Shown: piece by piece, positions 1 to 64,000 of the stretch | Layout of the letters: each line of letters opens with the position of its first letter | Numbering within the stretch: the first letter of the stretch is position 1 | Source of the DNA: Thermodesulfobium acidiphilum | Lineage (GTDB): Bacteria; Thermodesulfobiota; Thermodesulfobiia; Thermodesulfobiales; Thermodesulfobiaceae | Direction: 5' to 3' | NCBI RefSeq assembly: GCF_003057965.1 | Contig: NZ_CP020921.1 | Location: 1,065,001 to 1,129,000 of the forward strand | DNA: 64,000 nt | Notes under the pieces: model-generated | What the model was told of the DNA's origin: nothing | Seen by the model: only the letters and a program-made list of their open reading frames with translations | Database searches by the model: none | Program-made: the position numbers and the translations under genes

Positions 1-53
1 TTTTGGGAAAAATATTCAAGTGATACTTTCAAAATTTTATCTTCTATATCCAT
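1..53 (-). CDS. N-terminus of a probable TetR-family regulator (partial)
   Basis: Only the first 17 codons lie in the window; the gene continues past the left edge. They read MDIEDKILKVSLEYFSQ, which has the pattern of the first helix of a TetR-type DNA-binding domain (I-L-x-x-A/S-L-x-x-F). A purine-rich GGAG lies just two bases before the ATG, so the exact start is uncertain. A dyad with TGAC/GTCA arms lies just upstream, as expected for an autoregulated TetR gene. The family call rests on very few residues. Confidence 0.4.
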   Translation of the reverse strand, partial: MDIEDKILKVSLEYFSQ

Positions 54-64
54 ATCTCCACACT

Positions 65-80
65 ATGACCAATCAGTCAT
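65..80. promoter_or_regulatory. Possible TetR-type operator (inverted repeat)
   Basis: The 16-base sequence has perfect ATGAC/GTCAT arms around a 6-base centre. It sits 12 bases upstream of the probable TetR-family start, where an autoregulatory operator would be expected. The size and TGAC half-sites resemble many TetR-family operators. Function is inferred from position only. Confidence 0.35.
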
Positions 81-335
81 TTTTTAAATTTTAACCTACA
101 AAATTTGTTTTGTAAATATCACATTATATTCAATTGTTTAAAAATATTATATTTATATAATATTAACATAAATGAATACATTTTAGGCTAAAATTAATTT
201 TGCTTTTATATTTGAAATTTTACAAAAACTTAAATACAAAAATTACTTTAAATTAGCTAAAAATTATTTTCAATTTTAGCATAAATTACTAAAATCAGGT
301 TATTTTAAAAAATATAACTAACATCATTGAAACAA
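81..335. other. AT-rich intergenic stretch
   Basis: Very AT-rich sequence between the divergent partial regulator and the tRNA-Leu promoter. It has many stops in all frames, and no hairpin with a U-run, RNA gene or credible small gene was seen. Confidence 0.6.
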
Positions 336-364
336 TTGACAGCATCCTTTAAATATTGTAATTT
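336..364 (+). promoter_or_regulatory. Sigma70-type promoter of tRNA-Leu(CAG)
   Basis: A perfect -35 TTGACA (336-341), a 17-base spacer and a -10-like TAATTT (359-364) place transcription start near 371-373. That is directly at the 5' end of the tRNA at 374. Confidence 0.65.
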
Positions 365-373
365 AGGAATAAA

Positions 374-460
<87 letters not shown>

Positions 461-488
461 AGAATTCCTATAAAAAATGAGGTAAGGA

Positions 489-776
489 ATGGCTATACAT
501 ATTAGTGCTGATGCAAAATCTTATATTGCTAAAAATGGAAATACAATATACTTTGATGACTATCCTACAATTGGAACCTGTGTAGGAGATATTAAATTTC
601 CTCCATCAGTTAAATTGGGTACTCCTAAAGACTCCTCAAAGTTTGAAGTTACAAAAATAGACACGGTAATTATATATCTTCCAAAAGATATTCAGTATAA
701 TCGAGATTTGACGATTAAGCTTAAAAAAACTTTGGGCAAATATCAACTGGTAATCGACGGTTGGAAATACGTTTGA
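489..776 (+). CDS. Small conserved-type protein of unknown function, HesB-like/CC-Se-like pattern
   Basis: This 95-residue cytoplasmic protein has no signal peptide or membrane segment. The start has a good ribosome site (GAGGTAAGG just before the ATG). It opens like HesB/IscA-fold proteins (isoleucine-rich strand, then DAKSYIAKNGN). Its middle (PPSVKLGTPKD, then IYLPKDI) resembles the small 'CC/Se motif' (seleno)protein family, which normally has Cys-Cys or Cys-Sec. Here the corresponding place seems to be GTCVGD, with one cysteine only. It lies between two tRNA-Leu genes and its stop codon overlaps the -35 box of the second. I do not recognise it with certainty and assign no function; the family link is a resemblance from memory. 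Confidence 0.6.
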   Translation: MAIHISADAKSYIAKNGNTIYFDDYPTIGTCVGDIKFPPSVKLGTPKDSSKFEVTKIDTVIIYLPKDIQYNRDLTIKLKKTLGKYQLVIDGWKYV

Positions 777-801
777 CTTTTCAAATTTTTTGTTATATAT
801 T
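773..801 (+). promoter_or_regulatory. Sigma70-type promoter of tRNA-Leu(CAA)
   Basis: TTGACT (773-778), a 17-base spacer and TATATT (796-801) predict a start near 808, leaving a short leader before the tRNA at 817. The -35 box overlaps the stop codon of the small upstream gene. Confidence 0.6.
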
Positions 802-816
802 TTCTCTAACATCAAC

Positions 817-903
817 GCCGAGGTGGTGAAATTGGCAGACGCGCTGGACTCAAAATCCAGTATCCTCACGGATGTGTGGGTTCGAGTCCCACCCTCGGCA
901 CCA
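817..903 (+). tRNA. tRNA-Leu (anticodon CAA)
   Basis: The 87-base class II tRNA has acceptor stem GCCGAGG/CCTCGGC, anticodon stem CTGGA/TCCAG with loop CTCAAAA (anticodon CAA), a long variable arm and an encoded CCA. It decodes UUG. Its acceptor and T arms are nearly the same as those of the upstream tRNA-Leu, suggesting an old duplication. Confidence 0.95.
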
Positions 904-913
904 ATTTTTAATT

Positions 914-3900
914 CTATGATTTTATCAATTCTTCAAATTTTTCCTCTGGCATAGGTTTTGCCAAAAGAAAGCCTTGAACGTACTCGCATCCTAATTCTTC
1001 CAATATTTTTAGTTGATCTAAAGTCTCTACTCCTTCAGCAATAGTTTTTAGATTAAGTCTCTTGTTCAAAAATATTATGCTCTCAACAATCGATTTTGCC
1101 CTAATATCCTTTTCTATATTATTTAGAAACGATTTATCGATTTTCAAGGAATCAAGCTTAAGCCTGTAAAGATAGTTAAAAGAAGAAAAACCAGTACCAA
1201 AATCATCCAAAGATATAGAAATACCTTCTCTATCGAATTTCTTTAGCATAATTAAGCAGCGCTCAAAATCCTCAACAAATGTTCTTTCAACGAGTTCTAT
1301 ACCAAACATTCTTCTGCGAACTTCATACTTTTTAATGGTATAAATTACATATTTCCTAAAATTTTCATCTTTAAAACTTCGTTCAGATAGATTTATTGAG
1401 ATTGGCACTATATTTTTCTCTCTTTTTTCCCAATCCATTAATTTATTGCAAACGTTGTCAACTACAAACCTCTCAACGTCACTTATTCGGCCCATTTCTT
1501 CTAATATAGGAATAAATTCCATAGGCAAAATCACTTGACCATTATTTTTCCATCTAAGTAGCGCCTCTGCACCAACTATACTTTTGTCCTTTATCGAAAA
1601 TATTGGCTGATAATAAAGAATAAATTCTTTATTAATAATAGCTCTCTCTAATCTTGACTTCAGATCAAGTTTCATCCTTGCTCTTTGCTCAAAATCTTTC
1701 TTATAAAACCCTATTTTTCTATCTTTACTGCCTTTAATGCTAGCCAATCCAATATTAGCTCTTTCAAGAAGAGTTTGTGCATTTTCGCCATCATTTGGGA
1801 AAAAACTAACTCCGTAGTTAAAGAAAACTAAGATCTCATTTCTTTTTGAAATTTCATAAGGTTTCTCAAGGGCCAGATTAAGCTTTGAAATTATATTTAA
1901 AACATCTTCTAAAGTCGCAATATCTTTTAATAAAACAACAAACATATCTGACTCTAATTTTCCTATTAAATCATATTCTCTTAGAGTTTTCTTGATTCTA
2001 TCAGCTATTTCACATAAAATTAAATCCCCTGCATAAAATCCATAAGCTTGATTTATTGAAGAAAAACCAATTGGGTTTATTATACAAACGCTAGCAAGCT
2101 TTTTCTCATATTTTGCAATACTAATAAATTCATTGGCACTTTCAATAAATTTATTTCTGTTTAATAGACTCGTTAAAGGATCGTAGTCCTTTAATCTTTT
2201 TAAACTATCCTCAAGAGATTTTGCCTGAGTAATATCTTTGCCTACTGCAATATAAAATCTTATTTCACCTCTGATCAGAAATGGTGTAATTGTAGTATAA
2301 CTGTAAACCCTTTCACCAGATTTAGATTTATAGATAAAAAGATCAGCAAATCTTTGGCCATTTCTAATAGTTCTATAAAACCTTCTTGCAAATCCCAGGC
2401 CCTGTGATCTTGAAGATATGATTGAATGATGCTTACCTATCAGCTCATCTTTGGTATACCCAAATATCTTCTGAGTGTTGTCGTTTACATAAACTATTTT
2501 AAAGTTTTTATCCGTAATCATCACAAAATCGCTTCCAGAGTTAAGGGCAGTAGAAGTCATAGCATTAAATCTTTCCATTTCAATCTTTCCTAAAGCAAAA
2601 CTTATATCAGTACCTATTTCATTTAAAAGTCTTAATATATCTGGAGTAAAAAAATCTTTTTTAGCAGAACAACAAAATATTGAACCAATAACTTTATTAT
2701 TTTTAAAAATTGGTATTGAAGCAGAAGAACTCAAAAAACCATAACATTTAAATTTTTCCTTGATTTCTTCAGTTTTTAAAGAGATGGTCAGATCATTATA
2801 ATAAATAATTTCTTTATTTTGTATAGAAATTGCACTAATAAAACCCTTTTCTATTAAAATAGATAATTCTTCTTTATAACTTTCTTCAATAAACTTCAAA
2901 AAGTCATCATATTGATTATCTAAACCATCTTCTTGATAATAGAAACTATGGATCTTTAACTTGTTTTCCTCATCAATTATAACAAAGAAAACAATTGAAA
3001 ACCCTGCATCTTTTACTAAGATTTCATTAACCGTTTGATACAAATCTCTGATAGAGTCAGTTCTAATAATCAGTTGATTTATATCTGAAAGAGTTATATA
3101 TAATCTTGTTAGCTCTGATATCCTTTCTTGTTGAAGCTTTTCCTTAGTAATATCCCTTGAAAGTTCCACAAATCTATAAACTTTGTTGTCAAAGAAAACA
3201 GGAATAAAGATTGTATCCAGGTAAAATATATTTTTATTTTTAGTCTGTCTTATAAGTTCACACTCACATCTTTCTCCCCGAGAAATCCTATCAAACAGTT
3301 CTTTACAAAAATCCTCCGGATAAAAATCAGGAATAAACATTGATAATTTATTCCCCACGACCTCATCTACACTATAGCCAGAAATTCTTTCAACAGCTTT
3401 ATTCACGTGCAAAATTGTCCCAGTTTCATCTGCTATTAGAAACCATTCTGGAGACTCTTTTATCGCTTCACTAAGTAGTTTTATATTCTTCTCCTTATCA
3501 ATTTTTTCTAAAGCAAAGGAGATATCACTCTTTATTTCATCAAGAATTTCCATATATTCTTCACTGAACAAATCTGGCGTCCTGGAATATATTACTAATA
3601 CAAATTCAACTTTACCGCTTTTATATAGGGGTATGGAACAAGCAGAACGAATGCCATGTTTTTTGTAATATGTTACCCATGGTTTCATTGATTCAGACTC
3701 TAAGGTATCAGAAACCAGAAAAACCTTTCCTGTTCTATAGGCATTTCCTACTGTTCCTCTGTCCTCAGGAATTCTTTCATCAACTGAAATGGTAACCTTT
3801 TTAAAGTCCTCCACAAGAATCTCAGGAGTATTCTTCGCAAAAAACTTCAATCTAAAAAGTTTGTTAGAATCTATGTCACCAAGAAAGGCACCTACATAAT

Positions 3901-4393
3901 TGAGTTTATCAACTAACAAATCACACAAAGATTGAAAAAGCTTATTTTCCCTGTCTGTTTTTATAATAAGCCTATTAATTTCTTTTATCGTGTAAAAAAT
4001 TGCTTCAAGATTTTTTTCTTTAGATATTATCTCTATTACGCCACCAATTTCAACAAACCTTTCGTCCCTGGATAAAATTATCATATTAATTTTAAGCCAT
4101 ATATAATTTCCATCATTAGTTTTAAAACGCAATTTACACTGCGAATTCTCTCCTATCCCTAAAGATAAAAAATTTTCAAAAAATTTCATCCTATCATCTG
4201 GATGCACATTTTCTACAAAAAGATTGTTTTCGACTAATCTTTCACTACTAAACCCGCCTATAGCTTTGTCCTTAAAGTTATCAAAAAAATTTAAGCTATA
4301 TATTATTGGACTTCTGTTTTTAACGATAAACCTAGAAGTAAAAGCAACTCCTGAAAGACTATTAATAATCGATAAAAAAATATTATTATCCAT
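914..4393 (-). CDS. PAS/GAF sensor with degenerate GGDEF and intact EAL domain (probable c-di-GMP phosphodiesterase)
   Basis: The 1159-residue cytoplasmic signalling protein has no clear membrane segment. Domain order: PAS (about 20-130), GAF (about 150-300), PAS (about 310-420), GAF (about 440-600), PAS (about 610-735), GGDEF-type (about 745-895) and EAL (about 915-1159). The GGDEF active-site loop near residue 814 reads ESDMF, so diguanylate cyclase activity is unlikely. The EAL domain keeps GAEALLRW near 943, the DDFGTGFSS loop, KIDKSF and the IAEGVET segment. It is therefore predicted to hydrolyse c-di-GMP, with the GGDEF remnant possibly binding GTP. The region before the ATG has no strong Shine-Dalgarno, so expression may be low. 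It stands alone between tRNA-Leu and thrS. Confidence 0.9.
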   Translation of the reverse strand: MDNNIFLSIINSLSGVAFTSRFIVKNRSPIIYSLNFFDNFKDKAIGGFSSERLVENNLFVENVHPDDRMKFFENFLSLGIGENSQCKLRFKTNDGNYIWLKINMIILSRDERFVEIGGVIEIISKEKNLEAIFYTIKEINRLIIKTDRENKLFQSLCDLLVDKLNYVGAFLGDIDSNKLFRLKFFAKNTPEILVEDFKKVTISVDERIPEDRGTVGNAYRTGKVFLVSDTLESESMKPWVTYYKKHGIRSACSIPLYKSGKVEFVLVIYSRTPDLFSEEYMEILDEIKSDISFALEKIDKEKNIKLLSEAIKESPEWFLIADETGTILHVNKAVERISGYSVDEVVGNKLSMFIPDFYPEDFCKELFDRISRGERCECELIRQTKNKNIFYLDTIFIPVFFDNKVYRFVELSRDITKEKLQQERISELTRLYITLSDINQLIIRTDSIRDLYQTVNEILVKDAGFSIVFFVIIDEENKLKIHSFYYQEDGLDNQYDDFLKFIEESYKEELSILIEKGFISAISIQNKEIIYYNDLTISLKTEEIKEKFKCYGFLSSSASIPIFKNNKVIGSIFCCSAKKDFFTPDILRLLNEIGTDISFALGKIEMERFNAMTSTALNSGSDFVMITDKNFKIVYVNDNTQKIFGYTKDELIGKHHSIISSRSQGLGFARRFYRTIRNGQRFADLFIYKSKSGERVYSYTTITPFLIRGEIRFYIAVGKDITQAKSLEDSLKRLKDYDPLTSLLNRNKFIESANEFISIAKYEKKLASVCIINPIGFSSINQAYGFYAGDLILCEIADRIKKTLREYDLIGKLESDMFVVLLKDIATLEDVLNIISKLNLALEKPYEISKRNEILVFFNYGVSFFPNDGENAQTLLERANIGLASIKGSKDRKIGFYKKDFEQRARMKLDLKSRLERAIINKEFILYYQPIFSIKDKSIVGAEALLRWKNNGQVILPMEFIPILEEMGRISDVERFVVDNVCNKLMDWEKREKNIVPISINLSERSFKDENFRKYVIYTIKKYEVRRRMFGIELVERTFVEDFERCLIMLKKFDREGISISLDDFGTGFSSFNYLYRLKLDSLKIDKSFLNNIEKDIRAKSIVESIIFLNKRLNLKTIAEGVETLDQLKILEELGCEYVQGFLLAKPMPEEKFEELIKS

Positions 4394-4437
4394 ATTAAAT
4401 GCTTAATTTCATTGTTTTCCTCTATGAATCATTTATA

Positions 4438-6258
4438 TTAATTACCAGAAGGAATTCTTGCTTCATTAGATAGTCTCTTTATGAATTCTTCTATGCTTAT
4501 TTGTCCTTCATCGTTCATGCCTCTTGTTCTAAGCGATACTAACTTAGCCTCATATTCTTTTTTCCCTATTACCAATATATACGGAATCCTATTTAGTTCC
4601 GCATCTCTTATTCTATATTTCAAGGTTTCATTCCTTTTATCAATTTTAGCTCTATAACCCTCGTCAGACAGCCTTTTTCTAACCTGAGAAGAATATTCTA
4701 ATAGTTCTGGGTCTTCTTTAACCGGTATAATCATTATTTGTATAGGAGAAAGCCATGCTGGGAACATTCCTGCGTAATTTTCTATTAGAGCTCCGAGAAA
4801 TCTTTCCATACTTCCAACTACAGTTCTGTGAATCATCACAGGTCTTTTTTTAGTGCCATCTTTATCAGCATATTCAAGATTAAACCTTTCTGGGAGTGCA
4901 AAATCTACCTGAATAGTTGGACCAGTCCACTTTCGCCCGAGTGCATCTATTAACTCTACCTGAATCTTTGGCCCATAAAACGCACCGTCTCCTTCAATTA
5001 TTTCGAACTCAATGTTTTTTTGTTTTAGAGCACTAATCAATGAATTCGTAGCAAGATTCCATTGCTCATCAGTACCTATTGAACCATCAGGCCTAGTACC
5101 TACCGACACTACATATTTGAAGCCAAAAAGTTCCATCATATCTTTTGCAAAATTAAGAACTCCTATTATTTCATCCTGAAGCTGTTCATCTGTACAAAAT
5201 ATATGCGCATCATCCTGGGTAAAACCTCTAACTCTCAAAAGACCATGTAACGCTCCCGATCTCTCAAATCTATACACTGTTCCAAGTTCAAAAAATCTTA
5301 TAGGCAAATCCCTATAACTTCTTGTTTTAGAATTATATATCATCATATGACCAGGGCAATTCATAGGCTTTACTGCATACTCCTGACCATCATTTTCAAA
5401 TATATACATATTTTCTTTATAAAAATCAAAATGCCCTGAAATTTTCCAAATCTTTAAATTCATCATATGAGGAGTATAAACTATTTCATAGCCCCTCTTA
5501 ACGTGCTCCTTTCTTAAATAGTCTTCAATAATAGTCCTAATAACTCCTCCATTTGGATGCCATAGGATAAGTCCAGCACCCACTTCATCAGCCATGCTAT
5601 AAAGATCAAGCTCTTTACCCAATTTTCTATGATCTCTTTTATGTACTTCTTCCAGCCAATTAAGGTAATTTTTTAACTCTTCTTCTGTCCAAAATGCAGT
5701 TCCATATATTCTCTGAAGCATCTCCCTTTTTTCATCACCCCTCCAGTATGCCCCCGCTACATTTAGTAATTTAAAATGTTTTATCTGACCGGTAGAAGAG
5801 AGATGAGGCCCTCTACATAGATCTACAAAGTTACCCTGTTTATATATACATACTTCATCATCAGGAATGTCATTTATTAACTCTAACTTATAATCTTCTT
5901 TAAGATCAGCAAACAATCTAATCACATCTTCTTTCTTAAGGCATATCTTTGTAATTTCAAGATCTCTTTTTGAAATCTCCTTCATCTTTTTTTCAATTAT
6001 CTCAAGGTCTTCAGGCGTAAAAGGTTCCTTTCTATATATGTCATAATAAAAACCATTTTCTATAGAAGGGCCGATTGCAAGCTTTGTTTCAGGAAAGAGT
6101 TCTTTTACAGCCTGAGCCAGTAGGTGAGCTGCTGAATGTCTTAAAACGTCCAAAGATTCTTTATCCTTATCAGTAATCGGTTTTAAAGGCTTGCCTTCCT
6201 CAAAATCCCTATAATCAACAAGCTTATCGTTGTCTAAATAACAAATAATTTGAGACAT
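4438..6258 (-). CDS. thrS: Threonine--tRNA ligase lacking the usual N-terminal TGS domain
   Basis: This class II synthetase of about 606 residues charges tRNA-Thr. The editing domain starts early with LRHSAAHLLAQAV (about residue 41) and continues through the ENGFYYD region. The catalytic core has the MNCPGH segment, the RFFELGTVYRFERSG motif 2 region and a motif 3-like arginine region, and ends with an anticodon-binding domain. Standard bacterial enzymes carry a TGS domain of about 60 residues before the editing domain; only about 40 unrelated residues precede it here. The ATG at 6258 is chosen because GGAGG lies five bases upstream; an in-frame TTG just before it is less likely. Only about 120 bases separate it from tRNA-Val, and no T-box leader was seen. 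Confidence 0.95.
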   Translation of the reverse strand: MSQIICYLDNDKLVDYRDFEEGKPLKPITDKDKESLDVLRHSAAHLLAQAVKELFPETKLAIGPSIENGFYYDIYRKEPFTPEDLEIIEKKMKEISKRDLEITKICLKKEDVIRLFADLKEDYKLELINDIPDDEVCIYKQGNFVDLCRGPHLSSTGQIKHFKLLNVAGAYWRGDEKREMLQRIYGTAFWTEEELKNYLNWLEEVHKRDHRKLGKELDLYSMADEVGAGLILWHPNGGVIRTIIEDYLRKEHVKRGYEIVYTPHMMNLKIWKISGHFDFYKENMYIFENDGQEYAVKPMNCPGHMMIYNSKTRSYRDLPIRFFELGTVYRFERSGALHGLLRVRGFTQDDAHIFCTDEQLQDEIIGVLNFAKDMMELFGFKYVVSVGTRPDGSIGTDEQWNLATNSLISALKQKNIEFEIIEGDGAFYGPKIQVELIDALGRKWTGPTIQVDFALPERFNLEYADKDGTKKRPVMIHRTVVGSMERFLGALIENYAGMFPAWLSPIQIMIIPVKEDPELLEYSSQVRKRLSDEGYRAKIDKRNETLKYRIRDAELNRIPYILVIGKKEYEAKLVSLRTRGMNDEGQISIEEFIKRLSNEARIPSGN

Positions 6259-6378
6259 CAAAACCTCCAGATAGTGTTATTTGATAGATAATTAAATATA
6301 TCACAAAATCAATTAAAAGTTTATTGATTGAGGCTTCTAAGGATATCAAAGGAAGCTGATTAATGAGGATAACTTGAA

Positions 6379-6454
6379 TGGTGGGCGGTGTAGGAATCGA
6401 ACCTACGACCTCTTGCATGTCAAGCAAGCGTTCCAACCACTGAACTAACCGCCC
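6379..6454 (-). tRNA. tRNA-Val (anticodon GAC)
   Basis: The 76-base tRNA on the minus strand has acceptor stem GGGCGGT/ACCGCCC, anticodon stem CTTGC/GCAAG with loop TTGACAT (anticodon GAC), T-loop TTCGATT and an encoded CCA. It lies upstream of thrS on the same strand. Confidence 0.94.
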
Positions 6455-6540
6455 ATTTAAATAACTGAAATATTATATCATAAAACAAAAAGAGTCAAGC
6501 TGATGGTATTTAGGAATATTATCTTTTATTAAATAATGAT

Positions 6541-7425
6541 TTAGTGTATACTCTTCAAAATTTTCTCGTAAGATTCATTTCTTTTAGAAAATTTATTTGA
6601 ATACATTGATATATCAGCCCTTTTAAAGATATTCTCAAATTCTTCATCCCTGGTATTTCCAATAGAATAACCTATACTAAAATACAAAGGAACGTCAAAT
6701 TTATCCTTCAATTCTAAATAAATCGATTTAACTCTTTCTAGCAAAATTTGCATCAGATTAAAACTTGCATGAGGAATCAGAATTGCAAACTCATCCCCGC
6801 CCACCCTACAAACTATATCACTTTTACGAAAGGTTTTCCTAAGTATTTTGGCCATTCCCTGCAACGCTTTATCTCCCGCCTGATGTCCCAAAGAATCGTT
6901 GATCAGTTTCATTCCATCTACATCAAATACAAATACGCCTACCGGGTCCATTCTTCCATCACTATATTTCTTTATTTCATTTTCAAAATAGTTTCTATTA
7001 TAAAGCCCCGTTAATTCATCATGAAAACTTAAATATTTTAATTTTTCGTTTTGTTGATATATATTTGATAAATCTTGAAAAACACAAAACCCATAAAACT
7101 TTCCATTAATCTCTACTAAATCCGAAACTAATAGAATGTGTTTAAATTCGTGATTTATTCTTCATGTAAACATAAGAGAAGCAGTATTTATCTTTCTCTC
7201 AAATTGTTCAATTAATACTTTTATAATATTATTACTATCTTTGCCAAAAAAGCCTTCATCCAAAGCAATAGAGTAGTGTTTAAAAAACGAAGTAAATTTC
7301 TTGCTTTTCCCAACTATATTAAAACTTTCATCTATTATACATATTGCTAAAGAAGATAAATTGAAAAACAAACATTCTGAACTTCCAAGCAGTTTACAAA
7401 CTTTTTCCTGAAGATTCTTTTCCAC
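6541..7425 (-). pseudogene. PAS-GGDEF diguanylate cyclase interrupted by one in-frame UGA
   Basis: The reading frame starts at a GTG (7425) with AGGAG just upstream. It encodes a PAS-like N-terminal half (residues 1-87), stops at UGA (7164-7162), then continues in the same frame. The downstream part covers the PAS end, the linker FHDELTGLYNRNYFE, and a complete GGDEF domain with an intact GGDEF motif near residue 210. Without the stop it would be about 294 residues, a normal PAS-GGDEF size. There is no frameshift, only the single UGA after LMFT. Possibilities are a recent nonsense mutation or sequencing error, expression as two pieces (an ATG at 6951 lies inside the GGDEF domain), or readthrough. 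Selenocysteine insertion is possible in this genome, but I see no convincing downstream hairpin. Confidence 0.8.
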
Positions 7426-7533
7426 CTTCTCCTCACAAAATCAAAAATAATCTTCGTAAGAATATCATTTTATTATAAGTTTGTCAAATAATTTGACCTT
7501 ATTTAGGATTTTAGGTTCTAACCTCTAAAAAAT

Positions 7534-8427
7534 TTATGAAACTCTTACAAAAAACTGCTGGTTATCTACAAATTCTACCCTTAGCAAGTCTTTATCAAGT
7601 AGATAGCTTATATATGCTAAAACAGAGAGTCTCATCAAAACACTTGTAGCCATATCTTTTATTGATATGTCAAACTTATCATATATAAGATTTAGGAGTT
7701 CTATTTCAGATATTTGCTTAAAACAGACATCAAGGATAAATTCCAAAATTTGATTAATAATTTTTTCGTTTTCATTCAAAATATCATGATAGTTTTCAAA
7801 AAGATCACCATGTGAAGGTATTATTCCTTTAAATTTCGAGTTTTTTAAGTAATTAAGAGTTTGTAAGGTCCCTTTTATGTCCGAGTTAAGAGGTATTTTG
7901 TGCTTGACTAAAAATTCGTAAGAAATAAAAGAATCAGCACAAAAAAGATAATTTTCAAATAAAATCCCAATTTGTCCAAATGAATGTCCCGGAAGCTCAA
8001 CAATTTCAAAATCTATGTTATCAAAGTTTACCCTACCTTGAGAAACAATTCTGTCGACATTAACTTTCTTACCAAGAAAGAATTTTTGATGGAGAATTTT
8101 TGGCGGATTAGCACCACAAAAAAGATATATAGGCTCCCACAGTGGATATTCAAGTATAGATTTAGCAGGCAAAGTTGAAAGCACTTCAGTATTAAGATGT
8201 TTTACAAACCATGAAGCACCCCCAAAATGATCAGCGTGAGCATGAGTAATAACTATTTTTTTAGGAATAATTTTTTCATCATCTAATATCTTAAATGACT
8301 TCTTTGCATTATTGTCATCAATTCCAGCATCAATTAATATAGCTTCCTTTTTTTTGTTTAGTAAGAAACCTATATTCACACTAGACTTTATATATCCTAA
8401 GTGATCATTTATGTAAATTAATTGCAT
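7534..8427 (-). CDS. Metallo-beta-lactamase-fold hydrolase
   Basis: The 297-residue protein has the zinc-binding HAHADH signature after a hydrophobic strand (KIVITHAHADHFGG). Later family motifs are present: PGHSFGQIGI with a metal histidine, the CADSF aspartate strand and PSHGD. It resembles glyoxalase II-like or competence-type MBL hydrolases, but the substrate cannot be told. The C-terminal 70 residues look like a winged-helix-type extension (EIELLNLIYDKF). Start at 8427 because GGAGG lies five bases upstream; the longer frame has no such site. It diverges from rarA, sharing a 67-base promoter region. Confidence 0.85.
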   Translation of the reverse strand: MQLIYINDHLGYIKSSVNIGFLLNKKKEAILIDAGIDDNNAKKSFKILDDEKIIPKKIVITHAHADHFGGASWFVKHLNTEVLSTLPAKSILEYPLWEPIYLFCGANPPKILHQKFFLGKKVNVDRIVSQGRVNFDNIDFEIVELPGHSFGQIGILFENYLFCADSFISYEFLVKHKIPLNSDIKGTLQTLNYLKNSKFKGIIPSHGDLFENYHDILNENEKIINQILEFILDVCFKQISEIELLNLIYDKFDISIKDMATSVLMRLSVLAYISYLLDKDLLRVEFVDNQQFFVRVS

Positions 8428-8494
8428 AATTACCTCCATCAAAAATAAGTGAAATATTAAGCAAATTATAACTTTGTTTTGATAAAATAAAAAT

Positions 8495-9757
8495 ATGGAA
8501 AACTTATTTGAAAGTGAACTTTCTTTGTCTCAGGCTATTTGCCCAAAAAATTTAGACGAATTCCTTGGGCAAAGCCACCTGCTAAGAAAAGATGGCACCA
8601 TTTATAAAAGTATTATAAATGCAAAATTAAAGAGTGTAATTTTATATGGACCACCAGGAGTAGGAAAAACTACTCTTGCAAGAATAATTGCCTCTTATTC
8701 AAAAGCTAACTTTGAAACCTTAAATGCAGTTCTTAGTGGAGTACCAGAATTAAGAAAGATTATAGAAAAAGCAATAGAAGATAAAAAAAGAGGTATAGAA
8801 ACCTTACTCTTTGTAGACGAGGTTCACCGATGGAACAAAGCTCAACAAGATGCTCTACTTCCAGTTCTAGAAGACAATAGTATCAGATTTGTAGGAGCTA
8901 CTGTTGAAAATCCATTTTTTTATATAATTAAACCACTACTTTCAAGATCGCTATTACTTACACTCCATCCACTTAGTAAAGATGACCTTGGTAAACTATT
9001 TGATAGAGCAATAAATTATTATAAAAAGTCCAAAAATAAAGAAATTATTTTCGATTTACAAACAAAAGAATTAATAATCAATCTCGCCCAAAAGGATGCA
9101 AGATATTTGTTAAAAATAATTGAACTAATTGTAGAATCTTCAGAAGAAGATACAATAAAACTATCAAAAAACGACCTGGATGGAATAATTGAAAAAAAAC
9201 TATTGTTTGATAAATCTAGCGATCAGCACTATGATACAATTTCTGCTTTTATTAAATCCATAAGGGGTAGCGATCCTGATGCAGCTATTTACTATCTAGC
9301 CCTAATGCTAAATTCAGGTGAAGACCCAAGATTTATAGCTCGAAGACTTATAATACTTGCATCTGAAGATATAGGCATGGCTGATCCATACGCTATAACA
9401 ATTGCTGTAGCTACACTCGATGCAATAAATTTCGTAGGGCTCCCAGAAGCAGAAATAAACCTTGCTCATGCCACAGTCTATCTTGCCTGTGCACCAAAGA
9501 GCAATAGTGCATACATGGCACTAAATAAAGCAAAAAAATCCATTCAAGATGAGGAAATACTAAAAATACCTGAACATCTCAAAAATATTCATACAGAAGA
9601 TTTAAAAAATAGATACCTTTATCCTCACGATTTTCCAGAACACTTTGTAAGACAAAGGTATCTATCCCAAAATAAGAAATTTTATTACCCATCGGATGTA
9701 GGTTTTGAAAAGAAAATCAAAGAGAGATTACAAAAATTATGGGGTGAAGAAAAATAG
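8495..9757 (+). CDS. rarA: Replication-associated recombination protein A (RarA/MgsA AAA ATPase)
   Basis: The 420-residue clamp-loader-like AAA+ ATPase acts at stalled replication forks. Seen: an N-terminal segment ending DEFLGQSHLL, Walker A GPPGVGKTT near residue 53, Walker B LLFVDEVHRWN, and the sensor 1 region GATVENP. The C-terminal tetramerisation half contains the family segment SIRGSDPDAAIYYLALML, then GEDPRFIARRLII and ASEDIGMADP. Length is close to the usual 420-450 residues. It converges with the MBL gene that ends two bases later; no terminator fits between them. Confidence 0.95.
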   Translation: MENLFESELSLSQAICPKNLDEFLGQSHLLRKDGTIYKSIINAKLKSVILYGPPGVGKTTLARIIASYSKANFETLNAVLSGVPELRKIIEKAIEDKKRGIETLLFVDEVHRWNKAQQDALLPVLEDNSIRFVGATVENPFFYIIKPLLSRSLLLTLHPLSKDDLGKLFDRAINYYKKSKNKEIIFDLQTKELIINLAQKDARYLLKIIELIVESSEEDTIKLSKNDLDGIIEKKLLFDKSSDQHYDTISAFIKSIRGSDPDAAIYYLALMLNSGEDPRFIARRLIILASEDIGMADPYAITIAVATLDAINFVGLPEAEINLAHATVYLACAPKSNSAYMALNKAKKSIQDEEILKIPEHLKNIHTEDLKNRYLYPHDFPEHFVRQRYLSQNKKFYYPSDVGFEKKIKERLQKLWGEEK

Positions 9758-9758
9758 T

Positions 9759-10403
9759 TTACTTTTCAAAAACTGCTTTCATAACAATCAGCTCTTTTTC
9801 TTTGTTTCCAGGTATCACTTCATATTTACTTGAGTTAATTTTATTTATACTATATTTCCACACTGATAAAAACTCATTGAGCGTTTTAATCGGAAATTCA
9901 TTTCCGGTCAATTTATAGTGCATTGGAATAACTTGTTTTGGATTAATAATGTCTACAATTCTCATTACCTCATCTGACCCAATTGTATAAAACCCACCTA
10001 CAGGAATCAAAAGCAAATCAAGGTTTTCATATGGTTTCAAAGAATCCTTAGATGGCACCTCCCCTAAATCACCAAAATGAGCAAGGCTTAAGTCATCAGC
10101 AATTATTTTAAAAGCAACTATTTTCCCCCTATCCTTTCCTCCGTTATTATCATGATTAAATTGATGACCTTCGATAGAAAGGTCTTTAAACTCAAATTTT
10201 CCAGCATTTTTAAATACCTTTGGGTTACCTTTAACAACGTTAACCGCATTATGATCGAAGTGATCGTGAGATATAAAAACCACATCAACTGGAACAGAAG
10301 GTAAAGGATAACCTACCTTTTCATTAAACGGATCAAACATAAATCTTGTGCCAGCTTTTGTTTCACACACGAAACAAGAATGACCAAAATATTCAATCTT
10401 CAT
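9759..10403 (-). CDS. UPF0173-type metal-dependent hydrolase (MBL fold)
   Basis: The 214-residue UlaG-like/UPF0173 protein begins MKIEYFGHSCF, with the zinc motif SHDHFDH, the AHFGDLG strand and IPMHY near the end, all typical of this family. The family has many members with unknown substrates in thermophiles and archaea. AGGTT of a TGGAGG site precedes the ATG. It diverges from panE. No link to its neighbours is evident. Confidence 0.88.
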   Translation of the reverse strand: MKIEYFGHSCFVCETKAGTRFMFDPFNEKVGYPLPSVPVDVVFISHDHFDHNAVNVVKGNPKVFKNAGKFEFKDLSIEGHQFNHDNNGGKDRGKIVAFKIIADDLSLAHFGDLGEVPSKDSLKPYENLDLLLIPVGGFYTIGSDEVMRIVDIINPKQVIPMHYKLTGNEFPIKTLNEFLSVWKYSINKINSSKYEVIPGNKEKELIVMKAVFEK

Positions 10404-10440
10404 TTTTTAACCTCCAAAAATAAGATTTTTTTTACAGGAT

Positions 10441-10469
10441 TTGACTAGAAACTTAAATTATTAAATATT
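10441..10469 (+). promoter_or_regulatory. Possible promoter for panE-exporter operon
   Basis: TTGACT (10441-10446), a 17-base spacer and AATATT (10464-10469) lie in the 155-base divergent region, about 90 bases before the panE start. The -10 box is poor, so this is tentative. Confidence 0.35.
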
Positions 10470-10558
10470 ATTTTAAATCAAAAATAAATTAAAATGTTAG
10501 AATAACCCTGTTACTTATACTTTTTTTTTTACGTATCTTTAATGAAGAGGTGATAGTT

Positions 10559-11584
10559 ATGAAAATTTTGATTGCTGGAACGGGAGCTTTAGGAATGCTA
10601 TTTGCAGCCTATCTATCAGAAAAACATGAAGTTCAGCTATTTGGATTTAGTAAAAACGTAGATTTTATAAATAACAATGGAATAAAGGTTATAACCCCAC
10701 AAAGCACAAAAAATTATAAAAACGTTAGAGCATTTAGCGACCCAAAATTAATCAAAAATGAAAAGTTTGATCTATTAATTGTTGTTGTAAAATCATTTTC
10801 TACAAAGGATTATTATGATGCCCTTGGAGAAATAAAATCAAACATTTCTTATGCGCTTTCTTTTCAAAACGGCATCAAAAAGGAAGAAGAGCTGATAAAT
10901 TTCATAGGTAAAGATAAAGCCATCTCTTCTGCATGTACCATAGGCGCAACTTTTACCGACAAAGGAGCTGTCAAATACACTTCACCGGGTTTTATATGGC
11001 TTTCATTATACGAAAAAACAAACCCCTCTGCAAAATTTCTTGAAAATTTATCTCAAACTTTTGCTAACATTAATTTTCCTACAAACATTGAAAACGATCC
11101 ATACGGTCTCGTTTGGAATAAGCTTGTATTTTATAGCGCAGGGGCAGCGGTAGGTTGTTTAACTTTACTTCCATACCATATGATATGGAATTCAAAGAGT
11201 CTTTGTAAAGTTTTTCTGGATGCTCTAAAAGAAGGCAAAGTTATTGCAGAAAGTGAGGGAGTAAAGCTTTTCGATATGAAGGGGCTAGAGGTAATTAGTT
11301 TAACCACTATGCTTAGCGAAGATGAAGCTACAGAAATTTTAAATGGGAAAGCAAAACAACTTGAAACAAGGGGACTAAGGGATTTAAGAGTATCAATGTC
11401 TGTTGATATCTTAAGACAAAAGAAAACAGAATTAGAATTTACTCTTGGAGAACTCTATCACAGAGGAGTAAAAAACAAACTCATCACACCTGTTATTCAC
11501 ACATCTTATCATATAATCAAGGGTTTAGAAGAACTTTATCTTAATAAAGAAAGAAACTTCCTATATAAATATAGGTTAATATAA
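10559..11584 (+). CDS. panE: Ketopantoate reductase family protein (2-dehydropantoate 2-reductase)
   Basis: The 341-residue protein begins MKILIAGTGALGMLFAAYL, the Rossmann NADP-binding glycine motif of ApbA/PanE. It has the VVVKSF segment, the FQNG region where the family binds substrate, and the catalytic lysine region NKLVFYSAG. The role would be reduction of ketopantoate in pantothenate/CoA synthesis, but the family also contains enzymes for other 2-oxo acids. The ATG at 10559 is eight bases after GAAGAGG; a GTG nine bases earlier overlaps that site. The next gene starts at the base after its stop, so it is probably co-transcribed with the exporter operon, though no functional link is obvious. 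Confidence 0.85.
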   Translation: MKILIAGTGALGMLFAAYLSEKHEVQLFGFSKNVDFINNNGIKVITPQSTKNYKNVRAFSDPKLIKNEKFDLLIVVVKSFSTKDYYDALGEIKSNISYALSFQNGIKKEEELINFIGKDKAISSACTIGATFTDKGAVKYTSPGFIWLSLYEKTNPSAKFLENLSQTFANINFPTNIENDPYGLVWNKLVFYSAGAAVGCLTLLPYHMIWNSKSLCKVFLDALKEGKVIAESEGVKLFDMKGLEVISLTTMLSEDEATEILNGKAKQLETRGLRDLRVSMSVDILRQKKTELEFTLGELYHRGVKNKLITPVIHTSYHIIKGLEELYLNKERNFLYKYRLI

Positions 11585-12949
11585 ATGTCATTAATAGCAA
11601 GGGAAAATAAATATATTAAAAGGATCGTATTTAGCTTTTTACTATTCTTGATATCTCTACTTATTTACAGCCTATCACCAAATTTACCAACATCCTACGC
11701 AGCTGACTCAAACGAAACAAACATACTAACTCTTGAAGATGCACTCAAAATAGCAAAAGAAAACAACAAAACTCTTCAAGCACAATATTATCAGATGCAA
11801 TCTGCAAAGGAAACGTATATTCAAGCTTTAGGATACAGACTGCCAAATATTACAGGTTCTCTTAACTACGAAAGAATTAGGACTATGTCAACAAATAATG
11901 CGTCTTATGGTTCAAAAGATGATTTTTCTTATTCTTTAAATGCAAATCAGCTTCTTTATGATTTTGGAGCAACAAATTCATATATACAAAGTGTTTATCA
12001 CACGTACAAGCAAAGCGAAAAGCAATATCTTGATACTCTCAGACAAATAGAATATCAGGTAAAACAAAGTTATTTAAACGTTTTATCTGCTAAACAACTT
12101 TATGATACTGCTAAAGAAGGTTTAAACCTTGCCAATCTAATTTTAAAATACACTCAATCTGAATTTGACGTAGGTTTAGTTGCCAGATCAGATGTTCTCT
12201 CCGCAGAAGTTGAAGTCCAAAACGCTAAAATTTCACTTTTAAACGCTAAAAATCAAATTAACGTGAGTCTTGCAAACTTAGCAAATGTATTAGGTTATGA
12301 CCCTAGAAAAAGTTTTACAATATCTCAAATAGCTTATAAGAATTCTCCTAAATCTATATCAACAAGCTTTGCAGATCAAATTTTTTCCATTGCAATAAAA
12401 AATAGACCTGATATTGCAGCCATCGTAGAAAGTATTGATGTTGCAAATTATACTCTGAAAAACCTTAAAAGTTCTTTATACCCTAAAATTAATCTTGTTG
12501 CCGATTATTCAAGAAGTGATAGTAAATTTCCACCTGAAAACTATTCATGGTTCTACGGCATAACCGCAACGGTAACCTTTTACAACGGTGGACAAAACAT
12601 TTCGAAAATCAGACAGGAACAGGACACCCTTAATTATTTGATAAAAACAAAAGATAATTTAGAAGATTCAGTAAAACTAGCTGTGTGGACAGATATTTTG
12701 AATTTAAACAACGCTTATTCTACGTTTGAGTTATCTGACGCTGCAGTAAAAAGTGCTGAAGAGAATCTAAAAGTAAATGAAGCCCAATATAAAGAGGGTT
12801 TAAATTCTATAATTGATCTTACAACAGCTAGAAATAACTATATTGCGGCAAAAAATCAAAGAATTATAAATGAATATAATTATTATCTTAGCCTTGCTAC
12901 CCTGGAGAGAGATCTGGGTGTAAAATTTTTCAATATTGAAAATTACTAA
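11585..12949 (+). CDS. TolC-like outer membrane efflux protein
   Basis: The 454-residue protein has a hydrophobic signal segment (residues 14-35) ending TSYAADS. Two OEP repeats follow, each beginning with a long helix (LTLEDALKIAKENNKTL and FSIAIKNRPDIAAIVESI). Strand segments typical of TolC follow, e.g. YSWFYGITATVTFYNGG. It should form the outer membrane exit duct for the exporter encoded directly downstream. The start directly abuts the stop of panE. Its presence supports a diderm envelope. Confidence 0.92.
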   Translation: MSLIARENKYIKRIVFSFLLFLISLLIYSLSPNLPTSYAADSNETNILTLEDALKIAKENNKTLQAQYYQMQSAKETYIQALGYRLPNITGSLNYERIRTMSTNNASYGSKDDFSYSLNANQLLYDFGATNSYIQSVYHTYKQSEKQYLDTLRQIEYQVKQSYLNVLSAKQLYDTAKEGLNLANLILKYTQSEFDVGLVARSDVLSAEVEVQNAKISLLNAKNQINVSLANLANVLGYDPRKSFTISQIAYKNSPKSISTSFADQIFSIAIKNRPDIAAIVESIDVANYTLKNLKSSLYPKINLVADYSRSDSKFPPENYSWFYGITATVTFYNGGQNISKIRQEQDTLNYLIKTKDNLEDSVKLAVWTDILNLNNAYSTFELSDAAVKSAEENLKVNEAQYKEGLNSIIDLTTARNNYIAAKNQRIINEYNYYLSLATLERDLGVKFFNIENY

Positions 12950-12982
12950 TTTAGAAAGCAAATTATTACATAAGGAGGAGAG

Positions 12983-14089
12983 ATGTTAAAGTTCTTTAAA
13001 CAAAAGAAAGTAATAGCCATAATTACCGCTTTAATAATTATTCTTACAATTATATTGTACGGTTATAATACATATATGAACAACCTAAAAAAATTGCAGC
13101 AAGAAGTTAAAATAACACAGGTAACGAGAAAAACTATTACAGAAGTGGTAAATTCAACAGGTACCATTAATCCACAAGTTGGCGCTCAAATTAACGTGGG
13201 AGCTAGGGTTACAGGACAGGTTATAAAACTAAACGTACAAGTAGGAAGTGTCGTTCAAGCAGGAGAGGTTTTAGCAGAAATTGACCCAAGGCCACAAATA
13301 GCTGCTCTTGAACAAGCCAAGTCAAATTATCAAGCAGCACTAAGTAACTATAATTATGCAAAGATAAACTATGAAAGATATGCCAAATTATTCGAAGAAG
13401 GACTTATTTCAAAGGACAAATACGACAGTGTAAAAGCAAACTATCTAGCTCAAAAAGGAACAGTTGATGCTGCCAAGGCAGCTGTTAATACTGCACAGAC
13501 AAACCTTGAATACTGTACTATTACAGCTCCAATAAGCGGAATGGTTTCAGCAGTTACAACGCACCAGGGAGAAACAGTAGTATCTGGATTGAATGCGCCA
13601 AACTTTGTAACAATTGATGACCTCGATAAGCTGGAAGTAGACGCTTCAATTGACGAAACAGATATCGGTAAAGTAAAGGTGGGAATGCCTGCTACATTTA
13701 CGGTTCTTGCTTATCCTAACAAAACTTTTACTGGAACAGTCGCAGCAATATATCCAACTTCAACTGTAGTAAGTAACGTTGTTTACTACACAACTGTAAT
13801 AAAAATCGATTCAAATCCTGAACATTTTTTGAGGCCAGGAATGACTGCAAACGTAAACATCAAGGTTCAGGAGAAGAAAGATGTATTAGCAGTACCTAAT
13901 CTTGCTCTTAAGACATTTGGTAATCAAACTGTGGTTTTTGTGGAAACAAGTCCAGGAGTATTTGAAAAGAGAATAGTTAAGACTGGCATTTCAGATCTAG
14001 ACTATACCGAAATAACCAGCGGCTTAAAAGAAGGAGATAAAGTAATTGTTGGAGATATTCCAGAAAACTTGTTAAAAAAGATAAAATGA
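12983..14089 (+). CDS. MacA-like periplasmic adaptor (HlyD/RND membrane fusion protein)
   Basis: The 368-residue adaptor has one N-terminal membrane segment (about 10-28). A barrel-sandwich (lipoyl-like) first half follows (VTGQVIKLNVQVGSVVQAGEVLAEID), then a coiled-coil hairpin rich in Ala/Lys (about 105-165). The second lipoyl half (CTITAPISGMVS) and beta-barrel and membrane-proximal domains complete it. It bridges the ABC permeases to the TolC-like duct. AGGAGGAG precedes the ATG. Its stop overlaps the next start by four bases (ATGA), indicating coupled translation. Confidence 0.93.
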   Translation: MLKFFKQKKVIAIITALIIILTIILYGYNTYMNNLKKLQQEVKITQVTRKTITEVVNSTGTINPQVGAQINVGARVTGQVIKLNVQVGSVVQAGEVLAEIDPRPQIAALEQAKSNYQAALSNYNYAKINYERYAKLFEEGLISKDKYDSVKANYLAQKGTVDAAKAAVNTAQTNLEYCTITAPISGMVSAVTTHQGETVVSGLNAPNFVTIDDLDKLEVDASIDETDIGKVKVGMPATFTVLAYPNKTFTGTVAAIYPTSTVVSNVVYYTTVIKIDSNPEHFLRPGMTANVNIKVQEKKDVLAVPNLALKTFGNQTVVFVETSPGVFEKRIVKTGISDLDYTEITSGLKEGDKVIVGDIPENLLKKIK

Positions 14090-14826
14090 ACGAAAAAATT
14101 ATAGAATTAGAAAATATACAAAAAGTCTATAAATCTGGTACTCTTGAGACAGTTGTCTTAAGAGACATAAGCTTTGTTATCAACAAAGGTGAATTTGCTT
14201 CTATTATGGCACCATCTGGAAGCGGAAAAACAACTCTAATGAACATAATAGGACTGTTAGATAGACCTACAGGAGGAAGATATTTCCTGGATAACAAAGA
14301 GGTTTCCAAATTATCAGATAATGAACTTGCTCATCTGAGAAATCAATATATAGGCTTTATATTTCAGCAATTTCATCTCTTACCTGATCTTACAGCAATT
14401 GAAAATGTTTTACTCCCCTCTGTATATGCAAAAAATCCTCCACCAGATATAAGAGACAGAGCTAAAAAGTATCTTGAAACAGTAGGTTTGGGAGAAAGAC
14501 TAAATTTTTATCCGTCTGAATTATCAGGCGGCCAACAACAAAGAGTAGCTATAGCAAGATCTCTTATCAATAATCCTAAGTTAATTCTTGCCGATGAGCC
14601 AACAGGTAACCTTGATCCACAATCTGGCATGGAAATATTGTCAGTTTTTCAAAAACTTAATGAAGAAGGCATTACAATATTAATGGTTACTCACTCTCCT
14701 GAAATTGCGCTTTTTACAAAAAAGGTAATTACTCTTAGCTTTGGTAAAGTGCTTAAAGAAGATATTATTAAAAATCCCAAATCTGCTCAAGAAGAATTGC
14801 AAAAAATGTATATGATCAATCCATGA
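14086..14826 (+). CDS. MacB/LolD-type ABC transporter ATP-binding protein
   Basis: This 246-residue ATPase of the MacB/LolD class has Walker [10 protein letters not shown] (about residue 43), Q-loop [10 protein letters not shown], signature LSGGQQQR, Walker B LILADEPT and H-loop MVTHSP. In classical MacB the ATPase is fused to the permease; here it is a separate protein serving two permeases. It overlaps its neighbours by four bases on each side. It powers export of an unknown substrate (macrolide-like compound, peptide or lipoprotein) by mechanotransmission in the family. Confidence 0.95.
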
Positions 14827-16031
14827 TTATAAAAATTCTTTCTTCAGCGATTAAGATAAACTTAAAACAGGGCTTAAAGGTTTTTATTATGATCTCAGGT
14901 ATATCTCTTTGTATCCTTGTAATTACTTTAGTAACCTCAATAAGTCTTGGTGCAAGACAGCTTGTAAACGAAACCCTTCAACAATTTGGTCCAACTTCCA
15001 TTATAGTTTTTGCTGGAGGCAGAAGACAACCCGGGCAACCATTTCAAAGGTATACTACCATGACATTAGATGATGTCAAATCAATCAAAGACCAGATAAG
15101 CGGCATTGTAGCAATAGATCCTGAAGCAAACAGTAATATGAACGCAAAATATAGAGCACAAAACATAGACACAATTGTCTCTGGTGCAACACCATCATTC
15201 ACTACCGCATGGGATTGGAATGTAGCTGAAGGGAGATTTTTTACCGAAAGAGAAAATGCTTCTATGTCAAGAGTAGCTGTAATTGGAACTACAGTTGCAA
15301 AGCAATTATTTCAGGGGGAAAATCCGCTTGGCAAGCTTATTAGAATTGGCACCACACCATTTACAGTTATTGGAGTATTAACTTCGCTTGGTACTACACC
15401 GAATGGAATTGATAGAGACAATAGAATTGTAATCCCTCTTAACACGATGATGAAAAGAATGTTGAACCAGACATACATTACAATGATGAGAATAAAGTTT
15501 GCACCGGACACTAACATAAACGTTGTAGCAGATGAAATTAGTACAATTCTAAGATATAATCACAAACTTACTACATCGGGCCTTCCAGATGATTTTACAA
15601 TCATAACCCCTGATAAGGTGATGGAATTTTTAAACAAAATAAACTCAACCTTAAATATTTTTTTAGTTGTTTCGACAATAGTTGCAATAATTATAGGTTC
15701 TGTCGTTGTTTCGAATATAATGCAGGCATCTATTTCTGAAAGAGAAAAAGAAATTGCTCTCAGAAGAGCATTTGGAGCTACAAAATCGCTTATTGTAATA
15801 CAAGTTTTCCTTGAAATATTTGTGATTAGTATTATTGGTTCAATTTTTGGAGCAACCTTGGGAGCTTTACTTGGAATAATAATGGAACATTTAACAGGAA
15901 TTCACGTTTCAATTAGCCCTCTCTTATTTCTTGTCGCATTTAGCGTATCTACAATAATAGCGTTAATTGCAGGAATCCAACCTGCAATAAAAGCTAGTTC
16001 ATACGATCCAGCAGCAGTTTTACAAAGATGA
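14823..16031 (+). CDS. MacB/FtsX-like ABC transporter permease 1
   Basis: The 402-residue permease has one N-terminal membrane helix (about 18-45), a large periplasmic MacB-PCD domain (about 45-270) and three C-terminal helices (about 275-395) with the FtsX fold. The coupling segment SEREKEIALRRAFGATKS is typical. It forms a likely heterodimer with the next gene, whose layout is identical. Start is in an ATGA overlap with the ATPase. The two permeases share only moderate similarity, so they diverged long ago rather than by recent duplication. Confidence 0.92.
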   Translation: MIIKILSSAIKINLKQGLKVFIMISGISLCILVITLVTSISLGARQLVNETLQQFGPTSIIVFAGGRRQPGQPFQRYTTMTLDDVKSIKDQISGIVAIDPEANSNMNAKYRAQNIDTIVSGATPSFTTAWDWNVAEGRFFTERENASMSRVAVIGTTVAKQLFQGENPLGKLIRIGTTPFTVIGVLTSLGTTPNGIDRDNRIVIPLNTMMKRMLNQTYITMMRIKFAPDTNINVVADEISTILRYNHKLTTSGLPDDFTIITPDKVMEFLNKINSTLNIFLVVSTIVAIIIGSVVVSNIMQASISEREKEIALRRAFGATKSLIVIQVFLEIFVISIIGSIFGATLGALLGIIMEHLTGIHVSISPLLFLVAFSVSTIIALIAGIQPAIKASSYDPAAVLQR

Positions 16032-17248
16032 ACAATTTCCTCATTAATTTTTCACAAGCATTGAGAAGTATTTCTAGAAGAAAAAGTAAATCAATTCTTG
16101 CTATTTTGGGTTTCTTAATCGGTATAAGCGCAACTGTCATAATAGCAAGTATCAGCTCTGGAGTGAAAGAAAAGACAATTGAACAAATAAAAAGTATGGG
16201 CAGTAATATGATAGTAGTTACAGCTGGGCAACTCAAAATAATGGGAAACAGACCACATCAGGTCGGAAATGTAACTACTCTTACCCCCTTGGATTATGAA
16301 ATCATTAAAAAGGATTTACCAAATGCAAAAATCGCAGCAACACAGCAAAAAACATTTACAGTAAAATTCTCTGATTATAGCACACAAACTACCATTATAG
16401 GTGCAACTCCAAGCCTATTTAGTGTAAGAGGTTACACAGTTAGTATAGGAAGAGAATTTACTTCTAGAGAAAATAGACTTCGTGAAAGAGTAGCAATAAT
16501 TGGTAGAACAGTAATACAAAACCTAAATGCAATCCCAGAACAACTTCTAAATGCGACAATTTTTATAAATAATATACCATTTAGAGTTATAGGAATACAG
16601 GATCCGGTAGGAATTGATATTGGTGGACAAGATGAAGATAATCAGATAATTATTCCTCTTGACACAGCTCTAGATAGAGTTCTAAACGTTACGTATATTA
16701 ATAATATCTACATTAGCGCACCACAAGAATATCTTATGAGTTCATATAAAGACGAGGTAATTAAAATACTAAGGAAAAATCATAAACTTACAGATGGGCA
16801 ACAAAATGATTTTACAGTTCAGGATCAAAGCGACATAATTGCAGCACAAACTAAGTCTACTCAAACACTTGATAACCTTACAGTAGCATTAGCCATGATT
16901 GCTGTCTTTATAGGTGGGCTAGGGATTGCTGCTGTTTTACTTGTCGCAGTAAGAGAACGGACCAAAGAAATAGGTGTCAGAAAATCCTTTGGTGCTACAA
17001 AACAAGATATCTTGACTCAGTTTTTTATTGAAGCAACAATACTTTCTGGTTCTGGTACAATTTCTGGTGTATTAATAGGCCTATTAATAACTTTTATAAT
17101 AACTTTAATTACTAAAATGCCTTTTGTAATCCCCTTCAACGTTTTAATTCCACTAATATTTATAGCTTTTCTAATGGGAGTCATATTTGGAACAATACCA
17201 GCAAAAAGAGCTGCAGATGTAGATCCAATTAGAGCTATTTACTCATAA
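16028..17248 (+). CDS. MacB/FtsX-like ABC transporter permease 2
   Basis: The 406-residue permease has the same topology as the preceding one: N-terminal helix (about 18-42), periplasmic PCD domain, then three helices. Its coupling segment is RERTKEIGVRKSFGATKQ and it ends IRAIYS, a MacB-like tail. The start overlaps the previous stop by four bases. It is the last gene of the exporter operon. The hairpin just downstream has its U-run on the opposite strand, so it serves the convergent formate dehydrogenase operon; no separate terminator for this operon is clear. Confidence 0.92.
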   Translation: MNNFLINFSQALRSISRRKSKSILAILGFLIGISATVIIASISSGVKEKTIEQIKSMGSNMIVVTAGQLKIMGNRPHQVGNVTTLTPLDYEIIKKDLPNAKIAATQQKTFTVKFSDYSTQTTIIGATPSLFSVRGYTVSIGREFTSRENRLRERVAIIGRTVIQNLNAIPEQLLNATIFINNIPFRVIGIQDPVGIDIGGQDEDNQIIIPLDTALDRVLNVTYINNIYISAPQEYLMSSYKDEVIKILRKNHKLTDGQQNDFTVQDQSDIIAAQTKSTQTLDNLTVALAMIAVFIGGLGIAAVLLVAVRERTKEIGVRKSFGATKQDILTQFFIEATILSGSGTISGVLIGLLITFIITLITKMPFVIPFNVLIPLIFIAFLMGVIFGTIPAKRAADVDPIRAIYS

Positions 17249-17287
17249 AAAAACTTCTGAGATCTTTAGTATCCAAAGTCTCAGAAG
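17247..17287 (-). terminator. Rho-independent terminator of the fdh-1 operon
   Basis: A nine-pair stem CTTCTGAGA/TCTCAGAAG (17254-17262 with 17279-17287) is extended by an inner CTTT/AAAG pair set. On the minus strand it is followed by seven U residues (17253-17247). It lies 27 bases beyond the stop of the cytochrome b subunit gene and abuts the end of the convergent permease gene. Confidence 0.88.
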
Positions 17288-17313
17288 CTTAAACATCTAT
17301 TAAAAAAATATTT

Positions 17314-17964
17314 TTACTTCTTTAACTCTTCATACCACAAAGCATTGTGCTTCATTACATACTCTTCATCGATCAATCCATTACCAAGCATTGTGCCAAG
17401 TTCCTTTCTAGAACTAGGATTAATTGCTCCAAGGTAAAAGTGAACAATAATTGCCGATCCTAAAAACGTGCCGCAAAAAACGTGTATAATAATTGCTATC
17501 TGTATTAAATAACCTGGGAATGATGCATAAAAAAACATCATTGAACCTGTAAATCCAAGGCATAATGAAAATATAATTATTATCCAACCTAAAAGCTTTT
17601 GACCTGCATTGATCTTGCCCTGTGGAGGTATTTCCTTTGCCTTTATGATTGGAGAAAGATATCCTCCAAAAACTTTCATCCATTTTTTGTCTTCAGGTGT
17701 GAAGGTACTAATTAATTTTATAAAACCTGAAAACAATTTCAAATTAAATACTGCATACAAAAGAGGCAGCAAAAGGTAAAAAAAGCCAAGATATTTGTGA
17801 ACAAAAGCAGCATTTCTAAGGCTCCCAAATGGAAAGCTCATAGCGTTCATCAAAGGATAAAATAATGATAAACCAGTCCATAACATGATTATAAATGTTA
17901 TAAGATGTAACCAATGAAATATTCGCGTAGCTTTTTTGTGTTTTTCAATCATCCTCTTAGCCAT
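17314..17964 (-). CDS. Formate dehydrogenase gamma subunit (cytochrome b), system 1
   Basis: The 216-residue FdnI-type membrane cytochrome b has four hydrophobic segments (about 15-33, 50-72, 118-142, 150-172). Histidines sit in the usual heme positions (RIFHWLHLITF near the start; IIHVFCG and IVHFYLG near the end). It anchors the dehydrogenase and passes electrons from the beta subunit to the quinone pool. Its ATG overlaps the beta stop by one base (TAATG). About 70% of it looks identical to the system 2 gamma subunit by eye, showing duplication of the whole operon. Confidence 0.93.
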   Translation of the reverse strand: MAKRMIEKHKKATRIFHWLHLITFIIMLWTGLSLFYPLMNAMSFPFGSLRNAAFVHKYLGFFYLLLPLLYAVFNLKLFSGFIKLISTFTPEDKKWMKVFGGYLSPIIKAKEIPPQGKINAGQKLLGWIIIIFSLCLGFTGSMMFFYASFPGYLIQIAIIIHVFCGTFLGSAIIVHFYLGAINPSSRKELGTMLGNGLIDEEYVMKHNALWYEELKK

Positions 17965-18743
17965 TATTGGTCACCTCCTTTATTCCCAGCTTGTATAAGT
18001 CTGTGAAGAAATACCAAACCAGCAGCGCCACCTAACATAACTAGACCAAGCGGATGCATTATGTTTTTCCAGATAAGTGTATTTACTGGAAAGACAGGAT
18101 CTTTTGGCAAACCGTATTTTTCAGGTTCATATTTAAGTATAGATAATACTCCTAGTCCCCCAAGTATGTTTTCACCATAAAGATTGGCTTCTGTAAACCC
18201 TTCTTTTTTCAAAACTTCGACTCTTTCTTTCCCCTGTTTTACAAGTTCATCTCTTTTGCCAAAATAAAGCGCTCCACCTAAACATGCCTTTACACAAGCT
18301 GGAATAGAGGTCTCATCAGACTTATTGCCTTCAATAACTCTTGAATAACACATATCACATTTATTTACAACTTTTCCAATTTGAGGAATTCCAAAGGGAC
18401 ATGCGCTGTGACAATATCCACATGCTATACACTTATTGTCATCAAAAGCTACTATTCCGTTCTCTGCCTGAAAAAGAGCTCCACTTGGGCAAGCTTTGAC
18501 GCAAGCAGGTTCTCCGCAATGAAAGCATTGATATTTTAAAAAGTTAAAGTTCTGTCCTTCAGTAAAATCATCATAAAAGTTTATAATCATACGAGTATGT
18601 GGATTCAAGTCTGGGGGATTAGTATAAAAACCTGTAAAAGTCGTAGGATCGGTCTTCTGATCGTTCCATTGTTTACAAACAGATTGACAACCTCTACAAC
18701 CCATACATTTAGAAGAGTCGAACATATAGGCTACTCTTTCCAT
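17964..18743 (-). CDS. Formate dehydrogenase beta (iron-sulfur) subunit, system 1
   Basis: The 259-residue protein carries four ferredoxin-like cysteine clusters: CMGCRGCQSVC near the start, CFHCGEPACVKAC, CIACGYCHSAC and the C-x2-C...C-x3-C set around NKCDMCYS. This predicts four [4Fe-4S] clusters wiring the alpha subunit to cytochrome b. A C-terminal hydrophobic helix (IMHPLGLVMLGGAAGLVFLH) anchors it, as in FdnH. The fourth cluster reads CVKACLGGA, where most homologues, including the system 2 copy, have C-P. It starts one base after the alpha stop. Confidence 0.94.
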   Translation of the reverse strand: MERVAYMFDSSKCMGCRGCQSVCKQWNDQKTDPTTFTGFYTNPPDLNPHTRMIINFYDDFTEGQNFNFLKYQCFHCGEPACVKACPSGALFQAENGIVAFDDNKCIACGYCHSACPFGIPQIGKVVNKCDMCYSRVIEGNKSDETSIPACVKACLGGALYFGKRDELVKQGKERVEVLKKEGFTEANLYGENILGGLGVLSILKYEPEKYGLPKDPVFPVNTLIWKNIMHPLGLVMLGGAAGLVFLHRLIQAGNKGGDQ

Positions 18744-18744
18744 T

Positions 18745-21741
18745 TTAAGCCCTCCTCAAGTTAATCATCAAAGCTTTTGATTCCTGGATCTCAGAGGTCG
18801 GATCTCCTACGTTTTCAGTCATGAGATTTGCTGAAAAAGATTCATTTTTACCACTGTCAGGATCGATTCCTACAAAACCCCAATGCCATGGTATGCCTAC
18901 TATATGAAACTTTTTGCCATCAATTATAACTGGTTGCAATCTGGATGTTACACATGCCTGAGCCTTTACTTTTCCTCTAATAGATTCAAGCTCCACTTTA
19001 TCTCCATTTTTAATTCCAAGTTTCTTTGCTAATTCAGGATCTATTTCAGCAAATACCTGTGGCATTTCTTCAACCAAAATCGGGATCTTCCTGGTTATAC
19101 TTCCACTTTGATAGTGTTCAGTCAATCTATAAGTAGTACATATATGTGGATATCTTGGATCGTTTAAAGGAGCGTACTTATCAACATCTGATTTGAAAAT
19201 TATAGCTACAGGATTATTTTGTACAGGACTTAAAAGATTTTTCACAGGAGCCTCAATGGGTTCATAGTGTTCAGGAAAGGGACCATCTTTAACCAGCCCT
19301 GAAGGCACAAAGAGCCTTCCTCCACCTTCAGGTATCATAATAAAAGGGGCATCTCCACCTGGAGAATTAGGTGCCTTTGTTGGAAGAAAATCTGGTACAT
19401 CTGGACCTGTCCATTTTCCTTGGGCAGCATCCCATTTAATAACAGTTAGTTTTGAATTCCAGGGTTTACCCTCAAGATCACAGCTAGCCCTATTATAAAG
19501 AATTCTTCTATTTACAGGCCATGACCATGCCCATTCAGAGTTAAGCCCTATTCCCTCTTTTTCAGGTTTTCTTCTTGCGGCTAAATTTCTAGTCGGTGGG
19601 TACACTCCTGAATATATCCAACAACCACATGCTGTAGATCCATCATCCTTAAGAGCAGCAAAGCTAACTAACTGTTTTTTTGTAGCAACCTCAAAACCAT
19701 TAATCTCTTTTAAAACAGAATCGATATCATACTTATCTCCACCATAACCCCATGTTAAGTTAAGTATGCCTTCAGGTGAAGGAGTAGAAGGATCGTCTTT
19801 AAACTGTTTTTTTAGACCAATAACCAGCTTATTTAAAATAACCATATCTTCTTTTGATTCATACATAGGTTCTATTGCCTTATATCTCATTTGAAGCCAT
19901 CTAGAAGTATTAGTAGCTGAACCGTCCTTTTCAACAAACGATGAAACTGGTAACATAAAGACTTCAGTTTTTATGTCTTTTGGAGCTACTCCAGGCCTCT
20001 TCCAGAAATTTGCAGTCTCAGTTTCAAAAAGATCTGCAACCATAAGCCACTCAAGGTTTTCTAAAGCTTTACCAGTTTTATCACCAAGAGGGCTTGATAC
20101 TAGTGGATTTTGCCCCCAGATCATCATTCCCTTTATCCCCTCATTTTTATACAGATTATCCCAGATATACATCCATGAAGCTGGTTTGGACCACTTTGGA
20201 AGCCAATCATAGCCAAAATCATTTTCTTTTGTAGCTGCGTCTCCAAACCAGGCCTTAAGCATGCTAACAGCAAATTTTGGTGCATTAGACCAATAACAAT
20301 CAGGAAGTGTGATTTTTTTTAGATACTCTTTAAAATTTGGATGAAGTTTCTCGTTGGGAGCGGCCAAATAACCAGGCCATGAGTTATAAAGAAGAGCCAT
20401 ATCAGTAGAACCCTGGACATTGGTCTCCCCTCTCATAGCATTCACTCCACCACCAGCCATACCTATGTTCCCTAACAAAAGTTGAATAATACAAAAAGCT
20501 CTGATGTTTTGTGTACCAATTGTATGCTGAGTTAATCCCATCGCATACATCAATGTGCCAGATTTATCTGGCGCACCAGTTGAGCTATATAACTTTGCTA
20601 TTTCAAGGAATGTCTCTTTTTTTATACCTGTAACCTTTTCTACAACTTCAGGCGTATACCTGGAATAATGCAATTTCATTTTTTGAAACACGCAATTTGG
20701 ATCTTGAAGGGTCATATCTCTTAAAGGCTTATTATCTGGTCCGGTTTGATAAGCCCAGCTTTCATAATTATACGTTTTGCTCATCATATTCCATCCTGAA
20801 AAGTATCCATCCTTAAAGTTGTATTCAGGCTTTAAAAGATAAGAAGCGTTTGTATAGTGTTTTACATAAGTTTCCTGGTATTTATTATTCTGAATAATGT
20901 AGTTTATCAAACCTCCGAAAAAGGCTATATCAGTTCCAGGCCTTATTTGTGCATAGATATTTGAAAGTGCAGAAGTTCTAGTAAATCGAGGATCCACAGA
21001 AATGACTTTTCCACCGCGTTCTTTACATATATTAATGTATCTCGCACTGCCAGGATGATTTTCGGCAGGATTTCCACCACATATCATGATCACATCAGAA
21101 TTTTTTACGTCTATCAGGGAATTTGTCATTGCCCCTCTACCAAAGCTTGGCCCCAAGGCAGTAACAGTAGAAGAGTGACAAATTCTTGCCTGATGCTCCA
21201 AATATACAATGCCCAGCGCCCTGGCAAACTTAGAAAACAGATAGCATTCATCTGTTCCGTGAGATGCTCCGCCAAGCATAGCAAGTCCCTCAGTTCTATT
21301 TACAGTTACTCCGTTTGAAGTCTTTATAAATGAACTATCCCTGGTTTTTTTGATTCTTTTGACAAGCTCAGAAATAGCCCAATCCCAGCTTTTCTCTTCC
21401 CACTTGTCAGAACCAGGAGCCCTATACATTGGTTTTTTTAATCTAAGTGGACTATCGTAAACGCTAAAACAGGTAGAACCCTTTGCACAAAGACCACCTT
21501 CACTATTCGGATTGTCAGGATCTCCCTCGACATTTACTACCTTACTGCCCTTTGAATAGACTAAAAGACCACAGCCAACTCCGCAATAAATACATACAGA
21601 ATTTGTAACCTTGGTATCCTTCAGTTTAAAGGGTATGCTTGCATAGGCAACCTTTGGCACAGCTACATTGCCATCGAATACCATCATTGCAGCACTAGCA
21701 AAGGAAAACTTAAGAAAATCCCTTCGATTAAATTTGTCCAT
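18745..21741 (-). CDS. Formate dehydrogenase alpha subunit, cysteine form, Tat-exported (system 1)
   Basis: The 998-residue molybdenum/tungsten bis-MGD enzyme oxidises formate to CO2 on the periplasmic side. It has a twin-arginine signal (NRRDFLKFSFASA) and a [4Fe-4S] motif C-x2-C-x3-C...C at about 50-85. The metal-ligand position in ARICHSST is Cys188 (TGT, 21180-21178), followed by the catalytic His. MGD-binding segments (GGNPAENHP, MIWGQNP) and a C-terminal dinucleotide domain are present. It is collinear with the selenocysteine paralogue at 24377-27370. It heads a three-gene operon; AAGGAG precedes the ATG and is partly covered by a potential 5' hairpin. Direction in vivo (formate oxidation or CO2 reduction) cannot be told from sequence. 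Confidence 0.95.
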   Translation of the reverse strand: MDKFNRRDFLKFSFASAAMMVFDGNVAVPKVAYASIPFKLKDTKVTNSVCIYCGVGCGLLVYSKGSKVVNVEGDPDNPNSEGGLCAKGSTCFSVYDSPLRLKKPMYRAPGSDKWEEKSWDWAISELVKRIKKTRDSSFIKTSNGVTVNRTEGLAMLGGASHGTDECYLFSKFARALGIVYLEHQARICHSSTVTALGPSFGRGAMTNSLIDVKNSDVIMICGGNPAENHPGSARYINICKERGGKVISVDPRFTRTSALSNIYAQIRPGTDIAFFGGLINYIIQNNKYQETYVKHYTNASYLLKPEYNFKDGYFSGWNMMSKTYNYESWAYQTGPDNKPLRDMTLQDPNCVFQKMKLHYSRYTPEVVEKVTGIKKETFLEIAKLYSSTGAPDKSGTLMYAMGLTQHTIGTQNIRAFCIIQLLLGNIGMAGGGVNAMRGETNVQGSTDMALLYNSWPGYLAAPNEKLHPNFKEYLKKITLPDCYWSNAPKFAVSMLKAWFGDAATKENDFGYDWLPKWSKPASWMYIWDNLYKNEGIKGMMIWGQNPLVSSPLGDKTGKALENLEWLMVADLFETETANFWKRPGVAPKDIKTEVFMLPVSSFVEKDGSATNTSRWLQMRYKAIEPMYESKEDMVILNKLVIGLKKQFKDDPSTPSPEGILNLTWGYGGDKYDIDSVLKEINGFEVATKKQLVSFAALKDDGSTACGCWIYSGVYPPTRNLAARRKPEKEGIGLNSEWAWSWPVNRRILYNRASCDLEGKPWNSKLTVIKWDAAQGKWTGPDVPDFLPTKAPNSPGGDAPFIMIPEGGGRLFVPSGLVKDGPFPEHYEPIEAPVKNLLSPVQNNPVAIIFKSDVDKYAPLNDPRYPHICTTYRLTEHYQSGSITRKIPILVEEMPQVFAEIDPELAKKLGIKNGDKVELESIRGKVKAQACVTSRLQPVIIDGKKFHIVGIPWHWGFVGIDPDSGKNESFSANLMTENVGDPTSEIQESKALMINLRRA

Positions 21742-21752
21742 TCATTTTACTC

Positions 21753-21794
21753 CTTGATAGTGAATATATTTTTTAATTTCAAAGCACTATCAAG
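21753..21794 (-). promoter_or_regulatory. 5' hairpin overlapping the fdhA1 ribosome binding site
   Basis: There is a perfect ten-base inverted repeat, CTTGATAGTG and CACTATCAAG (21753-21762 and 21785-21794), with a 22-base AT-rich loop. In the minus-strand transcript the 3' arm runs into the AAGGAG ribosome site just before the fdhA1 ATG. Folding would hide part of that site. It could be a translational control hairpin, or alternatively a DNA dyad for a regulator. No equivalent precedes the Sec paralogue. Confidence 0.5.
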
Positions 21795-21813
21795 CTTATA
21801 ATAGCATACTAAA

Positions 21814-21835
21814 TTGATAAAATAATCATTATCAA
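21814..21835 (-). promoter_or_regulatory. Fur-like or FNR-like dyad upstream of fdhA1
   Basis: A seven-base inverted repeat TTGATAA/TTATCAA is separated by eight bases. Read on the minus strand it also matches 13 of 15 bases of the 7-1-7 Fur motif (TGATAAT-n-ATTATCA). A -10-like TATTAT lies between it and the hairpin, so a bound protein would overlap the -35 region. The regulator is not identified in the window. Confidence 0.4.
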
Positions 21836-21978
21836 ACTTAAATATTTAATAAATGACTATATGAATAAAATATTTTTATAATAGAGTGCAAAGTTTAAGA
21901 ATTTTTTAACAAAATTATCATTAAAAAATGAATTTAAAATAAAATATTATAAAAAAGACTTATTATTAATAATAAATA

Positions 21979-22764
21979 TTATTTGCTGATCCAGGAAGCA
22001 GCATAAAAAATCTTAAACCATGAGGGTTTAAAATTTAAGTCTTTTACCGAAACGTCTAAATCCCAGCTGGATAAATAAAGCAAGGGATAAAGAGGTATAT
22101 CCTCATTTTTTTCCCTCAAATCCAGCACCTTTAAATACATCCCACAAGCCTCACAAACCTCTACTCTCCATCCAGGGAGCTCATCTGCACTATAATACCT
22201 CATTGACTTTTGCTCTTCATCGGCACACACTGGACAAACTGTCCTTCTGTGTCCCCATCTCGTATAACAGGTTGAACATATCAAACTTTTTTTTCCATCT
22301 CCTTCAATAAAGCCTAGGCCAGCTCTTGATCCACAAACAGGACAAATTGGCTCATACCATTTTACAAGACTACATCCTTTAGAAAGTATTTCGCCAACGT
22401 AAGAGTAAATAGTAGAGTAGACTATTAACTTTATAAAACCAATTTTATCCTCAGATAAAGTTAGTTTATCAAATATTGGTAAATTTCTTTCATCAAACTT
22501 TACTTTTCCCTTAATTCCAAAATCGTCTTTTACAATTTTTGCTAGAAAATTTAAATCTTTTTTATATATTTTTAATTCAAACAAATCCAAATAGGCTCTT
22601 CCTTCGTTAAATACCTTTTTAAATTCTTCTGTATCAATACTTTCTTCAGGTATAAAATCTTTTATTTTTGCCAATAACTTTTCTCTACAAGAATAATATT
22701 GATTCCAAAATTCTACTACAGACTCTAATATTGGATACTTTTCAACAAACTTTATTAAATTCAT
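21979..22764 (-). CDS. fdhE: Formate dehydrogenase accessory protein FdhE
   Basis: The 261-residue cytoplasmic protein needed for activity of Tat-exported formate dehydrogenases. The rubredoxin-like zinc/iron motifs are clear: CPVCGSRAGLG, CSTCYTRW, CPVCADEE and CEACGMYLK. The N-terminal helical half precedes them as usual. GGAGG lies six bases before the ATG. It sits between the two fdh operons, same strand, separated from the upstream one by a strong hairpin, so it may have its own promoter or serve both enzymes. Confidence 0.95.
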   Translation of the reverse strand: MNLIKFVEKYPILESVVEFWNQYYSCREKLLAKIKDFIPEESIDTEEFKKVFNEGRAYLDLFELKIYKKDLNFLAKIVKDDFGIKGKVKFDERNLPIFDKLTLSEDKIGFIKLIVYSTIYSYVGEILSKGCSLVKWYEPICPVCGSRAGLGFIEGDGKKSLICSTCYTRWGHRRTVCPVCADEEQKSMRYYSADELPGWRVEVCEACGMYLKVLDLREKNEDIPLYPLLYLSSWDLDVSVKDLNFKPSWFKIFYAASWISK

Positions 22765-22853
22765 CCAAAACCTCCAGTATTATGATTAAATTTAAGAGTT
22801 TATAAAAAAACTATCAGTCAATAACTATCTAACATATTATCAAACGTTAAAAC

Positions 22854-22891
22854 ATTTGAGTGCAAAGCCAACTTTGACTTTGCACTCAAAT
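22854..22891 (-). terminator. Terminator hairpin after the fdh-2 operon
   Basis: A perfect 14-pair stem (ATTTGAGTGCAAAG at 22854-22867 with CTTTGCACTCAAAT at 22878-22891) has a ten-base loop. It lies about 50 bases beyond the gamma-2 stop, and on the minus strand is followed by GTTTTAACG, a short U-run. It probably stops or attenuates transcription before fdhE. Confidence 0.7.
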
Positions 22892-22942
22892 TAAATATTA
22901 CTAATTTCAACTTAATACTAAATCTACTTAATTTTTAAAAAC

Positions 22943-23596
22943 TTAAGATTTTTTCAACTCCTCATACCATAGAGCATTGTGATGCTTCACATAATCTTCT
23001 TCTATCATACCGCTTCCAAGCATTGTTCCCAACTCTTTATTTGATGTAGGATTAATTGCAGCTAAGTAAAAATGTACTATTACTGCAGCCCCCAAGAATG
23101 TACCACAAAATACGTGAATCATTATAGCCATGCGAACAAGTAGCCCAGGGAAAAGTGCATAATAAAACATTATCAATCCTGTTATACCGAGTAAAATTGA
23201 AAAAACTATTATTATCCAACCTAAGAGCTTTTGTCCAGCATTATATTTCCCCTGTGGCGGAACTTCATCTACCTTTATAATAGGATGCAAATATCCTCCC
23301 AACACAGAAAGCCATTTTTTATCTTCAGGCGTAAAAGTACTAATTGTTTTAAAAAAGTTAGAAAACAACTTGAAGTTCCAGGAAACATAAATTATCGGAA
23401 GAATCACATAAAACCATCCAAGATATTTATGAATAAATGCTGCGTTTCTAAGGCTCCCAAAAGTCATGCCAAGAACATTTGCCCAGGGATAAAGCAAAGA
23501 AACTCCTGTCCAAAGCATAATTATAAAGGTTATTAGATGCAACCAGTGAAAAATTCTTGTATTTTTTTTATGCTTCTCAATCTTTTTTACAGCCAC
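22943..23596 (-). CDS. Formate dehydrogenase gamma subunit (cytochrome b), system 2
   Basis: The 217-residue four-helix cytochrome b is collinear with the system 1 gamma subunit. Heme histidines are in RIFHWLHLITF, MIHVFCG and IVHFYLA. It anchors the selenoprotein dehydrogenase to the membrane and reduces quinone in the family model. The ATG shares one base with the stop of the beta-2 gene. Differences from system 1 cluster in loops. Confidence 0.93.
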   Translation of the reverse strand: MAVKKIEKHKKNTRIFHWLHLITFIIMLWTGVSLLYPWANVLGMTFGSLRNAAFIHKYLGWFYVILPIIYVSWNFKLFSNFFKTISTFTPEDKKWLSVLGGYLHPIIKVDEVPPQGKYNAGQKLLGWIIIVFSILLGITGLIMFYYALFPGLLVRMAIMIHVFCGTFLGAAVIVHFYLAAINPTSNKELGTMLGSGMIEEDYVKHHNALWYEELKKS

Positions 23597-24375
23597 TACT
23601 GTTCACCTCCCTTTTTCCCCAGGTTAAGCGCTCTATGAAGTACAACCAGGCCAGCCGCGCCTCCTAACATTATTACACCTAGAGGATGCAATATTCCTTT
23701 CCACAAACCAATGTCACTAGGAAATACAGGTTCTTTAGGAAGACCATATTTTTCAGGAGAATATTTCAATATAGCAAGAACTCCAAGTCCTCCAAGAATA
23801 TTTTCCCCATAAAGATTTGCTTCTGTATATCCTTTATTTTTTAAAACCTCAACTCTTTTTTTACCTTGCTCAACTAAATCACTTCTTTTTCCGAAATAAA
23901 GCGCTCCCGCAGGGCAACTCTTTACACATGCTGGGATAGAAGTCTTATCAGAGTCAGAACCTTCCATAACTCTAGAATAACACATATCACATTTATTTAT
24001 AACTTTTCCAATCTGAGGAATTCCAAAGGGACATGCGCTGTGACAGTATCCGCATGCTATACACTTATTTTCATCAAAAGCTACTATTCCATTTTCAGCT
24101 TGAAACAATGCGCCACTAGGACATGCCTTTACACATGCTGGGTCACCACAGTGAAAACATTGATATTTCAAAAAATTGAAATTTGGATCTGGAGTAAAGG
24201 TATCATAAAATTTTATAATCATTCTCGTATCAGGATTTAGACTTGGTGGATTGGTATATACCCCATTAAATGTTGTAGGATCGGTTTTTTGATCGTTCCA
24301 TTCCTTACAGATGCTCTGACATCCTCTACAACCCATACATTTAGAAGAATCATACATATAGGCCACTCTTTCCAT
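23596..24375 (-). CDS. Formate dehydrogenase beta (iron-sulfur) subunit, system 2
   Basis: This 259-residue protein is nearly identical in length and motif placement to the system 1 copy: CMGCRGCQSIC, CFHCGDPACVKAC, CIACGYCHSAC and NKCDMCYS, with a canonical CVKSCPAGA final cluster. A C-terminal hydrophobic helix (about 225-247) anchors it. It transfers electrons between the selenocysteine-containing alpha subunit and cytochrome b. It begins one base after the alpha-2 stop, as in system 1. Confidence 0.94.
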   Translation of the reverse strand: MERVAYMYDSSKCMGCRGCQSICKEWNDQKTDPTTFNGVYTNPPSLNPDTRMIIKFYDTFTPDPNFNFLKYQCFHCGDPACVKACPSGALFQAENGIVAFDENKCIACGYCHSACPFGIPQIGKVINKCDMCYSRVMEGSDSDKTSIPACVKSCPAGALYFGKRSDLVEQGKKRVEVLKNKGYTEANLYGENILGGLGVLAILKYSPEKYGLPKEPVFPSDIGLWKGILHPLGVIMLGGAAGLVVLHRALNLGKKGGEQ

Positions 24376-24376
24376 T

Positions 24377-27370
24377 TTAGGCCCTCCTCAAATTAATCAT
24401 CAAAGCTTTGGATTCTGGAATAAGACTTGTCGGATCTCCTACATTTTCTGTCACAAGATTTGCAGCAAAAGATTCGTCTTTACCACTATCTGGATCTATA
24501 CCCACAAAGCCCCAGTTCCATGGAATTCCAACCACATGGTACTTTTTACCATTTATTATCATAGGCTGAACTCTGGTTGTAACACAAGCCTTTGCTTTAA
24601 CCTTACCCCTTATGGACTCAAGCTCAACATTATCACCGTCTTTGATACCAAGTTCCTTTGCAAGTTCAGGATCTATCTCGGCAAAAACTTGTGGCATAGC
24701 TTCCACAGTTATAGGTATCTTTCTTGTTATTGCACCAGATTGATAATGTTCTGCAACTCTATACGTAGTACAAATATATGGATATTTTGGATCGTGAAGT
24801 GGTGCATATTTATCTATATTTGATTTAAATATCAAAGCTATAGGATTATTTTGTATAGGATTTACTTTATTTTCAACAGGAGATTCGATTGGTTCATAAT
24901 GTTCAGGAAATGGTCCATCTTTAACTATACCACCAGGAACAAATAATCTCCCTTGTCCACCAGTAAGCATGATAAAGGGCAGCGTTCCTCCAACATCTGT
25001 TGGAGCCTTTGTAGGCAAGAAATCAGGCACATCTCTTCCTACCCACTTCTTCTGTGCAGCATCCCATTTTATAACGTATTTTTCCGGATTCCATGGATTA
25101 CCTTCCAGATCGCATCCCGCTCTATTATATAAAATTCTTCTATTTACGGGCCATGCCCAACCCCATTCAGGATTAAGTCCCAATCCAGTTTTTTCTGGCT
25201 TTCTTCTCTTCGCAAGATTCCCAGTAGGAGGATACATGCCAGAATATATCCAACACCCGCTAGCCGTAGTTCCGTCATCTTTTAAAGCAGCAAAACCAGG
25301 AACTTGCTTTTTGGTAGTCACCTCAAAACCGTTAATCTCTTTAAATACTTCTTCTGCGCTATGATTATGCCCGCCATAATTCCATGTTAAATTAAGAATT
25401 GCTTCAGAATTAGGTGTAGACGGATCAGATTTTACAAGGTCTTTTATTTTATGAATAAGATCGTGCAATATTACAGAATCCTCTCTGCATTCATAAAGAG
25501 GTTCAACTGCTTTATATCTCATCTGAAGCCATCTGGAAGTATTCGTAGCTGAACCATCTTTTTCTACCATAGATGCCACAGGTAGCAAAAATACTTCTGT
25601 TTTAATATTCTTTGTATCAGCACCTGGCCTCCTCCAGAAATTAGAAGTTTCAGTCTCGAATAAATCTGCTATCATTAACCATTCTAAATTCTCGAGAGCC
25701 TTACCAGTTTTTTCGGCAAAGGGGCTGGATATCAATGGATTTTGCCCCCAGATCATCATACCTTTGATCCCTTCATTTTTATATAAATTATCCCATATGT
25801 GCATCCAGGAAGCTGGCTTTGACCACTTTGGTAACCAATCGTACCCAAAATTATTTTCCTTTGTAGCTGCATCCCCATACCATGCTTTCAACATACTTAC
25901 AATAAACTTCGGAGCGTTAACCCAATAGCTATCAGGTGCGATTGATTTCTTAATAAATTCCTGTAAGTTTGGATGAAGCTTTTCGTTTGGCGAAGGCAAA
26001 TAACCTGGCAGAGTGTGAAACAAAAGTCCCATATCAGTAGAACCCTGTACGTTAGCCTCCCCTCTCATTGCATTTACTCCACCACCAGCCATACCCATAT
26101 TACCAAGTAAAAGTTGAATTATACAAAAAGCCCTGATGTTTTGTGTACCAATAGTGTGTTGAGTTAGTCCCATAGCATAAATCAAACACCCAGACTTATC
26201 TGGTGCTCCTGTAGAAGAATAGATTTCAGCAATCTTTAAAAAAGTTTCTTTTTTCATCCCAGCAACACTTTCTACTACTTCTGGCGTATATCTGGAATAG
26301 TGTTTTGCAAGCCTTTGGAATACACAATTTGGATCTTGGAGGGTCATGTCTTTCAAGACCTTCTTATCCGGTCCTGTTTGAAATCCCCAGGTTGCATAAT
26401 TGTACATCTTTTTTGCCTCGTCCCAACCAGAAAAATGACCATCTTTGAAATCAAATTCAGGATTTAATAACCATGAAGCATTAGTGTAATTTTTAAGATA
26501 AACTTCTTGATATTTTTTGTTTTGAATTATGTAGTTAATCAATCCACCAAAAAATACAATATCGGTTCCCGGTCTTATTGGCGAATAAATATCTGAAATA
26601 GAAGAAGTCCTCGTAAACCTTGGATCTACAGATATTACTACTCCACCTGAATCTTTACACATATTTATATATCTTGCTATAGCTGGGTGATTTTCAGCAG
26701 GATTACCCCCACAAATCATAATAACATCAGAATTTTTTACATCAGTCAAAGGATTCGTCATTGCACCTCTTCCAAAACTAGGACCTAAACTGGTCACTGT
26801 AGAAGAGTGTCATATACGTGCCTGGTGTTCGAGATAGACAATTCCAAGTGATCTTGCAAACTTAGATAGAAGATAGCATTCATCAGTATCGTGAGATGCT
26901 CCTCCAAGTTGGACAAGTCCATCAGTTCTATTTACTGGAACTCCTCCAACTTCTCTAACGAAAGTTTCATTTCTTGTTTTTAAAATTCTCTTTGCAACCT
27001 CATTGATAGTCCAATCCCAGCTCTTTTCCTCCCATTTGTCTGAACCTGGAGCCCTATACATTGGCCTTTTCAATCTAAGCGGATTAACGTAAACGTTATA
27101 AGATGTTGCTCCCTTTGCGCATAGACCGCCTTCATTGTTAGGATTATCAGGATCACCCTCGATGTTTACTACCTTGCCATCTTTTGCATAAACCAATAGT
27201 CCGCAGCCAACGCCACAGTAAATACATACTGAAGGACTTACTTTAGTATCTTTTAACTTAAAAGGCTTTACAGAAGCCCTTGCAGGCACAGCAATATTAC
27301 CATCCATAACCATTGCCGCAGCCCCAGCAAATGTAAGCTTTAAGAAGTCCCTCCTTCTAAGCTTCCCCAT
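24377..27370 (-). CDS. Formate dehydrogenase alpha subunit, selenocysteine-containing, Tat-exported (system 2)
   Basis: This is one 997-residue coding region read through an in-frame UGA at 26812-26810. The N-terminal 186 codons give a Tat signal (RRRDFLKLTFAGA), the [4Fe-4S] cysteines and end LEHQARI. The UGA follows, then HSSTVTSLGPSFGRG continues in the same frame. Aligning with the system 1 subunit puts the UGA exactly at the Mo/W-ligand Cys188, so it encodes selenocysteine (Sec187), as in known FdhF/FdnG enzymes. Everything downstream is intact (GGNPAENHP, MIWGQNP, C-terminal domain). A standard gene caller would split this gene and lose the active-site residue. A short stem-loop after the UGA may be the SECIS. 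GGGAG precedes the ATG. Confidence 0.95.
26778..26812 (-). promoter_or_regulatory. Selenocysteine UGA codon and candidate SECIS stem-loop
   Basis: The UGA (26812-26810) is followed 14 bases later by the hairpin GACC-AGTTTA-GGTC, with an outer CTA/TAG pair set and an internal loop. Bacterial SECIS elements lie at this distance and have a GU-containing small apical loop. The paralogous cysteine gene has lost these pairing bases. The stem is short, so the exact element is tentative; the Sec codon itself is well supported. Confidence 0.6.
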
Positions 27371-27618
27371 TCATTTCACTCCCTTTTTGAGGCATATATA
27401 ATATATAAATAAAATTTTATAAAAGAATAAAAATAAATAGCATTCTTATAATAAAATTTATATCTCTTAATTATTTATTCTACAACTCAATTAATAAAAA
27501 AAGCAACAATATTTAATAAAACATACTTATAATTTGCTAAGTTATATTTATCTATAATACTAGAGTATGCTTAACAGCCCCGAACCAAATAGAAATATCT
27601 CAATACCTTTTAAAAAAG

Positions 27619-28989
27619 CTATATTATAGCGCTAAAAACTATTTCAGATATCGTTGGGTGACCATAAATTATATCCCTTAGTTCTGTAATATTGACTTTA
27701 CTTTTCATTGCTACTGCCATAATATGAACTAGCTCATATGCCATAGGACCAATAAACATAGCACCAATTATAGTCCCCTCATCCGAAGTAAGTGCTTTAA
27801 AAAAACCAGAATTTTGGCCCATAATAAGGGCTTTCCCATTACCCTTAAAAAATGCTTTATAAGTTTTATAAGGAATCACTTTTGACTTTAAATCCTCTTC
27901 AGTGAATCCAATACATCCTACACCCGGATCTGTAAATACCACTCTTGGTAATAATTCATAGTTAATATTTTCAGTTTCGCCAAGTATTTTTTTAGCAACA
28001 GCTATCCCCTCTCTGGTAGCCACGTTGGCCAGCATTGGGGTTTTTATAATATCTCCTACAGCATATACACTGCTGTTATCTATGCTAAAGTCCTTCTCTG
28101 TAATTATGAAATCTCTTTCGGTTTTTGCATTAATTACTTCTAAATTCAGATATTTTGTATTGGGTACTCTTCCCACAGAAACTAATATAACATCTACAAA
28201 AATATCTTTAACTAAATTATTTTGCCTATTTTTAAAACTAACCAGCAGCTTTTCATCTTTGTTTTGAATATTGACAATCTCTGAACTCGTGTTCACAGAT
28301 ATATTTCTCTTTTTAAATTCTCTCAGAAGAGTACGCGAAACCTCATCATCTTCTAAACCCATTATCTTAGGTAAAAATTCTACAATTGTAACGTTTGAAC
28401 CGAAATAATTTAGCAATGAAGCAAACTCACAACCTACGTAACCACCACCTACAATAAGAAAATCTTTTGGTAAACTTCCCAACTTTAAAAGGCCGCTACT
28501 CGAAATAATCTTGTTTTCGTCAATAGTCAAACCAGGAAGACTCTTTGGGTATGATCCGGTCGATAAAACTATATTGTTAGCAAAATAATCAACGTTGCCA
28601 ATCCTTATAACATCATAACCAGCTAGTCTTCCTTCCCCAAAAATCATTTTAACACCTGATTTTTTCAGTCTTGAAATTACTCCCTGTCTTAATTGATACT
28701 TTTGATCCTCTAAAAGCTTAATCGCATTCGAATAATCAATGCTAAAATCTATGTTGAAAATACTCTTGTATTCTCTCATTCTGTGAATTAAATGAGCACT
28801 TTCAACCAATGATTTTACAGGAATACATCCCTCATTCAGGCATGTCCCGCCAATCTTTTCTTCAGATTTTTCTACCAAGCATACACTTTTCCCTCTATCA
28901 CCTAAATAAAGCGCACACTCATAGCCAGCTGGACCAGCACCTATAATGATCGCGTCAAATTTATTTTCCAACCTCAATTTCTCCCACAA
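27619..28989 (-). CDS. lpd: Dihydrolipoyl dehydrogenase (L-protein)
   Basis: The FAD enzyme of about 456 residues reoxidises dihydrolipoyl groups with NAD+. Seen: FAD-binding GAGPAGYECA, the redox disulfide GGTCLNEGCIPVKSL, NAD-binding VGGGYVGCEFA, AVGDI, and the C-terminal GHPTISE with the catalytic histidine. It is the last gene of the gcv/lip operon and overlaps lipA by 16 bases when started at the TTG at 28989; an internal TTG nearer the FAD motif is also possible. It most likely serves as the L-protein of the glycine cleavage system, since no 2-oxoacid dehydrogenase genes are nearby. Confidence 0.93.
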   Translation of the reverse strand: MWEKLRLENKFDAIIIGAGPAGYECALYLGDRGKSVCLVEKSEEKIGGTCLNEGCIPVKSLVESAHLIHRMREYKSIFNIDFSIDYSNAIKLLEDQKYQLRQGVISRLKKSGVKMIFGEGRLAGYDVIRIGNVDYFANNIVLSTGSYPKSLPGLTIDENKIISSSGLLKLGSLPKDFLIVGGGYVGCEFASLLNYFGSNVTIVEFLPKIMGLEDDEVSRTLLREFKKRNISVNTSSEIVNIQNKDEKLLVSFKNRQNNLVKDIFVDVILVSVGRVPNTKYLNLEVINAKTERDFIITEKDFSIDNSSVYAVGDIIKTPMLANVATREGIAVAKKILGETENINYELLPRVVFTDPGVGCIGFTEEDLKSKVIPYKTYKAFFKGNGKALIMGQNSGFFKALTSDEGTIIGAMFIGPMAYELVHIMAVAMKSKVNITELRDIIYGHPTISEIVFSAII

Positions 28990-29843
28990 GATAAATATTT
29001 TTGTGCGTTATAAGAGCTTCTTACATACGGAGCGCTTTCTACATGTTTAAAACCAAAACTTCTTGCAATCTCCCCAATTTCTTCAAATTTGTCTGGATGA
29101 ACATATTCATAAACATCAATATTCTTTAAGCTAGGCCTTAAATATTGTCCTATACTAATAAAATCACACTTAATTTTTATAAGTTTATCAAAAAGTTCCT
29201 TCAATTCATCCATCGTTTCCCCTAACCCAAGCATTATACCTGTCTTTGTAAAAATATTTTGAGATAATTTTTTAGCATTTTCTAATACATATAAAGACGT
29301 TTCAAATGAAGCACCCTTTCTAATGGCGTAAAGTCTTGGAACAGTTTCCAGATTATGGCCAAAAATCTCAGGCTTTAAGTCAATTACTGTTTTAATCGAA
29401 TCAATATTTCCCTTGAAATCTGGTACTAAAACTTCGATTGTAACATCTGGAATAAGATTTCTTATAGCCTTAATAGTATTAGCAAAGTGAAGGGCTCCGC
29501 CATCAAAAACATCATCTCTAGTAGGGGATGTGATTATCACATGAGAAAGATTCAATCTTTCTACGGCCTGAGCTAATCTTTCTGGTTCATATGGATCTAA
29601 TGGTTTTAATAAATTTTTATCTTTAGCTTTTTTCACATTACAAAATTCACAAGATCTCGTACACACATCACCCATTATTAGAAAAGTAGCATGTCTATTA
29701 CTAAAACATTCTGATATATTAGGACATCTTGCTTCTTCACAAACAGTATTTAACTCTAAGTCTTTTAACAAGGTTCTTGTATAATTCTCTGTTCTTTGAC
29801 AAACTCTCTTATGAAGCCACACAGGTTTCTTTTTCAATACCAT
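28974..29843 (-). CDS. lipA: Lipoyl synthase
   Basis: The 289-residue radical-SAM enzyme inserts two sulfurs into octanoyl groups on lipoyl domains such as GcvH. It has both required cysteine sets: CEEARCPNISEC (auxiliary cluster) and CTRSCEFC (radical-SAM cluster). It also has the GLGET segment and the C-terminal serine (VRSSY) that ligates the auxiliary cluster. Length is normal. Its 5' end overlaps the lipM-like gene by 35 bases. Confidence 0.96.
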   Translation of the reverse strand: MVLKKKPVWLHKRVCQRTENYTRTLLKDLELNTVCEEARCPNISECFSNRHATFLIMGDVCTRSCEFCNVKKAKDKNLLKPLDPYEPERLAQAVERLNLSHVIITSPTRDDVFDGGALHFANTIKAIRNLIPDVTIEVLVPDFKGNIDSIKTVIDLKPEIFGHNLETVPRLYAIRKGASFETSLYVLENAKKLSQNIFTKTGIMLGLGETMDELKELFDKLIKIKCDFISIGQYLRPSLKNIDVYEYVHPDKFEEIGEIARSFGFKHVESAPYVRSSYNAQKYLSCGRN

Positions 29844-30597
29844 CCCTATTCCAACTTTCAGATAAATATTTTTTCTCTCTTAAAAGTGAGACAAGCTTAA
29901 TTTCTTCTTTTGTAAGCTCGCAAAAATCTAAATCAACCTTCATTTCCTTGCTAAAAAATGTGGCAAGACCTTTGAGTGCAGTTTCATAAGAAATATCATG
30001 AACCCAATCTTGTAGTGAATTTCCATGTTCATAAGGTTTAGAAAGATTTTTTCTACTCTTTACTGGAATAGAGCCATGTTGGAATATTACATCGTGAGAA
30101 CGCTTTTGTGCATTTCCACCAACTTTTTGTCCATCTATTAAAATATCATATTTTTCTTTTCCTTGATAACACAATATTGGATTTTTATCTGATTCAGTGC
30201 TCTCACATTCACATGCCCATTTAGCATTCAGATGTAAAGAATTGTAAAATTCTAATACAAAGGAGGTTAACTTTTTATAGGAGTCAATTACAGACAAATT
30301 ACCTAAGTGTTCTTGAGAGCAAACAATAGAGTATGAGATTTCTTCATAATGATACAAGGCATTCCCCCCCGTCAACCTCCTAATGAAAAATTCTTCTTCC
30401 TGAGACAAAAAAACCTTGTTAATATCAGATATTTTTTGAAACCTCCCCACCGAAAGAACCGAAGGATACCAAAAATAAAATCTTATTACAGGTTCTCTTT
30501 TCTTCAAGAAGGTTAAATATAAAGCTTCGTCAATGGCCATATTGTAATCGCCACTTAATGGAGACGAAACTATAAATCTAAACCTCCTGCCAGACAA
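29809..30597 (-). CDS. lipM: Octanoyltransferase/lipoate-protein ligase family protein (LipM-like)
   Basis: The 262-residue protein of the BPL/LplA/LipB superfamily contains RRLTGGNALYH and GQKVGGNAQKR followed by FQHGSI. A cysteine precedes the binding loop (PILCYQGKEKYDI), as in LipM octanoyltransferases, which use a catalytic Cys. This suggests transfer of octanoate from acyl carrier protein to GcvH, with LipA then adding sulfur. A lipoate ligase (LplA) role remains possible. The TTG start at 30597 has AAGG eight bases upstream. An AGGAGG just inside the frame could point to a slightly later, noncanonical start. Confidence 0.82.
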   Translation of the reverse strand: MSGRRFRFIVSSPLSGDYNMAIDEALYLTFLKKREPVIRFYFWYPSVLSVGRFQKISDINKVFLSQEEEFFIRRLTGGNALYHYEEISYSIVCSQEHLGNLSVIDSYKKLTSFVLEFYNSLHLNAKWACECESTESDKNPILCYQGKEKYDILIDGQKVGGNAQKRSHDVIFQHGSIPVKSRKNLSKPYEHGNSLQDWVHDISYETALKGLATFFSKEMKVDLDFCELTKEEIKLVSLLREKKYLSESWNRDGIEKETCVAS

Positions 30598-30683
30598 CTT
30601 AATTCCCTTCCTTCTTAAAAAATAAGATATATAAATTATACTTTTTTATTAAATCTTTAATATTATACAGCTTATTCCAAAAT

Positions 30684-32123
30684 TCATAGTCTAGCCTTGA
30701 CAATCAAATCTTTAGCAGCCTTTGTTTCATCTGGTCTTGAAATGACAGTTGTTTTAGGAAACTCTTTAAAGGCTTCAGGATTTTGTTCTGCCAATTTAAC
30801 TGCATCTATAATAGCATCTACGAATTTATCAAGAGTTTCCATAGATTCGGTTTCAGTTGGTTCAATCATAAAGGCTTCCTTTACTATCAATGGAAAATAT
30901 ATTGTAGGTGGGTGAAATCCCCTATCTATAAGGAACTTTGCAAAATCCAGAGCACTTGCGCCTTTTTTAGCCATTTCAGAAAGAGAAAATACACATTCGT
31001 GCATACAAGTTCTATCATACGGAAGTTTCAAATAATTTTTAAGTCTATTCATTACGTAATTTGCATTTAATACTGCCATTTCTGCAGAATATTTTATTCC
31101 ATCAGTCCCAAGAAGTTTAATATATAGATATGCCTTTAAGATAACAGCAAAGTTTCCAAAGAATGATGAAACATGTCCAATTGATTTATCTGAATTTGAT
31201 ACTACAACTAGAGAATCATCTTCTCTTTTTACTCTAGGAATAGGGAGAAAATCTTCAAGAAATTTCTTAACTCCTACAGGCCCAGCTCCAGGACCTCCGC
31301 CACCATGAGGAGTACCAAAAGTCTTGTGCACATTTACGTGGATAACGTCAAATCCAAGATCACCAGGTCTGACTTTGCCCATAATTGCGTTAAGGTTAGC
31401 ACCATCATAGTACATTAATGCTCCTACAGAATGAGCTAAATCGGAAATCTCTTTTATGTTTTTCTCAAACAAACCTAAAGTATTAGGACATGTCATCATT
31501 ACTGCAGCCACATCTGTATCAAGATGTTTTTTTAACTCATCTACATCCATTTCCCCTTCGCTATTTGAAGGTATTGTAACTACTTCATAGCCTACCATAG
31601 ATGCACTTGCAGGATTTGTGCCGTGTGAAGAATCAGGCACAATAACCTTGGTTCTCTTCGAGTTTTTTGATTTGTGATAACTAGAAATAATCATAATACC
31701 AGTTAATTCACCGTGAGCTCCAGCCATCGGACTAGTAGTAGCACAGTCCATTCCAGTTATCTCACATAATATGTCCTGAAAATCTGAAATAAGCTCAAGA
31801 GCACCTTTACACCTATTAATACTATCTGGCAAAATAGACAAAAAAGGATGGAGATTTAGAAATTCAGGAATATTCGAAGCTTTTTCCAAAATTTTTGGAT
31901 TGTATTTCATGGTACAAGAACCCAACGGATAAAATTGAGTATCCACAGAAAAATTTAATCTGGAAAGATTAATAAAATGTCTTATAAGATCTAACTCTGA
32001 TATCTCAGGCAAATTAAGTTCTGAGCGACAAAGCTCATCAGGAAAATTCTTTAAATTTACATCTAATTTAGGCAAATTAAAAGACTTTCTGCCACTCTTT
32101 GATTCCTCAAATATCAATTTCAT
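30684..32123 (-). CDS. gcvPB: Glycine dehydrogenase (decarboxylating) subunit 2
   Basis: The 479-residue PLP-dependent half of the P-protein carries the PLP-lysine loop NVHKTFGTPHGGGGPGAGP. It pairs with GcvPA to decarboxylate glycine and load aminomethyl onto lipoyl-GcvH. The ATG at 32123 is chosen because GGAGG lies seven bases upstream and it overlaps the gcvPA stop as ATGA. A longer frame to 32147 adds nine residues without a better site. Length matches the two-subunit P-protein type found in many thermophiles and Firmicutes. Confidence 0.96.
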   Translation of the reverse strand: MKLIFEESKSGRKSFNLPKLDVNLKNFPDELCRSELNLPEISELDLIRHFINLSRLNFSVDTQFYPLGSCTMKYNPKILEKASNIPEFLNLHPFLSILPDSINRCKGALELISDFQDILCEITGMDCATTSPMAGAHGELTGIMIISSYHKSKNSKRTKVIVPDSSHGTNPASASMVGYEVVTIPSNSEGEMDVDELKKHLDTDVAAVMMTCPNTLGLFEKNIKEISDLAHSVGALMYYDGANLNAIMGKVRPGDLGFDVIHVNVHKTFGTPHGGGGPGAGPVGVKKFLEDFLPIPRVKREDDSLVVVSNSDKSIGHVSSFFGNFAVILKAYLYIKLLGTDGIKYSAEMAVLNANYVMNRLKNYLKLPYDRTCMHECVFSLSEMAKKGASALDFAKFLIDRGFHPPTIYFPLIVKEAFMIEPTETESMETLDKFVDAIIDAVKLAEQNPEAFKEFPKTTVISRPDETKAAKDLIVKARL

Positions 32124-33442
32124 AATATGGCCTCCAAAATAGAACATACATTATCAATGTTATACTTTGACATCTTTTCAGTTACATTTATCAAAATATC
32201 ATTTTCTGAACCACCAAACAGATACAATGGGATTCCAAAGGCAATATTTTTTGATAATAATGTTGAAAAAATCTCTTTAGCAGGTCTATTAAATTTAACA
32301 ACAAATTCGTTAAAAGTAGTTGCATTATTCTTTATAACCAACCCTATCTCTATCAACTTTTTCTTCATGTATTCACTTTTACTAAAATTTATCAGAGCCA
32401 ATTCCTTTAAGCCGCTCTTTCCAAGAGAACAAAGGTAAACCAAAGCTCTTAAAGCACAAAGGCCCTCGTTAGAGCATATATTAGACGTCGCACGATGTCT
32501 TTTTATGTGTTGTTCTCTAGCCTGAAGAGTTAAAACATAAGCTCTTTTGTTATTTCTGTCTAATGTTTCACCCACAATCCTGCCAGGCATATTTCTAATG
32601 TACACCTTTTTGGTTACCAAAAAACCAAAATATGGCCCTCCAAATGAAAGCGGATTGCCAAGTGATTGTCCTTCACCAGTTGCAATATCTACTCCCATCT
32701 TACCTGGCGTTTTTACAATTCCTAAAGAAATAGGATATACGCTTGATACAGCCAAAATATTCTTTTCATGAGCAAAATTTATAAGATCAGTCCAATCATG
32801 AACACTCCCATAAAAAGTTGGATTCTGGAAAACAAAACAAGCCACATTAGAGTCAAGCAAAGACTTTATTTTTCCAAAATCTGGCTCAATTTCTTCTGTC
32901 TCAACTTCAATTAATTCGTATGGCAAGAATTTTAAATACGTCTTGACTATGTTTCTATATATTGGGTTAACGCTTTTGTCCATTATTATCTTTTCTCTTT
33001 TGGTGATTCTTAGAGACATCAAAACAGCTTCAGCAAGAGCAGTTCCACCATCGTAGAGAGATGCATTCGTCACTTCAAGGTCAGTCAGGTTACAAATAGC
33101 AGTCTGATACTCAAACAGCGATTGTAAAGTTCCCTGAGAACATTCTGGTTGGTAGGGTGTATAGGCAGTATAGAATTCAGATCTCGATGCAACAAAATCA
33201 ACTACACTAGGAATTATGTGATCATAGAATCCTGCACCTAAAAAGTGATATGATAACAAATTATTTTTTCTAGCCAGGTTTAAAATAAGATTGTATCCTT
33301 CATATTCAGAAATCCCTTTGCCCAATTTTTTGAAATCAATTTCTTCAACTGGGAGCTCTTTGAATAAATCATCTACTTCATTTACATTACAAACAGAACA
33401 CATTTCCCTTATATCTTCAGGTGTATGTGGACAAAAATTCAT
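32120..33442 (-). CDS. gcvPA: Glycine dehydrogenase (decarboxylating) subunit 1
   Basis: The 440-residue structural half of the split P-protein begins MNFCPHTPEDIREM and contains the family segments HFLGAGFYDH, TAYTPYQPECSQGTLQ and RAREQHIKR-like EQHIKRHRATSNICSNEGL. It lacks the PLP lysine, as expected for this subunit. It begins two bases after the gcvH stop and its stop overlaps gcvPB by four bases. Confidence 0.96.
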   Translation of the reverse strand: MNFCPHTPEDIREMCSVCNVNEVDDLFKELPVEEIDFKKLGKGISEYEGYNLILNLARKNNLLSYHFLGAGFYDHIIPSVVDFVASRSEFYTAYTPYQPECSQGTLQSLFEYQTAICNLTDLEVTNASLYDGGTALAEAVLMSLRITKREKIIMDKSVNPIYRNIVKTYLKFLPYELIEVETEEIEPDFGKIKSLLDSNVACFVFQNPTFYGSVHDWTDLINFAHEKNILAVSSVYPISLGIVKTPGKMGVDIATGEGQSLGNPLSFGGPYFGFLVTKKVYIRNMPGRIVGETLDRNNKRAYVLTLQAREQHIKRHRATSNICSNEGLCALRALVYLCSLGKSGLKELALINFSKSEYMKKKLIEIGLVIKNNATTFNEFVVKFNRPAKEIFSTLLSKNIAFGIPLYLFGGSENDILINVTEKMSKYNIDNVCSILEAIL

Positions 33443-33444
33443 TT

Positions 33445-33819
33445 TTAGTCCAGCTCCTTAATATAATTTTCATATGATGCCTTATCCATAAGATTTTTAA
33501 GCTCACTGGTGTCAGAAATTTCCACCTTAACTATCCAACCTTCTTCTTCTGGACTCTTATTTATAATTTCAGGTTCATTTTCCAACCTACTATTCACTTC
33601 AATTATCTTCCCGCTTACAGGAGCATATACATCGCTAGCTGCCTTTACTGACTCAATAGTACAGAATATACTAAACTGTTTGATTTCAGTACCAACTTCC
33701 GGCAATTCAACGTAAGTAATGTCTCCCAACTGATGCTGTGCGTAATCTGTAATACCAACTATTCCTACATTGTTATCTATCTCTAACCACTCGTGATCTT
33801 TTGAATAATATCTTGACAC
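33445..33819 (-). CDS. gcvH: Glycine cleavage system H protein
   Basis: The 124-residue lipoyl carrier begins (M)SRYYSKDHEWLEI. The lipoylated lysine is Lys59 in IESVKAASD, with the usual YAPVSGKIIEVN after it. It shuttles aminomethyl and reducing equivalents between P, T and L proteins. It starts at GTG with AGGAGG upstream. The lipM-like and lipA genes needed to make its cofactor are in the same operon. Confidence 0.96.
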   Translation of the reverse strand: MSRYYSKDHEWLEIDNNVGIVGITDYAQHQLGDITYVELPEVGTEIKQFSIFCTIESVKAASDVYAPVSGKIIEVNSRLENEPEIINKSPEEEGWIVKVEISDTSELKNLMDKASYENYIKELD

Positions 33820-33851
33820 AGATACTCCTCCTTTAAAGTATTAATTTTATT

Positions 33852-34943
33852 TTATTTTCTAAGAGATCCATTTTTATAAAACGGTATCTTTTCAATAACA
33901 GCTTTAATTTTTACCCTATCTTGAGACAATTCTAAAGCTGTGTTCTCACTGCTATATTGTGGTTTAACATAGCCCATACCAATCCCTTTACCTAGTGATG
34001 GAGAAAAACCTCCACTAGTAACATATCCAATGTCCATACCATCTTTAAATATCCTGTAATTGTGTCTAGGAGCCCTTCTACTATCACAAACAAAGCCTAC
34101 TCTTATTTTTTCTAAATTAGCTTCTTTTTGTTTCAAAAGAGCTTCCTTACCCACAAAATCTTTATCAAAGTGAACAAAATAGGAGAGATCGGCCTCTAAT
34201 GGTGTAGTGTCTTCATCAAGATCATTGCCATACAAAGGATAACCCATTTCAAGTCTTAACAAATCTCTTGCACCAAGTCCAGCAGGCTTTATTTTTTCAT
34301 CTTTAAGTAAATCGTTCCAAACATCAACACAAATAATTGATGGCATATATATCTCAAAACCAAGTTCTCCAGTATATCCAGTTCTTGAGAGTATCACTTC
34401 TTGATCCATAAGACTGCTTTTGGTAAAAGAAAAATATTTTAATTCATCAATAATCCCTGGGAAATATTTTCTTAATAGATCTCTCGAAAAAGGCCCTTGA
34501 ACGTCAAGCTTTGAGGTAGTTTCAGACCTATCTTCAAAAACAAAATTACCCTTTAAAACGCTTTTTATAACATTAAAATCGTTATCCTTTGTCCCAGCAT
34601 TCACTACCATCATAAGCTCATCAGCGCTTAATCTGTAAACAATACAATCATCTACAATTCCTCCTCTTTCATTCAAAATTAGGCCATATCTGCACTTTCC
34701 TACATTAATAGTGCCAATTTTAAACGAAAAAGCCATCTCAATATTTGTATTTACCAAATCACCCTTAAAGTAAAATTCACCCATATGGCAGGTATCAAAA
34801 AGTGCAACGCTTTTTCTGCATTGCATGTGCTCTTCGATTATACTTTCATATTGAATTGGCATATTCCAACCACCAAAAGGTACCATTTTCGCTTTTAGCT
34901 TAATGTGCTCAGCCTCAAGCGGTGTCGATTTCAAATTCTGCAT
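33852..34943 (-). CDS. gcvT: Glycine cleavage system T protein (aminomethyltransferase)
   Basis: The 363-residue folate enzyme moves the methylene group between H protein and tetrahydrofolate. Typical segments: VPFGGWNMPIQY, DTCHMGEF, the GYTGELGFEIY loop, LGARDLLRLEMGYPLYG and the C-terminal GYVTSGGFSPSLGKGIGMGY. GAAGGTG precedes the ATG. Only 12 bases separate it from rdgB. No glycine riboswitch leader can fit there, so control must come from further upstream. Confidence 0.96.
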   Translation of the reverse strand: MQNLKSTPLEAEHIKLKAKMVPFGGWNMPIQYESIIEEHMQCRKSVALFDTCHMGEFYFKGDLVNTNIEMAFSFKIGTINVGKCRYGLILNERGGIVDDCIVYRLSADELMMVVNAGTKDNDFNVIKSVLKGNFVFEDRSETTSKLDVQGPFSRDLLRKYFPGIIDELKYFSFTKSSLMDQEVILSRTGYTGELGFEIYMPSIICVDVWNDLLKDEKIKPAGLGARDLLRLEMGYPLYGNDLDEDTTPLEADLSYFVHFDKDFVGKEALLKQKEANLEKIRVGFVCDSRRAPRHNYRIFKDGMDIGYVTSGGFSPSLGKGIGMGYVKPQYSSENTALELSQDRVKIKAVIEKIPFYKNGSLRK

Positions 34944-34955
34944 CGTTTCACCTTC

Positions 34956-35546
34956 CTACTTTCTTAAAATTTGTTTTAAGTTTTCACTTAAATCTCTAAG
35001 CGCGTTGCCTCTATGACTTATCTTTTCTTTTTCTTCAAGCGAGAGTTCAGCCATACTTTTCTTGTATCCTAAAGGGATAAAGATCGGATCATATCCAAAG
35101 CCATTTTCACCCTTTGGTTCGAACCCTATATGGCCTTCACAAACTCCCTGTACCTGACAAATAACCTTTTTTTCGTAAAGAACAAAACAAGCTTTAAATC
35201 TCGCAGTTCTCTTTTCAAAAGGCAAATCCCCAAGAAGTTTTAATATGCCCATGCACTTTTCCAAATCTGTTACATCGCCAAAAAACCTTGATGATAAAAC
35301 GCCTGGCTTTTTGTCTAACGCATCAACTTCAAGACCAGAATCGTCAGCCAATGAAGCAATATTAGTAGCCTCATAAAACGCTCTGGCTTTTATCAAAGCA
35401 TTTTCACAAAACGTAGAACCCGTTTCTTCCGGTTCAATAAAACAATTTATTTCTGAAGGTAGTATAAAGTTCAAGCTATATTTGGATAAAACGTTCACAA
35501 TTTCTCTTATTTTGTTTTTATTATTAGTAGCAAGAAGTAATTTCAT
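34956..35546 (-). CDS. rdgB: XTP/dITP diphosphatase (RdgB/HAM1)
   Basis: The 196-residue nucleotide-pool sanitising enzyme begins LLLATNNKNKIREI. It has the SLADDSGLEVDAL motif, the GVLSSRFFG segment, and the C-terminal FGYDPIFIP and SHRGNAL segments. It hydrolyses non-canonical purine triphosphates to monophosphates. Its start overlaps the dtd stop by four bases. The link to glycine cleavage genes is positional only. Confidence 0.95.
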   Translation of the reverse strand: MKLLLATNNKNKIREIVNVLSKYSLNFILPSEINCFIEPEETGSTFCENALIKARAFYEATNIASLADDSGLEVDALDKKPGVLSSRFFGDVTDLEKCMGILKLLGDLPFEKRTARFKACFVLYEKKVICQVQGVCEGHIGFEPKGENGFGYDPIFIPLGYKKSMAELSLEEKEKISHRGNALRDLSENLKQILRK

Positions 35547-35992
35547 AAATTCATTTTTGTATCAAAAATAATTGTTACAGGACCATCATTTACAAGAGAT
35601 ACCTTCATGTGCTCACCGAAAAATCCTTTCCTTACAACAACTTTTTCTTTTAAAACGTTAAACATGTATTCAAAAAGTTCATTTGCCCTGTTTGGGTTCT
35701 CAGATCTTTCAAAACTAGGCCTTAAACCCTTTGAAGTATTAGCAAGCAACGTAAATTGTGGCACAATCAAAAGCTCACCCTTTATGTCAAGAAGAGAAAG
35801 ATCCAAAGGCATCTTCTCAGATTGAAAAAGCCTTAATTTACATATTTTTTCACAAAAAAGTGAAACTTCTTCCTCTTTATCATCCTTTTCAAAATTTACT
35901 AACAAAGTTAGACCTCTGCTTATCGAGGAATATAAATTTTTTTCGCTTACACTAACGCTTGCACTTAACACTCTTTGTGCAACAACCCTCAA
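35543..35992 (-). CDS. dtd: D-aminoacyl-tRNA deacylase
   Basis: The 149-residue protein begins MRVVAQRVLSASVSV, with the catalytic-site SxxxQFTL-type segment LIVPQFTLLANTSKGLRP and the C-terminal VNDGPVTIIFDT (Gly-cisPro-type NxGPVT loop). It removes D-amino acids (and glycine) mischarged on tRNA. It overlaps rdgB by four bases and follows pyrD on the same strand. Confidence 0.95.
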   Translation of the reverse strand: MRVVAQRVLSASVSVSEKNLYSSISRGLTLLVNFEKDDKEEEVSLFCEKICKLRLFQSEKMPLDLSLLDIKGELLIVPQFTLLANTSKGLRPSFERSENPNRANELFEYMFNVLKEKVVVRKGFFGEHMKVSLVNDGPVTIIFDTKMNL

Positions 35993-36043
35993 AACTTACC
36001 ACTTCCCCCTTGTTGTTCAAAATTTCTCAATAACTTTTTTTGT

Positions 36044-36964
36044 CTAATTAGTTTTATGAGCAAGAGAAACAAGATCTTCTACTCCCTTCAGGTTATTTTC
36101 TGATAAAAACCTTTTAATCCCAATAGAAATCTCATCCAACAAATCTGGATTGTTATAATAGCTTGAACCAATTCCTATATAATTTGCTCCAGCCATAAAC
36201 ATTTCTATAGCAGATTCAACAGAATATACTCCACCAACGCCTATAATAGGTAACTTAGAAGCCTTTCTCAAATCCCATACACATTTGAGAGAAATAGGTA
36301 AAAGTGCTGGACCCGATAAACCACCGTGTATATTGCCTAAAGATGGTTTTTTTCTATTTATATCAATTCTCATTCCTGGCAAAGTATTAATTGCACAAAA
36401 GATATCTACACCCTCACCCTCTAACGAAATTCCCATTTCCTTAAAATTAGAAAGTGGAGACAATTTTGCGATCAAAACCCTTTTCCATACTTTTCTTACC
36501 CTTTTGCAGACCTTAATTGAATCCTTTACATTGGAGGAAAAAGTAATACCGGCATCTCTTAAATTTGGACAGGAAAGGTTTAATTCTAGAGCAATAACAT
36601 CACTTTCGATTTCAGTTACTTTATCTGCTAGATACTCAAAGTCATCAACTGTTTCGCCAGATATACTAAATATCAGTGGACAATCTGAAAAAAATCTTTT
36701 TATAGTAGGAAAAAGTTTTAAATATTCATCTATACCAGGATTTTGAAGTCCAATAGAATTTAGCATCCCTGCAGGAGTTTCTATTATTCTTGGCGGTATA
36801 TTTCCCTCTCTTTTTTTTGTAGTAGCGGTTTTTAAAGTAAAAGCACCAAATTTATTAAGTTCATAATCATAACTTACATCATACCCCAGACCAAATACTC
36901 CAGAAGGTGCTATAAAAGGATTTTTGAGAACATTATCACAAAAAACTACTTTTAAATTAGACAT
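36044..36964 (-). CDS. pyrD: Dihydroorotate dehydrogenase, class 1B catalytic subunit
   Basis: The 306-residue FMN enzyme of pyrimidine synthesis shows NPFIAPSGVFGLG, the class 1 active-site cysteine in LELNLSCPN, GGLSGPALLPISL, and the FMN phosphate loop GVGGV...GANYIGIGSS. Class 1B enzymes use a PyrK electron-transfer subunit; no pyrK is next to it here. It is the first gene of a run of ten same-strand genes ending at lpd. Confidence 0.93.
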   Translation of the reverse strand: MSNLKVVFCDNVLKNPFIAPSGVFGLGYDVSYDYELNKFGAFTLKTATTKKREGNIPPRIIETPAGMLNSIGLQNPGIDEYLKLFPTIKRFFSDCPLIFSISGETVDDFEYLADKVTEIESDVIALELNLSCPNLRDAGITFSSNVKDSIKVCKRVRKVWKRVLIAKLSPLSNFKEMGISLEGEGVDIFCAINTLPGMRIDINRKKPSLGNIHGGLSGPALLPISLKCVWDLRKASKLPIIGVGGVYSVESAIEMFMAGANYIGIGSSYYNNPDLLDEISIGIKRFLSENNLKGVEDLVSLAHKTN

Positions 36965-37114
36965 AAAATACCCATTTCAAAATCAAATAAAACCCCTCAA
37001 CATTTAAAATAAAACCTACAAAAACAAGAACGTTAAAAAAAACTTTAAATATCAGTTCAACTATCTCCCTTTAAAATTCCCAAAAATATGTTAATTCAAA
37101 ACTTTTATATCCTC

Positions 37115-37189
<75 letters not shown>

Positions 37190-37202
37190 AAGAATTTCTA
37201 TG

Positions 37203-37469
37203 TTACTTATTTTTTGCTGCAGGACACTTTGTGCCTTCTATTGAGAGAGATCCCTCACCATTGGAGGAAGGTTTATTTATACTCTTTTTAGAATTAGCTG
37301 AATCTGTCACATAAAAACCAGAACCCTTAAACACTATAGGTACAGGCACAAAAATCTTTTCGGAAGGACTGCCACACTCAGGGCATAACACCTCCGATTC
37401 ATCATTGATCGGTCGATTTAGTTCAAATTTATTTCCACAACTCTTGCACTTATAAACATAAGTTGGCAT
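37203..37469 (-). CDS. FmdB-type zinc ribbon protein
   Basis: This 88-residue protein begins MPTYVYKCKSCGNKFE and has a second cysteine pair in LCPECGSPS, the FmdB/CxxC_CxxC_SSSS zinc ribbon. The KGSGFYVTD segment and a disordered Ser/Lys tail follow, as is usual. The original FmdB was proposed as a regulator of a formamidase operon, but most homologues have no known role. The ATG at 37469 is chosen over one two codons earlier because AAGGAGG is then seven bases away. Confidence 0.88.
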   Translation of the reverse strand: MPTYVYKCKSCGNKFELNRPINDESEVLCPECGSPSEKIFVPVPIVFKGSGFYVTDSANSKKSINKPSSNGEGSLSIEGTKCPAAKNK

Positions 37470-37692
37470 TTTCATCCCTCCTTAGATTTAAAATACAAAA
37501 AATATTATAAACTAAAAATTATTATTTGTTAATAAAAAATTTTATATAACTATTATCAATCTTTTCGACTCAATTTACAATTGAAATTAAATAAGAATTT
37601 TTTATTTTCAGACCAATTTTTAGTATTAATTAATATATTAAAATAATCATAATATTAAATTACATTAAATTTATACTGAATTGGAGATAATT

Positions 37693-38280
37693 ATGAAAAA
37701 AATTATAAGTTCAGACATAAATAGACAAGATAGACTTCCTCCAGGTCAAAGATGGATTGAAAAACCGATCGTGTATGACATAAAAAAGGTCCCAGAAGTA
37801 GATCTGCCCTCCTTTAGATTTAGAATATTTGGTTTTGTAGAAAGTGAATTGATAATGAGTTTTGATGAAATAAAAAAACTCGAACCTATAGAACTAATTG
37901 CCGATTTTCACTGCGTTACCACATGGAGCGTAAAAAATATATTATGGGAAGGAGTACAAACAAAAGAACTCATAAAGACATGCAGGCCAAAAGAGAACGC
38001 AAAATACGTTATAGTACACTGCCGTGAAGGCTACACCACGAATTTTCCCTTAAGTTATCTTTTTGAAGAAGACTCTATAATCGCTTGGAAAATGAATTCT
38101 ATGGCTATCCCGAGATCAAATGGTTATCCATTGAGAATCGTAATACCAAAGCTGTATGCCTGGAAAAGTGCTAAATACGTGGAATCAATAGAATTAGTCG
38201 AACAAGATATCCCAGGATTTTGGGAAGAAAGAGGGTATCACATGAGAGGCAATCCATGGCTCGAAGAAAGATATCAATAA
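37693..38280 (+). CDS. Cytoplasmic sulfite-oxidase-fold molybdopterin oxidoreductase (YuiH-like)
   Basis: The 195-residue protein of the SUOX/YedY molybdopterin fold has the metal-ligand cysteine at Cys74 in DFHCVTTWS. Pterin-contact segments follow: VHCREGYTTNFPL, NGYPLRIVIPKLYAWKSAKYV, and the ending GFWEERGYHMRGNPW. There is no signal peptide and no heme or dimerisation domain, so it belongs to the short cytoplasmic YuiH-like group of unknown substrate. The ATG at 37693 follows GGAGATAATT. It depends on molybdenum cofactor, like the formate dehydrogenases. Confidence 0.9.
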   Translation: MKKIISSDINRQDRLPPGQRWIEKPIVYDIKKVPEVDLPSFRFRIFGFVESELIMSFDEIKKLEPIELIADFHCVTTWSVKNILWEGVQTKELIKTCRPKENAKYVIVHCREGYTTNFPLSYLFEEDSIIAWKMNSMAIPRSNGYPLRIVIPKLYAWKSAKYVESIELVEQDIPGFWEERGYHMRGNPWLEERYQ

Positions 38281-39885
38281 TCATTTAAAAAGGCTCGCAA
38301 CTACCTGGACAATTCCCAACAGTGCTCCTATAGGAACCCCCAAGAGTTCTATTATCCTAAATTCCCTGTCCATTATACCAAAAACAAGGTTTTCCATTTC
38401 ATCTACTGAAAAACTATCTATTTTTTCTTTCACTATCAATTTTACATCTACATGGGATATCAAAAGAGATATCCAATCCTTAATATATACATACAACCTG
38501 TTAATTACATCCTTTAAAATTAGTTCAACATCTAATCCCATATTCTCAAAAAAGAGAACGATATTCCCAATTTTCTTCGAAAGGATGTATTCAACAATTA
38601 CATGAACTTTTTTATTCGCTTTATCAGAACTTAAAATCTCGTAAAGCCAGGTTTTAAAACTTTCTCTTTTAGAAAGATATAAATTTTTAAAATAAATTTT
38701 TTCTTTGTTTTCATCAAGATAATTTAGCAAACTAAATAAAACTTTTTCAAACACACTATAATTAAAACATTCTAAAATTTTTAGTTTATATATTTTAAGC
38801 CTTAAGTCATCAATATTCGGTTCAAAAAAAATGAATACTTTTTCATAAAAAATGAAAAAGTTATTAGCTGTTATAATTTCATTTACCTTTTTGTTCATTA
38901 GATCATTTACACTTGATTTTATGCCTTCAACAATAACTTCATTTGAAGTTATTTCATCTCTTAATGTAACAATAATTTTTTTAATCTTATCAGAAATATA
39001 ATTTGGTGCAAAAGCATTTGCATAGAAAAACAAAGCCTCTTCAACAATACCTTTTTTTGAAGCCCTAATTTCTTCTTCAATAAAAGATGCTACCTTTTCA
39101 ACAAATTCATCATCGCTTAACTTCGTATGCAGCCAGCTAATAATAAAGTTTACTATTAGACTTGAACTGGGTATTATCTCGTTTAAACGCTTTTCTGATA
39201 GTTTAGAATAAAGTACTTCTTGAAAATCATTTTGCAGATATTGCTTGATCTTTTTGAAAACCAGGTCAAGATTTTCATTTCCGAATACGTCAGCTAAAGT
39301 TTTTTCAACTAAAAGGTTGTCAAATTTTTCTTTTATTTCATCTCGCAAAGTTATTATTTCAGATCTTATTTTTTCTAAATCAACAAGCTTATTTAATGGA
39401 TTAGATAATATCTTTAAAACAATAGAGTCTATAAAAAGCACTATATTGTTTAAATTTTTATCATATAATCTTACAATCATAGATCTAAATCTTGAAGATT
39501 TATCTTTAAAACATTCTTTTGCAGTTCCAAAATCATTATTTAATAAAGAATAAAGAAAATCTACCAGAGATTTTTTTATCCTTTCAGATTTATTTTCAAG
39601 CATGTTTAAAATGGAATTGTGATTTATTAATTCCTTTTCAACTACATTTGAAAGTCTTTCACTTATTTCAAATTTTGATTTTGGTACTATTCCCTGATAA
39701 CCAAATCTCTTTTTTTTTGGATTAAATATCATCCATACAGCAACAACGTTAGTAACGTATCCTACAAGAGCACCAAGAAAGATTGGCATTATGAGTAAAA
39801 AAAGTTCAAATTTAAATAAATTCCCAAAAATAAATAAAAGAATATATGGAATTAATAAAGAAAAAAATACTCTATCAAATTTCAA
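38281..39885 (-). CDS. DUF445 family membrane protein
   Basis: The 534-residue protein has N-terminal hydrophobic segments (about 6-20 and 28-55) ending GALVGYVTNVVAVWMIF, the hallmark of DUF445. The repeated IVPKSKFEISERLSNVVEKEL motif follows, then a long Lys/Glu/Ile-rich helical region. The C-terminal segment LLGVPIGALLGIVQVVASLF mirrors the N-terminal motif. Function is unknown. The TTG start at 39885 is preferred because AAGGGTGATAG lies just before it. It converges with the molybdopterin gene with no gap. Confidence 0.85.
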   Translation of the reverse strand: MKFDRVFFSLLIPYILLFIFGNLFKFELFLLIMPIFLGALVGYVTNVVAVWMIFNPKKKRFGYQGIVPKSKFEISERLSNVVEKELINHNSILNMLENKSERIKKSLVDFLYSLLNNDFGTAKECFKDKSSRFRSMIVRLYDKNLNNIVLFIDSIVLKILSNPLNKLVDLEKIRSEIITLRDEIKEKFDNLLVEKTLADVFGNENLDLVFKKIKQYLQNDFQEVLYSKLSEKRLNEIIPSSSLIVNFIISWLHTKLSDDEFVEKVASFIEEEIRASKKGIVEEALFFYANAFAPNYISDKIKKIIVTLRDEITSNEVIVEGIKSSVNDLMNKKVNEIITANNFFIFYEKVFIFFEPNIDDLRLKIYKLKILECFNYSVFEKVLFSLLNYLDENKEKIYFKNLYLSKRESFKTWLYEILSSDKANKKVHVIVEYILSKKIGNIVLFFENMGLDVELILKDVINRLYVYIKDWISLLISHVDVKLIVKEKIDSFSVDEMENLVFGIMDREFRIIELLGVPIGALLGIVQVVASLFK

Positions 39886-39968
39886 ACTATCACCCTTAAT
39901 AAAATTGATTAAAAGCAATTTTAAATATAACATATATGGTATAAATATTTAAATTTTAGGAGTATATA

Positions 39969-40631
39969 GTGATCTCAAAACAATTTGAAAAAAATGTAAT
40001 GACATTAGGAAAAGAGAATCAGATAAAACTTTTTCACTCTACCGTGTCCATTGTTGGAATGGGTGGCCTTGGGGGCTTTGTACTTGAACACCTTGTCAGA
40101 TTAGGAGTGGGTCATATAAAAATTGTAGACAAGGACATTTTTGAGGAGTCAAACTTAAATAGACAAATACTCTCAGATAACAACTCTCTTGGCAAACCAA
40201 AGGTAGAAATAGCCAAAATCAAGGCAAAGAATATAAACAAAAAAATTATAATAGACTCATTTGAGACTGAATTCAATGAAGACACTGCAGATAAAATATT
40301 AAAAGGTTCAAATGTGGCAGTAGATGCACTCGATAATAACAATTCCAGGTCACTGTTATTCAGAGTTGCCAAAAGCCTTGGTATACCCGTAGTCCATGCA
40401 GCAGTATCAATGACTTCTGGAGAGGTAAAGGTTTTCTTCCCAGAGGACAAAATAATTGACTTTAAGAAAAATAAAGGTACAGAAGAACATATGGGAGTAA
40501 TTTCACCTACCGTCGCAATAGCCGCATCAATTCAGGCAATGGAAGTGGTAAAAATTTTGACAAATAAAGGCAATGTTCTAAAAAAGGGATTTTATTTTGA
40601 TTTGATGGATAATTTTTATTCTGTAATTTAG
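39969..40631 (+). CDS. ThiF/MoeB/HesA family adenylyltransferase (E1-like)
   Basis: The 220-residue protein has the nucleotide loop GMGGLGG, the VDKDIFEESNLNRQ segment that binds ATP-Mg and GKPK, followed by VDALDNNNSR. This is the core of ubiquitin-like-protein activating enzymes. It has no cysteine at all, hence neither the zinc CxxC pairs of MoeB/ThiF nor a thioester Cys. It may adenylate a MoaD/ThiS-like partner for molybdopterin or thiamine synthesis, or belong to the TcdA-like group. No partner lies nearby. GTG start with TAGGAG upstream. Confidence 0.85.
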   Translation: MISKQFEKNVMTLGKENQIKLFHSTVSIVGMGGLGGFVLEHLVRLGVGHIKIVDKDIFEESNLNRQILSDNNSLGKPKVEIAKIKAKNINKKIIIDSFETEFNEDTADKILKGSNVAVDALDNNNSRSLLFRVAKSLGIPVVHAAVSMTSGEVKVFFPEDKIIDFKKNKGTEEHMGVISPTVAIAASIQAMEVVKILTNKGNVLKKGFYFDLMDNFYSVI

Positions 40632-40791
40632 TAAAAATATACAATATATAGCATAATACTAAAATTTTAAATATAATTTAAACGCCTTTATTAAAATTTT
40701 CTTAAACATTAAAATATTTTAAATCCTAAAATTTAATCTTTTATAATTGTGATATACTAATTTTAAAATAAAATAAAAGGGGTGATATACT

Positions 40792-41970
40792 TTGAAGTTT
40801 TTGAGTTTTTTGTTAGCTTTTTTGTTTCTTATATCAGTTCAATCAAGCGCTTATGCTGTAAACGAGCTCTCAAGCCTTGCTGAAAGCAACAACACCTTTG
40901 CTTTTAATATGCTTAGGGAATTAAATTCAGATAAAAATATAGTCTTCTCGCCTTTTAGCATATATACGGCTCTTTCTATTGCATCTTTAGGGGCAGGTGG
41001 TATTACAAGAGAAGAGTTTGACAAAGTTCTAAATAACAATTTGTCTCTTGAACAGTTTCACCAGTCTTACAAGGATATAATAGATAGCGCTTCAATTGGA
41101 TCAAACAAGTTTAATATTGCAAATGCCATATGGCTTGACAGCGGCTTTCAACCAGAAGAAGATTTTTTGAACAGTGCCACTAACTTATTTGATTCTCACA
41201 TTGAAAATTTAGACTTCCAACAAAATCCTAAGGATAGCTCGGACACTATTAACTCGTGGATAGAACAAAACACAAATGGCCTTATAAAAAATTTGTTAAG
41301 TCCAGGCAGTATAAATAGCAATACTCGTATGATTTTAACCAATGCAATATACTTTAAAGGCAATTGGGAGAAGGCGTTTAATCCCAAAGAAGATTCAGAT
41401 CTAAATTTTTATGTTACATCTGACAAACCAGTAAAGACAACTTTTATGCAGCAAGATGGAGTATTTTTTTATTACGAAAATCAATCAAAAAAATTATTAC
41501 AGTTAGATTATAAAGGAAACAGTCTTTCTTTAGTAATAATTTTGCCAGAAAAAAATATAGATAATTTCATAAAAAATTTAAGTGACGAAGAATTTAGATC
41601 TTTATTAAGAAGTACAAAACCAGAGATGTTGGATATAAAGATTCCAAAATTCAAGTTCATTTTCACATCAGATTTAACCAAACAACTAACCGATTTGGGA
41701 ATAAAATCAGCTTTTACTACTAATGCAGATTTCTCAGGCATAGCCAAATCTGAAGATCTTTATATTTCTGACGTCGTCCACCAAGCATATATAGATGTAA
41801 ATGAAGCTGGTACAGAAGCTGCTGCAACCACATCTATAGGTTTTGTTACAACAGCTTACAATCCTATACCAGTAAAAAACTTTATAGCTGATCGCCCATT
41901 TATATTTGCAATAATGGACAACAAAACAAAAACAATTTTATTTTTAGGAAAAATTTTAAATCCACAATAA
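40792..41970 (+). CDS. Secreted serpin (serine protease inhibitor)
   Basis: The 392-residue protein has a signal peptide (residues 1-22, ending SSAYA) and the full serpin fold. Seen: NIVFSPFSIYTALSIASLGAGG, TRMILTNAIYFKGNWEKAF, the C-terminal DVVHQAYIDVNEAGTEAAA hinge and RPFIFAIMDN. The reactive loop has the small-residue hinge (G-T-E-A-A-A) of inhibitory serpins. Counting 15 residues from the hinge Gly places P1 near TT-A in SIGFVTTAYN, but the loop is about four residues longer than alpha-1-antitrypsin. Start is TTG with AGGGGTGAT upstream. It is followed 13 bases later by another secreted protein, suggesting a two-gene operon. Confidence 0.93.
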   Translation: MKFLSFLLAFLFLISVQSSAYAVNELSSLAESNNTFAFNMLRELNSDKNIVFSPFSIYTALSIASLGAGGITREEFDKVLNNNLSLEQFHQSYKDIIDSASIGSNKFNIANAIWLDSGFQPEEDFLNSATNLFDSHIENLDFQQNPKDSSDTINSWIEQNTNGLIKNLLSPGSINSNTRMILTNAIYFKGNWEKAFNPKEDSDLNFYVTSDKPVKTTFMQQDGVFFYYENQSKKLLQLDYKGNSLSLVIILPEKNIDNFIKNLSDEEFRSLLRSTKPEMLDIKIPKFKFIFTSDLTKQLTDLGIKSAFTTNADFSGIAKSEDLYISDVVHQAYIDVNEAGTEAAATTSIGFVTTAYNPIPVKNFIADRPFIFAIMDNKTKTILFLGKILNPQ

Positions 41971-41983
41971 AGGAGGCTATTTA

Positions 41984-43093
41984 ATGAAATTGTTAAGGTT
42001 TTTTTCAATTTTTAGCATTATATTATTATTTTTTACTCTTCTTGAATCCCTTGATAGGGTATCGTATGCAAGTACTACATGTCCAGAAAACGACATAAAT
42101 TGTGTTTTAAGCTCTCTTGACAGCTCAGATTACGTAAAGTTTACAAAATCTGAAACAGAATATGGCTTAACTATAGAAGAAAGCGAATTAAGCGTTGAAA
42201 CATACAACGAAAATGAAAACTCCAAGCCATGGTTCTTGGGTCACCAGATTCCTGAAAATGCAAAGTATTATGTAACAGGAAAATTGACTCTATTTAGAGG
42301 CTTTAAAGCAACTCCAGAAAACTCTATTTTCAAAACACTATTAGAACAATATCCAGATTTAAGGGGTAAAGACCTTTCATCATTGGTAGGAGACAGTTTC
42401 GAATGTATATTTAACACTAAGGATGATCTAAAGGATTTTCTTACCAATGGCCTAAGTGAGAAATACGTCAGTGATGGCAAGTTAATTACAGATCTTGAAA
42501 AGATAGAAAATATTAAATCAGATAGCTGGAGACCAATCAATCACACAATTGTTAAAAAACCTGCAATATATCTCTATCCTACTGCAGATAGCACAATTAG
42601 CGTATCAATAGATCCAAATGGCAAAATTACAAAGACTATTCCTGACTATAATGGAAAATGGACGGTAAATGTAACGAAGAATGGCAAAATAGATAAAAAG
42701 TATGATTATCTATTTTATGAAGCTACTTTAAATGAAGGCTTCACGCCAACTGAGGGTTGGGTTGTAAATTACAATGACCTTAGTCTGTTTTTTGACAAAT
42801 TCCTTCCAGTATTAGGATTGAACAAGAAAGAGACAGCACAATTCAAAGAATACTGGCTCAAAGAGTTAAAAAGAGCTAACTATTATCTGATAAGTCCTGT
42901 ATCAAAGGAATTCATTGAAAAAAATCTAAAGTTAGAAGTCACCCCTTCTCCAGATACTGTAATAAGAGTAATATTATACTTCAGCCCTATTAATAACCCA
43001 ATTGATATAAAAACACCTGTTTTAGAAAAGCCCACAAGAAATGGCTTTACCCTTGTAGAATGGGGAGGCATATTGGAAGATAAAATTAAATAA
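41984..43093 (+). CDS. Secreted protein of unknown function with KPAIYLYP domain
   Basis: The 369-residue protein has a signal peptide (residues 1-28). The N-terminal part (about 30-185) has two cysteines close together (CPENDINC) that could form a disulfide and no fold I recognise. From about 187, KKPAIYLYP begins a C-terminal domain that I know from many uncharacterised secreted bacterial proteins (YLYP, then PDYNGKW, EGWVV, and the ending GFTLVEWGG). It has AAGGAGG before the ATG and lies 13 bases after the serpin, so it may be a partner, target or co-regulated surface protein. A strong terminator follows. No function is assigned. Confidence 0.8.
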   Translation: MKLLRFFSIFSIILLFFTLLESLDRVSYASTTCPENDINCVLSSLDSSDYVKFTKSETEYGLTIEESELSVETYNENENSKPWFLGHQIPENAKYYVTGKLTLFRGFKATPENSIFKTLLEQYPDLRGKDLSSLVGDSFECIFNTKDDLKDFLTNGLSEKYVSDGKLITDLEKIENIKSDSWRPINHTIVKKPAIYLYPTADSTISVSIDPNGKITKTIPDYNGKWTVNVTKNGKIDKKYDYLFYEATLNEGFTPTEGWVVNYNDLSLFFDKFLPVLGLNKKETAQFKEYWLKELKRANYYLISPVSKEFIEKNLKLEVTPSPDTVIRVILYFSPINNPIDIKTPVLEKPTRNGFTLVEWGGILEDKIK

Positions 43094-43127
43094 TAAGCTT
43101 AACAATAAGTCAACGGTGCGCAATTAA

Positions 43128-43158
43128 TGGGCGCAATTTCTTGCGCCCATATTTTTTT
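43128..43158 (+). terminator. Rho-independent terminator of the serpin operon
   Basis: A GC-rich nine-pair stem TGGGCGCAA/TTGCGCCCA (43128-43136 with 43141-43149) has a TTTC loop and is followed by TATTTTTTT on the plus strand. It lies 35 bases after the secreted-protein gene and just before the convergent porin gene ends. Confidence 0.93.
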
Positions 43159-44782
43159 AGAAGCTTACGTCCATCTGAATGTAATATCTTTGATCGGTAT
43201 CAAGCTGCATTGGGTTAAAAGTATAATATACCTGGTTTGTTACATCAGTAGCATAAGGCTTTTTACCTTTCCAGTATTCATAGTTAAATTTCAAAGTAGT
43301 ATTCTTTGCTATAGGCAGTATATACCATACCTGATAGAAATCCTTCCAGGAGGTATCAGAGCTAGAGTAGAAAAATGCTACAGGATTATACCATTTGTTG
43401 TTTCCGAAATAAAAATCACCCCACAAATAACCAACAGGAAGTTTATACAATGCTCCAATTCTCCAAGCACCGCCATTTACAGAATTCATCCCAGAATAAG
43501 TATAATTTGCTGAAGAACCAGCAATTCCAGCAGGCATATCTACGCTTGTGCCCTCGTAGCCAGCCCAGAAATTAATTCCGTAAAAGTTGAAATCAGATTG
43601 GATTGTCCACCAATTATACTTTCCATACTGAGGATTGGAAGCCGAAATAGACGTTACATTGTTAGAAAAATAGGTAAACTTAGGCATTGTGCCATAATCA
43701 GCTTCCAAACCTATAGCATTAAAAATCTTTGACTTAAAGCTTGCAATATAGGCGTCTCTATCCTTTAAGCCATACGTCTCATTGCTCGCTGTTATCAAGC
43801 CATCATCAAAAAACTTCACCCATGCAAGTGAAAGATTGGACTGTGGTAAGAAATTATTCAGGTCAAACCTTACTATTGCACCTTCAGTCTCTGAATCAAG
43901 AAAGAATTTATTGAAGTATTGACCGTCAACCATAGTAGGCAACCTTCCAAGCAAAAGGGTTACCGGATATGGATTTAAATTCCATGTAATAAATGACCTT
44001 TCTACAAATAACCTATTGTCGTTGTCATTGTATCCTGAAGTAATAGCTCCAGTCTTTGGATTTCCAAAGGGACTTGAGAGATCGCCTGTTCCATTTACAC
44101 CTGCGTTCTTCTCCATTGTGAGCCTGCCGGTATACGTTATATTGTCTGCAACTGGTGCATTAACGTTTAGCCTTATATAGTAGCGCATAAATGTATCTTC
44201 TTTATCTAAGGGCTTTGTAGTTTGTGCACCACTTGGATATAGACCGTTTACAACAGGTAGCACGTAAGATCCGTTAATTGTGGTGCCTGGCAAATTTTGA
44301 GTCGTATACCCTAAAGAAGCAACCTTATATGGCTCACCAAGTGCATAGAAAGTTTGTTTTCGATAGGCAAGCCTAAATCTTGCATCACCAGTAAAGTTTA
44401 CTGTGTCAAGAGCTGCTTTCTTCTCAAGTGCTGCAACTCTGACGTTTAAAGATGCAAGTTCTGACTTAAACTCTTGGGCTAACTTCATAAGCGTTGCGAT
44501 GTCGTTAGAATTAAGCTCTATCTTTTGATCCTGTGCGTTCTGGCCTTTTTCATACATGTCGAGCATTCTTGCAACTACCATTGCCATCTCATAACGGGTG
44601 GCTGTTCTCTCACCTCTGAATGTTCCATCGCCATAACCAATGACCAATCCCTTTGCTGCTAAGCCTTGCACTGCCTTATATGCCCAAGAATTAGCAGGCA
44701 CGTCTGAGAATGGCCCTGCAAATGCAGATGAAGTTAACAAAAAAAAGAATAATAGAGCAAAAAACAATGAAAATTTTCTCAA
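43157..44782 (-). CDS. S-layer homology domain-containing porin
   Basis: The 541-residue outer membrane protein has a signal peptide (1-22, ending SAFA). One SLH domain (about 24-80: FSDVPANSWAYKAVQGLAAKGLVIGYGDGTF, with TATRYEMAMVVARML) is followed by a coiled coil (about 85-125) and a beta-barrel of about 400 residues. It ends in an aromatic strand (YYIQMDVSF), as outer membrane porins do. The SLH domain would bind peptidoglycan-linked polymer, tethering the outer membrane, as in Thermotogae-, Synergistetes- and Negativicutes-type envelopes. It is expected to be abundant: the promoter is near-consensus and the ribosome site is strong (AGGAGGAG). Confidence 0.9.
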   Translation of the reverse strand: MRKFSLFFALLFFFLLTSSAFAGPFSDVPANSWAYKAVQGLAAKGLVIGYGDGTFRGERTATRYEMAMVVARMLDMYEKGQNAQDQKIELNSNDIATLMKLAQEFKSELASLNVRVAALEKKAALDTVNFTGDARFRLAYRKQTFYALGEPYKVASLGYTTQNLPGTTINGSYVLPVVNGLYPSGAQTTKPLDKEDTFMRYYIRLNVNAPVADNITYTGRLTMEKNAGVNGTGDLSSPFGNPKTGAITSGYNDNDNRLFVERSFITWNLNPYPVTLLLGRLPTMVDGQYFNKFFLDSETEGAIVRFDLNNFLPQSNLSLAWVKFFDDGLITASNETYGLKDRDAYIASFKSKIFNAIGLEADYGTMPKFTYFSNNVTSISASNPQYGKYNWWTIQSDFNFYGINFWAGYEGTSVDMPAGIAGSSANYTYSGMNSVNGGAWRIGALYKLPVGYLWGDFYFGNNKWYNPVAFFYSSSDTSWKDFYQVWYILPIAKNTTLKFNYEYWKGKKPYATDVTNQVYYTFNPMQLDTDQRYYIQMDVSF

Positions 44783-45092
44783 CTCATCTCCTCCTCACAT
44801 GAAAACTGAAAAACTAAGCTAAGCTAAAAATTCACCTCCCTTTTAAAAAATTAGAACATTTATTTAAAAAGATTTGAATTAGATTAAATTATAATTAAAA
44901 TTAGATTAGTGTCAACAAATCGAATTGTTTTATAAAAGAAAAAGAAATACAAACATAAAAAAAACTCTTATTTAATTTTAAAGAAAAAAAATAATACCCC
45001 TCTTCCCTTTAAAACGCATTCAAAAAAATCTATCAAAATCTTCTTTATAGAATTTTAGATATGACCCTGTTAAAATTTCATTATACTTAAGT
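44783..45092. other. Intergenic region: porin leader and ferritin-gene tail
   Basis: About 310 bases without a gene. The left third is the porin 5' leader of roughly 100 bases downstream of its promoter (44888-44915). The right part follows the ferritin-like gene and has A- and T-runs but no clear terminator hairpin. No RNA gene or small coding region was seen. Confidence 0.6.
44888..44915 (-). promoter_or_regulatory. Near-perfect sigma70 promoter of the SLH porin
   Basis: On the minus strand TTGACA (44915-44910), a 16-base AT-rich spacer and TATAAT (44893-44888) match consensus exactly in both hexamers. The predicted start is near 44880, leaving about 98 bases of leader. Confidence 0.85.
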
Positions 45093-45395
45093 CTATTTAT
45101 TTTTTTCTATCATCTCCTCTACTTCTTTTGCCCCCTCTTCATAATATTTTTCCTCATCTGGAGACAATTCTTTCAAAAGTCTTAGAAATTCTCCAGCATG
45201 CACTCTTTCTTCATTAGCTATGTCTATTAAAACATCTTTAGCTAACTTATTATCTGTGGATTCAGCTAGTTGCATATATAATTGTATTGCCTCGTATTCT
45301 GCAGCTACCATAAAACGTATCGCTCTTATAAGTTCCTCATTTGTAATCTTGTTTTTATTAGCAAGTCCAGCAAATGGCGTACCAAAATCAGGCAT
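45093..45395 (-). CDS. Two-helix ferritin-like/rubrerythrin-family protein
   Basis: The 100-residue protein begins MPDFGTPFAGLANKNKIT. Two helices carry the iron ligands: a glutamate in VAAEYEAIQLY and E-x-x-H in ANEERVHAGEFL. This is half of a four-helix diiron bundle, so it must assemble as dimers or larger rings. It resembles short rubrerythrin-like proteins of anaerobes; encapsulated ferritins share this architecture, but no encapsulin gene or cargo tail is visible here. A role in iron storage or oxidative stress is likely. AAAGGAG precedes the ATG. Confidence 0.85.
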   Translation of the reverse strand: MPDFGTPFAGLANKNKITNEELIRAIRFMVAAEYEAIQLYMQLAESTDNKLAKDVLIDIANEERVHAGEFLRLLKELSPDEEKYYEEGAKEVEEMIEKNK

Positions 45396-45521
45396 ACTAT
45401 AATCTCCTTTTTTTATTTTTAAATAAAAAAATTATAGCATAATTAACAAATCAAAATTTATCTTTGTTCTTATAAAATATTTCTAATATCTTTATTGAAA
45501 TCTTTTTTAAATAGCATACAA

Positions 45522-46412
45522 TTAAATTTTTGTCCTTTTAAGTTTTATTAAATTATTTAAATAAATTAACGCTAATGCTGTTAATATAAGGAATATCCCT
45601 ATAATTTCATTTTCTCCAGGAGCTTCCCCAAGATGATACCACGCCTCAATGATTGAAAAAATTGGAACAAGTAAAGAAGTCAATCCTAATACTGAAGGAG
45701 AAATATTTTTTAGAAGATATAGCCACAAAAACCAGGCAAAACCAGTTGCAAGAACTCCAATAAAAAATAAAGCAAGAACGAGAGTTAAGTTAACTTCAAT
45801 TGGTTTTGATATTTTAACAAAAAAAGAAAAAAGAAAAACACCTAAAAAACCGAATAACATCTGCCAGAAAGAAAGATTAATACCATCTATCTTTTCTTTA
45901 CTTCTCCATATAAAAACTGCAACAATGTTTGCTGCAGCCCATGATAATCCCCCTAATAAAGCAGCAATATAACTAAAAAAATCAGAATGTGAGGCCCATG
46001 GTTTCAAAATAAAAAATAGTCCTAATAAAGCCAAAACAAAGGATATCTCTTGTAAAATAGAGAATTTTTCTTTTAAAAACAACACAGAAAAAAGTATAGT
46101 CCAAAATGGCATAGAATAAATAAGAAGAACTACTTTTCCAGCTCCACCTTGAACCAGCGCTAAATTATAAAAGATCATCAACAAAGAGTTTTGCAAAAAA
46201 CCAAGGATAATGACTAACCATATATTCTTAGGTATTGTTAATTTTTTCAAAGAAAGCACAATTACAAATAAAAACATAGCCCCAATAAGAGTTCTTAACA
46301 AAGAGAGTTCAAAGGGATCAATGTATAAAAGCGCAACCTTAGTAACAATTGCTGTATAAGACCATATTATTATTAAAATAAAAAACAAAAAATTAGAAAA
46401 TAGGTTGTTCAT
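45522..46412 (-). CDS. EamA/DMT-family transporter
   Basis: The 296-residue inner membrane protein has ten hydrophobic segments in two five-helix EamA repeats (about 5-140 and 145-290). The family segments LIGAMFLFVI, LAWFLWLYLL-like FAWFLWLYLLKNISP and the ending LGEAPGENEIIGIFLILTAL are present. Members export amino acids or other metabolites; the substrate is not predictable. It is a single gene, not obviously in an operon. Confidence 0.9.
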   Translation of the reverse strand: MNNLFSNFLFFILIIIWSYTAIVTKVALLYIDPFELSLLRTLIGAMFLFVIVLSLKKLTIPKNIWLVIILGFLQNSLLMIFYNLALVQGGAGKVVLLIYSMPFWTILFSVLFLKEKFSILQEISFVLALLGLFFILKPWASHSDFFSYIAALLGGLSWAAANIVAVFIWRSKEKIDGINLSFWQMLFGFLGVFLFSFFVKISKPIEVNLTLVLALFFIGVLATGFAWFLWLYLLKNISPSVLGLTSLLVPIFSIIEAWYHLGEAPGENEIIGIFLILTALALIYLNNLIKLKRTKI

Positions 46413-46579
46413 AAAGTAAATTTTAACATCAAAATTTCAAAAGGATAAGCAAAGCTTTAGTAAGAGATAGTTAATTCTAAAACCAAAAAGTTAAAAATAA
46501 AACCTGGCTGCATTTAGATTCTCCCAAAAATACTTACTTAGGAAGAAATAAATTTACAAATATCAAAGGTTATTAGTAG

Positions 46580-47134
46580 CTATTGTTTGTCTTGGCCTCT
46601 AATGGAATTCTTGTCTACGTATGGAGCCAGTACAAAGCCTTCGCCTGGGAATACTGAAATGGGATTGCCATCCTTCAAAAAAACAACTTTCTTTACCCCA
46701 GGAAAACTCTCACAAGTATATACAATTTGCTTAAGAATATTACTAACCCTAAAAGAACCCCTTGCTTCGTAAAAAGAAGCAGGCAAGTCAAGCAAAACCT
46801 TATCTCCTTCTAAAATTACCTTATTAGGAGTCACCTTTGGCAATTCAGAAAAGTATCCACTTTTTCTCTCCTCTTCTGAAGGACCTCTGAAAAGAGAATC
46901 AATTAATTCAGAAATTGTACCAACCTGTTTTCTTACAGGAACAATTTTGCCTTCCTGCTCCCAGTATATCATAGCTTCATATCTTTGATTGTGATTGACA
47001 GGAGATACAGATTGTTGAGAAGTATTAGGTTTGGCATTATTCACGCCTTGTTGATTACTATTATTTTGATTCTCATTACAACCGCCTAAAAAGAACAAAC
47101 CAATTATAAGAATTAAAACTAAAAGTTTCCTCAT
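46580..47134 (-). CDS. GerMN-domain lipoprotein
   Basis: The 184-residue protein has a lipoprotein signal: hydrophobic residues 5-17, then the lipobox LGGC with Cys19 as the lipidated residue. A low-complexity Asn/Gln/Ser linker (about 22-48) follows, then a GerMN domain (about 50-165). The domain includes GTISELIDSLFRGPSEEERKSG, LDLPASF and GVKKVVFLKDG. GerMN domains occur in GerM and other envelope proteins and are thought to bind cell wall. It overlaps the upstream amidase gene by four bases, so both probably act in peptidoglycan turnover. Confidence 0.88.
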   Translation of the reverse strand: MRKLLVLILIIGLFFLGGCNENQNNSNQQGVNNAKPNTSQQSVSPVNHNQRYEAMIYWEQEGKIVPVRKQVGTISELIDSLFRGPSEEERKSGYFSELPKVTPNKVILEGDKVLLDLPASFYEARGSFRVSNILKQIVYTCESFPGVKKVVFLKDGNPISVFPGEGFVLAPYVDKNSIRGQDKQ

Positions 47135-48261
47135 TGATATATCTCCTTATAAGAATCATAAATTCCTTGTGCAATAGCCTGTGCTATTTTTTCTTGATAT
47201 GCTGCATCATAGACTTGTGCAGCCACTGTAGGATTAGTAATAAAATCAGTTTCGATCAAAATCGATGGCATTGTAGTATATTTTATTACCCAAAATGGCC
47301 TTCTAATTGGTCTATCGGTATAAACAGGATTAACCTTCGAAATATCGTTAATCATTATACTTGCGTACCTATAACTCTGTGGAGTATAGTAATAAACCTG
47401 AGTCCCATGTATCGACGGATCAGCACAGGCATTAAAATGAATGCTCAAAAAAAGAGCTGCCCTATTTTCATTTGCTATATTCACCCTTGCTTGAAGCTCA
47501 GATTCATCAGCGTCAAAACCCGGCATATTTGGTTTACCCCATACATCTGTGTCAGTTTCTCTAGTCATTATAACCTTAAAACCCATTTTTTCAAGTATGG
47601 GCTTTAAATGTAAAGCAACTCCTAACGTTGCTACCTTTTCTTGAACACCATTTGCCACACATCCAGGATCAGATCCTCCATGACCCGGATCAATTACTAT
47701 AATCTTTGAATTTTTAGCATTTAATGTACTGATAGAGCTACTCGTTACATTCAAATTTTCCTGAGAAGGCTGAGTTTTTGCAAGTTGATTTTTCTCTGGA
47801 GCATAATTATAAGGTACCACATTTTGTAACTCGCTTGTTATATCTTTTGCAAGGCTTATCAACGGAGTAGAACTTCCTACACTTATAAGTATTCCACCAT
47901 CAATTTTTGTTATATTATACTTTGCCTTAACGTTACTTCCTACAACTACCCTTACCATATCAGGTGTGTTCTGAGCAAAATGAATTTCACTCACAACATC
48001 TGTATTAGAAGTAGGTATAATAGCTCCTTTTCTGATAATTTTAGAGTTTTCTATATTTAAAACTATCCTTCCATCTTCCAATCTAAAATAGCTAAATTTA
48101 GGATTTCCCTGAATCTGAACAAATACAACTGCACTATTATTTTGAGAGGATTTAAAGAAAACGTTTTGAACAGTAAGGAGTTCTCCAGCCCTAGCAATAT
48201 TATATGAAAAAGCCATAGCACACAACAAGAAAAAAATTATATCAAAATACCTTAACCTCAT
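47131..48261 (-). CDS. N-acetylmuramoyl-L-alanine amidase with AMIN domain (AmiC-like)
   Basis: The 376-residue exported protein has a signal segment (about 6-25), an AMIN domain (about 30-130) that binds peptidoglycan or envelope proteins, and a C-terminal Amidase_3 domain (about 188-373). Zinc and catalytic residues are visible: His in IDPGHGGSDPG, Glu in ESELQARV, His in LSIHFNA, and Glu in ILIETDFITN. It cleaves the amide bond between muramic acid and the stem peptide, as in cell separation. Start and stop both sit in ATGA overlaps with neighbours. Confidence 0.94.
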   Translation of the reverse strand: MRLRYFDIIFFLLCAMAFSYNIARAGELLTVQNVFFKSSQNNSAVVFVQIQGNPKFSYFRLEDGRIVLNIENSKIIRKGAIIPTSNTDVVSEIHFAQNTPDMVRVVVGSNVKAKYNITKIDGGILISVGSSTPLISLAKDITSELQNVVPYNYAPEKNQLAKTQPSQENLNVTSSSISTLNAKNSKIIVIDPGHGGSDPGCVANGVQEKVATLGVALHLKPILEKMGFKVIMTRETDTDVWGKPNMPGFDADESELQARVNIANENRAALFLSIHFNACADPSIHGTQVYYYTPQSYRYASIMINDISKVNPVYTDRPIRRPFWVIKYTTMPSILIETDFITNPTVAAQVYDAAYQEKIAQAIAQGIYDSYKEIYQ

Positions 48262-49004
48262 TGGGGTGTTAGCTCTTTTATTAACATATTTACCTCAGAG
48301 CTTTGATCAGAATTAAAATATATTTTAAAAGGCTTTGTATCAGGCCAAATTGGCCATACTCTCCTGCCAGTTATTCCGTCATATAAATCGTTATAAGAAA
48401 CTATAGTTCCTTCTAAATCTTTTTTAGATGGAATTTGTTTTTCACCTTCGGGATAGATTAATCTACCCTCTTTATTGTATACCTCAAGCCATGCGTCTAC
48501 CTCTACCCATCCCTGAGAAAGTCTTTTCAGTCTGTCTGTAACAACATACACATATCTTAAAGGATTTATTGGTTTTAATCCCATAGGACTTACTGGGTTT
48601 GTATCGAAAAATGAAAATACATAAAGTTTACTCGCGTTATATTTAGCTAATATATTCTTTACAATTCTTTCATTTAAAGGACCATGCGATCTGTCAAGAA
48701 GAACTTTTTTACTAAACTCATCTACTTTAACGTTCTTCCCTACAGCTATATGCATTTTGGCCTCCCTTGGATCTACAAATTTTATCTCCCCTAAATTGCT
48801 AAAGAAACTATCGTCCTTAACTGCACTTCTAACTTCTTTTAAAAAAATATCTTTTGGACCATAATAATCTGCCAATAACAAAACGGGCACGCACTTTTTC
48901 TCCTTTTCCTCTGAATACCCCATCGAAGAAAAAGAAGAAAACAAAAAAATTAAAAGCGACAAAAAAATAAATATATACTTAATATTATATACCCACCAAC
49001 ACAA
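48258..49004 (-). CDS. Exported protein of unknown function
   Basis: The 248-residue protein has a hydrophobic N-terminus (about 10-27, ending FSSMGYS) that looks like a signal peptide. The mature part contains LLLADYYGPKDIF, a basic helical region (SKKVLLDRSHGPLNERIVKNIL) and strands around RYVYVVTDRL. No family is recognised. Its stop overlaps the amidase start by four bases, so it belongs to the same envelope operon. The start is uncertain because the only purine-rich site lies close to the first codons. Confidence 0.75.
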   Translation of the reverse strand: MCWWVYNIKYIFIFLSLLIFLFSSFSSMGYSEEKEKKCVPVLLLADYYGPKDIFLKEVRSAVKDDSFFSNLGEIKFVDPREAKMHIAVGKNVKVDEFSKKVLLDRSHGPLNERIVKNILAKYNASKLYVFSFFDTNPVSPMGLKPINPLRYVYVVTDRLKRLSQGWVEVDAWLEVYNKEGRLIYPEGEKQIPSKKDLEGTIVSYNDLYDGITGRRVWPIWPDTKPFKIYFNSDQSSEVNMLIKELTPQ

Positions 49005-49100
49005 TAATCATTAATTAAATTATAACAATAAAAATTAAAATATAATTAAAATCCTTATATTAAATAAGTTTATTCAATGATATTTACAACATCTACTAAA

Positions 49101-49574
49101 TTACCTGGCTGGCCTATAAATTCCTATATGAACTATAAGTGCATCATCAGTAGAGAAAGCAATACCTTTATTGTCATACCTTGCATAAACCTCAGCAATA
49201 GTAGAACCGTCAGGATGATCATCAGAAATAGTTGGTATACCGAAGACATTTAAAGCTTTTTCGATGTGATCTCCTAAACAAATTCCCTCTTTTGTAATAT
49301 AAAATTTGCTCAAAAACATAACTGGAAAAGCATAGACATTTATTAAATCTAAAACCCAATTGTCTGAAATTTTTTCGTAATACATTTCTAAATTAGCATG
49401 TTCAAATCCTTCAATTTTAAAAAATCTACCGTCAAGTTCAAAATCCTTGCTGCTTGTTGGTTCTGTATCCAAAATTTTATTAACTTCCATGGGATTCATT
49501 CCTAATCTTATATCGCCAACACCAACACCTGGTAAAATTAGCCAAGGATTCTTTTTTACAGGTCTATTAGCCAT
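49101..49574 (-). CDS. Unknown protein with two G-x-x-L-G-D/M repeats
   Basis: The 157-residue protein without signal peptide contains two similar segments, PGVGVGDIRLGMNPMEVNKIL near the start and GICLGDHIEKALNVFGIP near 100. These recall the short repeats (G-I-x-L-G-x-S-x-x-E-V) of SmpA/BamE-like or related small domains. Between them are alternating strands and aromatic residues. It overlaps the acyltransferase stop by eight bases, so translation is probably coupled. No function is assigned. Confidence 0.7.
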   Translation of the reverse strand: MANRPVKKNPWLILPGVGVGDIRLGMNPMEVNKILDTEPTSSKDFELDGRFFKIEGFEHANLEMYYEKISDNWVLDLINVYAFPVMFLSKFYITKEGICLGDHIEKALNVFGIPTISDDHPDGSTIAEVYARYDNKGIAFSTDDALIVHIGIYRPAR

Positions 49575-50481
49575 AAAGTTCTTTATTTACCTCCTTATTA
49601 GGCAAGGTTTTAAATCTTTTCTGACACCAAAGCCATTGTTCAGGATGAAGCTTTATCATACGTTCCGTTCTTCTAACCACCTCTGTCATCGCTTGCAAAA
49701 TCCATTCGTCTCTTGGTAAAGATCTATCGATTTTTATCTCAGGTTCAATTATTAAACAGTGTTCGTTGTTTTCTTTTCTGAAAGTAAAAGCTGTAAACAT
49801 GCTCACATTCCCCCTATATGCAAAGTATGCTGCTCCTGGATATGTTGAAGCTTTGATCCCAAAAAAATCTATAAAAATACCATTTTTTCCTGCATCCTGA
49901 TCGGATAATAGTGCAAACAATTTGCCTGTTTTAAGTATTTTTAGACCTTCTCTTAAAGAGTTTTCCTTTTCAACCAGAATTATCCCCTTTGTCAGCCTCA
50001 GAAAGGAAAACAATCTATCAATAATATCTCTTACCTGTTCTTTAACTACTATTGCTATAGGAATTTTAAGTCCTATTGACATTGTAGCTAAAAGTTCCCA
50101 GTTACCAATGTGAGCTGACGCAACTACAAAAGATTTTCTTTCTTTAAGCACTTCAGAAAAGTTTTCCAGACCTATTACTTCTACATTTTTCATTATTTCC
50201 GTAATATCCTTATTTCTTGCTTTTACTAATTCTATTAAATTTAGCACGTAGTGAGACAAATTTTTTACAGCTAAATCTCTTTTCTTTTTATCCGACCACT
50301 CAGGAAACACTAAAGACAAATTTTTTAAGATCAGTTCTCTTGACCTTGGCAATAAAAAATACAATAATCTGCCACAGATTGAAGCAAATGTATTACTTAA
50401 TCTGTCTGGAATTTTATCTATACAAAAAATTAAAAAATTAATAATCTTAGATTTCAAACCTGAAGTTCTCTGGCGAAACAT
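49567..50481 (-). CDS. Lipid A biosynthesis acyltransferase (LpxL/HtrB family)
   Basis: The 304-residue membrane-associated acyltransferase has the catalytic HX4E motif in AHIGNWE (His124, Glu129). Downstream are LSDQDAGKNGIFIDFFG and the PGAAYFAYR segment, and the end HPEQWLWCQKRFKTLP. It adds secondary acyl chains to lipid A (or a related lipid), indicating an LPS-bearing outer membrane. Its annotated start lies 35 bases inside the upstream CoA-binding gene; an internal TTG about ten codons later is also possible. Confidence 0.9.
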   Translation of the reverse strand: MFRQRTSGLKSKIINFLIFCIDKIPDRLSNTFASICGRLLYFLLPRSRELILKNLSLVFPEWSDKKKRDLAVKNLSHYVLNLIELVKARNKDITEIMKNVEVIGLENFSEVLKERKSFVVASAHIGNWELLATMSIGLKIPIAIVVKEQVRDIIDRLFSFLRLTKGIILVEKENSLREGLKILKTGKLFALLSDQDAGKNGIFIDFFGIKASTYPGAAYFAYRGNVSMFTAFTFRKENNEHCLIIEPEIKIDRSLPRDEWILQAMTEVVRRTERMIKLHPEQWLWCQKRFKTLPNKEVNKELYG

Positions 50482-50860
50482 CCATCATAATGCAAGCTTT
50501 TGCAACAAAATTTATATCATTTTTTTTACAAAATTCTATTGCCTCATCAGATTCTGAACCTGGTTGAAACCAAACATTTCGGATGTTTAACTTAACCATA
50601 TCCTCTAAAACAGGAAGTGTTTTATCTGGGGGGATTATTAATACAATTGCTTCTGGTATTTCTGGTAAAGAAGATATATTGGGATATACCTTAAATCCAT
50701 CGATTTCTTTAGCTGCTACATGTACTGGATATACTGTAAAACCTCTTCCCACAAGAGTTTTGAAAACTTTATAACCATATTTTTCTTTTTTAGGACTTGC
50801 TCCTACCACTGCCCATTTCTTAAATTTTTCAAACATATCAATATTATTTTCTTCGACCAC
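50447..50860 (-). CDS. CoA-binding domain protein (YccU-like)
   Basis: The 137-residue Rossmann-fold protein has KKWAVVGASPKKEKYGYKVF, GFTVYPVHVAAKEIDG and VWFQPGSESDEAIEFC, typical of the small CoA_binding family related to succinyl-CoA ligase alpha subunits. Its physiological role is unknown. The start is uncertain: the GTG at 50860 is about 17 bases from the nearest GAGGAG. The next gene overlaps its 3' end by 35 bases. Confidence 0.88.
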   Translation of the reverse strand: MVEENNIDMFEKFKKWAVVGASPKKEKYGYKVFKTLVGRGFTVYPVHVAAKEIDGFKVYPNISSLPEIPEAIVLIIPPDKTLPVLEDMVKLNIRNVWFQPGSESDEAIEFCKKNDINFVAKACIMMDVSPENFRFEI

Positions 50861-51018
50861 TTTTTTTATTTCTGCTCCTCTCTAGAATTAGAAATAGCGC
50901 TAAATATAATATATCATAATACAAACACATATTTTTTAACTCTAAACTTTGATCGTACTTTTCGAGATATCATTAACTATTAAGTAAACTTAGCACGTAC
51001 ATATTTTGATCTATATAG

Positions 51019-51024
51019 TATAAT
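51019..51024 (+). promoter_or_regulatory. -10 box of the tmRNA promoter
   Basis: A perfect TATAAT ends nine bases before the first base of the tmRNA, the expected spacing for a stable RNA start. No good -35 box is visible 16-18 bases upstream (CGTACA is the best), so extra elements may matter. Confidence 0.6.
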
Positions 51025-51032
51025 ATAGTTAT

Positions 51033-51390
51033 GGGGGCGACAGGTTTCGACATGGAGTTTTATGCAAAAACTTGCGAGTCGAGGTGGCGTTGGCCTCGTA
51101 AAAAAGCGCCAAAAAAATAACTGCCAACAACAACAGTTTAGCTTTAGCAGCTTAATCTACTCTTCGGAGTAGATGTAATACTTTGTGTGCTTCCTCTCGG
51201 CATACAATTTTAACTTAGAGAGGAAGAAGAAAAGTTTGACCTGGACTTTTCTTCTAAATAACAGGTCTTAGCCTTCAAGAACCGTGTCCAGAGCGGGTCA
51301 AGAAGGCGAGATTAAAAACTCTGGACTACACTCGTAGAGGGTTTTTGCATTGCTTTATGGACGTGGGTTCGATTCCCACCGCCTCCACCA
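51033..51390 (+). ncRNA. ssrA: tmRNA (ssrA)
   Basis: The 358-base transfer-messenger RNA rescues stalled ribosomes. The 5' end GGGGGCGACAGGTTTCGAC and 3' end with TTCGATTCCCACCGCCTCCACCA form the alanyl tRNA-like domain, with a G-U pair expected in the acceptor stem. The tag coding part runs from about 51108 to a UAA at 51153-51155. Pseudoknot-like repeats follow (CTCTTCGGAGTAG; CCTCTCGG...AGAGAGG; CTGGACTTTTCTT). CCA is encoded. A Type III restriction-modification system begins 62 bases beyond its 3' end; ssrA is a common integration site for mobile DNA. Confidence 0.97.
51108..51155 (+). other. tmRNA proteolysis-tag reading frame
   Basis: Within ssrA, codons from GCC (51108) read AKKITANNNSLALAA and end at UAA. 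The ALAA ending is the usual signal for ClpXP-type proteases. The resume codon is inferred from tag length and position in other tmRNAs; the centre ANNNS is Asn-rich. Confidence 0.75.
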
Positions 51391-51452
51391 AATTAGTGAG
51401 AATTTTCTCTCTGATAGTTATTTTTTCATTTGCAAAGCCATAACAATATTAA

Positions 51453-54389
51453 TCATAAAATTAACTTAATTTTGTCTTCAAAATCGTCAAAATTATCAAA
51501 CCAATATCTTTTATAATTTTCTCCCACTTTAGCAATATCATTAGTATAAAGAAGTAGTTTAGTAGAAATATTAAATTCGTTATATAAAAAAACTTTGTTT
51601 TCAAAAATCTTTCTGTACCCATCTACTTTGTGTTGGTAATCAGCAAAATTTGTCCCTTTCGGATCAACAAACAAAATCAGGTATCGCTTATCTTTTTGCA
51701 TCCAAAAAATAAAGTCCGGCTTGAAATTCGCGATTTTATTTTCTTTCGGATTGTAATAAGGTATCAATACTTCATCCAGCGTTTGATCAAGTTTTGAAAA
51801 CATCCACCAGTCAAATTGAACAAATATATTGTTTGGTTTGGCAAGATATTCTTCCAGTTGCTCAATAAATCTTACCTCGCTATCAACATTGATAATATGG
51901 TTGAGATAATCAATTTTTTCGGTTTCTGAAACTATCATCGGAAGGTAGTAATGATTAGCCAAATACTTGATCTTTAATCTGTCATACTTAATTTCTGGCT
52001 GAAAATCCAATTCTAATTGTTTTATTGCTTTTTTATACTTTTCTTTATTCTTTGTTCTTTCAAACTCTTCATCAATTTCTTTCTCTTTAGTCGCTTTCTG
52101 GGGATAATTTTTTACTTTGTCAAGCGCTTCTAGGATTCTTTGATATTTTTCTCCATCGCTAAATCTAACATGTCTGAAATGCACAATTTCATTTTCCAAT
52201 TCTTTAAATTTATCAAACTCTTTGCTTTTAACGCCGAGATAGCCAAAAATCCGGCCAAGGATTAACTCCGGCTCAAAGAGAGAGTTCTTTTCGTTAAAGT
52301 CATAATATCGTTCCTTTTTTGCAAAACTTTCATTCGCCTTTTTTAAAACCTTCACTTCACAGTCATATTTGGCTAAAGCGATTTTATCACCTAAAAATCC
52401 ATAAAACTTCGAGGTTATATCAAAATCTTCGCGGCTGATAGAGTATTTTTGCGGGTCTTTTTCTTCGGCAAAAATCCTTTCAGAGTTTTTGTAAACCGGC
52501 ACCAAAAGAAGATGTTTTTGCGCTTCGGGATTTAAAATAAACGCTTCGCCCAAACTCTTGTCCTGTTTTTCTGCCTTCAATGTTGCAATTATTTCCTTCA
52601 AGTTTTCAGCGTTAGTCCCGAAAACAAACAAGCTTTCAATCGGCAAAATCAGATTTTTGGCTTTCTCAAATAATTGCCTGTCTACTTCATTTGCATTGTA
52701 CAAATTTTGGAGTCTTTTTCTTTTGTTTTTCTGCGGTTCTATTCTTACGCCCCTGCCCACTGATTGCAAAACGAATTTTTTAGCATCGCTTCCAACTCCG
52801 ATGTTAACAAATAGAAGTAGATTGGGTCTATTAGAATCCCAGCCCTCGTAAAAAGAGCGGGAGCCCATTAAAATGTTTATATCGGAATCATCGCGATTTA
52901 TTCGCCTGAAATAACTTTCGTTCTCAAAACTTTCGTTTATTTCATATCCTTCAAGTTTGTCCTTTAGCCAGCCGGAGATATCGCCGATTTTAATTAACGC
53001 AAACGGCTTTTCGGCTGTCCTAAGTTTAAAAATCAATTCATTTCTGTTGCCTGGAATTTTCAAAACTTCAATACTACCCGGAGTTTTAGCGTTCAAAGCA
53101 TATTTCAAAATATCCTCGTAATCCAATTTTGAAGCCAAGTCAGCGTTGATAGTGCACTCCAACTCCTCAAATACAAATTTAGTGTTGTCGCGAAATTCTT
53201 GGACAAGTTCCTCTTTTGCTATTTTAAGTAAATCGGCTCTAATTTCGTTTCTCGCAACTCTTTCCAGTTCCCTGAAAAATAATTCTAGATCAGCTTCTTC
53301 CACATTCACAGAATTAACCAGCGTCAAAAGTAGCGGGCAATGATACAATGAGTTATCAACTTTCCTTATTTCTTCAAAATACTTATAGATATAAGTTAAT
53401 AGCAAAAGAGTTTTTAAAACGATTTTTTGCTTCTCAATTAGGGAAAAATCATCTTTACTTTTAAATGCACTAATATTTGATTGAGACACATAAATATGCT
53501 TACCATACCCTTCTTCAACGAACCTTGAAAGATTAAAATTAAACGCACAGGTCGCAAAGTCCCTTGGATCGGTAAATGTAGCTGAAAAATTAAATAAGAA
53601 TCCGTTCCTTGAGAGGATAGAATATAAGATCTGCCGTTTGCTATCTTCTTTGTCTCCTTTATGAGCTTCGTCCAGAAGAATATACCATTTACCGCTATTG
53701 TCATAATTTTTGAAATTGACAATTTTTTCCTTATGTTCGTCAGAGATCAAATCAGAACGATAATAGAAAACAGTAATTTCGTTTTTCCCAAACGGTAAAG
53801 CGTTTTCGCGTTTTACACTCTCATAATCTCGCAAACTTTTAAGATTTATCTTCGTTTCAAAGTTAAAATTGTTAAACTCATCAACATGACTTTTAAATTG
53901 GTCCAAAAGGTCATCACGGTGCGTTAAAAAGAGAATATCCCGCGTCGGCAATTCTTTTTCGGCAATCAGTTTGCCCAAAAGTTCAATCAATTTCACTATA
54001 ATCAGCGTTTTGCCCGAACCTGTCGCCATCCAGAAACTCATTCTGTTGATAAAGTAGGCATATGATATCTTATTCTTAATTATCGGATAATCTTCAGGAT
54101 ATTCCAAAAGATATTTTGCAGTTTTACTATCCTGCTTTTTCTTTAAGTCGTAATCAAAATCTTCTTCCAAACCATTAAGCTTGTAATGATCAAACAACTC
54201 CTTTTTATCAGCATTCCTGTCCTTAAAAAATAAATGCAAGGCTTTTAGGGCGTTTTTTAACGCATTTTGCTGAAAATCAAAGAGCGCTTTATCTTTTGAA
54301 AACCGCACAAAATCAAATCCTTGCCACTTTACCGGCAAGTTTTCAAAAGAAATATCATCTACGATGTTTTGGAGATGTAACTTACTCAT
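51453..54389 (-). CDS. res: Type III restriction enzyme, Res subunit
   Basis: The 978-residue restriction subunit is a superfamily 2 translocase/helicase with a C-terminal nuclease. Walker A ATGSGKT is at 122-128, motif Ia is in LTHRDDLLDQF, the DEAH box is in LLDEAHKG, motif III is in FSATF, and motif VI is around VLQSVGRGVRIEP. The C-terminal endonuclease is marked by PDFIFW, then FVDPKG, a PD-D/E-x-K-type site. With Mod it would cut DNA having unmethylated sites. GAGGAAAG precedes the ATG, which overlaps the remnant of a decayed middle gene. Its 3' end converges on ssrA. GC-richer codons appear here than in neighbouring core genes, consistent with transfer. Confidence 0.94.
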   Translation of the reverse strand: MSKLHLQNIVDDISFENLPVKWQGFDFVRFSKDKALFDFQQNALKNALKALHLFFKDRNADKKELFDHYKLNGLEEDFDYDLKKKQDSKTAKYLLEYPEDYPIIKNKISYAYFINRMSFWMATGSGKTLIIVKLIELLGKLIAEKELPTRDILFLTHRDDLLDQFKSHVDEFNNFNFETKINLKSLRDYESVKRENALPFGKNEITVFYYRSDLISDEHKEKIVNFKNYDNSGKWYILLDEAHKGDKEDSKRQILYSILSRNGFLFNFSATFTDPRDFATCAFNFNLSRFVEEGYGKHIYVSQSNISAFKSKDDFSLIEKQKIVLKTLLLLTYIYKYFEEIRKVDNSLYHCPLLLTLVNSVNVEEADLELFFRELERVARNEIRADLLKIAKEELVQEFRDNTKFVFEELECTINADLASKLDYEDILKYALNAKTPGSIEVLKIPGNRNELIFKLRTAEKPFALIKIGDISGWLKDKLEGYEINESFENESYFRRINRDDSDINILMGSRSFYEGWDSNRPNLLLFVNIGVGSDAKKFVLQSVGRGVRIEPQKNKRKRLQNLYNANEVDRQLFEKAKNLILPIESLFVFGTNAENLKEIIATLKAEKQDKSLGEAFILNPEAQKHLLLVPVYKNSERIFAEEKDPQKYSISREDFDITSKFYGFLGDKIALAKYDCEVKVLKKANESFAKKERYYDFNEKNSLFEPELILGRIFGYLGVKSKEFDKFKELENEIVHFRHVRFSDGEKYQRILEALDKVKNYPQKATKEKEIDEEFERTKNKEKYKKAIKQLELDFQPEIKYDRLKIKYLANHYYLPMIVSETEKIDYLNHIINVDSEVRFIEQLEEYLAKPNNIFVQFDWWMFSKLDQTLDEVLIPYYNPKENKIANFKPDFIFWMQKDKRYLILFVDPKGTNFADYQHKVDGYRKIFENKVFLYNEFNISTKLLLYTNDIAKVGENYKRYWFDNFDDFEDKIKLIL

Positions 54390-54523
54390 TGCATTCTTTC
54401 CTCATTTGACTACCTTTCGCTTTTTTCTTTGTCGTTACATTCAGTATTTGCAAAAGCACAAATACACTTCAAATACTCATCCCGCCAAGATGACTTGAAT
54501 TCAATAGTTTGGGATTCTTCCAT
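54382..54523 (-). pseudogene. Remnant of a middle gene: AlbA_2-type N-terminus plus out-of-frame C-terminal tail
   Basis: From an ATG at 54523, overlapping the mod stop as TGATG, a 37-codon frame reads MEESQTIEFKSSWRDEYLK and then CICAFANTE before diverging and stopping at 54410. This is the conserved start of AlbA_2 (Schlafen AlbA_2-like) DNA-binding proteins, which are normally hundreds of residues long. In the next frame, 54438-54382 encodes VTTKKKAKGSQMRKECNE and stops overlapping the res ATG, as a normal upstream gene's C-terminus would. The simplest reading is an internal deletion that joined the first 28 codons to the last 18 out of frame. Confidence 0.7.
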
Positions 54524-56994
54524 CACTCCCACCAAATTAATGGCTTAATGAGTTTATAATCCAAATTTTTGGTATTGATTTTTGTTCCGTCTTTAAACTC
54601 AACTTCATCGCCGTTGATTCTCTTAATCCATTTGCCGGTAAGATTAGACAATGTCTCGGCAATGTCTATATTCGGATAGAGTTTTGATAGATCCACTTTG
54701 ACTTTGTTATTTTCATAATCAATTTCCAACGCTTTGAGCATTTTTTCGTCTTTCATAAAAACATATTCCTGATAAGGCGATGCACTTGGTCTTATAAACA
54801 AGTCACCATCTTCGTATTTGCAGTTTGCCAGGGCTTCCTCGTATTGCTCAAGTTCATAGTATTTGAAAAAGCCACCACCTTGATATTCTTTTACTTCCTT
54901 TGAAATGCCTGATTTATCATAAGCCAAAACCTTTTTCATCCTTGGCAAAATCACGCTGTAAAAATGCTCTCCCATCTCCACGCCAATCCACTTTCTGCCA
55001 AGTTTGTGGGCTACTGCAGTGGTGGTGCCAGAACCGAGAAAAAAGTCAAGAATAATTGATTGTTTATCATACTCCATTCCTTCAATTACTCTTTTTAGTA
55101 ATATTTCTGAATTCTCAGTAGCAAAGAAAGTATTATGAGTTTCATAACTTTTTATATCAGTCCAATTTGTATCCAAAAGTAGCTCTGGTTCTTTAAGATA
55201 TTCTGGCATTCCCTTAACTTCGTTGCCTTGCGTATCAATATATTTTCTACCCGGGTTTATTCTTATCCATCCTAGTTTCTCATAATCACTAATCTTTTGT
55301 TGTGACAAGCCCCAATGTTGTCCTTTTGGTGGTAGCCACGGCTTCCCAAAAAAATATCTTACTTGCAATTCATAAGTCTTCCTTTGACCTGGCATATCCA
55401 AAGAAATCCATTGCCTTTCTTCTTCCTTTATCTTTCGTTTTGCTCCCTTAAAAGCCATTAAATTTTTATCCTTCGCATAGAAAAATATAGAATCAATTCC
55501 AGTTAAATATTGATTTGTCAATCCCTTCGGAACATATCCTCTTTTGACAAAAACTTCATTCCTAAAATTCTCCTTTCCAAAAATCTCATCCATCAGGCAT
55601 CTTACAATCCAGTTTCCATTGTAATCGCATCTTACAAAAATGCTTCCTTTTTCATTCAGCCATTTTTTGGCAAGGCGTAATCGGTTTTCAAGTAAAGTTG
55701 CCCAGTTGGCATCTTTGTAATTTGTGCGATATAAAAACTGATCGGAAGAATCCAAATTAAACGGTGGATCAATATAAATCGTCTGCACTTTTTCTTTGAA
55801 TTTCGGCAGAATGGTATTTAATGCCTGATAGTTCTCGCTTTTTATTAGCCAGCCGTCCAGAGATTTGTCTAAATCATCAAACTGGTCTAAAATCTCAAGT
55901 TCTAAATCCTTGAAATACTTTGTATCAATGGGTAAATGCTCGTATTCTTTTTTAATCTGCTTGCCTTCTAAAGTATCTTCAAATAAATCAATTTTGAATT
56001 TTGAATTGTCATTTTGACTTTTGATTTTTGCATTTTGAATTATCCCCAGCTCTTCCCACTCTTTCACCTGTTCGCCAAAATTCTTATGTTTGATAATCTT
56101 TTCAATGATAGCGGGAGTTATTTTGTCCAGCGTAATTACATAATTTGAATTTTTAACAAACTTCGGCTTATTCCAGATTTTTACTAACTCGTCTTCAAAC
56201 TGGGAGATAAAATCAATTATTTTGAAAGCAATGTCTTTGAGGATTTGCAGTTGATTGACCCTGTCCGCGCCCCACTCTTTCGCCCCCTCCCAGAAATACT
56301 GATAACTCCAAAGCTTAAATTGCTCCTGCAAAAATACTTTGGCATTTTTATTGATGAAGAAGTCTACTTCACTTTGCTTTTCAAAAACCCTGAAGGCTCG
56401 TTCTAACTGTTCTTCTGTAATGGCAATGCCTTTTCTCTTTATGGTTTTTAATATCTCGTCTTGTTTTGTTTTTGTGCCCCTCTCGGAGTATTGAACGTCA
56501 AAGACAATTGTTCTGTCTTCTTTAACTTTATCTAATTCAAAAATCAACGAGCGTTTTTCATTGGCTTTTTTATGCTCTAAACTTGAAACATCAAAATAAA
56601 ATTTAAAACCATCGGATTCTATCTCTAAACTTCTGAAAATACGGTCGGTCTTTACATAGTAGAGCATCTGCGTTTTCCAGAATAGAATAACATCCCTTTC
56701 GTCGGTGTAAACTTTTTCGTAGATGTTGTTATGAAATGGCGTTGAGTTGAAATAGATTGAGCCACTTTCTGTAAAATAGCGGCTGAAAAAGGAGTAGAGC
56801 TTATCAAAAAGTTCATTCTTGAATGAGGAATATCTTTCTAATGCTTTTTCTATATCTTCTTTCAGTAATTGTTCGATTTTCCTGTAGTAATTTGATTTTA
56901 TGCTCATCAAATTAACAAAACCGCCCTCGCCTTCAATCCTGGCACCGATAAAAACATCCTGTAAAGCCCTGTAAAATTTCTCTTCTTTAGTCAT
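54523..56994 (-). CDS. mod: Type III DNA methyltransferase, Mod subunit (long form)
   Basis: The 823-residue site-specific adenine methyltransferase has the catalytic motif DPPFN near residue 409 (VQTIYIDPPFN) preceding the AdoMet motif FFLGSGTTT near residue 648. That is the beta-class order of Type III Mod proteins. Typical Mod proteins are about 600-700 residues; here an N-terminal helical region of about 350 residues precedes the methylase core. Residues about 318-334 (NAKIKSQNDNSKFK) come from a periodic AT-rich tract that looks inserted. The C-terminal domain (YQEYVFMKDEKML onward) likely contacts Res. It is first in the mod-(remnant)-res operon and provides self-protection and target recognition. 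Confidence 0.92.
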   Translation of the reverse strand: MTKEEKFYRALQDVFIGARIEGEGGFVNLMSIKSNYYRKIEQLLKEDIEKALERYSSFKNELFDKLYSFFSRYFTESGSIYFNSTPFHNNIYEKVYTDERDVILFWKTQMLYYVKTDRIFRSLEIESDGFKFYFDVSSLEHKKANEKRSLIFELDKVKEDRTIVFDVQYSERGTKTKQDEILKTIKRKGIAITEEQLERAFRVFEKQSEVDFFINKNAKVFLQEQFKLWSYQYFWEGAKEWGADRVNQLQILKDIAFKIIDFISQFEDELVKIWNKPKFVKNSNYVITLDKITPAIIEKIIKHKNFGEQVKEWEELGIIQNAKIKSQNDNSKFKIDLFEDTLEGKQIKKEYEHLPIDTKYFKDLELEILDQFDDLDKSLDGWLIKSENYQALNTILPKFKEKVQTIYIDPPFNLDSSDQFLYRTNYKDANWATLLENRLRLAKKWLNEKGSIFVRCDYNGNWIVRCLMDEIFGKENFRNEVFVKRGYVPKGLTNQYLTGIDSIFFYAKDKNLMAFKGAKRKIKEEERQWISLDMPGQRKTYELQVRYFFGKPWLPPKGQHWGLSQQKISDYEKLGWIRINPGRKYIDTQGNEVKGMPEYLKEPELLLDTNWTDIKSYETHNTFFATENSEILLKRVIEGMEYDKQSIILDFFLGSGTTTAVAHKLGRKWIGVEMGEHFYSVILPRMKKVLAYDKSGISKEVKEYQGGGFFKYYELEQYEEALANCKYEDGDLFIRPSASPYQEYVFMKDEKMLKALEIDYENNKVKVDLSKLYPNIDIAETLSNLTGKWIKRINGDEVEFKDGTKINTKNLDYKLIKPLIWWE
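55991..56042. repeat. Short periodic AT-rich repeat inside mod
   Basis: About 52 bases consist of imperfect 8-9-base units of the form ATTTTGA(A/C)T(T) repeated roughly six times. In the mod frame it encodes an Asn/Lys/Gln/Ser-rich stretch. Similar NSKFK/QNAKIK-type peptides mark small intergenic repeats inserted into genes in various bacteria. It appears to interrupt an otherwise ordinary linker between the N-terminal region and the methylase core. Confidence 0.6.
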
Positions 56995-57197
56995 AATACC
57001 ACCTTAGTTATTACAAATCCTTTTATTTTAATCTATAAGTTCACCAAAACCCACCCAAAAAAATTTAAGAATAAAATTAGTTTAACTTTCATTAAAGTAA
57101 TAAGGATAATATCATTTTATTCCAATCAAATCAAGGAGCTAATAAGTTTATTTGTTGACAAAATCAGTGTCCTTTAACACACGCTAACACAATGTGC
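56995..57197. other. Intergenic region between mod and the PAS-GGDEF gene
   Basis: Together with the promoter and leader of the next gene this makes about 310 bases without a coding region. It contains the divergent upstream region of mod and a cluster of ACAC/GTGT and TTGACA-like words (57155-57203). No tRNA end, attachment-site repeat of ssrA or small gene was found. Confidence 0.5.
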
Positions 57198-57226
57198 TTG
57201 ACAAAAATAAAAAAAATATTTAATCT
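57198..57226 (+). promoter_or_regulatory. Sigma70-type promoter of the PAS-GGDEF gene
   Basis: TTGACA (57198-57203), a 17-base A-rich spacer and TAATCT (57221-57226) predict a start near 57233, about 70 bases before the ATG at 57305. Confidence 0.6.
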
Positions 57227-57304
57227 AAGTCCAATTTGTTTAATAAGATTATATGTAAGATTTTGAAGCTTTTATTTCATTTTTTTTATATTAGTAAGGA
57301 GAAA

Positions 57305-59071
57305 ATGCAAGAAAATAATAATATACCTTTAGAAAATAAATTTGATACTCTTAAAAATATAATTGATAACTTAGACATACCCATTTTACTTATAGATAAA
57401 AATCATAAAATTATTTTGCAAAATAAGAGCGCTTTTGATTTATTTGGTTCAAAAATAGGCGGACATTGCTGGTATGAATTATGGAATGCTAACTTCCTTC
57501 CTAAAGTTCAAAGGGAGTTTTTTGAAGAAGGGAAAGTTTTACCAACCATGCAATGCTACTTTTGCCTATCCAATATAGAACTTAATTCAAAAAAATATTT
57601 GCTTAAAGAATTATATTTTAAGGATGAATACTGGCAATTGAACTGGATATCATTAGACAAAAACAATATGTACTTGATTTATCTAATAAACTTAACTCGC
57701 TCCAAAGAAAAAGAGAAAGGGCTAAAAGAAGAAAAAAATTTTTTAAGAGAAGTCATAGATCTTGTGCCAGATATGGTATGGCTAAAAGATTCTCAAAAAA
57801 GATATCTACTCGCAAATAAAGCAATATGTAATAAACTCTTACATGCAAAAAATACAAACGAGCCTGTAGGCAAAACTGACCTGTATTTTGCCCAAAGAAT
57901 AAGAGCCCAAAAACCAGATGATCCAAACTTTCATACCTTTGGAGAATTGTGTATGGACTCTGATTCAGTAGTACTTGCTACTAAAAAGCGAGGTAGATTC
58001 GAAGAATACGGAAACGTAGCAGGAAAGTATCTACACCTTGATGTTATAAAAGTTCCAAGAAAAAACGAAAAAGGAGAAATAACTGCAATACTTGGAGCAG
58101 CAAGGGATGTAACAGAACAAAAGATAGCAGAAAAACAATTAAAAGAGACTCAAGAAAGCTTAAAGCACTCACTTGCCTATCATAAAATTCTATTTGAAAA
58201 AAATGCGGCAGGTATGTTAATTATAGATAAAAACTTTACTATAATTGATGCTAATCCAACTATTTGCAAAATGCTTCTATATACCAAAGAAGAACTTATA
58301 AACAAAAACATAAACCTTATCCATAAAGATGACAAATCAATTGAAAAGTGTAGGAAACTTATCAAGAAACTCTTTAGAAAACCGAACGAAGAAATAACTA
58401 TAGAACAAAATTTTAAAAGGAAAGATGGTTCAACTATTTGGATCGAGGCTACAAGTTCCTTGATCGAACTTCCAAATAATGAAAGGGCAATTATCTGGAG
58501 TGCAATAGATACTACAAACCTATATTTACTAAAAGAAAAACTTTATTTCCAGGCACTTCACGATAATCTTACAAAACTACCAAATAGACGTTATTTAAGT
58601 TTAGAGCTTGTAAAGGCAATAGAACGTGTCAAAAGGCACGATCATATGCTGGCAGTTTGCATGATAGATCTAGACGATTTTAAGCCCATAAACGATACTT
58701 ATGGTCACAATATAGGCGATATAGTTTTAAAAACTATAGCTCAGCGTTTAACAAACAGACTAAGAAGGGTTGATTTTGTCGCCAGACTGGGTGGTGATGA
58801 GTTTGTAATTCTATTAGAATCTATTAAAAATCCAAAGCATTTAGAAAGGATTTTTACAAAAATTGATGAAGCTATTAGCTCGCCTATTAAAATAGCAGAA
58901 AATATTACTGCCCAGGTTGGTGCCAGTATGGGGGTATATATATATCAAAAGGGTGATTTTACTACTCCCGATGATATCTTGAGATTTATTGATATAGCAA
59001 TGTATGAAAGCAAAAAACAAAAAGGAAACAGAGAACATTTCTGGAAAATTTATTCAAATAAAAACTTTTGA
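57305..59071 (+). CDS. PAS-GGDEF diguanylate cyclase
   Basis: The cytoplasmic signalling protein is about 588 residues long. PAS 1 (about 15-115) contains a Cys-rich patch (GGHCWYELW and MQCYFC) seen in some PAS sensors. PAS 2 is at about 140-270, PAS 3 at about 280-400, and GGDEF at about 420-585 with LGGDEF near residue 495. A glycine-rich allosteric RxxD is not obvious before it. It should synthesise c-di-GMP, opposing the EAL protein at the other end of the window. The ATG at 57305 follows AAGGAG; a longer frame from a TTG at 57236 lacks a good site and would overlap the predicted transcript start. Confidence 0.9.
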   Translation: MQENNNIPLENKFDTLKNIIDNLDIPILLIDKNHKIILQNKSAFDLFGSKIGGHCWYELWNANFLPKVQREFFEEGKVLPTMQCYFCLSNIELNSKKYLLKELYFKDEYWQLNWISLDKNNMYLIYLINLTRSKEKEKGLKEEKNFLREVIDLVPDMVWLKDSQKRYLLANKAICNKLLHAKNTNEPVGKTDLYFAQRIRAQKPDDPNFHTFGELCMDSDSVVLATKKRGRFEEYGNVAGKYLHLDVIKVPRKNEKGEITAILGAARDVTEQKIAEKQLKETQESLKHSLAYHKILFEKNAAGMLIIDKNFTIIDANPTICKMLLYTKEELINKNINLIHKDDKSIEKCRKLIKKLFRKPNEEITIEQNFKRKDGSTIWIEATSSLIELPNNERAIIWSAIDTTNLYLLKEKLYFQALHDNLTKLPNRRYLSLELVKAIERVKRHDHMLAVCMIDLDDFKPINDTYGHNIGDIVLKTIAQRLTNRLRRVDFVARLGGDEFVILLESIKNPKHLERIFTKIDEAISSPIKIAENITAQVGASMGVYIYQKGDFTTPDDILRFIDIAMYESKKQKGNREHFWKIYSNKNF

Positions 59072-59173
59072 ATTTAAATAATCCCAATTTAAAGTTATAT
59101 AAAAATACTACTATCTTCATAAAAATGATAAAATAATATAAATATTGTTTTTAAACTACATGGAGGTTTTATA

Positions 59174-60013
59174 TTGAAAATAGGTATCTTCGACTCGGGG
59201 TTGGGAGGAGTAAACATCTTAAATTCTATAATAAAAAGCAACTTACCATTGTTTGACGACATATTTTATGTCGCTGATACTATAAATGTCCCATACGGGA
59301 ACAAAAATATACAAGAGCTAGAACTCATAGTAGGAAATATTATTACTTTCCTTGAAAGTAAAGGATGTGAATTAATTATAAGCGCTTGTAATACATCCTC
59401 TTCCACAGTATTAAACAATTTAAAGCAAAAAACCAAAATACCAATAATTGGTACAATAGAACCTACAATAAACTTTATAAAAGAGACCTTTCATTATAAA
59501 AATCTTATAATTCTTGCTACAAAAGTTACAATCGAAAGCAGAATCTTTGAAAATACTCTTTCTGAATATGGTTATAATGTATATCCAATCGCCTGCCCAA
59601 AACTTGTCGATGCTATAGAATTTAAAAACCCATCTCTTGAAATAGAAGAACTTTTAAACAGATATCTTCATATAGAAATAGAGGTTAATGAACCAATAGG
59701 CATACTCTTAGGTTGTACACATTACCCTCTAATTAAAGACCAGATAAAAGATGTTGCCTCTAAAAAGTTTTCAACCGAAATAATTATATTAGATCCTTGT
59801 GAAAGAATTTCTACTGAAGCGCTAAATTTGATATCAAAGGATAGTTCAATTAATAAATCCCAAAGACTATTCATTTATGATACGTTTGACATAGAATTAT
59901 TAAAGAAAAAAATAGAATATTATTTTAAATTTGACAAAGTAAACGTACATTTTGAGAAAATATCAAATATAAAGCCGCTAGATGAACTTAAGATCAACCA
60001 GCCTAAATATTAA
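59174..60013 (+). CDS. murI: Glutamate racemase
   Basis: The 279-residue enzyme makes D-glutamate for peptidoglycan. It begins (M)KIGIFDSGLGGVNI and has both catalytic cysteines, in ISACNTSSS and LLGCTHYPLI. It starts at TTG with GGAGG seven bases upstream. Its 3' end overlaps the glnE start by 32 bases, so the two genes are probably co-transcribed although their pathways differ (both concern glutamate/glutamine chemistry). Confidence 0.95.
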   Translation: MKIGIFDSGLGGVNILNSIIKSNLPLFDDIFYVADTINVPYGNKNIQELELIVGNIITFLESKGCELIISACNTSSSTVLNNLKQKTKIPIIGTIEPTINFIKETFHYKNLIILATKVTIESRIFENTLSEYGYNVYPIACPKLVDAIEFKNPSLEIEELLNRYLHIEIEVNEPIGILLGCTHYPLIKDQIKDVASKKFSTEIIILDPCERISTEALNLISKDSSINKSQRLFIYDTFDIELLKKKIEYYFKFDKVNVHFEKISNIKPLDELKINQPKY

Positions 60014-62855
60014 CCCAGATTCATTCTTCTATTCAATTGTAGAAAAGCATAATCTTAAGATCACTGAAGTCGAATTTACAAAAGGTAATTTTTTAAAAAT
60101 TCTAGAACACTCTCCCTCTCCATATTTTTTGTGTAGCGATCTTATAAAAAGGCCGCTCTTTGCCTATAGACTGTTTACGATACTTTCTTCAAGCATCTAT
60201 CTAACTAAAATACTCTTACAACATCCTAATTACTTAGACCTTCTTAGTTCTACAAATTTTGAATTAAATCTTGACCTTGATGATTATATTCTTGAGGCAA
60301 AGAGGGCAACCGAAATATTCAGGGGATTCGAAAATAAAATAAATGCTCTTAAAAGGTTGAAGCTAAGGGAACATCTTAGAATAGCAACAAGAGAAATACA
60401 GGGCAATCTCGATTTAAAAAGTTCTACTCTACAGCTAAGCGCCCTGTATGAAGCACTTTTAAGAGAGGTTTTAAGTATATGTCAAAAACATCTTGAAGAA
60501 AAATTTGGTAAAAAAATACCACTTTTTACAGTTTTTGCTGGAGGAAAACTTGGAGGAAAAGAAATAAATTATTGTTCAGATGTAGACCTGGTTTTTGTAT
60601 CACCCCAAAAAATTGACTATGAAGATTTAAAATTATCCAACAAGTTAGCAAGATTTTATATAAAAGTTCTTTCTGACTTTACCCAAGAGGGCTTTTTCTT
60701 CCACGTAGATTTAAACTTAAGACCCGAAGGTCCTGATGGAGCTTTGTTACCTAAAAAAGATACATCTATTGAATATTGGAAAAGATGGGCAGATCCCTGG
60801 GAACTACAATCACTAATAAAATTTAGACCAGTAGCAGGAGATATTAATTTGGGCAAGGAAATTCTAAAGGCTCTCAACAAGATAATCTACCCAAACTTTC
60901 CTTTAGAAAAGAGAATAGATAGCATAATCCAAATAAAAGAAAGAATAGAAAATCAATCTGCCAATAATACAAACGAATTAAAGAGATCTCCTGGAGCTAT
61001 CAGAGATGTAGAATTCTTATGTCAATTATTTCAAATTCTTTACGGCTATATCTATCCAGAATTACAGGAAACAAACACAATAAAAGTTTTAGAAACATTA
61101 TTAAAACTTAATCTCATTAGCTCACATGAATTCTACGCCTTATATAATGGCTATATCTTTTTAAGAAAGATTGAACACCTTCTAATGATATACAATAATC
61201 AAATCATACATGAACTTAATAATGACAGCGAACAGAACAACATTATTAGTGAACTTATGGGATTTTCTAGTGAAAACGATCTTGTAGAGAAAATTAAAGA
61301 ACACAAAAAAAATATAAGATTTGTATTTGAAAAATACTTTAACAAAAATTCATGGATTAAAAGAAAAAAAATAAAAAAGGGGATTTCTCAAATAATTGAA
61401 TTAGAAGAAAAAGATTTAGAAGATGTAAAGCAACTATTAGAAGGCTTTAATCAAGAAATATCTAAAGACTTGAATCGTTTCTCAGATTTAGTCGAATCAT
61501 CCAGATATTTAATACTGCTAAAAATTGGAGGTATAAAATTTCAAGAAACTTTATCCTACCAACTTGAAGAATTGCTTTTAGAAATATGTAAAACAAACCA
61601 TCCAGATTACACGCTAAAAAATCTTTCGCTTTTCTTTTCTAACATGAAGGGAAAGGATACTTTCTTTCAAGTATTCATGGACAACGAATATCTAAAGAAA
61701 TTAATTCTTTCATTTTCAAATTTTGGTCCTTATTTATTGAATAAGATCGTCAACGAACCAGAATTTTTAGACTATTTGCTAGAAACAAAGGAATTAAACT
61801 TCGAAAGCATAAAAGAAAAGGATATCAGTTTTAATCCTCAAAACATTACCAACTCAATATTTAGAGAAATATTAAATCTTTCACAAAGTTATCTTACAAG
61901 AGCAAGAAGTGAGACGTGGGTTCAAAAGGAACTCACATATCTTGGACAAAAGTTGTGTGAGTTCTGTTTTAATCAAAATATACAAGAAAGGTATAAAAAA
62001 GAAATAGCTCTATTAGCTTTGGGGAACTTTGCAATAGGCAGATTGACCATAACCTCAGATTTAGACGTTTTGTTCGTTCACTCAGATCTTAATTCAGATC
62101 TGGATCTGTATACCCTGCATAAAGATTCCCAGAAAGCAGTAATAAACTTTTTAAAAACTAATGACAATACAAGTTTTCCAATTTACTTTGACATAAGACT
62201 TAGGCCTGAAGGAGAAAATGGAGAAGTTATAAGAAGTCTTTCAGCATACAAATCTTATTATGAAAAATATTTAGAGCCATGGGAGAGAATAGCTTATTCA
62301 AAATTAAAATTTATATGCGGAAACTTTAACCTTGCAAAATCTTTGATTATTCTAACGAGAAAATTTTGTTATAGAGCTTTTAATAAAGAAGAATTAGAAG
62401 ACCTTCTTAAAATAAGAAATAGAGTGATTCAAGAAAGGATAAGTCCAGATATAGATCCAAAAATGGATATTAAACTTGGTCCAGGTGGTATGATGGACAT
62501 TGATTTTTTGTTACAAGTCTACAGGCTTCCATTAGCCAAAAATTACAAACCTCTAAGACTATCTGATCCATGGCAAATACTCAAAAATATGGACAACTTT
62601 GCGCCGTGGTCACCCAAAGAACACGGCATACTTAAAGAAGCATTTAATTTTTACAACAAAACACTTTTCGCCATAAAGTTTTTACGTGGCAACACTAACA
62701 ACTTATTTTTGAGTGAAGACGAGTTATCAATCCTGAAAAAGATGATAAAGTATAATGAAACAACTGATATAACTAATTACTATATAAATTTAAATAAATC
62801 TGTCAAAGAGATATTTGATAAATATTTTCTACAGGCATCGAACTTTAAAATCTAA
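59982..62855 (+). CDS. glnE: Glutamine synthetase adenylyltransferase/deadenylase (GlnE)
   Basis: The 957-residue bifunctional enzyme switches glutamine synthetase activity by adding or removing AMP on a tyrosine. Two nucleotidyltransferase domains are visible: an N-terminal one with GGKLGGKEINYCSDVDLVF (about 180-205) and LNLRPEGPDG, and a C-terminal one with FAIGRLTITSDLDVLFV (about 685-705) and IRLRPEGENGEV. GlnD/GlnE-type helical domains follow each (PGAIRDVEFLCQ; PGGMMDIDFLLQ). Length matches GlnE. The ATG at 59982 lies inside murI; the next in-frame starts are further into the domain. Confidence 0.94.
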   Translation: MNLRSTSLNINPDSFFYSIVEKHNLKITEVEFTKGNFLKILEHSPSPYFLCSDLIKRPLFAYRLFTILSSSIYLTKILLQHPNYLDLLSSTNFELNLDLDDYILEAKRATEIFRGFENKINALKRLKLREHLRIATREIQGNLDLKSSTLQLSALYEALLREVLSICQKHLEEKFGKKIPLFTVFAGGKLGGKEINYCSDVDLVFVSPQKIDYEDLKLSNKLARFYIKVLSDFTQEGFFFHVDLNLRPEGPDGALLPKKDTSIEYWKRWADPWELQSLIKFRPVAGDINLGKEILKALNKIIYPNFPLEKRIDSIIQIKERIENQSANNTNELKRSPGAIRDVEFLCQLFQILYGYIYPELQETNTIKVLETLLKLNLISSHEFYALYNGYIFLRKIEHLLMIYNNQIIHELNNDSEQNNIISELMGFSSENDLVEKIKEHKKNIRFVFEKYFNKNSWIKRKKIKKGISQIIELEEKDLEDVKQLLEGFNQEISKDLNRFSDLVESSRYLILLKIGGIKFQETLSYQLEELLLEICKTNHPDYTLKNLSLFFSNMKGKDTFFQVFMDNEYLKKLILSFSNFGPYLLNKIVNEPEFLDYLLETKELNFESIKEKDISFNPQNITNSIFREILNLSQSYLTRARSETWVQKELTYLGQKLCEFCFNQNIQERYKKEIALLALGNFAIGRLTITSDLDVLFVHSDLNSDLDLYTLHKDSQKAVINFLKTNDNTSFPIYFDIRLRPEGENGEVIRSLSAYKSYYEKYLEPWERIAYSKLKFICGNFNLAKSLIILTRKFCYRAFNKEELEDLLKIRNRVIQERISPDIDPKMDIKLGPGGMMDIDFLLQVYRLPLAKNYKPLRLSDPWQILKNMDNFAPWSPKEHGILKEAFNFYNKTLFAIKFLRGNTNNLFLSEDELSILKKMIKYNETTDITNYYINLNKSVKEIFDKYFLQASNFKI

Positions 62856-62856
62856 A

Positions 62857-64000
62857 TTACTTCATCATCAAAAAAGATTTGTAAGCTTTATAGGTTTCAT
62901 ACAAATCAGCCTTTGAAGCTATTTCAAACGGAGAATGCATGGAAATTAAAGCAGGACCGCAATCGAGGGTTTCAATGTTATGCTTTGAAATATACTTTGC
63001 AATTGTTCCACCACCACCTTCATCTACCTTACCAAGCTCTGCAATTTGCCAGATTACGTTATCCCTATTAAAAGCTTCCTTAACTTTAGCGACAAATTCA
63101 GTATTTGCATCGTTTGAGTAATATTTTCCTCCATGCCCTGTAAATTTTGTTATAACTACACCGTTATTTATATAAGCTGCATTGTCAGTTTCATGAACTT
63201 CTTTGTACATTGGGTTGACTGCAGCACTAACATCAGCAGATAAGCACTGTGAGCTTTTAAAGAAATTTAAGATGTTTGCAAAGGTTGGTTCTATCCCCTT
63301 TCTTTTCAAAATTTCTATAACTATATCGTATACAAAACTTGACTGAGCAGAGGTATTGCCTTCAGAACCGATCTCTTCCTTATCAACCATAAGTAATACC
63401 TGAGTCTTGTCAGAGATTTCCACATCAAAAAAGGCCATCAAGGATGCATATGCACATATTCTATCATCTTGGCCATATGCCCCTACCAAGCTCCTATCAA
63501 AACCTAAATCGCGAGGTTCAAAGGCTGGCACAGCTTGGATTTCAGCACTTACAAAATCTTCTTCCACAATTTTATACCTTTCATAAAGATAATTTAATAT
63601 GTTCAGCTTTATCTGATCTTTTTCTTCTTCTGAGAATGGAATAGATCCACAAATTATATTTAATTTATTAGCATCAAATGCCTCCTTTGTAACCTTTTCA
63701 TCAATAACCTTTTTTGAAAGGTGTGGCAAAAGATCTGGTATTACAAATATAGGGTCATCAAGTTCTTCACCAATATTAATTTCTAAAGTCTCTTTATTTG
63801 ACTTTACCATAAAAATGTGCAAAGAGATTGGAATGTTTAACCACTGATATTTTTTTATTCCTCCATAGTAATGAGTGTGAAACAAACCCAGACCGCTATC
63901 TTCAAACAAAGGATTTTGTTTTAAGTCAATTCTTGGCGCATCAATATGACTGGCAATCATTTTCATGCCAAAATCTTCTGAAAGCCTAATCAGGGCAACA
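62857..64000 (-). CDS. M18-type zinc aminopeptidase (partial at right edge)
   Basis: The open frame runs to the last bases of the window, reading VALIRLSEDFG before an internal Met, so the true start lies beyond 64000. Metal-site motifs of the M18 aminopeptidase I family are present: ASHIDAPRIDLK, MVDKEEIGSEGNTSAQS and DVSAAVNPMY, with a later zinc histidine in ISMHSPFEIASKADL. It removes N-terminal residues from peptides in the cytoplasm, usually as a dodecamer. It converges with glnE, ending two bases after it. Confidence 0.9.
   Translation of the reverse strand, partial: VALIRLSEDFGMKMIASHIDAPRIDLKQNPLFEDSGLGLFHTHYYGGIKKYQWLNIPISLHIFMVKSNKETLEINIGEELDDPIFVIPDLLPHLSKKVIDEKVTKEAFDANKLNIICGSIPFSEEEKDQIKLNILNYLYERYKIVEEDFVSAEIQAVPAFEPRDLGFDRSLVGAYGQDDRICAYASLMAFFDVEISDKTQVLLMVDKEEIGSEGNTSAQSSFVYDIVIEILKRKGIEPTFANILNFFKSSQCLSADVSAAVNPMYKEVHETDNAAYINNGVVITKFTGHGGKYYSNDANTEFVAKVKEAFNRDNVIWQIAELGKVDEGGGGTIAKYISKHNIETLDCGPALISMHSPFEIASKADLYETYKAYKSFLMMK

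Follow-up and report, generated by a model that had tools for sequence, protein, structure and literature searches.

What is the role of two complete formate dehydrogenase operons that stand side by side in the thermophilic, acidophilic sulfate reducer Thermodesulfobium acidiphilum, one with an in-frame TGA at the codon where the other has cysteine? The window is a 64,000-nucleotide stretch of the genome (contig NZ_CP020921.1, positions 1,065,001 to 1,129,000), and the within-genus comparison covered this genome and three congeners (G001, G002, and G003), four Thermodesulfobium species in all. The likely answer from sequence comparison is a tandem duplication of an FDH-N operon in which one copy kept selenocysteine (Sec) and the other came to carry Cys, with the Cys enzyme as a selenium-free reserve. 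Sec/Cys formate dehydrogenase pairs are an already known kind; the new details are the tandem duplication of the whole FDH-N complex, a conserved leader element present only at the Cys operon, and a conserved hairpin between the Sec operon and fdhE. No description of this pair was found in the literature on Thermodesulfobium with selenium or formate dehydrogenase. The locus contains the following features.

24377-27370, reverse strand: fdhA-Sec, formate dehydrogenase alpha subunit, 997 residues, Sec187, Tat signal RRDFLK; frame open through the TGA
26810-26812, reverse strand: in-frame TGA, Sec codon 187 of fdhA-Sec, conserved in the congeners G001 and G003
26757-26815, reverse strand: bacterial SECIS element (Rfam RF01989 SECIS_3)
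23596-24375, reverse strand: fdhB-Sec, iron-sulfur subunit with a membrane helix at the C-terminus (PF13247, weak PF09163, TIGR01582)
22943-23596, reverse strand: fdhC-Sec, cytochrome b subunit (PF01292, TIGR01583)
22854-22892, reverse strand: conserved RNA hairpin in the gap between the Sec operon and fdhE (folding and four-species comparison)
21979-22764, reverse strand: fdhE-like accessory protein, a single gene amid the two operons (PF24859, TIGR01562)
21798-21806, reverse strand: possible extended -10 TGNTATTAT of the Cys operon (four-species conservation; tentative)
21754-21793, reverse strand: inverted repeat TTGATAGTG-N22-CACTATCAA, Cys operon only, abutting the ribosome-binding site (four-species alignment)
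18745-21741, reverse strand: fdhA-Cys, 998 residues, Cys188 (TGT) (TIGR01553; 77% identity to fdhA-Sec)
17964-18743, reverse strand: fdhB-Cys, iron-sulfur subunit (profile matches; ~81% identity to fdhB-Sec)
17314-17964, reverse strand: fdhC-Cys, cytochrome b subunit (profile matches; ~72% identity to fdhC-Sec)

The seven genes are co-directed on the reverse strand in the order fdhA-Sec, fdhB, fdhC, fdhE, fdhA-Cys, fdhB, fdhC, which places the operons head to tail. The fdhA-Sec frame is broken by the TGA at 26812-26810 alone, and the predicted mass of FdhA-Sec is ~111 kDa. A preliminary description of this DNA had proposed adjoining Sec and Cys alpha-beta-gamma operons whose site codons are one base apart. 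The open reading frames bear this out, with TGA as codon 187 of one alpha gene and TGT as codon 188 of the other. The span given there, 18745-27370, holds both alpha genes but omits the beta and gamma genes of the Cys operon, which extend down to 17314. The expectation that a gene caller would break the Sec copy also proved correct: a plain ORF caller returns 24377-26797 and 26810-27370 as two pieces, a warning for annotation since standard gene calling breaks the Sec gene. The sequence makes this anatomy of the two operons, and the decoding of the TGA as Sec, almost certain.

Profile searches place both alpha subunits in the FDH-N alpha family. FdhA-Sec scores 1187 bits and FdhA-Cys 1196 bits against TIGR01553 (cut-off 814), and an RRDFLK Tat signal is found at the N-terminus. 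TIGR01582 is the best family for both beta subunits at 219-226 bits (226 for fdhB-Sec), below its curated cut-off of 335; the Cys motifs and a weak PF09163 match are present. The gamma subunits match PF01292 and score 99 and 112 bits (112 for fdhC-Sec) against TIGR01583, which has a cut-off of 116. The fdhE product matches PF24859 and reaches 45 bits against TIGR01562, below the cut-off of 188. In FDH-N, a Tat-bearing alpha subunit, an iron-sulfur beta subunit, and a cytochrome b gamma subunit form a periplasm-facing formate:quinone oxidoreductase. The alpha-beta-gamma layout here is that of FDH-N, and the Tat motif on alpha combined with the iron-sulfur beta and cytochrome b gamma subunits therefore argues for the same type of enzyme. 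In this autotrophic sulfate reducer, both membrane-bound enzymes would pass formate electrons to the quinone pool. To our knowledge, no tandem Cys operon copy accompanies Escherichia coli FDH-N or Desulfovibrio FdhAB. These enzymes (1kqf; 6sdr and 1h0h) give full-length alpha matches and have Sec at the aligned site in the 1h0h alignment, where FdhA-Sec residue 187 pairs with the Sec (X) in the Desulfovibrio gigas structure. Cultured Thermodesulfobium species oxidize H2 or formate with sulfate (PMC8539903; also PMC11471286), which makes formate dehydrogenase central to the genus. One more molybdopterin-binding oxidoreductase domain protein (PF00174) is encoded at 37681-38280 on the forward strand. 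The reverse strand from 27619 to 34943, just ahead of the Sec operon on its upstream side, encodes dihydrolipoamide dehydrogenase, lipoyl synthase, a lipoate ligase-like gene, and glycine cleavage P1, P2, and T, and the presence of formate dehydrogenase beside glycine cleavage genes recalls the reductive glycine pathway.

The reading of the TGA as Sec was examined through its RNA context and the decoding machinery. A match to the SECIS family RF01989 lies directly after the TGA at 26815-26757 (34.4 bits, E = 1.6e-4). Its counterparts in G001 and G003 score 38.5 and 37.0 bits, and the E values across the three species range from 1.6e-4 to 3.4e-5. All three scores are below the Rfam gathering score of 63, so the SECIS call rests on position and conservation besides score. 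In the upper stem of the G003 element an A-U pair is replaced by G-C through changes on both sides (GACC/GGUC to GGCC/GGCC), which keeps the pairing while the encoded residue changes from Thr to Ala. The Rfam search returned no SECIS match in any Cys copy. The 1.77-Mb single-contig genome encodes a tRNA-Sec with a UCA anticodon and selB directly behind it, selA lies ~7 kb beyond the window, and selD is also in the genome, each above its curated cut-off. The preliminary description had proposed a search for this machinery as a check on the Sec assignment, and all four components were found. Its refuting case, a sequencing error at the TGA, is excluded by the two congeners that carry both the TGA and the SECIS. 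If the TGA were instead a stop, the Sec copy would be a pseudogene or encode a short protein and the Cys copy alone would work. The break made by the gene caller and the SECIS scores under the gathering score are compatible with a stop, but this explanation is barely credible and was rejected: dN/dS in the Sec copy is 0.02-0.03 across the full gene in three species, the TGA and SECIS are conserved, the Sec machinery is complete, and Sec homologues make up 75 of 83 outgroup rows. An in-frame TGA at a conserved Sec/Cys site, a SECIS, and a complete selA, selB, selD, and tRNA-Sec set identify, on comparative grounds, the TGA at 26810-26812 as a genuine Sec codon. The selD gene (L139:937-1998) has its own in-frame TGA in the motif CAGUAAK and is a second, independent selenoprotein case; no Rfam SECIS was found in it at E up to 1. 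Four selenoprotein genes are listed for a Thermodesulfobium genome in PMC12013277, and the text beside that list does not discuss the Sec/Cys pair.

The origin of the pair was traced through the four species. The operon order is the same in G001 and G003, and in G002 as far as its contig extends; that contig begins just after the Sec site, and its Sec-copy row is truncated before the site. In a maximum-likelihood tree of 91 FdhA sequences, the eight rows of the genus fall into one Sec-copy clade and one Cys clade of four rows each (100% and 99% support), and these are sisters, grouped apart from all other sequences with 100% support. Every Sec row in the set has exactly one in-frame TGA. Most of the 83 outgroup rows carry TGA at the site (75, with a Cys codon in the other 8), which argues that Sec is ancestral and the Cys copy derived. 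Cys at this site arose several times elsewhere in the tree too. At 72-82% identity, the beta and gamma paralogues are far closer to each other than to their best outside matches (~42% for beta and ~33% for gamma), which argues that the whole operon was copied. The alpha tree and these identities support the single operon duplication put forward in the preliminary description. Its statement that the flanking codons are near-identical does not hold: 16 of 24 differ (12 on each side, site excluded), mostly at third positions, and it is the residues around the site that are nearly identical in both alpha subunits. Over the whole gene the two fdhA copies share 73% nucleotide identity with an NG86 dS of ~2.3 and a dN of 0.16, and the saturation of synonymous sites indicates that the duplication is old. 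Species comparisons give a dN/dS of 0.02-0.04 for each copy, which argues that purifying selection has kept both functional. As paralogous genes in one genome that are both under selection, they constitute a Sec/Cys isoenzyme pair. The ancestral Sec operon would have undergone a tandem duplication on the stem lineage of the genus, before the four species split; one copy would have kept Sec, and the other would have replaced it with Cys and shed its SECIS. The tree and codon counts make this duplication, with Sec as the ancestral state, very likely. The pair is conserved across a genus that is almost alone in its phylum (Thermodesulfobiota). The first ~160 codons of fdhA-Cys (21260-21741, reverse strand) stand out for their synonymous-site conservation between the two species pairs, where the fraction of identical codons is 0.72-0.85 versus 0.57-0.59 in the rest of the gene. 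This suggests recombination between lineages or constraint at the DNA level.

By analogy with known pairs, the two operons probably let the bacterium go on using formate once selenium is depleted. With selenium, SelB, tRNA-Sec, and the adjacent SECIS would decode the TGA to give the Sec enzyme. Without selenium, translation would halt at codon 187, and the Cys operon would supply the selenium-free enzyme from its own start region. The Sec enzyme would work faster and be used by preference, with the Cys enzyme as a reserve for low selenium. Selenium-dependent switching of the two operons is somewhat favored on the same analogy. The low dN/dS in both copies would also be expected if both enzymes were produced together and differed by function or metal (Mo versus W; formate oxidation versus CO2 reduction). 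The gamma subunits have diverged more than the beta subunits (72% versus 81% identity), and the nearest solved relatives are Desulfovibrio formate dehydrogenases, which hold tungsten. Such a division of labor is nevertheless rather unlikely: the residues near the active site are almost the same in both enzymes, they differ most clearly in the catalytic ligand itself, and the leaders differ sharply. With one membrane complex present in adjacent Sec and Cys versions, the locus is a clean natural setting for direct comparison of selenium's benefit to formate dehydrogenase.

The analogy draws on three known systems. The fdhF pair of Treponema primitia responds to selenium with less fdhF-Cys transcript and with more fdhF-Sec transcript past the SECIS (Matson et al. 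2010, summarized in PMC6288185). As far as that summary describes them, these are, like the present pair, bacterial Sec/Cys formate dehydrogenase paralogues with a SECIS in the Sec copy; the T. primitia FdhF belongs to a cluster resembling hydrogen-dependent CO2 reductase and its genes lie 14 genes apart, whereas complete operons for Tat-exported alpha-beta-gamma enzymes stand in tandem here. In Acetobacterium woodii, FdhF1 and FdhF2 likewise represent one catalytic subunit in Sec and Cys forms, but they work in a soluble complex, while here the whole membrane complex is duplicated (PMC6288185). Methanococcus maripaludis has parallel sets of Sec and Cys isoenzymes, and HrsM represses its Cys operons at adequate selenium by binding intergenic DNA, with the sensing step unknown (PMC11097638). 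This system differs in being archaeal, in involving hydrogenases and other enzymes, and in lacking a Cys isoform of formate dehydrogenase (PMC11097638). The literature on Sec/Cys pairs yielded no account of how bacteria sense selenium to switch them.

The leader of the Cys operon is where separate control would be exerted. The upstream regions had been described as strongly different; the sequences do part just upstream, but the last ~20 nt at the ribosome-binding site and start (AAGGGAGTGAAATGAATGGGGAA) are shared. In the 40-bp inverted repeat (21793-21754), 38 of 40 columns are invariant in four species versus 90 of 200 further upstream, and both arms are perfect in all four. The repeat is absent before the Sec operon. 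The exact TTGATAGTG-N22-CACTATCAA occurs once in each of the four genomes, always before the Cys operon, and a search for exact arms with 8-30 nt spacing found none besides the Cys leader in any of them. With 22-nt spacing and up to 3 mismatches, all extra matches had 3 mismatches and a backward control was similar in two genomes; these matches are weak and scattered, so no regulon is definable. Folded as RNA, the repeat has an energy of -10.9 kcal/mol (z = -2.4). It could serve either as an operator or as a leader hairpin, and covariation has no power to separate these because the arms do not vary. A few bases upstream, TGNTATTAT is conserved in the four-species alignment and is tentatively assigned as an extended -10, which would place the transcript start at the repeat. 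A simple promoter scan did not pick up TGNTATTAT, and the promoter and terminator scans performed at chance level. The Rfam families gave no match in either leader or in the gamma/fdhE hairpin.

A conserved leader element confined to the Cys operon fits separate control of the two operons, which would act through the inverted repeat; the signal could be molybdenum, tungsten, formate, or other. It is distinctly unlikely that the 40-bp repeat overlapping the probable transcript start is a dedicated single-operon selenium-status element, acting as operator or as leader RNA, a bacterial sensing mechanism not yet described. It is quite possible that the repeat is a mere general promoter or mRNA-stabilizing hairpin, partly conserved by a recently exchanged tract and unrelated to selenium. 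The unusual conservation of the first 160 fdhA-Cys codons between species pairs is consistent with such a tract, and a 9-bp repeat turns up in ~1.3% of shuffled 60-nt leaders. Against this, 38 of 40 columns are invariant, as compared with 0.6 of codons identical across all four species at the start of the neighboring gene and 0.45 of positions further upstream; the arms are perfect in every species, and the genomes contain no other copy. A transferred tract may contribute to the conservation of the repeat, yet the element exceeds the level of the gene start. The search for bacterial selenium sensing gains a specific starting point in the conserved element of the Cys operon.

The hairpin between the Sec operon and fdhE (22892-22854) folds with an energy of -24.8 kcal/mol (z = -6.6), and genome searches located it in the four species at this place only. 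Where the species differ, pairing is kept through G-U on the sense strand and not on the other strand, which points to a hairpin that acts as RNA in the fdh transcript. It perhaps limits read-through or protects the upstream message. A classical terminator identity was not assigned to it, as a clear T-run is missing. G002 and G003 each have two copies of the hairpin in the gap separating fdhC-Sec from fdhE (loci L136 and L137), and between the copies lie two inserted small genes that by eye resemble a HicB-HicA toxin-antitoxin.
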